Position numbers and translations under genes: made by a program | Assembly: GCA_013697045.1 (NCBI GenBank) | Contig: JACCXJ010000218.1 | Location: forward strand, 1-44,891 | DNA: 44,891 nt | Direction of reading: 5' to 3' | Source of the DNA: Gammaproteobacteria bacterium | GTDB lineage: Bacteria; Pseudomonadota; Gammaproteobacteria; JACCXJ01 | Shown here: one piece after another, positions 1-44,891 of the stretch | How the letters are laid out: every line of letters starts with the position of its first letter | Numbering within the stretch: position 1 is the stretch's first letter | Notes under the pieces: model-generated | Seen by the model: only the letters and a program-made list of their open reading frames with translations | Database searches by the model: none | What the model was told of the DNA's origin: nothing

Positions 1-327
1 CGGGTAGGCGGGGATGCGCGCGGCCACATGTTTATGTAGTTCCACAGCGGTCAGGGGCTTCCTGGCCAGTTGCCGTGCCATCAGTGCTTGCGCGTAGGCA
101 TCATCGTCCCCCCACCAATACCGGGGATCCTGCGTGGACCCGTACCGAAACGCTCGCCCCAGAGCCACCGCGCCTGCCAGGAGCGCCATGATATCCTCCT
201 CGCTAAGGGCGTAGCGGCTTCGCAGCCGCACGCCGATCTGGCGGGCCGAGAGCGGATCGGGGGCTTTTTCGAGCACCTCTCTCACCGCTACAGCCACCTC
301 GGAGTCGGGACCTAGCTCTGCGATCAC
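1..327 (-). CDS. Hypothetical protein, 3' end outside window
   Basis: The minus strand is open from a GTG at 327 to the window edge, giving about 109 residues with no stop; the frame stays open upstream to a stop near 430. Residues around 12-55 have an alternating helix pattern that includes ARQIGVRLRSRYALSEEDI and a Trp-Trp-Gly pair shortly after, which looks like a small winged-helix domain. I do not recognise the family. The start is uncertain because no ATG precedes the conserved-looking part and the ribosome binding site is weak. The codon bias is strongly GC-rich like the flanking chromosome, which supports coding. Confidence 0.5.
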   Translation of the reverse strand, partial: MIAELGPDSEVAVAVREVLEKAPDPLSARQIGVRLRSRYALSEEDIMALLAGAVALGRAFRYGSTQDPRYWWGDDDAYAQALMARQLARKPLTAVELHKHVAARIPAYP

Positions 328-1272
328 GGCGAGATGGGACCCTGGTCCTGGCGGGTTTCGATTCCGAACGCGCAGACGATTCAAAGCGGCTTTTCTAAGG
401 CGTGGTGATGCCTGAAGGTGTGAATACGATCACAGACCACGATGCAGACGTCAATGAGCGGGGAGACCCGCTTGCATGCACCTGAGCACACCTGCCGGTC
501 CTGGGGTCCCGGGGGCTGCCGGGGCCCCGCCGAGACGGTTTCGGCGATGCCTTGGAGCGCGCGTCACGCGTCCGTCGCTCCCAACGCGCCCTCGTCAGGC
601 GAATAGAGCGGCAGATCCTTTGCCGGCGCCCCGCTCCTGAAGCCGAAATACCGGCGCCGCCTCACCAGGCGCGGGGAGCCGCTGATCCACAAGCTGGCGG
701 GGACCCGACGCAGGTCCGCCGGCGCTGCCCGAGCCGTGACGGTCCGGTCCCGAATGGGACTCCGCCGGCCGGAAACCCACGGCCCCGCCTCCCCCAGTGC
801 CGAGTTTCATCGCGTTTTTGCAGTCCTGACGGCGCCCGTCGATCGCGACAAAGGTACGACCGGCCAGTGAGCATCATCGAAATCCAAGGATACGCCCAGC
901 ATAGTTGACAGCTCGTGTCAAGCACCCGCGCTCTCGGCCGTGAGGACCATCAAACATCCCGAGACGACCGACCACGTGAGAAGCACCTGCGCTTGCAATG
1001 CCACTGTCAGTGACTACCATGACTTTGACGATGAAAATCGTCGCCTGAACAATATAAGGAGGATCGCGCTTTCTGACGTTGGGGCGGCCCAGCCGAGGTC
1101 AAGGAGTTACGGCGAGCACCATAATCGAGAAATCGGAACGACCGATACCGGAGATAACGGCGTCCCGACTCGATACTGTCGTGACCGTTCGACCATGCGC
1201 AGGATTGCGTCACACGGGCTTGAAGCAGATCCAGGATAACTTCTGACCTGCCAGAAAGAAAGGAGGAGACTG
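328..1272. other. No convincing gene; upstream region of GHL15 gene
   Basis: This stretch of about 950 bases holds overlapping short open frames on both strands, none with family-like sequence. A minus-strand frame near 600-830 contains a short Arg-rich, LPLYSPDEG-like stretch that may be a decayed end of a gene, but I cannot assign it. The last 250 bases are less GC-rich and probably carry the leader and promoter of the downstream secreted protein. I see no clear -35/-10 pair. Confidence 0.4.
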
Positions 1273-2595
1273 ATGCGTTCCAAAGCAAGCAATCGCACAT
1301 CCAGAGGAATTCCCAGAAGGGTACACGTTATCGCGGCAACCCTGGCCTTGACCGGGGCTTCGTTCTATGAACAGGCCTACGCCTATAACATTGATCTACG
1401 GTTTCCACACCTAGGGGGCTACAAGATCTCGTCGCCTCAGAATTACGGCGATTCGGCCATCCAGAGTCAGCTAGCCAGGCTGGATTTCGTGATCCTCGAC
1501 TTCTATTTCAATTGGGGGGGTGGTGGAGCCGCGATGAATAAGGCGGTCGACGACATCAAGGTCAAGAACCCCAACATCGTGATCGTGGATTATTGCATAC
1601 CCGGCCAGGTACACAGCACATCTACGGGGCAGAAGCCGCTCAGAGACAAGTTGGAGGCGCAAAAGTGGTATCTGTATCAGTCCGGCGCCGGCGGGTCAAA
1701 GGTGCTCGACGGAACGTTTTTGACCCCCAACCACACGGACTTCGTCCCCACGGACGCCAACGGAAAACGCTGGAACACCTGGTTCGCCGACTATCACTTC
1801 GACCAGGTCTGGAAATATATCAACAAGCTCGACGGGACCTTCACCGACAACTTTTTCTGGAAGCCGGCAGTGAACGGCGACTGGAATCGCGATGGGACGA
1901 GCGACAGCCAGAACAATAGTACGGTGGGACAATGGTGGCGCGACGGCATGATCCGCCATGCGAACCAGATAAAAACACGCATGCCAGGCAAGCTGGTGAC
2001 AGGGAACCTCGGGCGTTCAGGACAGCCCGAGGCGAATAATACGGGGTTCAATCAACAATTGCACGGCGGGGTACTCGAGCGCTACATCGGCGAGACCTGG
2101 TCGGCCGAAAATCAAGGCTGGAAAACCATGATGGACCGCTACCGCAAGGTCATGGCCCTCCTTGCCGCGCCCCGCCTCCTCATCTTCAACATGAAGGGTA
2201 ACCCAACGGACTATAAGACCTTTCGCTATGGATTCGCGTCCGCCCTGATGGATGATGCCTATTTCGACTTTTCGAATGGGACGGGCGGGGCCATCTACAA
2301 GCCCGGGGTGGTCTGGTTCGATGAGTACGACCTCGCGGGGCAAGCCAACACCAAATGGCTGGGTACGGCCATCGACGGCCCGCAGTTCGCGGCCTGGCAA
2401 AACGGTGTCTACCGGCGCCGCTTCCAGAACGGGATGGCGCTGGTCAACCCGCGTGGTAACGGCAACCGGACGGTGACCATTGAGCCGGGATACCGGCGCT
2501 TCCTGGGCAATCAGGCCCGGACGATCAACAACGGGAACCCGGCGACGAGCATTACGCTTCAGGATAGAGACGGGATCCTTCTCAAGAAGAACTAG
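1273..2595 (+). CDS. Secreted putative glycoside hydrolase, GHL15-like
   Basis: 440 residues. The start at 1273 is set by a strong AAGGAGGAG site at 1260-1267. Residues 1-38 form a signal peptide: a positive N-region followed by a VIAATLALTGASF core. The rest resembles the hypothetical glycosyl hydrolase 15 family: a beta/alpha repeat with LDFVILDFYFNWGG near residue 72, an LDGTFTDNFFW stretch near 190 with an acidic residue at a strand end, and a late beta-sandwich-like tail. The product probably acts outside the cytoplasm on a polysaccharide, but the substrate is unknown. A hairpin terminator follows 10 bases after the stop and no partner gene adjoins, so it is likely monocistronic. Confidence 0.75.
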   Translation: MRSKASNRTSRGIPRRVHVIAATLALTGASFYEQAYAYNIDLRFPHLGGYKISSPQNYGDSAIQSQLARLDFVILDFYFNWGGGGAAMNKAVDDIKVKNPNIVIVDYCIPGQVHSTSTGQKPLRDKLEAQKWYLYQSGAGGSKVLDGTFLTPNHTDFVPTDANGKRWNTWFADYHFDQVWKYINKLDGTFTDNFFWKPAVNGDWNRDGTSDSQNNSTVGQWWRDGMIRHANQIKTRMPGKLVTGNLGRSGQPEANNTGFNQQLHGGVLERYIGETWSAENQGWKTMMDRYRKVMALLAAPRLLIFNMKGNPTDYKTFRYGFASALMDDAYFDFSNGTGGAIYKPGVVWFDEYDLAGQANTKWLGTAIDGPQFAAWQNGVYRRRFQNGMALVNPRGNGNRTVTIEPGYRRFLGNQARTINNGNPATSITLQDRDGILLKKN

Positions 2596-2604
2596 CCCAC
2601 CAGG

Positions 2605-2638
2605 GCCGGCGCCCGGCTGTGGGCGCCGGCTGCTCTTT
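2605..2638 (+). terminator. Rho-independent-type terminator after GHL15 gene
   Basis: A perfect 10-bp stem (2605-2614 with 2621-2630) and a 6-base loop are followed by a T/C-rich tail (tgctctttcc). It lies 10 bases after the stop codon. Confidence 0.65.
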
Positions 2639-2670
2639 CCGGGCGCTGCAGGCTATACTTCGCCCTCGGT

Positions 2671-2711
2671 CCGGAGGCAAACGCCGCACCGTATCGGCAG
2701 TGTGCCTCCGG
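2671..2711. repeat. Inverted repeat just upstream of tRNA-Arg
   Basis: The nine-base arms ccggaggca (2671-2679) and tgcctccgg (2703-2711) are perfectly complementary around a 23-base loop that contains a smaller gccg/cggc pair. The structure ends 7 bases before the mature tRNA. It may be a leader structure of the tRNA transcript or part of an older insertion border. A TATACT (2654-2659) just upstream could be a -10 box of the tRNA promoter. Confidence 0.4.
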
Positions 2712-2718
2712 CCAGCAC

Positions 2719-2795
2719 GCCCTGGTAGCTCAGGTGGATAGAGCGTCCGCCTCCTAAGCGGGAGGTCGCCGGTTCGAGTCCGGCCCAGGGCGCCA
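2719..2795 (+). tRNA. tRNA-Arg (CCT anticodon), with encoded CCA
   Basis: A full cloverleaf can be drawn: acceptor GCCCTGG/CCAGGGC, D-stem GCTC/GAGC, anticodon stem TCCGC/GCGGG with loop CTCCTAA giving anticodon CCT, and T-arm GCCGG TTCGAGT CCGGC. Discriminator G and CCA are encoded. This is the integration target of the island: the last 26 bases are repeated at 39924-39949. The integrated element keeps the tRNA whole on its left side. Confidence 0.95.
2770..2795 (+). repeat. attL: tRNA 3'-end copy of island attachment site
   Basis: The 26 bases from 2770 to 2795 (T-arm to CCA of tRNA-Arg) are identical to 39924-39949. The match ends on both sides (c/a before, a/c after). This is the expected core of a P4-type integrase attachment site, and the integrase gene begins about 200 bases inward. 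Confidence 0.9.
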
Positions 2796-2999
2796 ATCAA
2801 GGGTCTAGCCTGGACGCACATGGAGTCCAGCGGAACGCAACAGCATTGATACTGCGGGGCTTTTCATGCACGCAGCCGTCCGTATTAGTCCACCGACGCC
2901 CATTGACATCCGGTGGGAATATGGTGAGAATCGGGGGGAGCTGTCCCAGCTAGCGACAGGCCTACCCCCCAATGCCCCTGCGTGAGCGTGACCCCCCCC

Positions 3000-4208
3000 A
3001 TGCCCCTCAACAAGCTTACCGATATCGCGATCCGCAGTGCCAAGCTTCGCGAGAAGCCCGTCAAGCTCTTCGATGGCGGCGGCATGTACTCAACCCGAAC
3101 GGATCTCGCTGGTGGCGGCTCAAGTACCGCTTCGCTGGTAAATACAAGGAACTCTCGCTCGGCGTCTACCCCACCGTCGGGCTGAAGGAAGCCCGATCCC
3201 GCCGCGATGCGGCCCGCAGGCAACTGGCGGCGGGCATCGACCCAGGTCTGGCCCGCAAGGCCGAGAAGTGCGCGGCCGCGGACAGTTTCGAGGCCGTGGC
3301 GCGGGAGTGGATCGCGAAGCGCGCGCCGGGCTGGAAGCCAGAGCACACCAGCAAGATCACAGGGCGCTTCGAGCGGGACATCTTCCCCTGGCTGGGCGGG
3401 CGTCCCATCGGTAAAATCATGGCGCCCGAGCTCCTGGCGGTCCTACGTCGCATCGAGGCCCGGGCCGCCATTGAGCTGGCGCACAGAGCGCTACAGAACT
3501 GCGGGCGGGTGTTCCGGTACGCCATCGCTACCGGCCGGGCCGAGCGCGATCCGGCGGCCGATCTCCGCGCTGCCCTGCCGCCGGTCGTTGAGAGGCACCA
3601 CGCCTCGATCACTGACCCGAAGGCCATAGGGGCGCTGCTGCGCGCGATCGACGGCTATAAGGGGTTCGTTCATGACCCAATGCGCCCTGCGACTGGCGCC
3701 CCTCACGTTCGTGAGGGCTGCCGAGCTACGCAAGGCGGAGTGGTCGGAGGCGGACCTCGATGCCGCCGAGTGGCGCATCCCCGCCGAGCGCATGAAGATG
3801 CGCGCGATGCATATCGTCCCGCTGTCGGTCCAGGCAGTCGGCATTCTGCGCGAGTTGCACCCGCTCACCGGGACGGGGCGCTACTTCTTCGCAAGCCTGC
3901 GCACCCCGACCAGGCCGATGTCCGAAAACACCGTCAACGCAGCCCTGCGGCGGCTCGGCTACGCGAAGGATGAGATGACCGGCCACGGCTTCCGGTCGAT
4001 GGCGTCCACGTTGTTGAACGAGCAAGGCTGGCACCGCGACGCCATCGAACGCCAGCTCGCCCATGGCGAGCGCGATGCGGTGCGCGCCGCCTACAACTAC
4101 GCCGAGCACCTGCCCGAGCGGCGGCGCATGATGCAGGCCTGGGCTGATTATCTGGATGGACTGAAGAACGGCGCCGAGGTGGTACCGCTGCGTGGTCAAC
4201 TGGCTTGA
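3000..4208 (+). pseudogene. int: P4-type tyrosine integrase, broken by two frameshifts
   Basis: The translation starts MPLNKLTDIAIRSAKLREKP at 3000, typical of the DUF4102 arm-binding domain. It switches frame at about 3088-3092 (after a Gly-Gly-Gly-Met-Tyr, in a place where homologues have a few more residues), and again at about 3665-3672. The third piece carries the catalytic domain: FVRAAELRKAEW with the first catalytic Arg, then HGFRSMASTLLNEQGW with the His-x-x-Arg box, then a late His and YNYAEHLPERR with the nucleophile Tyr. All catalytic residues survive, but in different frames, so no full enzyme is made unless the shifts are sequencing errors. It faces away from the tRNA, as usual for island integrases. 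Confidence 0.88.
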
Positions 4209-4274
4209 CCAGATCTATTGACGTGCACCACCAGCCCGCCAGGGCCGCGCGCGCCCGAGGTAAGTGGCTAGGGC

Positions 4275-4538
4275 TCAGCCCGGGCTGGGAGCGCCCAGCA
4301 CGGCGTCGCTCGGCCGTGGCTGCCCAGAGAGCAGCGCGATCTCGGCGCGCTGCGCCGCGATCAGCTTCAGCATCTCCGTGCGCTGAGAATTCACCAGCAC
4401 ATGAATGCTCTTCGCCTGTATCACGGCTTCGGCCGCCTGTCGCGCCGCGCGCTCGGCGGCCTTTAGAGTCCGGCGGCCCTGCTGCCAGAGAAGCGCAAAG
4501 CCGGCCGCGACGGCGACGGCGCTGGTTTCAGCGATCAT
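4275..4538 (-). CDS. Small helical protein, paralogue of upstream gene
   Basis: 87 residues. The ATG overlaps the stop of the preceding minus-strand gene in an ATGA arrangement (4535-4538), so translation is probably coupled. It has a short hydrophobic N-terminus (AVAVAAGFALLW), then an Ala-rich amphipathic helix (residues about 25-70) and a conserved end. The pieces HVLVNSQRTEMLKLIAAQRAEI and SDAVLGAPSPG match HNLVNGHREVMERMIAELRAEI and SNAVLGAKPIG of the neighbour. The pair arose by tandem duplication. The family is not recognised; phage spanin- or holin-accessory-like proteins have a similar shape, but this is only resemblance. Confidence 0.6.
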   Translation of the reverse strand: MIAETSAVAVAAGFALLWQQGRRTLKAAERAARQAAEAVIQAKSIHVLVNSQRTEMLKLIAAQRAEIALLSGQPRPSDAVLGAPSPG

Positions 4539-4918
4539 CCTATGGGCTTGGCGCCTAGCACGGCATTGGAGGGTCGTTCCTGCCCCCGGAGATTGGCGAT
4601 CTCGGCGCGCAGCTCGGCGATCATCCGCTCCATCACCTCTCTGTGGCCATTCACGAGGTTGTGGGTGCTCTGCCCCAACTGAGCAGCAGCGGCCGCGTCG
4701 CTCGCCGCGTGCTGGGCGGCCACCCCGGCCGCTACTCCGATCTCCTGGGCCTTCGCGCCCTCCACCTCGGTGGAGTGCCGGATCTTGCGGCCCTGCCAGA
4801 TAATCGTCACGCAGGTGGTGAAAGAGGTCGCAAGGGCGCTGATCGCCGCGATCAACACGGGGCTGTCGTACCACCCGTAGGCGACGGCGGCTGTTTCAGC
4901 AATCACTTCAGGCGACAT
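4535..4918 (-). CDS. Small membrane protein with C-terminal coiled coil
   Basis: 127 residues. I take the start at 4918 because GGAGG lies about 6 bases upstream; a longer frame to 5044 lacks a good site. Residues about 18-44 form one membrane segment (VLIAAISALATSFTTCVTII), followed by a charged turn and an Ala-rich coiled coil ending in a tail shared with the downstream paralogue. Single-helix topology plus coiled coil suggests a membrane-anchored oligomer. The function is unknown. The two genes lie downstream of, and in the same direction as, the intein-containing gene. Confidence 0.65.
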   Translation of the reverse strand: MSPEVIAETAAVAYGWYDSPVLIAAISALATSFTTCVTIIWQGRKIRHSTEVEGAKAQEIGVAAGVAAQHAASDAAAAAQLGQSTHNLVNGHREVMERMIAELRAEIANLRGQERPSNAVLGAKPIG

Positions 4919-5077
4919 AGGGAGACCTCCGAGGGCTGGCTTGATGCACCTCCCACACCAGATCGACCCCGGGGCCCTTCGTGCCGATAGATGACAAAGA
5001 TGATCTCGCAGATCTACCCAGGCCCTCCTCAGGGCGACGACCACGAGCTCGCGCTCGATAGGATCCTGGACGGCCGG

Positions 5078-6343
5078 CTAGCCGAGGCCCTCGCCAAGTG
5101 GCGTCGCGACGTCGACGTTGTCGTGGAGCCGGCGGTAGAGCCGTTCGTAACCGCAGTTGTGCATCAGGTAGCCCTCGCCGACGTAGGTCGCCGTCGAAGT
5201 GCTAATCGCCTGAACATCACTTACTCCAACCGATTCCACGGAGACGACCTCGGCGTGCTCAGGCGCCCATGACCGAATGCTGGGCGCGTCGGAGAATTTC
5301 GCTTGCAGATCGGCGATGAGACGCATCGGGCGCAGGATTCCAATGGCACGCATAATCTCCGGGAAGCCTCCTAGTACGCCGAAGGCTTCGGTGCTCACTC
5401 CGCGCCATTGCACCACAGCCGAAGCCAATGCGTTCCATCTCGGCACGAATCTATCGAGCACGGCGCCAGGCTTCTGAACAAACGTCAGTTTCGCCGCCTG
5501 ACCGAGCGTGATGGAGCCCTCACCATCAAGCATGCCGGCGAGCCAGCCCGTTTCGTAGGTACGTAACGACTCCCAAGTATTGAGCGCGCGGACCACAAAA
5601 CGTCCCCGCTCCATCAATTTATCCGCGTCTATCCACTCGATCTGATGTCCCCGCCATTTCTGCGCGGGCGCGGAATGAGTGACCGTTGCGAGCCGCCAAC
5701 GGCGACACCGCATATCCGGCTCTGGATGTTCATCGAAGGCAACAAGCCAATCGCCCTCGACAAGATCACCGCAGGGGGTCCATCGCAGATCGGCCGTGAG
5801 CACCCGGTGCTGTGGCGCCAGGCACTTGTAGGTCGGCGGGAAGGCGATCACAAGGCCGCCTGCATCGCCCGCGCGCTTCGCATGGTCGCGGAAATCGCCG
5901 GGGAAGAAGCCATCGACTCCGGCCTCCGCGAAGCGCGCGGCCAGCGAGGCCTCGGCGCGTTCGAGAAGCTCGCCAGCATGCTTGTGGTAGTGTTCGAAGT
6001 GGCGCCGCCCGTATTCGGTCTTGCGGTTGAACTTGAGCGCGTCGAGCGCGACCAGGATCCCACCTATCTGCGCGAGATAAGACCGCCCCGCGAGCGCCTC
6101 CTCCAGGAACGCCAGCTCGCCATGAAACCGAAACGCTAGCGCTTGTCCGGTGAGGTGCGCCCCGAGCGCGCAGCTCAGCAGAGACACGTCGTTCGACAAC
6201 ACGCGCGCCTCGGGCTGGGTCGCCTTCACCGCCAGGTCTACGCGGAATGACCCCGAGCAGCAAACGAAGACCTCGCCCGGGCGGACGTGCGTGACCCGAA
6301 GGAGTTGGGTCACGACCTCGCGCGGGACCGAGCCGATGAACAT
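5078..6343 (-). CDS. Methylase-like island protein interrupted by an intein
   Basis: 421 residues in one frame. Residues 1-173 (N-extein) match a phage/plasmid protein type that often sits beside ParB genes and looks like an adenine methyltransferase: CCSGSFRVDLAVKA, then a VLSNDVSLL acidic-strand motif, and AFPPTYK resembling the D/N-P-P-Y catalytic box. The intein (residues 174-396) is inserted inside that box; residues 397-421 (CGYERLYRRLHDNVD...) resume the host. The host then stops after only 25 residues, where I would expect over 50 more, so the C-terminus seems lost. It is divergent from the ParB operon. Confidence is high for the intein and moderate for the methylase-like assignment. 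Confidence 0.8.
   Translation of the reverse strand: MFIGSVPREVVTQLLRVTHVRPGEVFVCCSGSFRVDLAVKATQPEARVLSNDVSLLSCALGAHLTGQALAFRFHGELAFLEEALAGRSYLAQIGGILVALDALKFNRKTEYGRRHFEHYHKHAGELLERAEASLAARFAEAGVDGFFPGDFRDHAKRAGDAGGLVIAFPPTYKCLAPQHRVLTADLRWTPCGDLVEGDWLVAFDEHPEPDMRCRRWRLATVTHSAPAQKWRGHQIEWIDADKLMERGRFVVRALNTWESLRTYETGWLAGMLDGEGSITLGQAAKLTFVQKPGAVLDRFVPRWNALASAVVQWRGVSTEAFGVLGGFPEIMRAIGILRPMRLIADLQAKFSDAPSIRSWAPEHAEVVSVESVGVSDVQAISTSTATYVGEGYLMHNCGYERLYRRLHDNVDVATPLGEGLG
5156..5824 (-). other. Intein with LAGLIDADG endonuclease region
   Basis: The segment is 223 residues. It begins with Cys in a block-A-like CLAPQHRVLTADLRWTPCGD. It carries one clear LAGLIDADG motif, WLAGMLDGEGSI, and ends with block F/G sequence (STATYVGEGYLMHN) followed by the +1 Cys of the host. 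Terminal Asn, penultimate His and both nucleophilic Cys are present. I do not find the block B Thr-x-x-His: the chain runs from ATVTHSAPAQ straight to KWRGHQIEWIDADKL, about 25 residues shorter than related inteins as I remember them. That loss would impair the N-S acyl shift, so splicing activity is doubtful. Confidence 0.85.
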
Positions 6344-6388
6344 GAAGAATATTTAATCCTAAATCGTTGATTTGGTTGATGAAAACAC

Positions 6389-6416
6389 TTGACAGGCGAG
6401 TGTAACCCCGTATGAT
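6389..6416 (+). promoter_or_regulatory. Near-consensus sigma-70 promoter of ArdC/ParB operon
   Basis: TTGACA (6389-6394) and TATGAT (6411-6416) are separated by 16 bases in an AT-rich gap between divergent genes. The first reading frame starts at 6453 behind a CAGGAG site (6444-6449). This is the strongest promoter I can see in the window and probably drives 6453-9203. Confidence 0.75.
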
Positions 6417-6452
6417 CATCCCATAAAGTCGTTGCAACACCTACAGGAGTAA

Positions 6453-6777
6453 ATGACCATGGAACTTCAAACCCCCACCACTGAGATGTCCGAGCCTACG
6501 ATGTCTGAGCCTACACGCATCCGCAAACCCCGCGCTAAGAAAGACGGCAACCGTGAAACCGGAGAAACTGGCAACGGTCAACCGCCTCTTTACTCTTCGG
6601 CTGCCCGCCAAGTTATGGGCTGCCCACTCCCAGCATAACCGGGGGTCGGCCAAACAGGTGCGAAAGAGCGGCCAGGCGGTCACCGTCAGCATGGACGCGA
6701 AGGCATTTCAAGCCCTCTTGTCCGACACGGACTATAGCGGTGGCTGGGTCAACGTCACGGTCAATGCCGTCAACTAA
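6453..6777 (+). pseudogene. Small island protein, probably one gene with a frameshift
   Basis: A first frame starts at ATG 6453 with a ribosome site and gives a Thr/Glu-rich start followed by RIRKPRAKKDGNR, ending at 6638. A second frame, open around 6553-6777, continues with LATVNRLFTLRLPAKLWAAH and a folded-looking end (SMDAKAFQALLSDTDYSGGW). The basic tail of the first frame and the start of the second overlap around 6550, and together they read like one 105-110-residue protein with a one-base shift. They could instead be two overlapping genes. The family is not recognised. Confidence 0.45.
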
Positions 6778-6832
6778 AAACCAAACCGGGGGAGGCCAGG
6801 CCCCCCCCAACTACCACCCGGACGAAACGAAA

Positions 6833-7000
6833 ATGGAAACGGATATCCTCCCAACCCACGATGACCGTATGGCACTGCCGCCGCGGCGGCGCGCCCCCCT
6901 GATTGAGGCCCTCAACGCCATGGAGGAAGAAAAAAGGGTACCAGTGAAGGCGCTGCGCGAGCGGTTGACCCGCGCCGAATTCACACTGACAACCTTGTGA
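6833..7000 (+). CDS. Hypothetical 55-aa protein
   Basis: The short frame METDILPTHDDRM... is rich in charged residues, with a helical end (ALNAMEEEKRVPVKALRERL). No strong ribosome site is visible; the start is the first in-frame ATG after the previous gene. It sits in the same direction and spacing as the rest of the operon. I cannot assign a function and coding status is uncertain. Confidence 0.4.
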   Translation: METDILPTHDDRMALPPRRRAPLIEALNAMEEEKRVPVKALRERLTRAEFTLTTL

Positions 7001-7085
7001 AAACGTAAACCCTAGGAAGTCGGGCCCAACCGCGGCGGTAACCGCGGCTGGGTCCTGACCACAACCAACTGGATAGGAGTTGATC

Positions 7086-7946
7086 ATGGCTAAGCAGCAT
7101 TCTACCGGGGACCTCTACCAGAGGACCACCGATCGCGTCATCGACGCCCTCGAGCAGGGCGTCGCACCCTGGATCAAACCATGGCGCGGGGGTTCCACGC
7201 AGGGCCTCCCTACCAACCTCTCAACCGGCCAGGAGTACCGCGGCATCAATGTCGTGAGCCTCTGGTGCGCCGCCTTTGCCCGCGGCTTCGAGCACGACCT
7301 CTGGGTCACCCAGGCCCAGGAGAAAGGGTGGCAGGTCCGCAAGGGTGCGAAGTCCGAGTGCATCGTCAAAGTCGGGCAAGTCGTCAAAGACGCCGACGAA
7401 GGCGAGAAAGACGAGCGCACCTTCAGCTACCTCAAGAGCTACCACGTGTTCAACGTCGCCGAAGTCGAGGGGGCGCCCCTTCCCGCTTCCGAACCGACCA
7501 CGGACCACGAGCGCATCGCCGCGGCCGAGGGCCTGATCGCGGCCACCGGGGCGCGCGTTGTTGAACAAGGCGACCGTGCCTGCTACGCGCGTTCGACCGA
7601 CTGCATCTACCTCCCGGCGCTCGGTCGCTTCACCGATGCGGGCGCTTACTACGCCATCGCGCTCCATGAGCTCACGCACTGGACCGGTCACGATGGCCGG
7701 CTGGAGCGGAAGTTCGGGAAGCGCTTCGGGGACGACGCCTACGCCGCCGAGGAGCTGGTCGCCGAGATGGGCTCGGCGTTCCTGTGCGGCCATCTCGGGA
7801 TCGAGGGGCATCTACAGCACCCGGCCTACGTGGACCATTGGCTGAAGGTGCTCAAAAACGACAAGCGCGCGATCTTCACCGCGGCAGCGAAGGCGTCGCA
7901 AGCGGCGGACTACGTGCGGGCGTTTGCTGGGGAGGTGCGGCAATGA
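7086..7946 (+). CDS. ardC: ArdC-like antirestriction protein
   Basis: 286 residues from ATG 7086, chosen because AGGAGT ends 6 bases upstream; a TTG at 7080 is less likely. The N-terminal half is the ssDNA-binding ArdC domain (DLYQRTTDRVIDALEQG, PWIKPWRGG, YRGINVVSLW). The C-terminal half is a zincin-like metallopeptidase domain with HELTHWTGH near residue 195 (HExxH zinc ligands) and a downstream AAEELVAEMGSAFL glutamate. The family protects incoming plasmid or island DNA from host restriction by binding single strands. It is translationally coupled to the next gene through an ATGA overlap at 7943-7946. Confidence 0.9.
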   Translation: MAKQHSTGDLYQRTTDRVIDALEQGVAPWIKPWRGGSTQGLPTNLSTGQEYRGINVVSLWCAAFARGFEHDLWVTQAQEKGWQVRKGAKSECIVKVGQVVKDADEGEKDERTFSYLKSYHVFNVAEVEGAPLPASEPTTDHERIAAAEGLIAATGARVVEQGDRACYARSTDCIYLPALGRFTDAGAYYAIALHELTHWTGHDGRLERKFGKRFGDDAYAAEELVAEMGSAFLCGHLGIEGHLQHPAYVDHWLKVLKNDKRAIFTAAAKASQAADYVRAFAGEVRQ

Positions 7947-8215
7947 ACGTCAAACTCGGAAAACTCTACGCCTATATGCCGATCGAGCTCGACGTGGTTG
8001 ACGGCCCCAAGATGCGCCCCGGCCTCGAAGAGGGCCAGCTCGTGCGGGTCGTGAATCTCAAAGGCTACCCGCGCGCCACCTTCGGTTACTGCTATATCGC
8101 CGATCCCTACCGCAAGATCGCTCTCGGCAGGCAATACGAGCCATGGGTCTTTGGCCTGTGCCGGATCGCCAGTCTCCAGGAACCTACGCGCAAGGGCACG
8201 CGGAGGGCCTCATGA
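7943..8215 (+). CDS. Hypothetical protein between ardC and parB
   Basis: 90 residues, starting in an ATGA overlap with ardC and ending in an ATGA overlap with parB (8212-8215), so the three are co-translated. The sequence is a small beta-rich protein (LEEGQLVRVVNLKGYPRATFGYCYI). It has no signal peptide or membrane segment. I do not recognise the family. Its tight coupling suggests a role in establishment or partition of the island, which is an inference from position only. Confidence 0.65.
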   Translation: MNVKLGKLYAYMPIELDVVDGPKMRPGLEEGQLVRVVNLKGYPRATFGYCYIADPYRKIALGRQYEPWVFGLCRIASLQEPTRKGTRRAS

Positions 8216-9138
8216 CCACAAAAGGACCTCGCGCTCGGGCGCAGCCCGCCAAGGCGGCGCCGACCGGGAGACTGAAGAAGCTCCGTTTGGATCTCGTCTA
8301 CCCGAACCCCCAGCAACCGCGTAAGGACTTCGACGAGACGAAGCTGGCAGAGCTGGCCGCCTCTATTCGGACGCACGGCCTCTTGCAGCCCATCCGGGTC
8401 CGGCCCGACAGCATGGGCACCTATATGGTGATTTGCGGCGAACGCCGCTATCGCGCTCACCTGCTGGCCGGCATGAAGGAGATAACGGCACACGTCGATG
8501 GCGTCGATGATCAGTCGGTCTTCGAGCAGTCCATCGTCGAGAACCTCCAGCGGGTCGATATCACGCCGCTCGAAGAGGGGCACGCCTTCAAGACGTGCCT
8601 CGAAATGTCCGGCGGCGAACCGGCTGCACTCGCACAGCGCCTCGGGCTAAAGCAGCCCTGGCGGATCACCGAGCGGCTGTCGCTCCTGACCCTTCGCGAC
8701 GACTACCAGGCCATGCTCGCACGAGGCACCCTCGGCCCCTCCCAAGCCTACGAGATGTCGCGGCTCCCCCCGCCCCTGCAAGATGAGCTCTTGAGGCTCA
8801 TCAGAGCGGGTGCGTGCGACAGCTACAACAGGCTGCGGGCGAGCGCCGAAGGGCTCCTGCAACGGGACAAACAGGGGGAGCTCCTGGAGCGCACGGATCC
8901 ACCGACCGCGCAGGAACAGGCCGCGCTCTCCGGCCTGGAACGCCTTGTCGAAAAACTGTGCGCGCTGCTGAGCAAGAGCTTCAGCTCGAAGGAGATGGTC
9001 CTCGTCAAGAAGATCAACCCCTACCGCGCAGGCGTGGTCGCCGATCAAATCAAGGTCATCCAGCAGCATCTCTCCGCAATGGAGAAGATGTTGCGGGCCA
9101 CGGCCGTCGCGACGGCGGCGGCTGGGGGCGGCGGATGA
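8212..9138 (+). CDS. parB: ParB/Spo0J-family partition-like protein
   Basis: 308 residues. The N-terminal ParB nuclease-like/CTPase domain is clear: VYPNPQQPRKDFDETKLAEL near residue 31, then HGLLQPIRV, GERRYRAHLLAG and ENLQRVDITPLEE. A helix-turn-helix follows (AALAQRLGLKQPWRITERLSLL), then a charged C-terminal helix pair. No ParA lies beside it, so this is an orphan ParB as found in many islands, where it may act in DNA binding or regulation rather than segregation. A possible 22-residue frame starts in an ATGA overlap at its end (9135-9203). The start at 8212 is set by coupling; a longer GTG start at 8143 is unlikely. Confidence 0.9.
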   Translation: MTTKGPRARAQPAKAAPTGRLKKLRLDLVYPNPQQPRKDFDETKLAELAASIRTHGLLQPIRVRPDSMGTYMVICGERRYRAHLLAGMKEITAHVDGVDDQSVFEQSIVENLQRVDITPLEEGHAFKTCLEMSGGEPAALAQRLGLKQPWRITERLSLLTLRDDYQAMLARGTLGPSQAYEMSRLPPPLQDELLRLIRAGACDSYNRLRASAEGLLQRDKQGELLERTDPPTAQEQAALSGLERLVEKLCALLSKSFSSKEMVLVKKINPYRAGVVADQIKVIQQHLSAMEKMLRATAVATAAAGGGG

Positions 9139-9238
9139 GCAACCTACAATGGGCAATGGGGGGTCTGGCGCTGGGCCGCATCCTAAGACTGGCGTCGGAG
9201 TGAAGTAAAACACTTTTCCCTATAAGCTACGATAAGCT

Positions 9239-9586
9239 ATGAAAACCGCGAGCTTCTTCTCCTACAGCGGCCCGGGCCGCATCAGCATCGCCCGGTACGC
9301 CTCTCGGGGCCTCCAAGGATATCGGACCTATAAGGCGCTGGCGCCCCGGCAAGACATGCTGCGGATGCCTTACGATGAGTACCGGACGGAGTATTTCAAG
9401 ATCCTGTCGGACCTCGATCCGGCCCAGGTCGCCGAGGACCTCGCCGCCCTCGCCGCACCCCATGAGCCCATCCTCCTCTGCTGGGAGCGCCCGCCGTTGA
9501 CGGAGAAGAACTGGTGCCACCGCACCATGGTCGCCCAATGGCTCGAGCGGTCGCTCGGGATGCGGGTGCCAGAGATCAAGTCCTAG
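9239..9586 (+). CDS. DUF488-like protein
   Basis: 115 residues. The middle and end carry the hallmark pattern of small DUF488 proteins: ILLCWERPP, then NWCHRTMVAQWLE, with two Cys and the CHR motif. The start ATG is preceded by a short AT-rich spacer with repeats of ataagct but no strong ribosome site. The biochemical role of the family is not settled; it occurs often in phage and island DNA. It is separated from parB by about 100 bases and could be read by the same promoter. Confidence 0.75.
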   Translation: MKTASFFSYSGPGRISIARYASRGLQGYRTYKALAPRQDMLRMPYDEYRTEYFKILSDLDPAQVAEDLAALAAPHEPILLCWERPPLTEKNWCHRTMVAQWLERSLGMRVPEIKS

Positions 9587-9777
9587 CCCCTCCGCCAGGC
9601 TGAGTCCTACGGGAGCGGCAGCTTGGAATCGAACCAAGAATTCATGGCAGGAAAACCATGAGCTCGCCTTGAACTGCCGCAAAGTGCTTTGCAACCCCCC
9701 TCAAGTCAATTTCACGACCAAAAAAACAACACTGGGAGCCCGATTCGCGACACGTGCGCCGTAGAAAATTACCCCCC

Positions 9778-10110
9778 CTACCCCTGCCACCTACTCCCCT
9801 CGCTCGCGCTCTTCCGCGAGTGGCACGAACCGCAGAGCGCCTGGAGGTTATCCCTCGCGGCGCGGTTCCCCCCTTGGCGAATGGGCTGGATGTGATCGAC
9901 CAGGGTGGCCGTGATGCGTCTGCCCTCCCGATCACCGCGCACCCTGAAGTGCTGGTACAGCTTCGAGATGAGATTATTGCGGATGGCGAGGGTTTTAACG
10001 TGCCCGAAGCCAACACAAAGCACCCGTTCATGGTGAGGGTGTGGAGGTCCGCCAGTCCAAAGGCCTAGGCATGCAGGAAGAGATACGCTGTAGCAGCCGG
10101 GAAGCCCCAA
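9778..10110 (-). pseudogene. HNH endonuclease remnant
   Basis: The minus-strand frame ends with a recognisable HNH core: TLVDHIQPIRQGG, DNLQALCGSCHSRK. The part before it is degenerate: where phage HNH proteins have a first Cys-x-x-Cys, this reads YQHFR. The first 40 residues do not look like a real N-terminus. I read it as a decayed small HNH nuclease of the kind found beside phage terminases. No terminase is present here. Confidence 0.6.
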
Positions 10111-10259
10111 CCGGCTCCTGTGAACAGCAGGGTGATGGTACAGCTATTGAGGCAATGATGGGGAAACTCGGGAACGGAACTAGCTGGAACCTAATGCCCT
10201 GTCGGAGAACCACGCCCCAGGTGGGCGGGATGGACTTCACGGATGGCGACTTGTAGCCG

Positions 10260-10510
10260 TAGGAGGTGCTCAGGGTGATGCAGCGCACGCCCAGATCGTC
10301 GAGGCGGGCGAGACCGGCGTAGGTGGTCGGGCCGCGAGTCGAACACCAGGTGCGCGGGCCAGTGCCTCTTCTTCCAGAAGTCGAGGAAGCGAAAGAGCGC
10401 CTCGGGCTCTTCGCCCTTGCGCAGGTCGGCGTCGGCATAGAAGGCGCGCGCGTCGTGGTCATGGGCGAGAAGGACACTCCGCTGGCGACGGCTGCGCTCC
10501 GAGGCTGGCC
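10260..10510 (-). pseudogene. Transposase remnant (DDE type)
   Basis: Read on the minus strand, the pieces HDHDARAFYADADLRKGEE, ALFRFLDFWKKRHWPAHLVF and TTYAGLARLDDLGVRCITL lie in order but in more than one frame, with a shift at about 10320. They match the middle of a large transposase family of IS4-like character with the VFDSR motif. No terminal repeats or complete frame remain. Confidence 0.55.
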
Positions 10511-10715
10511 CCTTCCCGTTCTCGATGGCTCCCAGCGTATCAGCAATCTTTCCCGCTGCCAGCTAACCGACGGGCTTGACCTCGCCCGGGCCGCGCCGCC
10601 GAAATTCATGAGGATCCAGACCGCGCGCCGGGGCGGCCCCGCCCCGCGCCATTCGTCCCAGGGATCTTCCCAAGAACGCAAACCACCAAAAGCTGTACCG
10701 CGTACGGAGGCCACC

Positions 10716-10994
10716 ATGCACATCCGACTCTCGACCCGTTCGATCGTGCTCACCCTGTGCCTCGTCCTCACCGCTGGACCCGAGACGCTCGCGGCCGGCA
10801 AGCGGCCGAAGAACCAGCGGAACCACATCGAGGTGGCCAACCTCAACATCCTGCACGGTCTCGCCTGTGGCCCGCCAGTGCCTGGTGACGGCGACCAGCG
10901 CCGCGTGCGCGACCGCCTCGATCTCTTGGTCCAGCATATCGCCGCGGCTGGCTGCCCGGACCTCATGACGCTGCAGGAGAACGTGACTGCATGA
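10716..10994 (+). pseudogene. Exo/endonuclease/phosphatase (EEP) gene, 5' part
   Basis: From ATG 10716, with CGGAGG 5 bases upstream, there is a signal peptide (STRSIVLTLCLVLTAGPETLAAG) and then the EEP start: IEVANLNILHGL with the Asn metal ligand, and PDLMTLQENVT with the catalytic Glu. The frame stops at 10992. The matching C-terminal half (SGDLNAEPGSP, SDHSGNQL) reappears at 13.4-14.1 kb in the same direction. This appears to be one secreted EEP-family enzyme gene opened by about 2.5 kb of other DNA with loss of the middle. Confidence 0.7.
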
Positions 10995-11093
10995 TCTCTT
11001 GCGAGGAGGCCAAGCTCTATCTGAACCAGTGCGGGTTGAGTAGGATCGATAGGGAACGGCGATGGAATGCCGTGCGAGTCGTTGTGCCGTTGA
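10990..11093 (+). pseudogene. Excalibur calcium-binding domain fragment
   Basis: MISCEEAKLYLNQCGLSRID starts at 10990, overlapping the stop of the EEP fragment. After a one-base shift near 11050 it continues GNGDGMPCESLCR and stop at 11093. SCxEAKxYLxQCG followed by DGxPCExLC is the excalibur pattern. In one frame the product would lose the calcium loop. Confidence 0.55.
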
Positions 11094-11189
11094 CTTTGAT
11101 TAATTAACGAGGCCTCGCCAGTACGCCACTGCATCTCTGGTCGATGCCCGCCGTAGGGCGAGATCCGCCCTCAGCATTGGGTTCTCCTT

Positions 11190-11216
11190 AGGCCTGCTCA
11201 GCGGGCCTCTTCTTTT
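11190..11216 (+). terminator. Terminator-like hairpin
   Basis: A stem of 8 pairs (aggcctgc with gcgggcct, one G-T, 3-base loop) is followed by cttctttt. It separates the EEP/excalibur remnants from the RcnB-like gene. Confidence 0.55.
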
Positions 11217-11508
11217 CGGGATCCTGTCCGTCGCCAGGGTACCGCTGGCTCGGGGCGTCCGCTTCAGCATTAGCTGAGCGGCGCTTTAGTCCAATTCCCC
11301 AAGGCGATGCGGCAAGGCCGGAATAGGTGGCCCGGAGCGGCAGTTGCGCAGGCGTAGCGGGAGTAGCCTGCTGCAGGGGCCGCCGCCCCTTGGGCCCGAG
11401 CCAGTGCCCTCTCCTCAGATTCGATTCAGCTCGGGTTCAGGCTGGGAGGCGCATGCTCCGATTTTTACGAGGGGTGTGTTTGAACATGACGCACGGGAGC
11501 CTCTGAAC

Positions 11509-12396
11509 GTGAAAACATTGGTGGCGGCTCTAGCCGCCTTAGGCGCGATGGTGATGGTGTCGGCGCCGGCCTTCGCAGATCGAGACGATCACCGCGGCCG
11601 CCACGAGCGCGGCGACCAATCCGGTTGGTATCGCCGCGGCAGCGACCGAGGCCAGCTTCTAAGCCACGGCAACGAAGGCGGCCAGCATGGCCGGGCGCAG
11701 CGACCAGGGCGGTCGTCCGCAAGGCTGGCTCGGCGGCCACAAGGCGGCCAGCAGGGCGGACCGGGCGAGAACCGGCTTCTTGGCGGGCTGTATAGCGGCC
11801 GCAACCGCAGTTTCCACCGGGTCCCGGACGATCGCGTCCAGGATCAGGCCGGGCGCAATTGGGGCCGCAACGATCACGGCCAAGGTAGCAGGCGCGACGC
11901 GCATCGTGACGATGGCGGCCATGACGGCCGGCGCGACTGGAGCCATCACCATCGCGGTCGGGACGATTGGGCCGGCGGCCGGCGCGGCCATAATTGGGGC
12001 GGCGACGACAATCGGGATCGGGATTGGCGCAAGCACGAACGCTGGCGGCAGCACGCGCATCTGCAACGCGACTTCAACCGACCGCGCTACACCGACTCGC
12101 GGCACGTGCCGTACGGGCGCTATTTCGACAACAGCTACGCCCACATCGTCGGCGGCTATTATGGCGGCAATTACCGCTGGTGGTCCTACCCCAGCTGGCG
12201 CAGGCCGTACCGGCCTTATGCGGTGGGCTATGTCCTGCCGGCCTATATCGATTGGTATCCGGTGCCCTATGACCTCCATTACCAGCTGCCGCCGGCCCCT
12301 TATGGTTGCCGCTACATTCTGGTGGACGGCGACATCCTGTTGATCGGGGCGACAGGGCTCGTGCTCGACGCGCTGCTGGTGCTGTCGTCCTATTGA
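11509..12396 (+). CDS. RcnB-like secreted protein with His/Arg/Asp-rich middle
   Basis: 295 residues from a GTG at 11509, behind GGGAG at 11496-11500. The signal peptide is residues 1-24 (LVAALAALGAMVMVSAPAFA). A long low-complexity middle rich in Gly, Arg, His and Asp (residues about 25-200) could bind metal. The end is the RcnB/DUF-type domain: PYDLHYQLPPAPYGCRYILV, then DGDILLIGATGLVLD. RcnB proteins are periplasmic and linked to nickel/cobalt export. This one is longer than the family norm of roughly 100-150 residues. No efflux gene adjoins, so the metal role is inference. Confidence 0.7.
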   Translation: MKTLVAALAALGAMVMVSAPAFADRDDHRGRHERGDQSGWYRRGSDRGQLLSHGNEGGQHGRAQRPGRSSARLARRPQGGQQGGPGENRLLGGLYSGRNRSFHRVPDDRVQDQAGRNWGRNDHGQGSRRDAHRDDGGHDGRRDWSHHHRGRDDWAGGRRGHNWGGDDNRDRDWRKHERWRQHAHLQRDFNRPRYTDSRHVPYGRYFDNSYAHIVGGYYGGNYRWWSYPSWRRPYRPYAVGYVLPAYIDWYPVPYDLHYQLPPAPYGCRYILVDGDILLIGATGLVLDALLVLSSY

Positions 12397-12452
12397 TACC
12401 GGTTGATACCGGGGCGCGCGGGCGCGTACATGGGGCTGGAATTCCTATTCAT

Positions 12453-12577
12453 GAACGCCAACTGGCGATTACGAGGTCAATTTATGGCACGAGAAGCTCG
12501 GCAAGAACACTGCGCCAACGAGCATCAAGTCGAAGGGAGAGACGGTCAACTGGACGCTCGGCCCCGTGAAGTGCTGA
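12453..12577 (+). pseudogene. C-terminal scrap of a cupredoxin-like protein
   Basis: The frame reads TPTGDYEVNLWHEKLGKN, then KGETVNWTLGPVKC and stop at 12577. GxYxxxxWHExLG with a late beta strand is characteristic of methylamine-utilisation/plastocyanin-like periplasmic proteins. There is no start and an upstream in-frame stop is close. It is a truncated remnant. Confidence 0.5.
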
Positions 12578-12660
12578 CACGGCGCGGGGGGTGCCAGGCG
12601 CCTCACCAGCGTACGGGCCGGGCGGTCTTAGGTGTCCGTGGCGGCGGAGGCTCGACGCTC

Positions 12661-13047
12661 ATGCGCATCCTCCGCTCACTCGCCGTGGTCGTGGTCGCCC
12701 TCACCGTCGCTAGTGCGGACGCCGCCGGGCCGCAGAATACCGGCCTGGGCCGCGCCCTCGCCACCAAGCTCATGGCGAAGAAGGCCCTCCAGGCGAAGAC
12801 GCGGACGCATACCACCGACTTCGGCACCGAGGCGATCGGGTGCATCACGCTCACCCGCTGGGAACTCCGCGACTTCGGCTACCGGGGGCACGCCTTCCTT
12901 TGCGAGGAGGGGGCGACCAGTGAGGTCCTCGGAGCCGTCCTCAACCGCGTCGGCTTCGTCCGCTGCCAGATCAGGGGCTTCTACGTCGGTGACGGCTGCT
13001 ACGACTTCGATATCTGCGGCGTGCCCGAGACGGCGTGTATAGACTAG
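12661..13047 (+). CDS. Small secreted protein, Cys-rich
   Basis: 128 residues. The signal peptide is MRILRSLAVVVVALTVASADA (cleavage near residue 21). The mature part holds six Cys (GCITL, FLCEE, VRCQI, DGCYD, DICG, TACID) spaced to form disulfides in the periplasm. No family is recognised. It ends on a GC-rich hairpin (13047-13072). The ATG at 12661 is the start because a signal peptide begins there; the longer frame upstream is not protein-like. Confidence 0.6.
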   Translation: MRILRSLAVVVVALTVASADAAGPQNTGLGRALATKLMAKKALQAKTRTHTTDFGTEAIGCITLTRWELRDFGYRGHAFLCEEGATSEVLGAVLNRVGFVRCQIRGFYVGDGCYDFDICGVPETACID

Positions 13048-13072
13048 GCTGGGGGCGCCCCGCTCCCCAGCC
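13047..13072 (+). terminator. GC-rich hairpin after secreted protein
   Basis: The arms ggctgggg (13047-13054) and ccccagcc (13065-13072) enclose a 10-base loop. There is no T-run, so termination strength is uncertain. Confidence 0.45.
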
Positions 13073-13076
13073 GTCG

Positions 13077-13400
13077 CTATCCTCTGGACGACGCGTGCCC
13101 GTCAGCGGCCAAGGAGTCGCTATCTCGTAGGAACCGGTCAATCAGCCCTCGCGACCGCTTGTCCGGTCGCCTCTGTCCCGTCTCCCACCGTGAGAGTGAT
13201 CCGGAGTCGACGCCGAGCATCTTCCCGAGCGTTCGGTGGGAGAGGCCCCGGTGCATGCGGTGCAGAGCGGAGTCGGTCGCCCAAAAGACCGAGCCTCCTG
13301 GTAAGGAAAGTAGCCCAAGAACTCCATGATGGCAGGCCAGTACATCACGGAGAGTCCGATACCGATAGACCGTGTGTCCCGCCTTGCGATAGGATCCTGG
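13077..13400 (-). pseudogene. Xre-type helix-turn-helix regulator remnant
   Basis: On the minus strand the C-terminal part reads ALHRMHRGLSHRTLGKMLGV, then SLSRWETGQRRPDKRS, a typical HTH of the Xre family. In a different frame just upstream, MYWPAIMEFLGYFP matches the P-A-I-x-F-L-G-Y stretch that precedes this second HTH in common phage/plasmid regulators. The two halves are out of frame, so the gene is broken. Confidence 0.6.
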
Positions 13401-14078
13401 ATGGCCAGCGGCTTCTCTATAGCCCCCTCGTCCCGTTCTTCTTCCGCCACGTGCTCTCCGAGGGGGCCAGTTTAACATCTTCACAACGCGCCTGGCGTCG
13501 ACCTGGCTTCCCCGCTTTGCGGCGTGAATGTCCTGCCGCCGCCGTTTGTCTCCCCTGCCTGTCCCGCGGATTGCGAGGCCTTCGTGGACACCGTGCGGGA
13601 ATGTCAAGCTAAACAGGTGGCGCTGTTCTTCGAGGAGCGGCACGACGTGCCGGAGCCGGCCATTCTCTCGGGTGACCTCAACGCCGAGCCTGGCTCGCCC
13701 GAGTACCTGGATTTCGTGGGGCACGGCTGGACCGACAGCCATCTGGTGGCCGGGAACCGCGAGTGCGATCCGGCGACGGGCCGGAACTGCACCTCGGGGC
13801 GCAAGGACAACAACCTGAGCGACCTCCAGTCCACCGCGCTCGGCGTGAACGAGCGGATCGACTTCATCTTCGTCGTTCCCGCGGGAGAGGGCTCACGCTG
13901 CGCCGGCCGGATCCGGGTCGCCGAACATCCGCGCCGCCCGGTCACGACCACGGGGATCTTTGCGGGGAAGCACAACCCCTTCGAGCCCTGCGGGGCGGCG
14001 CCGCTACCGATCTGCTTCGTCTCGGACCACAGTGGCAACCAATTGAACCTCGGCTGTGGGCGGCGACGGGCAAAGTAG
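13400..14078 (+). pseudogene. Exo/endonuclease/phosphatase gene, 3' part
   Basis: From about 13524 the frame is clean to 14078: PAILSGDLNAEPGSPEYLDF carries the Asp-Asn metal site, NERIDFIFV follows, and SDHSGNQLNL holds the final Asp-His catalytic pair. Upstream, FNIFTTRLAS in another frame (about 13470-13500) is the usual strand before it (VFTTHLAS), so a frameshift sits at about 13500. This is the other end of the EEP gene begun at 10716. Confidence 0.65.
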
Positions 14079-14296
14079 CCCGCGCTGCCGGGGGGGATAC
14101 ACTGATCGGCGCTACGGGGCGGACGCCTCGTCATGGTTCGCTGGCGTGCCCACACAGCCCTCTCCGCGGTGGGTCCCTCCCTGCTCCACCGCTCGGCGCC
14201 TTCTTCGAGCTGGCGCAGTCCCTGGGAGCACTACGGCAAACGGGTACGGTTCGGCGGAGCGCCGCGGCAGGCATCGATCGCGGCTGCTCGGGGTTT

Positions 14297-14461
14297 GCTA
14301 CTGCTACAGTTGCTATTCCTGCTACCGTTGCCGGCTTCGGCTTTTGCTTCCGGCGCGGCTGCTACTGCTACAGTTGCTATTCTTGCTACCGTTCCCACCC
14401 GTTGCCCCGGTTGAGTAGCAAAAATAGCAGGAATAGCAGGAATAGCAGGAATAGCAGTAGC
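14297..14461. repeat. TGCTA-rich direct and inverted repeats
   Basis: Two near-identical blocks of about 36 bases (gctactgctacagttgct...) start at about 14299 and 14363. They are followed by an inverted counterpart, tagcaaaaatagcagg, and three tandem 9-mers gaatagcag ending near 14461. The unusual low-GC composition matches a block inside the DUF3987 gene at 35705-35785. I read this as a scrap of a similar repeat-linker gene on the minus strand (LATAIPAIPAIPAIFATQ). Confidence 0.6.
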
Positions 14462-14609
14462 AAGTGGCCCTACTACCTGGCGGCTCGTGAACAAGGAGCA
14501 TGCGCAGGCCTTCGGCCTGCCGCGCTTGCCGGCGACGGAGCCTGATGCGGGCGGTGCTGGGGCAGCTGCGCCGCGTCCTCGGGCTCCGAGCATGGTGACG
14601 TGGTGACCC

Positions 14610-14839
14610 TTGCGATTGAGACTCGACCCGACACTGGACGAGGCGCAGGTGGCGGTGAAGACGACCCGGCTGGACCAGATTTGGACCAGCTCTTCCCGGC
14701 CGAACAGGAGCGCAACGTGCTCCTGGTCGAGAAAGTTGTCGTCTCGCCGCGCGACATCGAGGTCAGGCTACGGGCGAACGGCATCGAGGAACGGGCGCTT
14801 GCGCTGCGCCCGGCCGTGCCGGAAGAGGTGGCCGCATGA
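14610..14839 (+). pseudogene. Serine recombinase C-terminal remnant
   Basis: Two frames joined at about 14685 read LDEAQVAVKTTRLDQIW, then QLFPAEQERNVLLVEKVVV, SPRDIEVRLRANGIEERAL. This is the usual coiled-coil/beta end of large serine recombinases (zinc-ribbon resolvase family). The catalytic domain is absent and a frameshift is present. It stops at 14839 in an ATGA overlap with the next frame, as in intact loci where a small gene follows the recombinase. Confidence 0.6.
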
Positions 14840-15757
14840 GCCTCACCGGATCAACAGACCGGCGAGCCCCAGGTCATCCCCGCCAGCGACGGGACGGCTT
14901 ACCATCTCAGTCCCAATCCAGATCAAGAACCGGCTCTCGACGGACGGGAAGGCCCAGCATCAGCCCCCTCGGCCAAGCTTTGCGCGAGTACGGAGGTGCG
15001 GCCAATCAGGAGAGGCTCCCGTCGCTCTTCCTGCCGGTCCAGCGCGCGGCTGAGCGCTGTGCCTGGCTCAAGCAGATGGCCGAGGGGACCGATTTGGCAC
15101 AAGCACTGGACAGTGCCATGATCGCTGAGGCACGAATCGACCCTCGCTGGCACCGCGTCAACAGGCGCCGGGCCAAGACGGGGTACGCAGACTCCAGACA
15201 CGTATCGTGAAGGCGACGAAGACAGGAGAGAGCACCTGCCACAAGCAGGTCCACCACCAAGAGGCGTCGCTGGGTGCTTTAGCGAGGAGGCGTTCGACGA
15301 TGAGTCTGTGTTCCTGCAATCCGTCTGCCCGTTGGATCGCGCGTGCTGGCCGGGAACGTCGGACACTGCTTGGGCTCGGCGTGGACCGGCGGGTGCTCGA
15401 CAGGGCGGGCCTACTTGCGTCACTGCCGAACGTCTGCGTCGCCACTGGGACCCAGCGCCATTCTCGATCAGGGAGCTGGCTCGTCAACCTGGTGTTTCCG
15501 AGGCGAGCGCGCGCCAGGCGGTGGTTCGGGACGAGGCAGCGGTCTGCGCCGCCGAGCGGGCAGAGAAGGCCGGGCGTGGCTCTTCGGACCAGTCTGAACT
15601 GATGGCACTATCCGGCAGCTATGGTGTGGCGGTTCGCCGCTTGGCTCCTACCGATGCAAACGAAGGCTCCCGACTATGGGTGCTCGGGCCAGTCGATTAC
15701 GCCCGCGCGTTCTTACCCAGGGATCCCACACTGGACAGGTTTTGACACGGACAACAA
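14836..15757. other. Decayed region, weak coding traces only
   Basis: A frame from ATG 14836 to 15210 (124 residues) starts in overlap with the recombinase remnant but has a low-complexity start. Its later part (QRAAERCAWLKQMAEG) is somewhat protein-like. At about 15430-15600 a frame reads WDPAPFSIRELARQPGVSEA, suggesting a degraded helix-turn-helix. Nothing else is convincing on either strand. I treat the whole stretch as mobile-element debris. Confidence 0.4.
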
Positions 15758-15759
15758 AC

Positions 15760-16218
15760 ATGACTGATCTGCTTATCTCAATCTCAGGGCCAAGTCAAGA
15801 ACGACCCCCGCACCCTCCGGGTACTGTAGCATGGCTTGAGGATTTTGCGGCGAGGGTACGGAATGTCGACTTCGAGCGGGCGCGTAGATTGTTCAGTCCA
15901 ACCATCTTTGGGTTCGGGACAAAGGCGGACGCTTATGACAGCCTAGATGAGTGGCATCATGACCAGTGGAGCCACGTGTGGCCAAGAACCACCGGGTTTC
16001 GGTTTGACCTGATGACGCTACGCACGATCCTGAGCGTTGACGGGTCACTATGTTGCATCGCATGCGAGTGGGGGAGCAAGGGGGCGCGCGAGGATGGTTC
16101 CCTTTTTCAGCGACACGGTCGCAGCTCTATCTTGTTGGCCCGCACCTCAAGCAATGAGCTAGGCTGGGTCGGGGTTCACAGCCACTTTTCTATGCCGCCC
16201 GGGCCAGTTGATTCGTAA
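15760..16218 (+). CDS. NTF2-like (SnoaL/DUF4440-type) protein
   Basis: 152 residues. The pattern of an N-terminal helix (GTVAWLEDFAARVRNVDFER), a second segment (LFSPTIFGFGTKADAYDSLD), a Trp-rich turn (QWSHVWPRTTGFRFD) and a beta-rich end is that of the NTF2-like cone fold used by small isomerases, cyclases and binding proteins. I cannot pick catalytic residues. The ATG at 15760 was chosen over a longer frame because upstream sequence is debris. It lies 105 bases before the amidotransferase gene and has the same lower-GC character, so it probably belongs to the cargo operon. Confidence 0.65.
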   Translation: MTDLLISISGPSQERPPHPPGTVAWLEDFAARVRNVDFERARRLFSPTIFGFGTKADAYDSLDEWHHDQWSHVWPRTTGFRFDLMTLRTILSVDGSLCCIACEWGSKGAREDGSLFQRHGRSSILLARTSSNELGWVGVHSHFSMPPGPVDS

Positions 16219-16325
16219 AGGTAATATAAAAGTAAATACCGACGAGGGGCACAGGTTATTTCAGCGTGAGCCTGTAATTGAAAGAGTATTCTGGGATCGA
16301 CCGGTCACTAGGCAAGGCCTGAATG

Positions 16326-17852
16326 ATGTGTGGAATTGCCACAGTTTTTCGAGCAAGACCATACAGCGCCGAGCCGTTCGTGCGAACCATGCTTGGTAGA
16401 CTCCGGCATCGAGGTTCTAGCTACGACGAGATTTGGTCAAGTCCGTCGGTAGCCCTTGGAGCCAACCGCTTGGAGATCGTTGACCCGGCAGGAGGCAGGC
16501 AACCGGTGTCCAACGAATCGGAAACCCTATTCGCAGTTTTTAACGGAGAGATCTATAACCACCGTGAGCTGTCTCGGCTTTTGACAGGCCGCGGCCACCG
16601 CATCCGCTCTAAATGCGACAGCGAAATCCTAGTCCATGCCTTCGAGGAATGGGGATCGGGTATGTGCGACCATCTGCGGGGCATGTTCGCCTTCGCCCTT
16701 TACGACGCCCGGCATGATCGAATTCTACTGGCGCGTGACCCGGCCGGGGTGAAACCGCTCTACGTCGGCTATGGACACGACAACTCGTTTTTTGCAGCGT
16801 CCGAAGCGAAGGCCTTGGTTGGGTTTGCCACCTCCGCCGATCTGCTTGCCCCTGGACACCTCCACGACGGCTCCCAACCCGTTGCTTACCATCCTCCTCA
16901 GGAAACAATGCGATACCATAGCTTTGGCGAGGCAGCCGCTCATTTACGCGAGCTTCTCAATGAGGCTGTCACATTGCGCCTTCCGGAAGATTTGCCTTTT
17001 GCCGTTTTTCTGAGCAGCGGCATTGATTCCTCGCTGATCCTCGCCTTGGCGGCGAGGGCGCGTCCTGATGTGATTGCCATCACGTTCGGGCTTCCAGATT
17101 CGCCTGAGGTCCGGGACGCGAAGCAGTTCTGCCAATGCCTTGGCGTTCGCCACGAAGTGGTCGAGCTACCTTTCCAGGCTCTGGTAGCCCGTTACGAGGA
17201 GGTAATCCGGCACCTCGAAAGCTTTGAACCCAATTTGGTCAGGGCATCCCTCATTACCCACGCGCTTTGTGAGCGAGCGCGGCAGCTCGGCGTGCGCGTC
17301 GCCTTGGCTGGTGAGGGTGCTGACGAACAGTTCGCAGGTTACGAGGACTTCCGGCACCTCCCCGAAGAAGAACTTGATCGCGTCCTGCAAGCCTTCTTCG
17401 ACGACCTTCACCGCACTCAGCTACTGCGCTGGGACAAGATCGCCATGGCCCACATGGTAGAAGTCCGCACTCCCTTTATGGATCGCCGAGTGGTGGATTT
17501 CGCGCGTTCCGTGCCTCCCTCGTTCAAGCTGAGTCGGCCCTCTGGAAAGGCAACACCGCTGGCGAAAGCAATTCTTGCGGAAGCGGCAAAAGACCTTCTT
17601 CCTGAATCGATCAGGCTGCGAGCGAAAATCGCAATGGATGACGGAGTCACAGCAGGCGGTGCGCGCCAATGGAATAGGCTCTTATCCGCCCATTTTGCCT
17701 CCTGCCCGCTTCCACCCCTACCGGAAACTATTTGTGTACAATTTGCTATCACCAATAAGGAGGAGCTTGTTAATCTGTCCTTGATGCTACGTTATCTTCC
17801 ACCGGAATTCATTTCCACCTCTCGGATCACCGTACGCAAGACACCGATATGA
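16326..17852 (+). CDS. asnB-like: Asparagine-synthetase-like class II amidotransferase
   Basis: 508 residues. Of two adjacent ATGs (16323, 16326) the second gives Met-Cys-Gly-Ile, which places the glutaminase Cys right after the initiator as the class requires. Glutaminase residues are in place: NRLEIVD (Arg), FNGEIYNHREL near residue 72 (Asn, Gly, Glu) and CDSEILVHAFEEWG (Asp). The synthetase half has the pyrophosphate loop FLSSGIDSSLI near 230 and GEGADEQFAGY near 330, then MAHMVEVRTPFMDRR. So glutamine hydrolysis and ATP-dependent amide formation are both plausible. It is shorter than many AsnB proteins, and such homologues often modify acids other than aspartate. The stop overlaps the next start (ATGA). 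Confidence 0.88.
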   Translation: MCGIATVFRARPYSAEPFVRTMLGRLRHRGSSYDEIWSSPSVALGANRLEIVDPAGGRQPVSNESETLFAVFNGEIYNHRELSRLLTGRGHRIRSKCDSEILVHAFEEWGSGMCDHLRGMFAFALYDARHDRILLARDPAGVKPLYVGYGHDNSFFAASEAKALVGFATSADLLAPGHLHDGSQPVAYHPPQETMRYHSFGEAAAHLRELLNEAVTLRLPEDLPFAVFLSSGIDSSLILALAARARPDVIAITFGLPDSPEVRDAKQFCQCLGVRHEVVELPFQALVARYEEVIRHLESFEPNLVRASLITHALCERARQLGVRVALAGEGADEQFAGYEDFRHLPEEELDRVLQAFFDDLHRTQLLRWDKIAMAHMVEVRTPFMDRRVVDFARSVPPSFKLSRPSGKATPLAKAILAEAAKDLLPESIRLRAKIAMDDGVTAGGARQWNRLLSAHFASCPLPPLPETICVQFAITNKEELVNLSLMLRYLPPEFISTSRITVRKTPI

Positions 17853-19312
17853 AAACGCCACGCTTCATAACAGTTATCACCGGTCTGTGCCTCGTTCTGT
17901 CAGGCACGAGTCACGCCGCCGAGTCCTTGAATAAAATCAAGGTCGCCCACTGGGGGCACGAAAAGATCCTCATTTATGCACCCCTATACATTGCCATGGA
18001 TGGAGGATTCTTCGAAAAGGAAGGTCTCGACATCGAACTCGTCTATTCCGGCAATGACGATCAGGTCTTCGCCACAGTCCTCTCTGGGGCCGCCTCGTTC
18101 GGCATCGGAGATCCGGCTTTCACCGCCATTTCCCGCGAAAAGGGGGGGGAGGGAAAAGTGGTCGCTGCTTTGGTCGGGCGCGTCGCCAACTGGGCTGTCG
18201 CAAAAGACCCGGCCATCCAGCCGTTCACTGATCCAAAAAAACTAAACGGCTTGCGTGTCACCTCGTTTCCCTCTCCATCAACGACGTTTACCATCCTCTC
18301 TGGCCTGAAGAGGGACCTCAATCTCTCCAAGATGGTCATCAAGCAACTCGCCTTCGGGACCGAACAGGCCGCCCTCGAACGCGGCGAAGCCGATCTCGCC
18401 ATCATGCTGGAGCCTCAAGCATCCGTCGCGGAATCCCAGGGCTTCCGCGTGGTCTGGTCCCTGGCCGAATACTACGGCGACTTCGCTCTGACCGGGGTTA
18501 CCGCCATCGATTCATTCATCAAGAACGAGCGGGACACGGTCCAGCGATTCGTCAACGCTCTACAGAACGCCCTTACCTTCATCGGCAAGAGTCCAGAGGC
18601 GGCCGCTGGCATGCTCGGCAAAAGCTTCCCCACGCTTTCCGCGGCTATCGTTCAGTCCGCGACCAAGCGAATGGTGGAGGATAAAACAATCCCCCGAACC
18701 GCCGTAATCAACAAGAAAGCGTGGCTCAAAACCCTCAACATCCGGAAGACCATGGGAGACCTGAAGTCCATGGAAATCGCAGACGCTTGCTTAGACTCGT
18801 CATTTGCCGAGAAGGCAGTCTTCGATCCCAAACCACTTCATCACGACTCACCTACAGCAGAACCTCCTACAGCAGCGCCTCCTACAGCAGCGCCTCCTAC
18901 AGCAGAACCCGACTTCCCCGATTCTTCTCTGGGTTGGAGCACTCTCGGATTCTGGGCCGACGTGTCCTCCCTCGTAGGCCTTCTATCCGCGGCATTCTCT
19001 TTAGCCATTGTCGCTAAGACGCTTCTTGAGCATCGAAAAGGACATGTCGCTTGGAACAAATTATCGGAGTTTGAGCAGAACTGTGGGCGGATCATCGCAA
19101 ATTGCTTTGCAAACTCCGTAGATAGAGTTGAAAAGGACAAAATTCTCCGCGCACTGACCGACAACCACAGGATTGAACAGTCCGCGGCTAACGACGTGCT
19201 AGCTAAGTATTTAAAGATCGGCCTGATCGAGGAAATTGGGAAGACCGGTACCTGTAAACCACTCGTGACCCCATTCGCCAAACTCGTTCCCCTTTTTCAG
19301 CTCTTTCGTTAA
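17849..19312 (+). CDS. Substrate-binding protein fused to TM helix and winged-helix tail
   Basis: 487 residues with unusual order. Residues 1-24 are a signal peptide (FITVITGLCLVLSGTSHAAE). Residues 26-330 are an NMT1/THI5- or SsuA-like binding domain (HEKILIYAPLYIAMDGGFF, then FGIGDPAFTA near residue 86). Residues 335-354 form a Pro-Thr-Ala linker from four 15-bp repeats. Residues 374-392 are a membrane helix (LVGLLSAAFSLAIVAKTLL). Residues 393-487 are a charged cytoplasmic tail with a winged-helix-like stretch, ILRALTDNHRIEQSAANDVL and KYLKIGLIEEI. Normal binding proteins end after the second part. The layout resembles a one-component transmembrane sensor. It is coupled to the amidotransferase gene by ATGA. 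Confidence 0.8.
   Translation: MKTPRFITVITGLCLVLSGTSHAAESLNKIKVAHWGHEKILIYAPLYIAMDGGFFEKEGLDIELVYSGNDDQVFATVLSGAASFGIGDPAFTAISREKGGEGKVVAALVGRVANWAVAKDPAIQPFTDPKKLNGLRVTSFPSPSTTFTILSGLKRDLNLSKMVIKQLAFGTEQAALERGEADLAIMLEPQASVAESQGFRVVWSLAEYYGDFALTGVTAIDSFIKNERDTVQRFVNALQNALTFIGKSPEAAAGMLGKSFPTLSAAIVQSATKRMVEDKTIPRTAVINKKAWLKTLNIRKTMGDLKSMEIADACLDSSFAEKAVFDPKPLHHDSPTAEPPTAAPPTAAPPTAEPDFPDSSLGWSTLGFWADVSSLVGLLSAAFSLAIVAKTLLEHRKGHVAWNKLSEFEQNCGRIIANCFANSVDRVEKDKILRALTDNHRIEQSAANDVLAKYLKIGLIEEIGKTGTCKPLVTPFAKLVPLFQLFR
18851..18910 (+). repeat. Four tandem 15-bp repeats coding a Pro-rich linker
   Basis: Units cctacagcagaacct or cctacagcagcgcct repeat four times without interruption, encoding PTAEP/PTAAP. 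The repeats keep the frame, so copy-number change by slippage would alter only linker length between the periplasmic domain and the membrane helix. Confidence 0.85.
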
Positions 19313-19348
19313 TGCGCCTCTTCGTTACCAGCAACACGGTCAACTAGA

Positions 19349-20665
19349 ATGAAAAGCACGACTGACGTTGAGATTGTGCCATGCATCGACAGTCCCCTGT
19401 ATGCACCGGTCTATCTCGCTATTATTGGCCTAGCAAAACGGTGCGCCGCACAAGTTCCCGAGCGTTCTTCAGCGCTACCGCTATCTATAGGTTCCCAGTC
19501 CTTCAATCTCCAGTATGGACCGTCAGCTGGAGGCGATGTGCAGGTATTGACTCACTTAGATTCGGACGAGAAGTCAACGCTGCGCATCGGAATCTGTGAT
19601 CCGATAACCGTTATAGAACGAAACTACGAAGAAACTCGCTCGCTCAGACGCTTAACATGCATCCCGAAGTACCAGATCATGGGTGTTTTTATAAACAAGA
19701 TCGCCCTATCGCTGGTTACAAAGAAGCGACGCCTCCCCCAAGCTAGAGACAAGAGTGGGAAACCCCGAACGGGGTTGGCACTGGAGGAGTATGAGAGACT
19801 TATGGCGGTGCACCAGATAATCAACCAACTAAAAGACGACAGCCTGAATTTTCCTGGAGTTTTTAACCGTTGCGATCCTCACAGCCGAGTGAAATATTCT
19901 TTTTGGTCGAAGGGAAGGACTACTCAGTATTTGGTTAAGCATTTCCTGGAAATCCAAACTCAGGAGAGAACAGAGGAGGGGGGAGGCGAACGTAGGCAGG
20001 AGCCGAGTTTTATTCATCCTGACCAAGTTCTTAACGAGCTTTTAACAAGCCATAAAGATGTGGCGATAACACACGATCCGTGGACGATAACGTCGACGGC
20101 TGTTGCGAATCAATTTCAATTTCTGTGCCGTGAATGTTTTCCCTCGATTGAATTTCCATTCTCCTGCATAGTTATTCCGAAAGCGGGTAGGTCGCCGGAA
20201 TACGATACGCTTTTGCGACATTTCATGGCCGCGCTGCTTGAAGGTCTAATCGTTGTCACGAGGCATTCCGGCTATGCGGTGAAACTTCTTACGGATTGGG
20301 CGCCTTTCTTCAGGAACTATGGGCTGGCACATCCGGACAAGGTTGGATCTATTATATCTGGCGCAATCAACCACTTACTCAAGATCGGGTGTTTTGCGGG
20401 TAATCTCATCCCTCAAAGCACCGCGTGGGAATATGCGCTAGCCATGGATCCTGACGGGTGGCAAGCCAGGGTGGCAGAAATGAAAGAGATTACCGGTGCG
20501 GAAACCGCTTGGACAGACATTGCGTGGGAGATAGTTCACAAATCGCTTGATTGGCAGTTTGTTGAGGAGCTACCGACCGATGATGACTATCTAGCTGGAG
20601 TTCGGCGGTACTTCCTAAGGGCATTCAAGGGTCCTGAACCTAATGCAATTGCCGCCAACCGTTGA
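19349..20665 (+). CDS. Substrate-binding-like protein without signal peptide
   Basis: 438 residues. The start VEIVPCIDSPLYAPVYLAII matches the first strand and helix of NMT1/SsuA-type binding proteins. RIGICDPITVI near residue 80 aligns with GIGDPAFTA of the upstream gene. There is no N-terminal hydrophobic or lipoprotein signal, so the product should stay in the cytoplasm. A charged insert (residues about 130-225, with ERTEEGGGERRQE) and a long helical end are not seen in usual binding proteins. Codon use is AT-richer than anything else in the window. It lies 36 bases after the fused sensor gene and overlaps the ATPase gene. Exact family is not recognised. Confidence 0.65.
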   Translation: MKSTTDVEIVPCIDSPLYAPVYLAIIGLAKRCAAQVPERSSALPLSIGSQSFNLQYGPSAGGDVQVLTHLDSDEKSTLRIGICDPITVIERNYEETRSLRRLTCIPKYQIMGVFINKIALSLVTKKRRLPQARDKSGKPRTGLALEEYERLMAVHQIINQLKDDSLNFPGVFNRCDPHSRVKYSFWSKGRTTQYLVKHFLEIQTQERTEEGGGERRQEPSFIHPDQVLNELLTSHKDVAITHDPWTITSTAVANQFQFLCRECFPSIEFPFSCIVIPKAGRSPEYDTLLRHFMAALLEGLIVVTRHSGYAVKLLTDWAPFFRNYGLAHPDKVGSIISGAINHLLKIGCFAGNLIPQSTAWEYALAMDPDGWQARVAEMKEITGAETAWTDIAWEIVHKSLDWQFVEELPTDDDYLAGVRRYFLRAFKGPEPNAIAANR

Positions 20666-21425
20666 GGAACAACCGCTCATTTCTCTGGAGGGAGTACAGG
20701 TTGTCTACGGAGCTAACCACTTGTTTACCCCCGTTCATTCGAGGATTGTTGCCGGCGAGCTCTTATCAATTGTCGGCCCGAGCGGCTGCGGAAAAACCAC
20801 CTTTCTTCTTGTACTAGCTGGTCTACTGCGGCCAGCGGTAGGCAACCGCGTATTAGAAAACAAACTAGTAGACAGTAGAATTATTTATGTGCCGCAACAG
20901 GACGCGTTACTTCCTTGGCGTTCGCTACGGGCGAATCTGGGCTTGGGGAGCGAACTGCAACATTTAGGCCTAGCTTCGGCGGCTCGCGTCGAGAAATGGG
21001 CAAGGATTTTTAATGTGACTAGTTTTCTAGAAAAGCGAGTGCATGAGTTATCGGGCGGCATGCGAAAGCGCATCTGCCTCGCTCGCGCCTTTTGCGCGGA
21101 TCCTTCCGTGGTGTTGTTAGATGAACCCTTTAATAATCTAGACTTTGTTGATCGCCGTCGTGTGGAGACGTTTCTCCGCACGTGGATAGCTGAGGACCGA
21201 CGGGCCGCGGTATGCGTTACGCACGACATTGAGCAAGCGGTAGCGATGGGTGACCAAGTCGGGTACTTCAGCAAACCGCCCGACGATCCGAGGAACGACC
21301 TCATGCGGTTCGATGTGATGCCGATTCCTGAGTCGTTGCGAAAACATCCCCCTTCCCAGCGCTGGGCACATCCCGAGTTTCACGGTGTCGTCGAAAAGAT
21401 AGAGCGAATGTTTGATCACGGCTAG
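20643..21425 (+). CDS. ABC transporter ATPase, SsuB/TauB type
   Basis: 260 residues with all nucleotide-binding motifs: Walker A GPSGCGKTTF near residue 44, Q-loop VPQQDALLPWRSLRANL, signature LSGGMRKRICLARAF, Walker B VVLLDEPFNNLD and H-loop VCVTHDIEQAV. It belongs to the nitrate/sulfonate/taurine importer class, like the permease that follows. The start ATG lies inside the preceding gene (23-base overlap), indicating coupling. The C-terminal tail is about usual length. Confidence 0.92.
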   Translation: MQLPPTVEEQPLISLEGVQVVYGANHLFTPVHSRIVAGELLSIVGPSGCGKTTFLLVLAGLLRPAVGNRVLENKLVDSRIIYVPQQDALLPWRSLRANLGLGSELQHLGLASAARVEKWARIFNVTSFLEKRVHELSGGMRKRICLARAFCADPSVVLLDEPFNNLDFVDRRRVETFLRTWIAEDRRAAVCVTHDIEQAVAMGDQVGYFSKPPDDPRNDLMRFDVMPIPESLRKHPPSQRWAHPEFHGVVEKIERMFDHG

Positions 21426-22188
21426 TCCACGCTCCAGTATGCTTGTCCGCGTCGGTCTACGGTTCTTGCCCCTGCTCGTCTTCCTCGCAGGCTGGCACCT
21501 CATCTGCGCTGGCAATCAGCGTCGGACGTTTCTTTTCTCAACGCCGGGGCGGGTCGCTCAACAGTTTTGGGAGGATCTGACCTCGGGTGTTCTCGCCGGC
21601 CATGCCGGGATCACGGCTTCTGAGGCTTTGGTAGGCTTCATCTTGGCTACTTTAGCCGGTACCATTATCGGTCTGCTTCTGGCATCGTGGTCCAGGCTTT
21701 CAGACATAGTGGCGCCTTATCTTGGTATGCTGGGTGCCGTGCCTGTTTATGCTCTCGCACCGATGACCATCATCTGGTTCGGAATCGGGTTCTGGCAGAA
21801 GGCCGGCATTGCCTTCCTTTCGACTGTGTTTGTGGCTACGAATCAGGCGTTCCAAGGGGCCAGCCATCCTCCGGATGACCAGATGTTGATTTTCCGGGCC
21901 TTCCGGGCGAGACCTTTGCAGGTGCTCTGGAAACTGCGTTTTCCTGTCGCCTTGGCATGGGTAGCGTCCGGATGCCGCCTGAATGTCGGCTTCGCCTTCC
22001 TGGGCGCTTTTCTGGGCGAGATCATCTCATCGAATGTCGGGCTTGGCCACTACATCATGAAAGCGAGCAGCCTCTACGACGTGCCTCGGGTGCTTAGTGG
22101 GGTTCTCGCGCTGCTCATGGTTGCATTTGCCATAGATAAGGCGGTGAGTGCGCTATTTGTCGCACGCGCCCGTTCGATGGTTCGCTGA
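21412..22188 (+). CDS. ABC transporter permease, SsuC/TauC type
   Basis: Up to 258 residues. The frame begins at TTG 21412, overlapping the ATPase; an ATG at 21439 is the alternative start. Five to six membrane segments are visible ([55 protein letters not shown], and others). The EAA loop region is [20 protein letters not shown] and the last helices are [19 protein letters not shown] and [15 protein letters not shown]. Together with the ATPase it would make a homodimeric importer. It ends 15 bases before the hsdM remnant. Confidence 0.9.
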
Positions 22189-22202
22189 TCAGTTCTAGCT
22201 AC

Positions 22203-22676
22203 GTGCCTACTGGCCCTGCTCTTTCACACGACCCGCAGGTCGCGAGCGCCGAGGGCGAAAAGGGTGGCGAGTTCTACACGCCACGCTGCGTGGTTAAGCT
22301 GCTGGTCGAGATGCTAGAACCCTACCGCAGCCGGGTGTACGACCCCTGCTGCAGCTCCTCGGGCATGTTCGTGCAATCGATCGAGTTCATCCGTCACCAC
22401 GCCAACGGCAACCGCAACGGTGGCAAGGCGACGGGCGACATCTCGTTCTACGGCCAGGAGTCGAACTATACCACTTGGCGGCTCGCGAGGATGAACCTCG
22501 CCATTCGCGGCATCGACGGCCAGATCGCCCACGGCGACCGCCATCCCGACCTCAAGGCCGACTTCATGCTCCCCAATCCGCCCTTCAACGTCAGCGACTG
22601 GGGCGGCGAGCGCCTGCGCGACGACAAGCGCTGGCGTACGGCATGCCGCCCGCGGGCGACGCCAACTTCGCGTTGA
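22203..22676 (+). pseudogene. hsdM: Type I restriction methylase (HsdM) fragment
   Basis: The central part of HsdM remains: [20 protein letters not shown], the SAM motif region [14 protein letters not shown] and [14 protein letters not shown]. The N-terminal domain is missing. At about 22640 the frame shifts; [11 protein letters not shown] continues in another frame for a few codons and is lost at the helicase start. Where active enzymes have Cys-Gly-Ser-Gly-Gly, this has Cys-Ser-Ser-Ser-Gly. It is a relic of an older type I system whose hsdR tail appears at 32.5 kb. Confidence 0.8.
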
Positions 22677-22683
22677 GTACGGC

Positions 22684-26258
<3,575 letters not shown>

Positions 26259-26262
<4 letters not shown>

Positions 26263-29060
26263 AGAAGCTCATCGAAGTCGCCTTGCCGCTTCCCGAGATC
26301 AACGACGCATCGGCCTACGATAAGATGCCGGGGATCGGGCCGCACCCGAAGGGCATTCACCACTGGTGGGCGCGGCTCCCGCTGCCAACAGCGCGGGCAA
26401 TGCTATTCGCGTCAGTGGTTGACGATCCGAGCGCGCACCCAGAGAAATGGCCGACAGAAGAAAGCCAGGACACCGAGCGCGACAGACTGTTCGACATCAT
26501 GCGGCGGATGATGGGGAAGAAGCTGCACGAGCAGCCGCAGGTCTATGCCGAGGCGCACGCCGAGATGCTCAAGGATACCGGTGGAGAGCTACCGGTCGTC
26601 TTCGACCCGTTCGCTGGTGGGGGCTCAATCCCGCTTGAGGCCAACCGCCTGGGCTTCGAGGCCCATGCGGGCGACCTAAACCCGGTGGCGGTGCTTCTCA
26701 ACAAGTGCAACCTGGAGATCGCACCTCGTTGGGCTGGCCGTGCGCCCGTGAATCCCGCGGATCGCAAGCAGATCGGCGGCACCGAAGCCTGGCGCGGCAC
26801 GCACGGGCTTGGGTCCGACGTGCGCTACTACGGTCGCCTCGTCCATGACCGCGCGCGGCATGAGCTGGGGCACCTCTACCCGGAGGCGCGCCTGCCGAAG
26901 GAGTACGGCGGGGGGCAGACGAACGTGATGGCCTGGATCTGGGCACGTACAGTCGTGAGTCCGGACCCAGCGGCGCGCAGGGCGCACGTACCACTCATCA
27001 GCACTTTCTGGCTTTCCAGCAAGAAGGGAAGCGAGGCGTGGCTCGAGCCGGTGGTGGAAAAAGCGAAGGGCTCCTGGCGCTTCGAGGTTCGCACGGGGAC
27101 ACCGAAGGACCGGTTAGCGGTCAAGATAGGGACGAAGACGGGGCGCGCCCAGTTCCGCTGCCTTCTGACCGGCACGCCGATTCCGGACGATCACATTAAG
27201 GCCGAGGGAATCGCGGGCAAACTCGGAATGGTTTTGCTTGGGATCGTGGCGGAGGGGAAGCGAGGACGTCTCTACCTATCTGCAGATGTGGAACACGAAC
27301 GCGCTGCTGATGTAGATCCGCCGAGTGTTGAGTCCGGGGAAATGCCCGACAACGCTCGTTGGTTCTCTCCGCCGCTTGTCGGCTTTAAGACTTACACGTC
27401 TCTTTTCACTGCCCGCCAGCTCACCGCAGTGGCGACGTTGAGCAACCTCGTCAAGGCGGTCAGCGCGGACGTACGTCGGGAGGCACAGGTCGCGGGTTTG
27501 CCAGCCGAAGAGTCAGACGCCTACGCGCGCGCGGTCACGACATTCCTCGCGCTGGCCGTGAACCGTTGCGCGGATTTCAACAATGCGATTTGCCGATGGA
27601 GTCCCAGCAACCAGAAGGTGATGAACCTGTTTGGTCGCCAGGCCATTCCAATGGTGTGGGACTTCGCTGAAGCGAACATTCTCGCCGACTCTGTCGGCGG
27701 CTGGAGCACGTGCAGCGGACACGTGGCAGATTGCATTGAGGTCATTGCGGTTGGGAACAATCTGGCCTGCGAGGCACGCCAGATCGATGCCGCCGCGGGT
27801 GCCGATGGGCTGAATAGCCTCCTCGTCAGCACCGACCCGCCTTACTACGACAACATTGGCTACGCTGTACTCTCGGACTTCTTCTACGTCTGGCTTCGGC
27901 GCACGATCGGCGGCCTCTACCCGGACCTCTTCAGCACGGTGCTTGTGCCGAAAATGCCCGAACTCATTGCGTCGCCCGAGCGCTTCGGCGGTGACAAGCA
28001 TAAAGCGAAGGAACACTTCGAGTCCGGCTTCCGCCGTGCGTTCACCAGGCTACGCCAAGAGATGGACCCGCGGTTTCCACTAACGGTCTACTACGCCTTC
28101 AAACAGGCCGACGAGGAGAGCGGGGATGTAGACGAGGGCACAGAGGGCGCTCCGGGCGTGGACCTCACCACGGGATGGGAGACGCTCCTTGAGGCGCTAA
28201 TCGCGAGCGGTTTCCAGATCACGGCTACCTGGCCTGTGCGTGCATCACAGAAGTGGCGCATGGTGTCGATGGGCACCAATGCTCTTGCTTCCTACATCGT
28301 GCTCGCCTGTCGCTGTCGCGCTGACGACGCTCCGCAGACCGACCGTCGCACCTTCGTCGCCGAGCTGAAACGCGAGCTGCCAGTCGCGCTTCGGCATCTC
28401 CAGCAAGGGAACATCGCACCGGTTGACTTTGCCCAAGCGGCCATCGGACCGGGAATGGCGATTTACTCGCGCTACCGGCATATCCTGGAGAGCAACGGCA
28501 GGGCGATGAGCGTGCGCCCGGCTCTGCATCTCATCAATCAGACCCTGACCGAGGTGCTCTCAGAGCAGGAAGACGAGTTCGATGCCAATACACGCTGGGC
28601 AATCGCCTGGTTCGAGCAGCACGGTTTCGATGAGGGAGAGTACGGCGACGCGGAGTTGCTTAGCAAGGCGAAGGTGACCTCGGTCGGCGGTCTCGAGCAG
28701 GCGGGCCTCATCCACTCCAGGCGCAGCAGGGTGCGGCTGCTGCGGCCCGACGAGCTTCCGCGGGATTGGGATCCTGGTACCGACAAGCGCCTCACGATTT
28801 GGGAGATGACCCATCATCTTGTGAGGCTCTACTTCCAGGAGCAGGCCGGCGACGCAATCACTTCCGTCCTGCTGCGCCGGATCGGGTCGCGTGGCGAGGT
28901 CGCCCGCGACCTTGCCTACCGGCTCTTCGATGTCTGCGAGAGGAAGAAACGATCTCAGGAAGCGCAGGCCTACAACGCCCTCGTCCTCGGGTGGCCGGAG
29001 ATCGCGCGGCTGGCGCGATCGGCGAGGTCCGAGCAGGCGAGATTGTTCGAGGAAAGGTAA
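26259..29060 (+). CDS. DUF1156 adenine-specific DNA methylase
   Basis: 933 residues. The start KKLIEVALPLPEIN with HPKGIHHWWARLPL is the DUF1156 N-terminus. The SAM motif VVFDPFAGGGSIPLEA is near residue 117, and catalytic STDPPYYDNIGYAVLSDFFY is near 525, so both parts of an N6-adenine methyltransferase are intact. The order (binding motif, long insert, catalytic motif) fits the family. It is coupled to the helicase by ATGA and followed by the DUF499 gene after 3 bases. By analogy with other methylase-containing defence modules it should mark self DNA; the recognised site is unknown. Confidence 0.9.
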
Positions 29061-29063
29061 CCG

Positions 29064-32411
<3,348 letters not shown>

Positions 32412-32468
32412 TCAACTGCGGTAACGGCGGGCCACCCGGCCGTACGACTTTATGGGTGCCTGCGCGCC

Positions 32469-32759
32469 GTGCGCGAGTCGCAGGCGTTCGCGCTTGCGGT
32501 GCCGCATCCCGAGGCGCTGCGCATCCGGGACAACGTGGCGTTTCCAGGCCGTCGCGCAATCGCGCGCGAGCTGGTCGAGACGGTCCACAACAATGTCACG
32601 ATCGACTGGACCCTGCGCGAAAACGTGCGTGCGCAGCTTCGCGTCCTGGTGAAGCGCATCCTCCGCAAGCACGGCTACCCGCCGGACAAGCAGGAGACGG
32701 CGACGCAGACGGTGTTGGAGCAGGCGGAAGTGCTCTCCGCAGAATGGGCAGCGGCATGA
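32469..32759 (+). pseudogene. hsdR: Type I restriction HsdR tail with internal deletion
   Basis: 96 residues from GTG 32469. The start [18 protein letters not shown] belongs to the middle of HsdR. It then jumps to [20 protein letters not shown] and [18 protein letters not shown], the very C-terminal DUF3387 helical domain. Some 200 residues between them are missing, in frame. No motor or nuclease domain is left. With the hsdM fragment at 22.2 kb it brackets the helicase/DUF1156/DUF499 block in the same direction. Confidence 0.8.
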
Positions 32760-33129
32760 AGGGAGAAGGACGCCCCTAACCGGTTCTGACGGACAGCGTA
32801 GCACACGCGCCTGCGCTGTGCGGGCTTTTCGGTCACGACGGTATCGGCGAACAGCGCCACCCGCAACCAGGTTGCCGGGGCCTCGCGGGCGACCTTGGCG
32901 TACCACCGCCCCGGGGAAGGACGCCCAGGCCTCCGGTTGCGGTTCTCATTGGACGGCACGCCCCCCAAAGCTGCCGGCCTCGCAGTCGCTCGCGCCACTT
33001 CTTCCAGTAGTCACCTGATCGGCGAGACCTTGCCGCAATACTTCCCCGCGCCACCATAGCCCTGCCCAACGTCGTCACAAGGGATTACCTGCTGACGTTG
33101 CTCTTAGCTCATGGTAGTTTACCCGATAT
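32760..33129. other. No intact gene
   Basis: About 370 bases. A minus-strand frame contains WYAKVAREAPATWLRVALFA and KPAQRRRVCYAVRQ, which look like real protein sequence, but the flanking frames are broken. I cannot name it. No promoter or RNA structure stands out. Confidence 0.4.
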
Positions 33130-33630
33130 TCAGGAGCCTTCCCTGCTTTGCCAACTACTCACTACACCGTTCTCCAGGTAAATATAGTACATCGTCGGCG
33201 ATACCTTGTTGTCATACACCCACTGCTGGGTCTTGCCAGAATCATACTTATTTGTACTTTTAGGCCGTCCCCAAGACGCCAGGGCAGCCGCTTCACGCAT
33301 TCCTACATATATAAGCCCAAGTAACACTGCTGCCTTGTCTTTCCGACTGGCGCTTGATGAATTAACAAACGCTACCCGTCGCTCACAGGTCCTTTTATCT
33401 CGTGTAGCACGGACAAGCGCTGGGTCAATCACGATGTGACGGGATTTAAAACCGGATTCAAACATCACGGCCACGTCTGAGTCTACTAGTGTTTGGCACT
33501 CGATAACGACATTGTTGTGCTTTTCAATATTATCAAAGATGGCCCTGACTTCCGTCTCGTAAGGACCCCTCGCATCTGCGCTAGGTGCTACTGCGATTGA
33601 CGCGAACAAAATACTGCATGCCTTGTTCAT
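33130..33630 (-). CDS. Secreted hypothetical protein with SmpA/DUF2845-like end
   Basis: 166 residues, with AAGGAAG about 9 bases before the ATG at 33630. The signal peptide is about residues 1-21 (SILFASIAVAPSADA). The C-terminal piece WGRPKSTNKYDSGKTQQWVY and YYIYLENGVVSSWQ follows the small beta-domain pattern of DUF2845/SmpA-like periplasmic proteins. GC content is clearly lower than the flanks, suggesting separate acquisition. It has no obvious partner gene. Confidence 0.65.
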   Translation of the reverse strand: MNKACSILFASIAVAPSADARGPYETEVRAIFDNIEKHNNVVIECQTLVDSDVAVMFESGFKSRHIVIDPALVRATRDKRTCERRVAFVNSSSASRKDKAAVLLGLIYVGMREAAALASWGRPKSTNKYDSGKTQQWVYDNKVSPTMYYIYLENGVVSSWQSREGS

Positions 33631-33704
33631 GATTTCACACTTCCTTTAGGCAAAAAAGGTATGGCGAAGAAGGCAGGATTGAATCAGCGGCATGCAAAGA
33701 GCGC

Positions 33705-34238
33705 TCAAGCCTGCTCGGCCCGCGCGATGAGATCGGGCTGGTCGTTCTTAGGATTATTTACGGCCGTACTGACCGGATAGGCCAGCATCCGTTCCGAAGG
33801 ATAAGGCTTCAAGAAGGCCTTGAACCGCTCGGCGTCGGTGAGATCGGGGTCCATCCAGAGATCGTAAGCCTCGGGAGCCAAGATGACCGGCATACGGTCA
33901 TGAATTGGCTTTGTGAGCTCATTGGCCTCGGTCACGATGATGGCGCAGGAATCGATACTCTGCCCCTCCTGTGCCCAGTGTTCCCAAACGCCTGCGAACG
34001 CGAAGGGCTCGCCGTGCTTGACGCTGATGAAGTACGGTTGCTTGGTGCCTTCGCGTTTTCGCCATTCATAGTAGCCATCGGCCGCGACGAGGCATCGTCG
34101 GAGACGGAAGGCGTCTCGGAAGGTCGGCTTCTCGGCGATGGTCTCTGCGCGGGCGTTGATGGTGCTGTAGCCGATCTTCGGCTCCTTGGCCTCGGCAAAC
34201 TTCTGGACCGAGGAGAATCGGGCGAAGCGGCCGCACAT
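33705..34238 (-). CDS. SRAP (YedK/HMCES) protein with internal deletion
   Basis: 177 residues from Met-Cys-Gly-Arg-Phe at 34238; SRAP proteins use Cys2 to crosslink abasic sites in ssDNA. NARAETIAEKPTFRDAF, RCLVAADGYYEW and KPIHDRMPVIL are intact, giving the conserved Glu and His. Normally about 35-45 residues with the N-I-A-P and W-G-L-I-P motifs lie between the start and PKIGYSTINARAE. Here FSSVQKFAEA joins directly to KEPKIGYS. The gap removes part of the active-site cleft, so function is doubtful. It is the last gene of the minus-strand island operon. Confidence 0.82.
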   Translation of the reverse strand: MCGRFARFSSVQKFAEAKEPKIGYSTINARAETIAEKPTFRDAFRLRRCLVAADGYYEWRKREGTKQPYFISVKHGEPFAFAGVWEHWAQEGQSIDSCAIIVTEANELTKPIHDRMPVILAPEAYDLWMDPDLTDAERFKAFLKPYPSERMLAYPVSTAVNNPKNDQPDLIARAEQA

Positions 34239-34377
34239 GCCGGTAGGGTATCGCTGCGATCTCGGGCACCCGCTTTTGCATAGCTGAGCGAGCTTATGAG
34301 GCGGTTCCGGCAGGAAGACGGGGGGAGGGAAGGCAAGGAGCGAAACCACGCGCGGGTGCTCGGCATCCTGCCCGAGG

Positions 34378-34602
34378 TCACTGCCATCGACGCCTGACCA
34401 TGGTCTTGCGCCGTGGTTCGTTGCTCCGGGGTGCGACCGAGCCGGCCATAGAGCTGTGGCCACGCCGCCTCGACGTCGCCATGGGGTGCGTCACCCTCCC
34501 CTTTTCCAAGGTCGCGCCGTCCGGGCCGTAGTACGCCTCGAACACCGTTCCCGAGGGGTAGACCGCCTGGAAGCGCTCGAAGCGCGGAGCACATGCGAAC
34601 AA
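34378..34602 (-). CDS. Possible small protein between SRAP and MT-A70 genes
   Basis: A frame of about 74 residues begins at TTG 34602 and contains RFERFQAVYPSGTVFEAYYG with PDGATLEKGRVTHP. This looks more protein-like than the overlapping C-terminal tail of the methylase frame. Either it is a separate small gene or the methylase frame runs by frameshift into it. No strong ribosome site is visible. Confidence 0.35.
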   Translation of the reverse strand: MFACAPRFERFQAVYPSGTVFEAYYGPDGATLEKGRVTHPMATSRRRGHSSMAGSVAPRSNEPRRKTMVRRRWQ

Positions 34603-35279
34603 AAATCAACCAAAGTGAGAAATACAGCCAAAAAAGCCCCGAATTGCCCATTTTTCCCCCTAAAATCGCCCGTTCCGGCCCAGGGAATGACCCGAGCTCG
34701 CCTCTTCCCACCCTTGGGACGAGGTTTATCCGTCCTTTGTACGCCGAGCTCGATGGTGGATTCCACTTCGAGGCCCCAGACATCCCACCCCGGGACCGCC
34801 TCGCGGGCGAACAGCTCGATCCGGGGCACGTCGCCCATGAGCCGCACCAGGCGCTCGCGCACCTCGGGGGGCTTTGTGCTGTGTTTGCCGAGGGGCGCCT
34901 CGATGACCTGGCGAACCCCGGCGTTGACGCGCTTCGGCTTGCCGCGCACGGCGAAAAGGCAATCCTCGGTGTTGGCGCGCGTCCAATGCCCCATCCGGAA
35001 GTGCGACTTGCCGTGCTTCGTCGTCTTGTGCCAGGTGAAGCCCTTCATCGTCTTGAGCGTAAATCCCCAGGACCGGACGACCTGCAGGGCCTCTTCGGGC
35101 ATCGGGGGCACCCACCACAAGGCCAGGAGGCAATTCGCCGCGGCGATGCCGGGGACATCGAGCGCGCAAATCTCGGGTAGGCTCAGGGTCCGGTACTTGT
35201 GGACCGCGCCCCGCTTGCCGGCGTTGGCGCTGTCGCGGTATGACCAGGGCGGATCGGCGAGGATGATCTCGTAGCTCAT
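34491..35279 (-). CDS. MT-A70-family adenine methyltransferase
   Basis: 262 residues. The first twelve residues hold the catalytic box ILADPPWSYRD. KYRTLSLPEICAL, NCLLALWWVPPMPEEAL and HWTRANTEDCLFAVRGKP follow as in phage MT-A70 proteins. Homology ends near residue 185 (PGWDVWGLEVEST). The last 70 residues are low-complexity and Arg/Ser-rich and overlap another frame (34378-34602), so the natural stop may have been lost. These enzymes methylate adenine in DNA and are common on phage-like islands. It begins 4 bases after the primase/helicase stop. Confidence 0.85.
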   Translation of the reverse strand: MSYEIILADPPWSYRDSANAGKRGAVHKYRTLSLPEICALDVPGIAAANCLLALWWVPPMPEEALQVVRSWGFTLKTMKGFTWHKTTKHGKSHFRMGHWTRANTEDCLFAVRGKPKRVNAGVRQVIEAPLGKHSTKPPEVRERLVRLMGDVPRIELFAREAVPGWDVWGLEVESTIELGVQRTDKPRPKGGKRRARVIPWAGTGDFRGKNGQFGAFLAVFLTLVDFCSHVLRASSASRRSTPRERCSRRTTARTARPWKRGG

Positions 35280-35283
35280 GGCT

Positions 35284-37911
35284 TCACCTCATGCCGCCCC
35301 GGATGCCCTCGGCGAATGACTGGGCGTAGCCGCGCAAGGTAGGCACGGCCGGGATCTCGCCCGCCTCGATGTCGGCGATGTCCTCGGGGCTCAGCAGAGA
35401 GCGGAACACCTCCGGACTGATGCCCGCCACCCCCTCGCAGGCCGCCGCCAGGGCCTCATCGAGGGGGACCGGTGCCCCCGTTGGCCTAGGGAGCCCGGCG
35501 ATCGCCGTGACGGCGGACCCGGGGCCGTGGTAGCGCTCGGCGAAGGCTTGCCACTCGGGCAGGTTCCAGCCGCTCGGGGTGTCCACCTCGACCGTCCGGC
35601 CGCCGGGTTCGAGGATGGCCACACGCCACCACAGGCGGTCGGGCCCGCCGTCGCGGGCGGCGGGGGACAGCGGGGGCGCGCCTTCAGTTTTTTCACTCCC
35701 AGGGCTTGCTAACGCTAAAGTTGCTAATCCTGCTAATCCTGGGGCAACTTTAGCAACTTTAGCTGCTTTAGCATTAGCAGCACCCACAGGCTCATTTTTC
35801 AACTCTCCATGGATCAGGTCGGCCAGTGTCATTCGGCACCCCCAGCCAGCAAAGCCGGGTTTCACCTCGATCTTCTTCTGGCGCCCTTCCTTCACCAGCC
35901 GCGCCCGGTCAAGCTCATCAAGCTCGCGCACGGCGGAATCGATCACGGCCCTCTCTCGCAGTCCGGCCGGCCCGTATTGCTGAATCCTGCCCGTCGGGAC
36001 ACTGGATGTTCCCTCCCGCCGGCAGTACTCGATCAGCCACGTGTCCAGTCGCACCGTGTTCGCCAGTTCCACCGATAGGGCCACCTCGCCGAAGAAACGC
36101 CGCGACTCGTTCAGGTGCCATGCCGCGATCCGGCTTGCGGCCTTGAACACGTCGGGCCCTATCGGACCGTCCATGTCATCCTCGAATGCCTGGAACAGTG
36201 CCGCCAGCCGTACAGCGTTGTCGGCGGTCTTGCTCGCCACGTCGCGCACGTCGCACAGCTCGCCCCCGTTACGCAGCTTGCCCTCGATGGCGTCGTGAAA
36301 CTTCACCCATTCGGCTTTCGCGTCCGGTGTCAGCATCAGCACGGCCGGGGACAGATCCCCCTCTTCATTCATCGGAGGCGATTCTTCGAGGATCTCGGCA
36401 ATGCGTTGATTGAATGCGGCCAGCGCGGGCCAGTTTTCGGGCGCTTCGGTGAAGGGACGATAGCCCTGCGTCGATTCCGGCCAGGCGATAAGGAACCTGG
36501 CGAGAAACCCGGTGCCCCGGGCCAGCCCTTCAGATCGCTCGAAGAAGTTACGCAACGTCACTTCCTGCACCTGCAAAGCCAGGGTCAACCGCGCACTGCG
36601 CACCGTGAAGGATTCCGAAGTGCGCCGCCCGATGGACAACTCTCTGCCGTCCCACAGGATGTTCAGCAGCGCCAGATTCCGCATGATGCTGTCCCTGCCC
36701 ATGGCATGGGCTCCGAACACGATCCCGGCCTCGCTCGATGCCACCACAGCGGAAGGCCACTCCTTCGCAAGTAACCAGGCCAAGTGCTCGGGTGTCTCAT
36801 CCATGCACAAGAGCTTCGGCACCCTTGGGGCTTCCGGCTTGTCGTGTTCGAGCTGCTTCAGGTCTTCCCCAAGACCGCCGGTTGCCTTGCCGGTCTTTTT
36901 CGCTTGCTTGATCGCCAACAGGATCCCGTCGCGCTCAGCCGTCCATTTCCCGAAGCTCGCCGCGTAGTCCTTCAGGGCAGGCCCGGCCTTTTCAGCTTCG
37001 GTCTTTTCAAACTCACGGATCGCTGACGTGAAGAACCCGTCGCACGTCGTTTTCCGCTCACCCGAGTCGGCGATCGTCAGCAAGAACAGGCTCGACGGGC
37101 CTTGCAGTTTCTCAGCTCGCTTCACGTCTACATGGGCCTGAACCGTTGCCGACAGCGCGCCCAGCGCAGAGGATGCCACCAGCGGCACAGGTGCCTTAAC
37201 GAAGCCCGCCACCTCCTTCACCGCTCCCCGGATGATGTCGGGCAGGGCATCCAACGGGTAATCGACCGCCGTCACTTTTGCCAGCAGCGGCATAGGCTCC
37301 GGCCATTCGTCGCCACGCCTGGCCTCTACGCACGGGAGTGCCGCTATCGCCGCCGCCGTCGCGGCCGGGTTCGCCTTGAGCCAATCCACCACATCGCCCT
37401 TCTTGGGCAGCCCGAGCTTCGCCACGTCGATCACGCGCACGGTGCAGCCGAGCGCCAGCAGGCTTTCGGCCGCATCCGTCGCGTACCGCTGGCCGGCTTC
37501 GTCGTTATCCGGCCAGACAGTCACGTCGCGCCCGGCCAGCGATCGCCAGTCGGCCTTCGCCGCGGAATCTGCCGCGCCGCTTGTCGTGGCCAACACCCCA
37601 ACCTTCGCCAGCGAATCGGCACACCATTCGCCCTCGACTAGCCACACGGTTTCCTCGGGCCGCGCGGCCAGCTCGTGCAGGCAGTACAGCGGCTTGCCGT
37701 CCGGGTATTCCGGCTCGCCAAGCTCGAAGCCCAAGCCGTTCACCCGCATGGGCCGGATCCACTTTTCCCCGGTGTGCGGGTTTTTCAGCCGGATGCGCCA
37801 GTACCATGGGCCGCCGTCCGGGTAGGTATAGGTGTGCAGGGCCTCGGGTTTATACCCGTCGCGGATCGCGGAAGCGGACAGTCGTCGCGCAGCTTCCTGG
37901 GGTGCGTTCAT
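35284..37911 (-). CDS. Toprim-DUF3987 primase/helicase-like protein
   Basis: 875 residues from ATG 37911, which overlaps the stop of the CHC2 gene. The N-terminal Toprim domain shows VWLVEGEWCADSLAK near residue 90 and TVWPDNDEAGQRYA near 135. DUF3987 follows: YPLDALPDIIRGAVKEVAGF and the ATPase loop FLLTIADSGERKTTCDGFF near 280. A hypervariable linker (NAKAAKVAKVAPGLAGLATL) encoded by TGCTA-rich repeats separates the C-terminal domain. With the CHC2 protein it makes a split primase-helicase, likely the replication initiation arm of the island. A longer start at 38010 is not needed. Confidence 0.85.
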   Translation of the reverse strand: MNAPQEAARRLSASAIRDGYKPEALHTYTYPDGGPWYWRIRLKNPHTGEKWIRPMRVNGLGFELGEPEYPDGKPLYCLHELAARPEETVWLVEGEWCADSLAKVGVLATTSGAADSAAKADWRSLAGRDVTVWPDNDEAGQRYATDAAESLLALGCTVRVIDVAKLGLPKKGDVVDWLKANPAATAAAIAALPCVEARRGDEWPEPMPLLAKVTAVDYPLDALPDIIRGAVKEVAGFVKAPVPLVASSALGALSATVQAHVDVKRAEKLQGPSSLFLLTIADSGERKTTCDGFFTSAIREFEKTEAEKAGPALKDYAASFGKWTAERDGILLAIKQAKKTGKATGGLGEDLKQLEHDKPEAPRVPKLLCMDETPEHLAWLLAKEWPSAVVASSEAGIVFGAHAMGRDSIMRNLALLNILWDGRELSIGRRTSESFTVRSARLTLALQVQEVTLRNFFERSEGLARGTGFLARFLIAWPESTQGYRPFTEAPENWPALAAFNQRIAEILEESPPMNEEGDLSPAVLMLTPDAKAEWVKFHDAIEGKLRNGGELCDVRDVASKTADNAVRLAALFQAFEDDMDGPIGPDVFKAASRIAAWHLNESRRFFGEVALSVELANTVRLDTWLIEYCRREGTSSVPTGRIQQYGPAGLRERAVIDSAVRELDELDRARLVKEGRQKKIEVKPGFAGWGCRMTLADLIHGELKNEPVGAANAKAAKVAKVAPGLAGLATLALASPGSEKTEGAPPLSPAARDGGPDRLWWRVAILEPGGRTVEVDTPSGWNLPEWQAFAERYHGPGSAVTAIAGLPRPTGAPVPLDEALAAACEGVAGISPEVFRSLLSPEDIADIEAGEIPAVPTLRGYAQSFAEGIRGGMR
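35705..35785 (-). repeat. TGCTAA-rich repeat block inside DUF3987 gene
   Basis: Short units such as gttgctaatcctgctaatcc and actttagcaactttagctgc recur and partly face each other. The block is AT-rich inside a GC-rich gene and codes an Ala/Lys/Val linker. The block at 14297-14461 has the same style. Confidence 0.65.
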
Positions 37912-38270
37912 CGCTCCTCCCATGCGCCCAGCGCCTTCGCCGCGTCGATGAAAGACAGCCCGTATCGCTTCATGTGGAAGGCCAGCACGTCGCCGCCATG
38001 GGCCTCGCACGACATGCAGCGGAACGCGCCCCTATCGAGCCGCACCCGCAGGCTCGGCCGCGTGTCGTCGTGGAAGGGGCAGACGGCGGATTTCCACCCG
38101 CCGCCGCCGGTGAGCTTCAAGCCCTGTTGGCGGAAATACTCCGCTGGAGTCGGAAGGCGATCGCGCCTGAAGCGACCCCGCCGGCGCCCAGCTGTGCTAT
38201 CGTGGCTTGGTCCGTGGTGTGCCCCCGCCCCCACACCGTCGCCACGGGGGGGCGGGGCTCTTTCGGCCAC
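37908..38270 (-). CDS. CHC2 zinc-finger primase-type protein
   Basis: 120 residues. AVCPFHDDTRPSLRV and AFRCMSCEAHGGDVLAF give the Cys-x2-His...Cys-x2-Cys zinc ribbon of DnaG-type primases; TPAEYFRQQGLKLTGGGGW precedes it. It lacks a catalytic Toprim, which lies in the next gene; the stop overlaps that gene's start in ATGA. The first 35 residues are Gly/Arg-rich, encoded by a GC-rich inverted repeat, and may not be natural, but no nearer start codon exists. Confidence 0.8.
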   Translation of the reverse strand: MAERAPPPRGDGVGAGAHHGPSHDSTAGRRRGRFRRDRLPTPAEYFRQQGLKLTGGGGWKSAVCPFHDDTRPSLRVRLDRGAFRCMSCEAHGGDVLAFHMKRYGLSFIDAAKALGAWEER

Positions 38271-38275
38271 CGGGC

Positions 38276-38566
38276 CTACTCCTTCTTGACCTCAGCGAAG
38301 CGCCGTTTCTTTGTCCGCGGTTTGGTCTTGGCGGGGGGGCCGGCTCGCGCCCCGCGGTCCGCTGCCGCACCGGTTTCCTCACCGTTCTTCGGCGCGACGC
38401 CCTTGTGCTCGTTCAGGTAGGCGTCGAGGTCCGCCGTGTCAAAGATGACGCGACGACCGAGGCGGATCACGGGCGGTCCCTTGCCGGTGCCGTATAGCCG
38501 CTTGAGCGTGATCGCCGCGATCCCCAGGTAACTGGCGGCCTCGCGGAGGGGTATGCGTCGTGGCAT
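38276..38566 (-). CDS. AlpA-like excisionase/regulator
   Basis: 96 residues. I choose ATG 38566 because GAGGAG lies 8 bases upstream; an ATG at 38593 lacks a site. PLREAASYLGIAAITLKRLY, then PPVIRLGRRVIFDTADLDAYL is the MerR-like winged helix of AlpA/excisionase proteins of P4-type islands. A Lys/Arg-rich tail follows. It probably controls integrase directionality and/or the primase operon it heads. Confidence 0.85.
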   Translation of the reverse strand: MPRRIPLREAASYLGIAAITLKRLYGTGKGPPVIRLGRRVIFDTADLDAYLNEHKGVAPKNGEETGAAADRGARAGPPAKTKPRTKKRRFAEVKKE

Positions 38567-38668
38567 TGCTGCATCTCCTCGGTTGTCGGACATGCGCGCA
38601 GTATCCGGCGGGGGCGTGGGGATGTGAAGGAAGGATAGGCCCCCCCTTTATCTTTCTTCTGGTTGGGC

Positions 38669-39289
38669 TCAGAGGCGTGCTAGAAGGTCTCGGTAGCCGC
38701 CGTCCCGCAGCTCGCGAGCGACATGCAGCGCTTTGCTTGGCGTGTCGGTGTGGCTGTCAGGGTATAGCCGATCGGCCATCTCCTCGCGACTTGCGCCGCA
38801 GCGCTCGGCGTCCAGCACGCGGAGATAGGTCCTGTAGATACTGTCATCCTGGATTCGCTTGCCGCGCTCGGCAGAAAAACCCCGATTCTCTCCCCTGTTA
38901 TCGCGCATGCATTTCAGCCATTGCTTACACTCGGCCAGTTGTTTATCTAATGATTGCCTGAGATCGAAAACGAACGGCGGGCTATGCCATATCTCGCTGT
39001 GCCTCACCCGCCCGTCGAAGTACACATAGGGCGGCTTTTCAGAATATAGACCACGCTCTATCGTAAGAGGTTGCGATTCATCCGGATCGTGCAAGGGAAA
39101 CACGCCCCATTTTTTCATTAAACGATGCTCTTCATTTCCGTTATCCGCGTAGGGCAGATTAGAGAAAACCCCATAATCTTCTTGATACTCGGCATTCCGT
39201 CTCAGGAATTCCCAAGCCCAAAACTCGGGGGCTAGTTTCTCGGGATAGGCGCTTTCGTCCTTCCAGTCAGGGAGCCAAGGCGGGATCAT
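38669..39289 (-). CDS. DUF6499-type transcriptional-regulator-like protein
   Basis: 206 residues from ATG 39289; a GTG at 39298 is the alternative. PPWLPDWKDESAYPEKLAPE and FWAWEFLRRNAEYQEDYGVF is the marker of the DUF6499 regulator-like domain common at the ends of integrative elements. The C-terminal part (RTYLRVLDAERCGASREEMA) is a small helical domain often present in the same proteins. Composition is lower in GC than the neighbours. It is the first gene of the minus-strand arm, about 100 bases before the AlpA-like gene. Confidence 0.7.
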   Translation of the reverse strand: MIPPWLPDWKDESAYPEKLAPEFWAWEFLRRNAEYQEDYGVFSNLPYADNGNEEHRLMKKWGVFPLHDPDESQPLTIERGLYSEKPPYVYFDGRVRHSEIWHSPPFVFDLRQSLDKQLAECKQWLKCMRDNRGENRGFSAERGKRIQDDSIYRTYLRVLDAERCGASREEMADRLYPDSHTDTPSKALHVARELRDGGYRDLLARL

Positions 39290-39504
39290 TTCGCGCACCT
39301 TCTTGCACGGGCCTTCAAGGGGGAGCCAAGCCAGGGCGGTGAAGGTTTCCGCCTTTTCGGGCCGTCGCCCTAGGCTTGGCGTAAGCGGTTATCGTCTCAG
39401 CTCGATCACCTCAGCCGCGGGGCGGATCCCGCCGGCGGACAACAGGTATTCGGTGATCGCCTGCATCGGTCGACCAGGCGGAGGCCGACACGTATTTCGA
39501 GCGC

Positions 39505-39783
39505 TTGGTCGAGCACACGATGTCGTTCGGCAAGACGCGCGAGGAAGCTGAAGAGATCGAGCGCGCGAACCTCGGTTATTGGGCGGGCTACTATCGACCA
39601 GAGACACGCGAGCGCGTCGAGCGCCTCTTCCGGTGCGCACATCCCTTCTTCGGTTCAATCGCGGAAAAGGGGCCGCCGACCCCGGAGCAGCCTACGAGAT
39701 TGTGCACCGCGCGTCCCGGCGCGGGAATAACACCCGCGCGCGGGTTCGGAGAGAGGGCGCCGGCCCCATATCCCTGCGTCTGA
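39505..39783 (+). pseudogene. 5'-truncated island protein
   Basis: The frame reads LVEHTMSFGKTREEAEEIER, ANLGYWAGYYRPETRERVER and LFRCAHPFFGSIAEKG. It is clearly protein-like and resembles a small phage/island protein that I cannot name. The frame is open upstream to about 39463 (DQAEADTYFER) with no ATG; TTG 39505 is the only start. It faces against its neighbours and ends near attR with an unrelated tail, so it is probably a leftover. Confidence 0.5.
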
Positions 39784-39923
39784 CCGGCGGTCGATCCATC
39801 GGCCCGCTCCGGCGAGGGGTGAGCGCCGCCGGTCCTGGCGGTTCGCGCCCCTGGGGATAGTTTTGGGGGTAACTGCCAGAAGGTACGCGTAACGATTCCA
39901 GTAATATCACGCAGTTACGCGCA

Positions 39924-39949
39924 CGGTTCGAGTCCGGCCCAGGGCGCCA
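39924..39949 (+). repeat. attR: second copy of tRNA-Arg 3' end
   Basis: The 26 bases are identical to 2770-2795. The sequence before it is island DNA and no tRNA body is present, so this is the duplicated end left by integration. Confidence 0.9.
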
Positions 39950-39982
39950 CATCGACATCCGAGGGAGTCCAACAGAGTCCAC

Positions 39983-40009
39983 AAGCCCGCGTAAGTGCGG
40001 GCTTTTTTG
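39983..40009 (+). terminator. Terminator downstream of attR
   Basis: The stem aagcccgc/gcgggctt has a 6-base loop and is followed by a T-run. It lies 33 bases after the CCA copy. It is probably the original terminator of the tRNA-Arg transcript, now separated from the tRNA by the island. Confidence 0.75.
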
Positions 40010-40048
40010 TGCCCACAGCGTCCAGGGTGGCCGTATACTGTCCATTGA

Positions 40049-40098
40049 CAAGCAACTGGCGACGGGTATCGACCCCAGCCTCGCCCGCAGGTCACGGC
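40049..40098 (+). pseudogene. Integrase scrap from a second element
   Basis: The nucleotides translate to KQLATGIDPSLARR, matching RRQLAAGIDPGLARK of the left-end integrase (3217-3261) with clear but imperfect DNA similarity. It lies about 100 bases beyond attR, as an integrase would in a tandemly integrated element. Confidence 0.55.
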
Positions 40099-40102
40099 GT
40101 CG

Positions 40103-40474
40103 ATGGTGGTGGATCTGGGCCGCGATGCCGAGTCGCCCGAGTGGTTCTCGCTCGCCGCGTTCGCGAGCACCGGCGAGGCCCTGGCCAGGCATGGGAAGGG
40201 TGATATGGTGGCCGTGTCCGGCAAGCTCACCAAGTCGGCTTGGACGGGCAAGGACGGCACCGAACGCGCGGGCTTCTCGGTCCTCGCCGACTCGATCGCG
40301 AGCGCTCGCACGGTGCGTCCGAGGAAGGCGCAGGCCAAGCGCGAGGATGCGGAAGCGGTGCCGTTCGATGACGCACGTTCGATGACGCACTCACGTTCTG
40401 AACCCGTGGGCATGTCTGGCGTCTCGTCCCAAGGGGGGTCTACCCACGGCCGAGCATCGACCAAAGCAAGGTGA
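40103..40474 (+). pseudogene. ssb-like: Single-strand DNA-binding protein, 5' truncated
   Basis: Reading from about 40095, the translation ASMVVDLGRDAESPEWFSLA, ARHGKGDMVAVSGKLTKSAW and ERAGFSVLADSIASARTVRP is the OB-fold of small phage/plasmid SSB-like proteins. The first strand (about 25 residues) is missing, because the frame is fused directly to integrase debris. The C-terminal tail after residue 95 is not the usual acidic tip. Confidence 0.65.
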
Positions 40475-40604
40475 GTAGGCATGCAACCAACAGCACCGCC
40501 CACACTGCCTCGCCCACCACCGATACTCTCAAGGCGTCATGCTTCGCCTCTCTGGCCGCCGCTTCCTCAATAGTCGATAAAGACATGCTCGGTTTGGTGT
40601 TCAT
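40440..40604 (-). CDS. Small single-pass membrane protein
   Basis: 54 residues from ATG 40604: a polar helix (IEEAAAREAKHDALRVSVVG) then one membrane segment (AVWAVLLVACLLTLLWSMLG). No ribosome site is clear. The shape and clean hydrophobic profile suggest coding, but the function is unknown. Confidence 0.45.
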   Translation of the reverse strand: MNTKPSMSLSTIEEAAAREAKHDALRVSVVGEAVWAVLLVACLLTLLWSMLGRG

Positions 40605-40767
40605 GCCCAACGACAGGCAAACGGTGGGCCGGGTCCACAAGACGCCGCGCGCCATTATCCGCAGGCGCGACTCGTGTTTGCCGGCGGCTCCGGCGATGTG
40701 CGGGGACGGCGGGCGCCGTTCGGCGATCGGCTGGGGTTTTGAGCCGCCCTTGCAGGAGGAATTGAGC

Positions 40768-41321
40768 ATGGCGAAGAAGGCAGTGACCATGACGCGGCAG
40801 AGCCCCGCCCAGAAGCCGATCAAGGTTCCCGAGAAGGACAGCAAGACCATTGTGGTAAGCGCAAAGGATGAAGCCGAGGCGAAGAAGCGCATTGCCGAGC
40901 TTTTCCTGTCGCCGGAGTTGAACGCGGCGCGGCTGACATGCGCATACAGCCCGAACCCGTTGGACCTGATGGAGGGGGGGGCCAGCTCGCGGAGCAGGCC
41001 AGGGCCGCGACCGACGGCGACCTGTCGCAGGCCGAGGCGATGCTGATCAATCAGGCGCACGCGCTGCAAGCGATGTTCGTGAATCTCGCCGAACGCGCCC
41101 AAAATCAGACCCACATTCCGCAGATCCAATGCCTGATGGGGTTGGCCCTAAAGGCACAAGCGCAATCCCGCGCGACGCTGCAAACCCTGGCCGAAGTGAA
41201 GTTCCCCAAGTCGGCGACCTTCATCCGACAAGCCAACATTGCCCACCAGCAACAGGTGAACAACAGCCCGGCCCCGCCGCATGATCCTCGCGCCCGGGAA
41301 GCCGACCTACAGCACGTGTAG
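40768..41321 (+). pseudogene. Phage-type protein with frameshift at a G-run
   Basis: ATG 40768 has an AGGAGGA site. The first frame gives a Lys-rich start and ELFLSPELNAARLTCAYSPN. After eight G at 40974-40981 the protein continues in another frame: LAEQARAATDGDLSQAEAML, INQAHALQAMFVNLAERAQN, ALKAQAQSRATLQTLAEVKF and FIRQANIAHQQQVNN. This resembles a helical protein common on proteobacterial islands. A second copy lies at 42.6 kb. The break may be slippage in the G-run, a true mutation, or a read error. Confidence 0.65.
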
Positions 41322-41761
41322 CGGAGACAGTCGTGGGCCAGCATCGAGGGGCCGCATAGGGCGCACGCCGTGACGAAGGCCCTCGATTGCTGCCTGAGGG
41401 CGGATCACGAAGCGGTATTGGCCGTCTCCAAGACAATAGGTGCCGTAAAGCAGAGAGCTGCATACCAGGATTGACGCGACCAACAACGCCATCGTGAGCT
41501 GGGTGCGCGCGCCGCCGTGCCGGTCCACAAACAAGCTACGGATACCGCGAACCAGGGTGGCACCGTGGCCAGGATGGAACCGAAGACCGGGAAAGCTAAA
41601 AAGCCGACGTAGAACAGGATTAGATCGGTAGCAGACTCTCCGGCGGGCGGCAAGCCCGTCATCGCCCGGTTAGCGACGGCAAATAGAGCGAACACGAACA
41701 CCACCCCTTGGAGCCGATCGCTGGGGGTATCGAGTGTAAGCCACAGCCGCCGCTTTTCCAT
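41307..41761 (-). pseudogene. Membrane protein with frameshift
   Basis: From ATG 41761 the frame reads MEKRRLWLTLDTPSDRLQGV with a membrane helix (VVFVFALFAVANRAM) and a second (LILFYVGFLAFPVFGSILAT). Near 41535 the hydrophobic pattern moves to another frame (TMALLVASILVCSSLLYGTY) ending at 41307. Together they make a protein of about 150 residues with three helices. The family is not recognised. The 3' end overlaps the convergent gene by 15 bases. Confidence 0.5.
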
Positions 41762-41903
41762 CCGCGCTGTATCGTCGCCCTCCGCCTCGGCTTTAGGGGC
41801 CCGCGGGCCCGGAGACCTCACACTGCGAGGCGCTGGATCGGGAGCCGGCGGAATGGGTTGGAGCTGGCGCACCTGGCCCGGCGGCTGGCTTGCGGCACAC
41901 CCC

Positions 41904-41984
41904 CCCCCCATTTGGGAGGATATACCTGACGGCCCCGACCGGGTAATCTTTCAAAAGGAAGGGCGCAGAGAAAGGCGGCTCTCT
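41904..41984 (+). repeat. Dispersed 81-bp repeat, copy 1
   Basis: About 81 bases starting cccccatttgggaggatata are nearly identical (roughly six differences) to 44584-44664. A short third piece (cccccatttggg) lies at about 43005-43016. Confidence 0.75.
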
Positions 41985-42203
41985 GACCCCCCGGTCCGGG
42001 GCTGGCCACTCGGCGCCCTTCCTCTAATCTTGCGGTTTTTTTTGTGCCCTCCGTTTCTGCCGGGTGTGAGGCTAATACAAGACCCCTCGGGGGATACGCC
42101 CGCCGTCTTACTGCGGTTTCAAGGCACCCGGCGCCCATCATTGGACGCGCGTCAATGCCGGAAACCATATAGGTGAACACCATGGCGAGAAAAAAAGGAG
42201 GAA

Positions 42204-42476
42204 ATGGACGTGAATGACCAACGGAATCCGAACTGGACCTTTGCCAAAGACCATCCGGGCGGCCTTGGCCGTCCCCGGCGGGCGGCGGATGAGGCCATGG
42301 CACCGGCCGGGGGGTTCTTACGCAGCTTGCTGGAGCACGGGCCGGTCGCCTCGAAACAGATCCGCGCCGAAGCGGAAGGTGCCGGCTATGCCTGGCGGAC
42401 AATCCAACGGGCACAAAAGGCCTTGGCGATCGAGGCATATCGGGAGGGCTTTGGTAAGGAGGGAGTGTGGTATTGA
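42204..42476 (+). CDS. Winged-helix tail of a RepA/AAA-type protein
   Basis: 90 residues with an excellent AAAGGAGGAA site before ATG 42204. LLEHGPVASKQIRAEAEGAG, YAWRTIQRAQKALAIEAYRE and a Gly-rich end are the C-terminal winged-helix domain of RepA-like AAA ATPases on islands. The ATPase part is missing, so this is either a free-standing DNA-binding domain or a fragment that acquired a start. Confidence 0.55.
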   Translation: MDVNDQRNPNWTFAKDHPGGLGRPRRAADEAMAPAGGFLRSLLEHGPVASKQIRAEAEGAGYAWRTIQRAQKALAIEAYREGFGKEGVWY

Positions 42477-42578
42477 CGCCTAGCCGACGCCGAAGAACCC
42501 AAAGATAGCCACGGCGGTGATCTCGACAATGCTTCGGGCGACGACCGGGAGGACTGGCTTCCTAACTACGAGGCGTTC

Positions 42579-42790
42579 ATGAAAATCGGGCTGAAGGCAC
42601 AGAGCCAATGCCGCACGACATTGGAAACCCCGGCGCGACGATCAAGAACCCGCCCGCGGTGTTCGCGCGGCAGGCCAACATCGCGCACGGACCGCAGCAG
42701 GTGAATAACAACGGCATGATGCCAGCGAGCGAGCCTCGCGCGGTGCTAAACATCCCGCCCCCTCGTGGGCGGGATCTCTCAGGAGGCCAA
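42579..42790 (+). pseudogene. Second, decayed copy of the 40768 gene's C-terminus
   Basis: The translation MKIGLKAQSQCRTTLETPA, then after a shift near 42630 ATIKNPPAVFARQANIAHGP and QQVNNN, aligns with ALKAQAQSRATLQTLAEVKF...RQANIAHQQQVNN of the first copy. A short frame after it (LRELARLLREQGEALKRIG, ending 42964) is another scrap often found next to this protein. Confidence 0.6.
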
Positions 42791-42962
42791 GATAAAAACC
42801 TATCAACCCGTGGTAAGAACCGAAAAGCTTGCGGTGTGGCTGCGACGACCTGCACGCCTGTATGGGCAGCATTGAGCCATGCCACGGGGTGGCACGCGGG
42901 CGATACTGCGGGAACTGGCGCGCCTGCTGCGGGAGCAAGGCGAAGCATTGAAGCGCATCGGC

Positions 42963-43016
42963 TGAGGGGGCGCCCCTACGGCCGGCTCTCGGCGACGCCG
43001 CGGCCCCCCATTTGGG
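42963..43016 (+). repeat. Direct repeat upstream of DUF11 gene
   Basis: tgagggggcgcccctacggc and tctcggcgacgccg recur at 44533-44569, followed in both places by a cccccatttggg piece. The two copies flank the secreted-protein gene at 43055-44424. Confidence 0.65.
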
Positions 43017-43054
43017 GGGTGGCGCATAGTCAGCTGATGCTGTATCTATGATCA

Positions 43055-44424
43055 ATGCTGCTCGTCTTCCCCGTCAACCCCCCGAGATTCGGCCTGTTCG
43101 GCCTCCTGCTCGCGCTTTACCTGGTGCATGTGAGCCCGCCCGCGCAGGCGGGCGTGGAGCCGGCTGGTATCGACCCGGTCGGCGCGAGATGGCTCCAGCA
43201 CCACGGCGGCGATGGAGGCGACGGCGACGATGACGACGATGATGACGACGGCCCGCCACTGTCGCCACCAGCGCCACCGCTGCCACCGCCACCACCAGAC
43301 CTTACCCTTACCGGGACCGATGCGCCCGACCCGGTGACCGCTGGCCAGCCCGTCACCTATATCCTCATGATCCGGAACAACGGACCTAGGAGCGCCAGGG
43401 GCGTCACGCTCACCGATGACCTGCCCGCGGGCGTGACGCCCGGGGCGGTCACGACGACTCAAGGCTCCTGCGGCGGCACCGACCCCATAGATTGCAATCT
43501 CGGCAGGATCGCAAGCGGCGCCCAGGCCACCGTGACTTTCACGGTCACCCCTATGACGCCGGGCACGATCACCAATCAGGCCTGGGTCGAGGCGAAGAAG
43601 AACGATCCGAATGCGGGGAACAACTCGGTCTCGACCGCTACCACGGTCGTCGACGTGATCAGCACGACGCCGCTGGGTCTGGAGAATCCTCTGCCAGACG
43701 GTTGCGAGTTTGTGAATGAGGAGAGCACTTGTCCTGAGATGGCTTCCATCAGCTTCGATGTCGATATCCCAGCCGGCGCGAGCTTTATCGAGTTCGACTA
43801 TGCGTTCGCCGACGTCGATGAAGGGGATTACGGGGCTGTGTTCCTCGATATCATCCCTACGGCAGTCTCCGAGCGGACAGGCCCGAGCGTCCTGCAAGCA
43901 AGCGCGGTACGGAACAACGGGCCTTCCGCTTCCGCGAGCCCTATCGCCGTGCTGTCAGCCTCGAGCGCCCCGCCAGAAGGTCGCTTTCACAGCTCAGGGC
44001 TTATTCCGTTGACCACCTCCCAGGCAGGGCGCAGGGGCATGATGACGATATCTATCCGGCAGGTTCGCCAGGCTCTATATTTCGCCTTCAGCGTTTCCAC
44101 ACCGTATCCGCATGTCCGGAAAGATGCTTCGGCAAGCGTGCCACGATCTGCGGCACTAGGGGCCGTGATCGCTTAACGGGGACAGCGGGGAGGGATGTGA
44201 TCGTCGGTCTGCAAGGCGACGACACCATCAATGGGCTAGATGGTAACGACCTGATTTGTGGAGGCAGCGGAAAGGATACGTTGGTCGGCGGTCGGGGAAG
44301 GGATCGGCTCGACGGGGGCGCAGGGAACGATACACTCGACGGAGGGCGGGGCAAGGATACCTGTAAAGGCGGTGGCGAGGCCGATAACGCTCCCAGATGC
44401 GAACAGAAGCGCGGGGTTCCTTAG
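43055..44424 (+). pseudogene. Secreted DUF11-RTX protein gene with frameshift
   Basis: The first frame (43055-44176, starting at TTG 43055) has a signal peptide (FGLFGLLLALYLVHVSPPAQA), an Asp-run (GDGDDDDDDDDG), a Pro-rich spacer and a DUF11 domain (DPVTAGQPVTYILMIRNNGP, SARGVTLTDDLPAGVTPG, NQAWVEAKKNDPNAGNNSVS). Calcium-binding RTX nonapeptides follow in another frame: CFGKRATICGTRGRDRLTGT from about 44120, then GGSGKDTLVGGRGRDRLDGG to 44424. The shift lies at about 44100-44120. The intact ancestor would be a secreted calcium-binding surface or adhesion-type protein. An alternative is two separate genes, but the RTX part lacks its own signal. Confidence 0.65.
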
Positions 44425-44532
44425 GGGGGAAGCCTGGAAGCCGAGGCCGAGCCGAAGGCGGCCTAGACCACGGGCCGGGGGCATACCTGCGATACCCGGC
44501 ACCCTCCCGCGGCCTTCGTGCATGGGGCGCAG

Positions 44533-44664
44533 TGAGGGGGCGCCCCTACGGCGACTCTCGGCGACGCCGCAGGCGAGTCACACCCCCCATTTGGGAGGAT
44601 ATACATGACGGCCCCGGCTGGGTAATCTTTCAAAAGGAAGGGCGCAGAGATAGGCGGTTCTCTG
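44533..44664 (+). repeat. Composite direct repeat downstream of RTX gene
   Basis: 44533-44569 repeats 42963-43000 and 44584-44664 repeats 41904-41984. The element seems modular, a GC-rich palindromic part plus a longer conserved part, like a dispersed non-coding repeat family of this genome. Confidence 0.7.
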
Positions 44665-44751
44665 GCCCCGGGCTAGCCCAACTTTCGCAACCGAGGCATG
44701 TAGAGACATGAACTCCTTTATTATTCAATGGGTTGCTCACAAAGGTCTGTA

Positions 44752-44891
44752 CTACATTTGAGCAGCTATTTTTGCGGTGATGCGTGGAGGTGGTTGTTGA
44801 GGCAGCATCCAATCGAGCTGAGCCAAGAGTAGCTGGTGGTCTGGTTCGGGTTCTGTATATCGGGTGAAGATGAGTTCGCGCCCGTCGGTGG
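44752..44891 (-). CDS. Transposase C-terminus, partial
   Basis: The minus-strand frame enters from the window edge and ends at 44752. It reads TDGRELIFTRYTEPEPDHQL, LLAQLDWMLPQQPPPRITAK and IAAQM. The R-Y-T-x-P...L-P-x-Q-P-P-P-R-I pattern is the end of a common DDE transposase family. Only the last 45 residues are in the window, so family and intactness cannot be judged. The AT-rich stretch 44700-44751 may hold its terminal inverted repeat. Confidence 0.6.
   Translation of the reverse strand, partial: TDGRELIFTRYTEPEPDHQLLLAQLDWMLPQQPPPRITAKIAAQM

Follow-up and report, generated by a model that had tools for sequence, protein, structure and literature searches.

A putative uptake-and-sensing operon with a tethered binding protein on an integrative element of a gammaproteobacterium

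The DNA analyzed here (the window) is a stretch of 44,891 nucleotides from a draft genome of an uncultured gammaproteobacterium (GCA_013697045.1, JACCXJ010000218.1:1-44891). It contains six genes, designated P1 to P6, which encode an NTF2-like protein, a glutamine-dependent amidotransferase, the components of an ABC importer, and an orphan protein. The features are listed below, with coordinates counted from the first letter of the window.

2770..2795, + strand: left attachment site at the 3' end of tRNA-Arg (26-nt exact direct repeat)
15760..16218, + strand: P1, NTF2-like protein (SnoaL_3) of 152 aa (Pfam SnoaL_3, 3.4e-10)
16323..17852, + strand: P2, glutamine-dependent asparagine-synthase-type amidotransferase of 509 aa (GATase_7, 7e-41; Asn_synthase, 7.5e-58)
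17849..19312, + strand: P3, tethered NMT1-type receptor (NMT1, 6e-23)
18851..18909, + strand: DNA of the P3 linker, a 15-bp tandem array of 3.9 copies (Tandem Repeats Finder)
19034..19309, + strand: predicted cytoplasmic tail of P3 (three modelled helices; weak fold matches)
19349..20665, + strand: P4, orphan of 438 aa, probably a diverged NMT1-type binding protein (collinear profile alignments)
20643..21425, + strand: P5, ABC importer ATPase of NitT/TauT type (ABC_tran, 1.1e-26)
21412..22188, + strand: P6, ABC importer permease of SsuC/TauC type with a TTG start (BPD_transp_1, 3e-18)
39924..39949, + strand: right attachment site and end of the element (26-nt exact direct repeat)

The six-gene unit and the element that carries it

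An earlier sequence-only reading of the window described six co-directional genes of lower GC content. This description is accurate: all six frames are intact, lack internal stops and lie on the plus strand, and the GC content is 0.50-0.58 across the unit versus about 0.65-0.70 in the flanks (about 0.65-0.67 upstream and 0.65-0.70 in the next genes). The P4 gene, at 0.497, is below the other five; its own frame agrees best with their codon usage, but the signal is small. Pfam matches agree with the assignment of P1 as NTF2-like, P2 as AsnB-like, P5 as an ATPase and P6 as a permease.

Co-translation from P2 on was also proposed. The overlaps on which it was based are exact: 4 nt between P2 and P3 (ATGA at 17849), 23 nt between P4 and P5, and 14 nt between P5 and P6. 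However, P3 and P4 do not overlap and are separated by 36 nt. P1 is the loosest member of the unit because 104 nt separate it from P2; a further in-frame ATG is present at 15676, upstream of its called start. A search for promoters and terminators in the unit gave nothing above chance. No repeats of at least 9 nt are common to both ends of the unit, and there is therefore no sign of a transposon boundary.

Island association, which had been suggested as a check, was found. The unit lies inside a 37-kb integrative element bounded by 26-bp repeats of the tRNA-Arg 3' end, with a tyrosine integrase gene just inside the left end. Other genes of the element encode ArdC, ParB, SRAP, MT-A70, DUF3987 and the Hma defense system, and a truncated N6-methylase fragment that starts mid-domain lies directly behind P6. 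Relatives of the DUF3987 gene occur in 10 other genomes of the class. Five stretches around such relatives (up to 20 kb each) all contain DUF3987 and in three cases an integrase-like match, but none of P1-P6 or HmaABC, and the operon is therefore most simply regarded as cargo.

The importer, its tethered receptor and the orphan protein P4

By their sequences, P3, P5 and P6 are an ABC importer of the NitT/TauT (NMT1) type: an NMT1-type solute-binding protein, a BPD_transp_1 permease and an ATPase with intact motifs are adjacent. The Walker A, LSGG signature, Walker B and H-loop motifs were read directly from P5, whose best NCBIfam match is TauB-like and below the cut-off.

P3 consists of a signal peptide (as judged from its sequence), an NMT1 domain extending to about residue 324, a Pro/Thr linker, a transmembrane (TM) helix and a basic tail of about 90 aa. 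The Pro/Thr/Ala composition of the linker is coded by the 15-bp tandem array. The hydrophobic helix lies at about residues 370-393 and is followed by basic residues; the roughly 90 residues of the tail should be cytoplasmic. The protein had been described as a binding protein with a TM helix and a winged-helix tail. The first two parts of this description hold, while the tail has no family match, and its single-sequence model has a pLDDT of only 58.6 overall. The modelled helices are at tail residues 12-27, 34-45 and 49-63 (pLDDT about 63-79). Many winged-helix proteins are among its top fold matches, and Fur, Lrp/AsnC-type, BrxR and LexA proteins are among the best ones, but E is 0.7 or higher for all of them. 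Judging by this model, a winged-helix fold is plausible. The topology is compatible with a membrane-tethered one-component regulator whose tail would be a DNA-binding winged helix. A tethered receptor with a cytoplasmic tail had no relative in any of our searches, and a literature search returned nothing relevant on fusions of a binding protein to a winged helix or on tethered one-component regulators that contain a binding-protein domain.

The importer has many relatives. P3-like receptors were found in 97 records of a plasmid collection, none of them spanning 80% of P3. In all six annotated neighborhoods that were inspected (not chosen by motif), an ATPase and a permease are accompanied by an amidase or an acetamidase/formamidase. 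When one genome per species was scanned, 45 loci with the receptors nearest to P3 were obtained. P5- and P6-like genes are present in 43 of these loci and an amide hydrolase in 41, although the latter count is biased because the scan patterns were derived from an alignment with hydrolase-linked members. In 37 of the 41 loci the hydrolase is FmdA (acetamidase/formamidase), mostly encoded directly behind the permease. This link between the relatives of the receptor and amide-hydrolase operons was absent from the sequence-only reading. No amide hydrolase was found among P1-P6 or in the scanned adjacent genes.

The closest transporter relative, L016, comes from a deltaproteobacterial metagenome-assembled genome and shows 39, 37 and 41% identity to P3, P5 and P6, respectively. 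It has the gene order SBP-ATPase-permease (SBP, solute-binding protein), a CmcI-type methyltransferase gene behind the permease, and no amide hydrolase nearby. In the tree, P3 groups with the receptor of L016 and with L056, a cut receptor from a contig labelled Pacearchaeota. This group is sister to the FmdA-linked clade with moderate support and long branches, and amide-hydrolase-linked receptors flank P3 on both sides. An amide ligand is thus bracketed rather than demonstrated, since the closest relative has no amide hydrolase. We suggest a small amide or carboxylate as the ligand class. The previous view of the unit as one importer operon with two receptor-like proteins and an amidotransferase, for which a small acid or amide is the likely kind of ligand, is supported.

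The proposal of a recurring six-gene system fared worse. P1, P4 and the P3 tail were found in none of the 45 loci, and neither was a full AsnB; one locus shows partial AsnB similarity on the opposite strand. In no other locus was any of P1, P4, the tail or a full AsnB found next to the importer, so the co-occurrence check went against the proposal, with homologs of AsnB and of the importer found mostly apart. A DNA-level search of plasmids gave no match, and a literature search gave nothing relevant on AsnB together with acetamidase and SnoaL. The six-gene set is a singleton in everything searched. There is only one locus, and no conserved neighborhood ties P1, P2 and P4 to the importer.

P4 had been called binding-like. 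Pfam and NCBIfam returned no match for it and PDB no significant one, and what stands of this claim is a weak collinear profile alignment. In hhalign against a profile of 28 P3-family receptors P4 scored 27.4, versus 15.5 +/- 2.5 for 150 shuffles of P4 (maximum 24.1), 24.1 for reversed P4 and 10.5-16.4 for seven other proteins of the window. The probability is only 5-8%, and the alignment is no more than suggestive because its E-values (0.004-0.026) are weak. Searched apart, each half of P4 scored above all 120 shuffles, and the halves are in register: residues 5-25 correspond to the start of the mature domain and residues 287-366 to its end. The most fitting reading of P4 is a receptor-like protein of the cytoplasm, because the alignment begins at the mature N-terminus (P4 residue 5) and P4 has no hydrophobic segment. 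Thus P4 is probably a diverged NMT1-type binding protein that has no signal peptide and is located in the cytoplasm. Its single-sequence structure model has a pLDDT of 37.

Relatives of P4 and of the P3 tail were sought in samples totalling about 1,350 genomes. A phylum sample (399 genomes) contained no relatives of P4, and a class sample (369 genomes) contained none of P4 or the tail; nor were relatives of P1 found in the same 369 genomes by a single-sequence search. In four sets that had no positive control, relatives of P4 and the tail were absent from 46 genomes of the phylum of L016 and from 21 genomes or records holding relatives, and no credible ones were found in 289 genomes of the Acuticoccus class and 247 of the Prauserella phylum. 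The only match, in the Prauserella phylum (E 0.0086, 14 bits, 24% identity), contains an internal stop and was rejected as a chance one. Plasmids contained no relatives of P4, and none of P4 or the tail were found when IMG/VR and a one-genome-per-species set were scanned with patterns.

The amidotransferase and the alternative explanations

The second Met of P2 (16326) yields the N-terminus MCGI. The motifs of both active sites are kept: the N-terminal Cys, NGEIYNH, the PP-loop (SSGIDSS) and GEGADE. P2 can be aligned with E. coli AsnB across most of its length and scores above the cut-off of TIGR01536, the glutamine-hydrolysing asparagine synthase (336 versus 267 bits), but below that of the AsnB equivalog PRK09431 (351 versus 499 bits). 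Before the IRAS/VRAS motif, the E. coli and human enzymes have T-T where P2 has N-L, a change that would allow for another acid as the substrate. By its intact motifs, P2 may be an amidating enzyme. Its closest relatives found are 34-38% identical. Plasmid relatives lie in a Streptomyces NRPS-type cluster and in a Tistrella cluster with an ABC transporter, two relatives from the class adjoin a glutaminase and a glycine-betaine-type importer, and those in phages are remote only. None of the relatives found has a neighborhood like that of P2.

Taken together, we tentatively read the unit as an operon, acquired horizontally, for the uptake and sensing of a small amide or carboxylate, and we give this reading somewhat less than an even chance. 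The alternative that survives best, although we consider it rather unlikely, is ordinary nutrient uptake. In this case a small nitrogen compound would enter through the importer, P2 would be a plain asparagine synthetase that puts the nitrogen to use, and neither P4 nor the P3 tail would have a sensing function, both being passive or decaying additions. Importers of this kind are common, and the asparagine synthase score and AsnB alignment of P2 agree with this explanation, whereas the equivalog score and the N-L change do not. Decay is hard to reconcile with the position of the tail, which follows a TM helix flanked by basic residues, or with P4 being a full intact frame of 438 aa that overlaps the ATPase gene.

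A biosynthetic cassette is less probable still. P1 and P2 would make an amidated metabolite, the importer would retake the product or its precursor, and the receptors would sense the cell's own product. SnoaL folds are known from polyketide pathways, and the clusters holding the nearest plasmid relatives of P2, as well as the methyltransferase gene of L016, point in the same direction. However, the unit has no further biosynthetic enzyme and no exporter, and P2 relatives of the same 34-38% identity also occur elsewhere, e.g., beside the glutaminase and the betaine-type importer.

We regard it as improbable that the SnoaL protein, AsnB, the importer and P4 were acquired separately and have no joint function. 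The lack of co-occurrence of the set in anything searched, the low GC content of the P4 gene and the methylase fragment adjoining P6, a sign of rearrangement, are in line with such chance cargo. On the other hand, the start/stop overlaps P2/P3, P4/P5 and P5/P6, together with the relation of P4 to the P3 family, argue for adaptation as one operon. In the sequence-only reading, the neighboring defense block prompted the idea of a signalling or self/non-self chemical role. A defense or self/non-self role together with the Hma block is very improbable: it is suggested by adjacency on one element alone, whereas Hma is a separate cargo system of higher GC content (about 0.61-0.70), the importer family is metabolic, and, among the scanned P1-P5, P1-P4 have no defense-model match and P5 matches only generic ATPase models.

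Proposed working and comparison with known systems

In the uptake-and-sensing reading, P3 would bind the ligand outside the inner membrane and pass it to the P5/P6 importer. Unlike its relatives, P3 would be held by its TM helix, and its tail would report on or act on the transporter or DNA. P4 would be a receptor for the ligand inside the cell. P2 would move the amide nitrogen of glutamine onto the imported carboxylate or a product derived from it, a chemistry opposite to that of the amide hydrolases paired with related importers, and P1 would be an accessory protein of a small-molecule-binding or isomerase type. That the P3 tail and P4 would act in sensing is suggested by the topology and by precedents from the same receptor superfamily, namely NasS and the regulatory domains of NrtC and CmpC.

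The most specific form of this scheme is a dual-receptor importer, in which the tethered outside receptor P3, wired to a cytoplasmic winged-helix output, and the inside receptor P4, of the same family, would compare the levels of one ligand on the two sides of the membrane, coupled to its amidation by P2. We hold this form to be unlikely. If true, it would be a compact ABC importer whose two receptors, members of one family, gauge the ligand both outside and inside the cell. A solute-binding protein would have been made into a transmembrane sensor by gaining a TM helix and a tail behind a linker encoded by tandem repeats, and an amide-uptake lineage would have been re-used with an amide-forming enzyme. 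As a singleton from a draft genome, the set is of limited general importance as long as no second case turns up.

The unit shares the SBP, ATPase and permease families, the gene direction and this gene set with the FmdA/amidase-linked NMT1 importers. It differs from them by an AsnB-type enzyme in place of a hydrolase, by P4 between the SBP and the ATPase, and by the tethering and the tail of the SBP. P2, like E. coli AsnB (PDB 1ct9), is a two-domain glutamine amidotransferase with conserved active-site motifs, but it is distant, falls below the equivalog cut-off and has N-L instead of T-T before IRAS.

Three known arrangements are similar to P4. NasS is a cytoplasmic NrtA-like nitrate sensor that acts with NasT (PMC3795266). 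By weak alignment P4 may also be of the NMT1/NitT type, and like NasS it has no signal peptide and is encoded beside uptake genes; however, an ANTAR protein such as NasT is absent among the six genes, and P4 carries long insertions as well as an extension at its C-terminus. The ATPases NrtC (PMC6603209) and CmpC (PMC11349869) have a C-terminal regulatory domain that is NrtA-like. There, and probably here, a cytoplasmic binding-protein-like module is tied to the ATPase of a NitT-type importer, but P4 is a separate and far more diverged protein whose gene precedes that of the ATPase with an overlap of 23 nt. In Pseudomonas, the ligand-binding sensor AmiC controls the amidase operon with the ANTAR protein AmiR (PMC3795266). 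P4 would resemble AmiC as a sensor partner of the binding-protein kind, and the operon of AmiC is an amide operon, but the unit has no AmiR. Judging from these comparisons, the unit appears to be a variant of a kind already known, namely a NitT/TauT importer operon that includes a receptor-like regulator in the cytoplasm.

The integrative element and its integrase

The 37-kb integrative element that carries the six-gene operon lies in tRNA-Arg and is bounded by a 26-bp direct repeat (window 2719-2795, with the repeat itself at 2770-2795, and 39924-39949). Genes for ArdC, ParB, SRAP, MT-A70 and DUF3987 are aboard, together with Hma. The tyrosine integrase of the element (window 2972-4208) is divided over two frames, the arm and central domains in one and the catalytic domain in the next. 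Because of this split, either the integrase is broken or there is an indel in the assembly.

Just beyond the element, there is an 87-nt direct repeat with 93% identity (window 41904-41990 and 44583-44669; spacing 2679 nt). Copies of a TTGCTACTGCTA-type repeat, both direct and inverted, are clustered at window 14296-14463, and an additional copy (73%) is found at window 35707.

The junction of the operon and HmaABC

Two features follow P6, the importer permease gene of the operon:

22203-22676, N6-adenine methylase fragment wedged in the P6-HmaA gap, truncated (it both starts and ends mid-protein)
22684-32411, HmaABC, a complete defence system made up of a helicase, a methylase and an ATPase, adjoining the operon

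Relatives of P3 and P2 in other genomes

A receptor at locus L056 (3982-4614) is 43% identical over 186 residues to P3, the solute-binding receptor of the operon. Its contig, whose end cuts the receptor, is labelled Pacearchaeota and is possibly misbinned.

At two loci with relatives of the AsnB-like amidotransferase P2 (L069, 3774-10994; L070, 3405-10649), a glycine-betaine-type importer, consisting of an ATPase and a fused OpuAC-permease, is divergent from the AsnB gene. A methyltransferase and a glutaminase with a long N-terminal extension adjoin. This set of AsnB, betaine-type importer, glutaminase and methyltransferase is recurrent (two class genomes) and glutamine/asparagine-linked.

Follow-up and report, generated by a model that had tools for sequence, protein, structure and literature searches.

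The window, that is, the whole 44,891-nucleotide stretch of DNA that was analysed, encodes a putative NitT/TauT-type importer whose substrate-binding protein (SBP) has been turned into a transmembrane protein, and the combination of such an importer with a secretion-less SBP-like protein and either an AsnB-type enzyme or a pair of radical SAM and SerRS-like enzymes recurs in other phyla. This wider cassette is the stronger discovery and outweighs the tail carried by the SBP. The gene run and its surroundings contain the following features:

2719: tRNA-Arg, on the integrase side of the block
2972-3970: phage integrase domains, on the integrase side of the block
15676..16218, + strand: SnoaL-like protein, upstream (Pfam SnoaL_3, 5.2e-10), of uncertain cassette membership
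16323..17852, + strand: AsnB-type glutamine-dependent amide synthetase, 509 aa (Pfam, TIGR01536)
17849..19312, + strand: SBP open reading frame, ATG start, 487 aa
17849..17917, + strand: signal-peptide-like N-terminus of the SBP, residues 1-23 (sequence reading; hydrophobic segment)
17918..18820, + strand: predicted periplasmic NMT1/SsuA-type binding domain of the SBP, residues 24-324 (Pfam, model, Foldseek)
18821..18943, + strand: Pro-rich linker of the SBP, residues 325-365 (low-confidence model, without structure)
18944..19024, + strand: single transmembrane (TM) helix of the SBP, residues 366-392, in the model to 396 (hydropathy, AlphaFold2)
19025..19309, + strand: predicted cytoplasmic tail of the SBP, residues 393-487 (AlphaFold2, hhalign, codon use)
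19349..20665, + strand: protein P3, 438 aa, beginning 36 bp past the SBP stop in the SBP's reading frame
20643..21425, + strand: ABC ATPase of NitT/TauT type, 260 aa (Pfam ABC_tran, 1.1e-26), overlapping P3
21412..22188, + strand: ABC permease of NitT/TauT type (Pfam BPD_transp_1, 3e-18; alignment), overlapping the ATPase gene

Residues 44-252 of the SBP matched NMT1 (PF09084, E = 6.3e-23, 82.2 bits against a cut-off of 20.5), which bears out the NMT1/SsuA-type domain proposed in the initial annotation, and AlphaFold2 modelling of the whole protein, with 17 homologues in the alignment, returned a binding domain with pLDDT mostly above 90. Foldseek matched the model to ThiY-, Thi5- and SsuA-type structures, the best ones including ThiY and a thiamine-binding protein; as modelled, the fold is of the type seen in NMT1/SsuA-like proteins. 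The signal-peptide, linker and membrane-helix parts of the proposed layout were seen as well. By reading of the sequence, the N-terminus is signal-peptide-like, with basic residues, a hydrophobic stretch at 6-20 and then SHA-A, and the Pro-rich linker is built on a 15-bp unit present in 3.9 copies at 18851-18909 (TRF). The single membrane helix, on which the initial annotation depended, was recovered both as a hydropathy peak (Kyte-Doolittle 19-residue mean of 2.06 at 375-393, reached by 48 of 2000 shuffles of the extension) and as an AlphaFold2 helix at residues 366-396. The charge is -3 before this helix, +1 just after it and +4 over the tail, and by the charge rule the tail, the roughly 95 residues (393-487) expected inside the cell, was assigned to the cytoplasmic side. 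These results confirm that the SBP is an importer subunit turned transmembrane, consisting of binding domain, linker, one TM helix and a 95-residue tail. To our knowledge, importer binding proteins normally signal inward only via the permease or separate sensor kinases.

In alignments, the conventional SBP homologues from plasmids and GTDB genomes stop at about residue 324 of the window SBP. The same architecture was sought elsewhere, and an extension of at least 40 residues past the binding domain was found in one of 81 secreted homologues (80 fetched loci and the window SBP), namely the window SBP alone. Three other long ORFs among the homologues are non-secreted fusions; the extension itself occurs in one fragmented genome assembly. 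Importers of the SsuA/TauA/ThiY type share with the window the SBP, ATPase and permease families, the operon layout and the fold, whereas the window SBP was the only one compared to carry a C-terminal TM helix and a tail inside the cell. Tail homologues were found neither by IMG/VR pattern searches nor in plasmids and phages (matches at E of at least 1), nor in the seven genomes with P3-like loci (one match at 0.49), and 398 genomes of the phylum gave chance-level matches only, the best besides the window (3.7e-4) lying mostly in the linker. Literature searches returned no description of the SBP-TM-tail architecture or of the cassette, although this does not prove that none has been published.

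The winged-helix-like pattern previously read in the tail was weakly, not significantly, supported. The modelled tail forms helices at 402-421, 426-440 and 444-462, spaced like H1-H2-H3, with pLDDT of 35-55 and no wing strands. Against a profile of 14 MarR proteins it scored 17.3 in hhalign, with residues 436-464 on the H2-H3 region, a score equalled by none of 100 shuffles but by 11 of 100 fragments of HmaABC proteins; two MarR proteins run as controls scored 79 and 110, and one GntR protein scored 27. Since the Hma fragments reached this score, we regard a winged helix in the tail as no more than possible. Pfam yielded no family beyond noise and no helix-turn-helix match for the tail, even at E up to 10. 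AAA_assoc_C (PF09821), an ATPase-linked domain, was also tried and rejected, its hhalign score of 10.4 being reached by 53 of 100 shuffles, and a literature search on AAA-associated domains yielded nothing.

These results bear on a reading of the SBP as a one-component membrane receptor, in which the SBP domain would read an outer ligand while a winged-helix tail would bind DNA and control the asnB-importer operon, similar to CadC/ToxR with reversed domain order. An excerpt of PMC5430869 describes CadC as a periplasmic sensor joined to a cytoplasmic domain by a single TM helix. In the window SBP, too, one TM helix connects the periplasmic sensor with a cytoplasmic part; however, the domain order is reversed relative to CadC/ToxR, the cytoplasmic part being C-terminal, and there is no Trans_reg_C match in Pfam. 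The winged helix of CadC/ToxR is the N-terminal cytoplasmic Trans_reg_C domain, and we know of no binding-protein sensor in these proteins. On the one hand, the single-TM topology, the helix spacing, the MarR alignment unmatched by shuffles and the net charge of +4 on the tail fit such a receptor. On the other hand, the Hma fragments, the low pLDDT without wing strands, the missing helix-turn-helix match and the absence of the tail from all fetched relatives speak against it, and we consider it unlikely. What stands of the receptor claimed earlier, said to be built from an importer subunit and coded with its own importer, is the fused subunit in one operon with the ATPase and permease; the one-component receptor was not borne out.

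AsnB matched Asn_synthase (7.5e-58) and GATase_7 (7.2e-41) in Pfam and TIGR01536 above its cut-off. With translation from the ATG at 16326, Cys would be exposed at the N-terminus (MCGI), and the end of the gene shares 4 bp (ATGA) with the start of the SBP gene. Alignment revealed an intact Walker A, Q-loop, signature, Walker B and H-loop in the ATPase, and, judged from their sequences, the SBP, ATPase and permease make up a NitT/TauT (SsuABC-type) importer set in one gene run. The SnoaL-like protein has no homologue in the related loci, and scans for promoters and terminators gave nothing above shuffle level. The cassette block has a G+C content of 50-58% against mostly 60-70% in the surroundings, is preceded on the integrase side by the tRNA-Arg and integrase domains, and is followed directly by the HmaABC defence genes (PADLOC; HmaA 1677, HmaB 1017 and HmaC 1169 bits downstream); it resembles the cargo of a mobile element.

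Such a low-GC cargo locus could also hold a helix that is a tether only, with a tail that is non-specific or a decaying gene-fusion remnant and an SBP that is an ordinary importer subunit. The end branch of the window SBP is the longest in the SBP tree (1.03), its extension is unique among the 81 secreted homologues, and 36 bp separate the SBP and P3 genes, which share a reading frame, a layout that could result from a gene boundary that broke or shifted. However, the tail has no internal stop, a charge of +4, a helix-forming sequence and codon use resembling that of its neighbours (in-frame score of +0.18 vs -0.26 and -0.22 in the other forward frames), and a remnant of this kind seems unlikely as well.

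The gene after that of the SBP, apparently a non-secreted binding-protein-like one overlooked in the initial annotation, encodes P3, in which a sequence scan found neither a signal peptide nor a TM-like segment and Pfam found no match. A profile of four N-terminal domains of P3-like proteins (L046, L048, L049 and L056) picked out P3 at E = 9.7e-4 among all locus ORFs, in a list where known SBPs rank both above and below it. Comparison of P3 with the SBP set plus non-secreted SBPs by hhalign gave P = 8.7e-4 over 240 columns, against 0.14-0.42 for five shuffles and 0.092 for the reversed sequence. P3 and its supposed relatives, at 12-17% identity, have in common Y-x-P-[LV]-Y-L-A near the N-terminus, a DP motif and G-x-T-T; the CDP form of the DP motif is found in P3 and the L035, L037 and L038 proteins, and T-x-x-P-W in P3 and the four long P3-like proteins. 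The P3 model (11-row alignment, mean pLDDT 56, pTM 0.60) gave a best Foldseek match of 6e-7, with binding-protein-fold structures on top. Its best VIA-align match was the NrtC regulatory domain in the NrtBCD-PII complex (8wm7_C, Z 15.4 over 281 residues), with CmpC at 14.6 and Thi5, CmpA, NrtA and SsuA at 13.5-14.7, many SBPs scoring nearly as high as NrtC. Thi5, an HMP synthase and thus a non-transport protein of the same fold, is a high structural match to both the SBP and P3 models; it is a suicide enzyme with its own active-site residues. Because the alignment rows of the P3 model were picked for SBP likeness, the fold match is support rather than proof, and we predict with medium confidence that P3 is a type-II binding-protein fold retained in the cytosol. 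Single-sequence searches retrieved no P3 homologue beyond itself in 185 genomes and none in plasmids or by GTDB pattern searches; the four-domain profile had no match in 299 genomes of the phylum, a set holding no positive control, so that this shows little. When viral models were searched with Foldseek, the top-ranking matches were all general binding-protein ones.

A GTDB scan with the SBP alignment yielded 181 relatives, 80 of which were kept as loci, and the nearest set to the window comprises L035-L049 (15 loci) and L056. Seven of the 80 loci encode a P3-like protein in an unbroken, same-strand run with the importer genes (SBP, ATPase and permease), as follows:

L037: P3-like protein of 522 aa (NMT1_2, 2.5e-7) with a TM segment ahead; AsnB
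L035 and L038: P3-like protein composed of radical SAM, SBP-like part and C-terminal TM; radical SAM and SerRS-like pair
L046 and L048: P3-like protein within 658-872 aa, with SBP-like N-terminus; AsnB
L049 and L056: P3-like protein within 658-872 aa, with SBP-like N-terminus; radical SAM and SerRS-like pair

All seven P3-like loci contained either AsnB (three) or the radical SAM and SerRS-like pair (four), compared with a single AsnB match and no such pair in the other 73 loci, and the window cassette carries AsnB. According to the records and tree labels, the seven belong to Bacteroidota, Planctomycetota, Acidobacteriota, Myxococcota, Nitrospirota, Ignavibacteriota and Pseudomonadota, and their rows are scattered over deep branches of the SBP tree, in which the exact place of the window is unsure because of its long end branch. 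L044, L045 and L047 contained an extra, divergently transcribed SBP without signal peptide. Viral contigs had no match to the SBP alignment, the four-domain P3-like profile or the permease, and the long P3-like proteins had none among PDB sequences. A kinase-like (HATPase) C-terminus of the L056 protein and receiver-like neighbours, suspected by eye, found no support in Pfam or PDB, nor did any family support a 245-aa L037 protein as an isonitrile synthase.

The SBPs of these cassettes also differ in how they could be held at the membrane. A lipobox, by a PROSITE-type pattern, was present in the SBP of five of the seven P3-like loci versus 6 of the 73 others, a contrast that is suggestive only because the rows are related to one another; by eye, the L037 SBP has what resembles an uncleaved N-terminal anchor and the L038 SBP a near-lipobox. 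The window SBP has no lipobox and a C-terminal TM helix instead. Since most cassette SBPs carry the lipid-anchor motif, the window helix may be a substitute tether, a replacement for the lipid anchor, and this cassette class may need its SBP on the membrane.

The position of HmaABC directly downstream would suit an accessory role in signalling or defence, in which AsnB would make a small amidated messenger that the importer and both binding proteins would sense or recycle, to the benefit of HmaABC. Next to L038, likewise, lie a PDC-S41 candidate defence protein (5.9e-289) and an AriA-like ATPase, and the radical SAM parts of L035 and L038 are weakly viperin-like. However, the viperin-family score was 44 bits versus a curated cut-off of 180, evident defence neighbours occurred in two of the eight cassettes (window and seven relatives) within what was scanned, and islands gather unrelated cargo, all of which make such a role decidedly improbable.

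The nearest solved parallel is provided by the cyanobacterial NrtABCD and CmpABCD systems. Truncation of the NrtC domain led to ammonium-insensitive uptake, as stated in an excerpt of PMC6603209; an excerpt of PMC11349869 presents the CmpC domain as homologous to CmpA and thought to be regulatory, and one of PMC13249358, citing Li et al. 2026, has the CmpC domain sensing nitrate and blocking the ATPases, which are released upon nitrate binding. The window is similar in that its NitT/TauT importer would be accompanied by a further, cytosolic domain of binding-protein fold, the one predicted for P3. In NrtC/CmpC, however, the regulatory domain is fused C-terminally to the ATPase, whereas P3 is a separate ORF beside a plain 260-aa ATPase, and the SBP with TM helix and tail as well as the AsnB in the operon are unlike Nrt/Cmp.

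Given this parallel, we favour transport gating with ligand sensing on both membrane faces and the SBP tail docking on cytosolic parts, a tentative reading that we place a little short of an even chance. The SBP would capture a small ligand in the periplasm and pass it on to the permease, whose gene lies three genes further down, and the C-terminal helix of the SBP would hold it at the membrane, as a lipid anchor does in most cassette relatives. The tail would most likely dock on P3 or the ATPase and thereby link ligand binding in the periplasm to the activity of the transporter or to P3. In the cytosol, P3 would respond to the ligand present there, or to the product that AsnB makes from it, and would gate the ATPase in the manner of the regulatory domains at the C-termini of NrtC and CmpC. 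Docking is what we infer for the tail, since no search returned a tail homologue and no confident fold was obtained. Because P3 is present and the importer/P3-like/AsnB arrangement recurs without the tail, regulation of transport, in which the helix would serve as a tether, is at least as good an explanation as regulation of genes. In the four relatives whose P3-like protein is longer than P3, it may signal rather than gate.

A broader version is doubtful, namely that the cassettes are a horizontally spread kind in which an importer, a cytosolic binding-protein-fold sensor and a carboxylate-activating enzyme (AsnB or radical SAM/SerRS-like) would read the same kind of ligand on both faces, the window SBP being a transmembrane receptor whose tail would relay the outside reading to the inside sensor. 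A membrane-crossing SBP encoded alongside a cytosolic partner of binding-protein type would give the cell a simple means of comparing ligand on the two sides of the membrane. Recurrence in seven phyla makes the gene set testable, and the gating of NrtC/CmpC, solved recently, offers a model to work from.

The SBP ligand could be guessed to be an amide or a pyrimidine-like molecule, on account of the ThiY and thiamine-binding-protein model matches and of neighbouring genes in relatives: the conventional plasmid relatives, except L031, adjoin amidase, acetamidase/formamidase or asparaginase genes, and one of the conventional plasmid relatives adjoins thiC.

The AsnB gene of the window cassette (16326-17852) carries SSGIDS at the position of the ATP motif, which in AsnB is usually SGGxDS and in the relative from locus L037 reads SGGVDS. 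In L037 and L048, AsnB is immediately preceded by mutually homologous proteins of 240-245 aa (5861-6595 and 9451-10170, respectively; phmmer 4.7e-15), which match no known family and have no homologue in the window.

Three of the relatives with a P3-like gene encode radical SAM domains that adjoin binding-protein-like (SBP-like) domains or are fused to them, with a SerRS-like catalytic domain of 318-328 aa beside each:
L035, 7992-10010, radical SAM domain
L038, 3848-5926, radical SAM domain
L056, 9800-10570, radical SAM domain

The L035 and L038 domains matched prokaryotic viperins weakly, at 4.9e-12 and 1.3e-11, the latter far below the cut-off. The L038 cassette is flanked (1497-3473 and 11103-12782) by a PDC-S41 candidate defence protein, matched at 5.9e-289, and an AriA-like ATPase.

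Three SBPs lacking a signal peptide form a single well-supported group in the SBP tree; each gene is transcribed divergently from those of a conventional importer in the same clade:
L044, 5634-6533
L045, 5573-6475
L047, 77-979, minus strand

Defence genes lie directly 3' of the window cassette, where PADLOC identified HmaA, HmaB and HmaC (1677, 1017 and 1169 bits):
22203-22676, N6_Mtase fragment of 157 aa (profile 17-155 of 311), between permease and HmaA
22684-32411, HmaA, HmaB and HmaC

The fragment appears to be truncated. The mobile-element side of the window is 2719-13044, and two RNA matches lie at higher coordinates:
2719-13044, tRNA-Arg, integrase domains (arm and central), genes for ArdC (anti-restriction) and ParB-like proteins
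39312-39380, int-alpA RNA
42059-42140, sRNA-Xcc1 match
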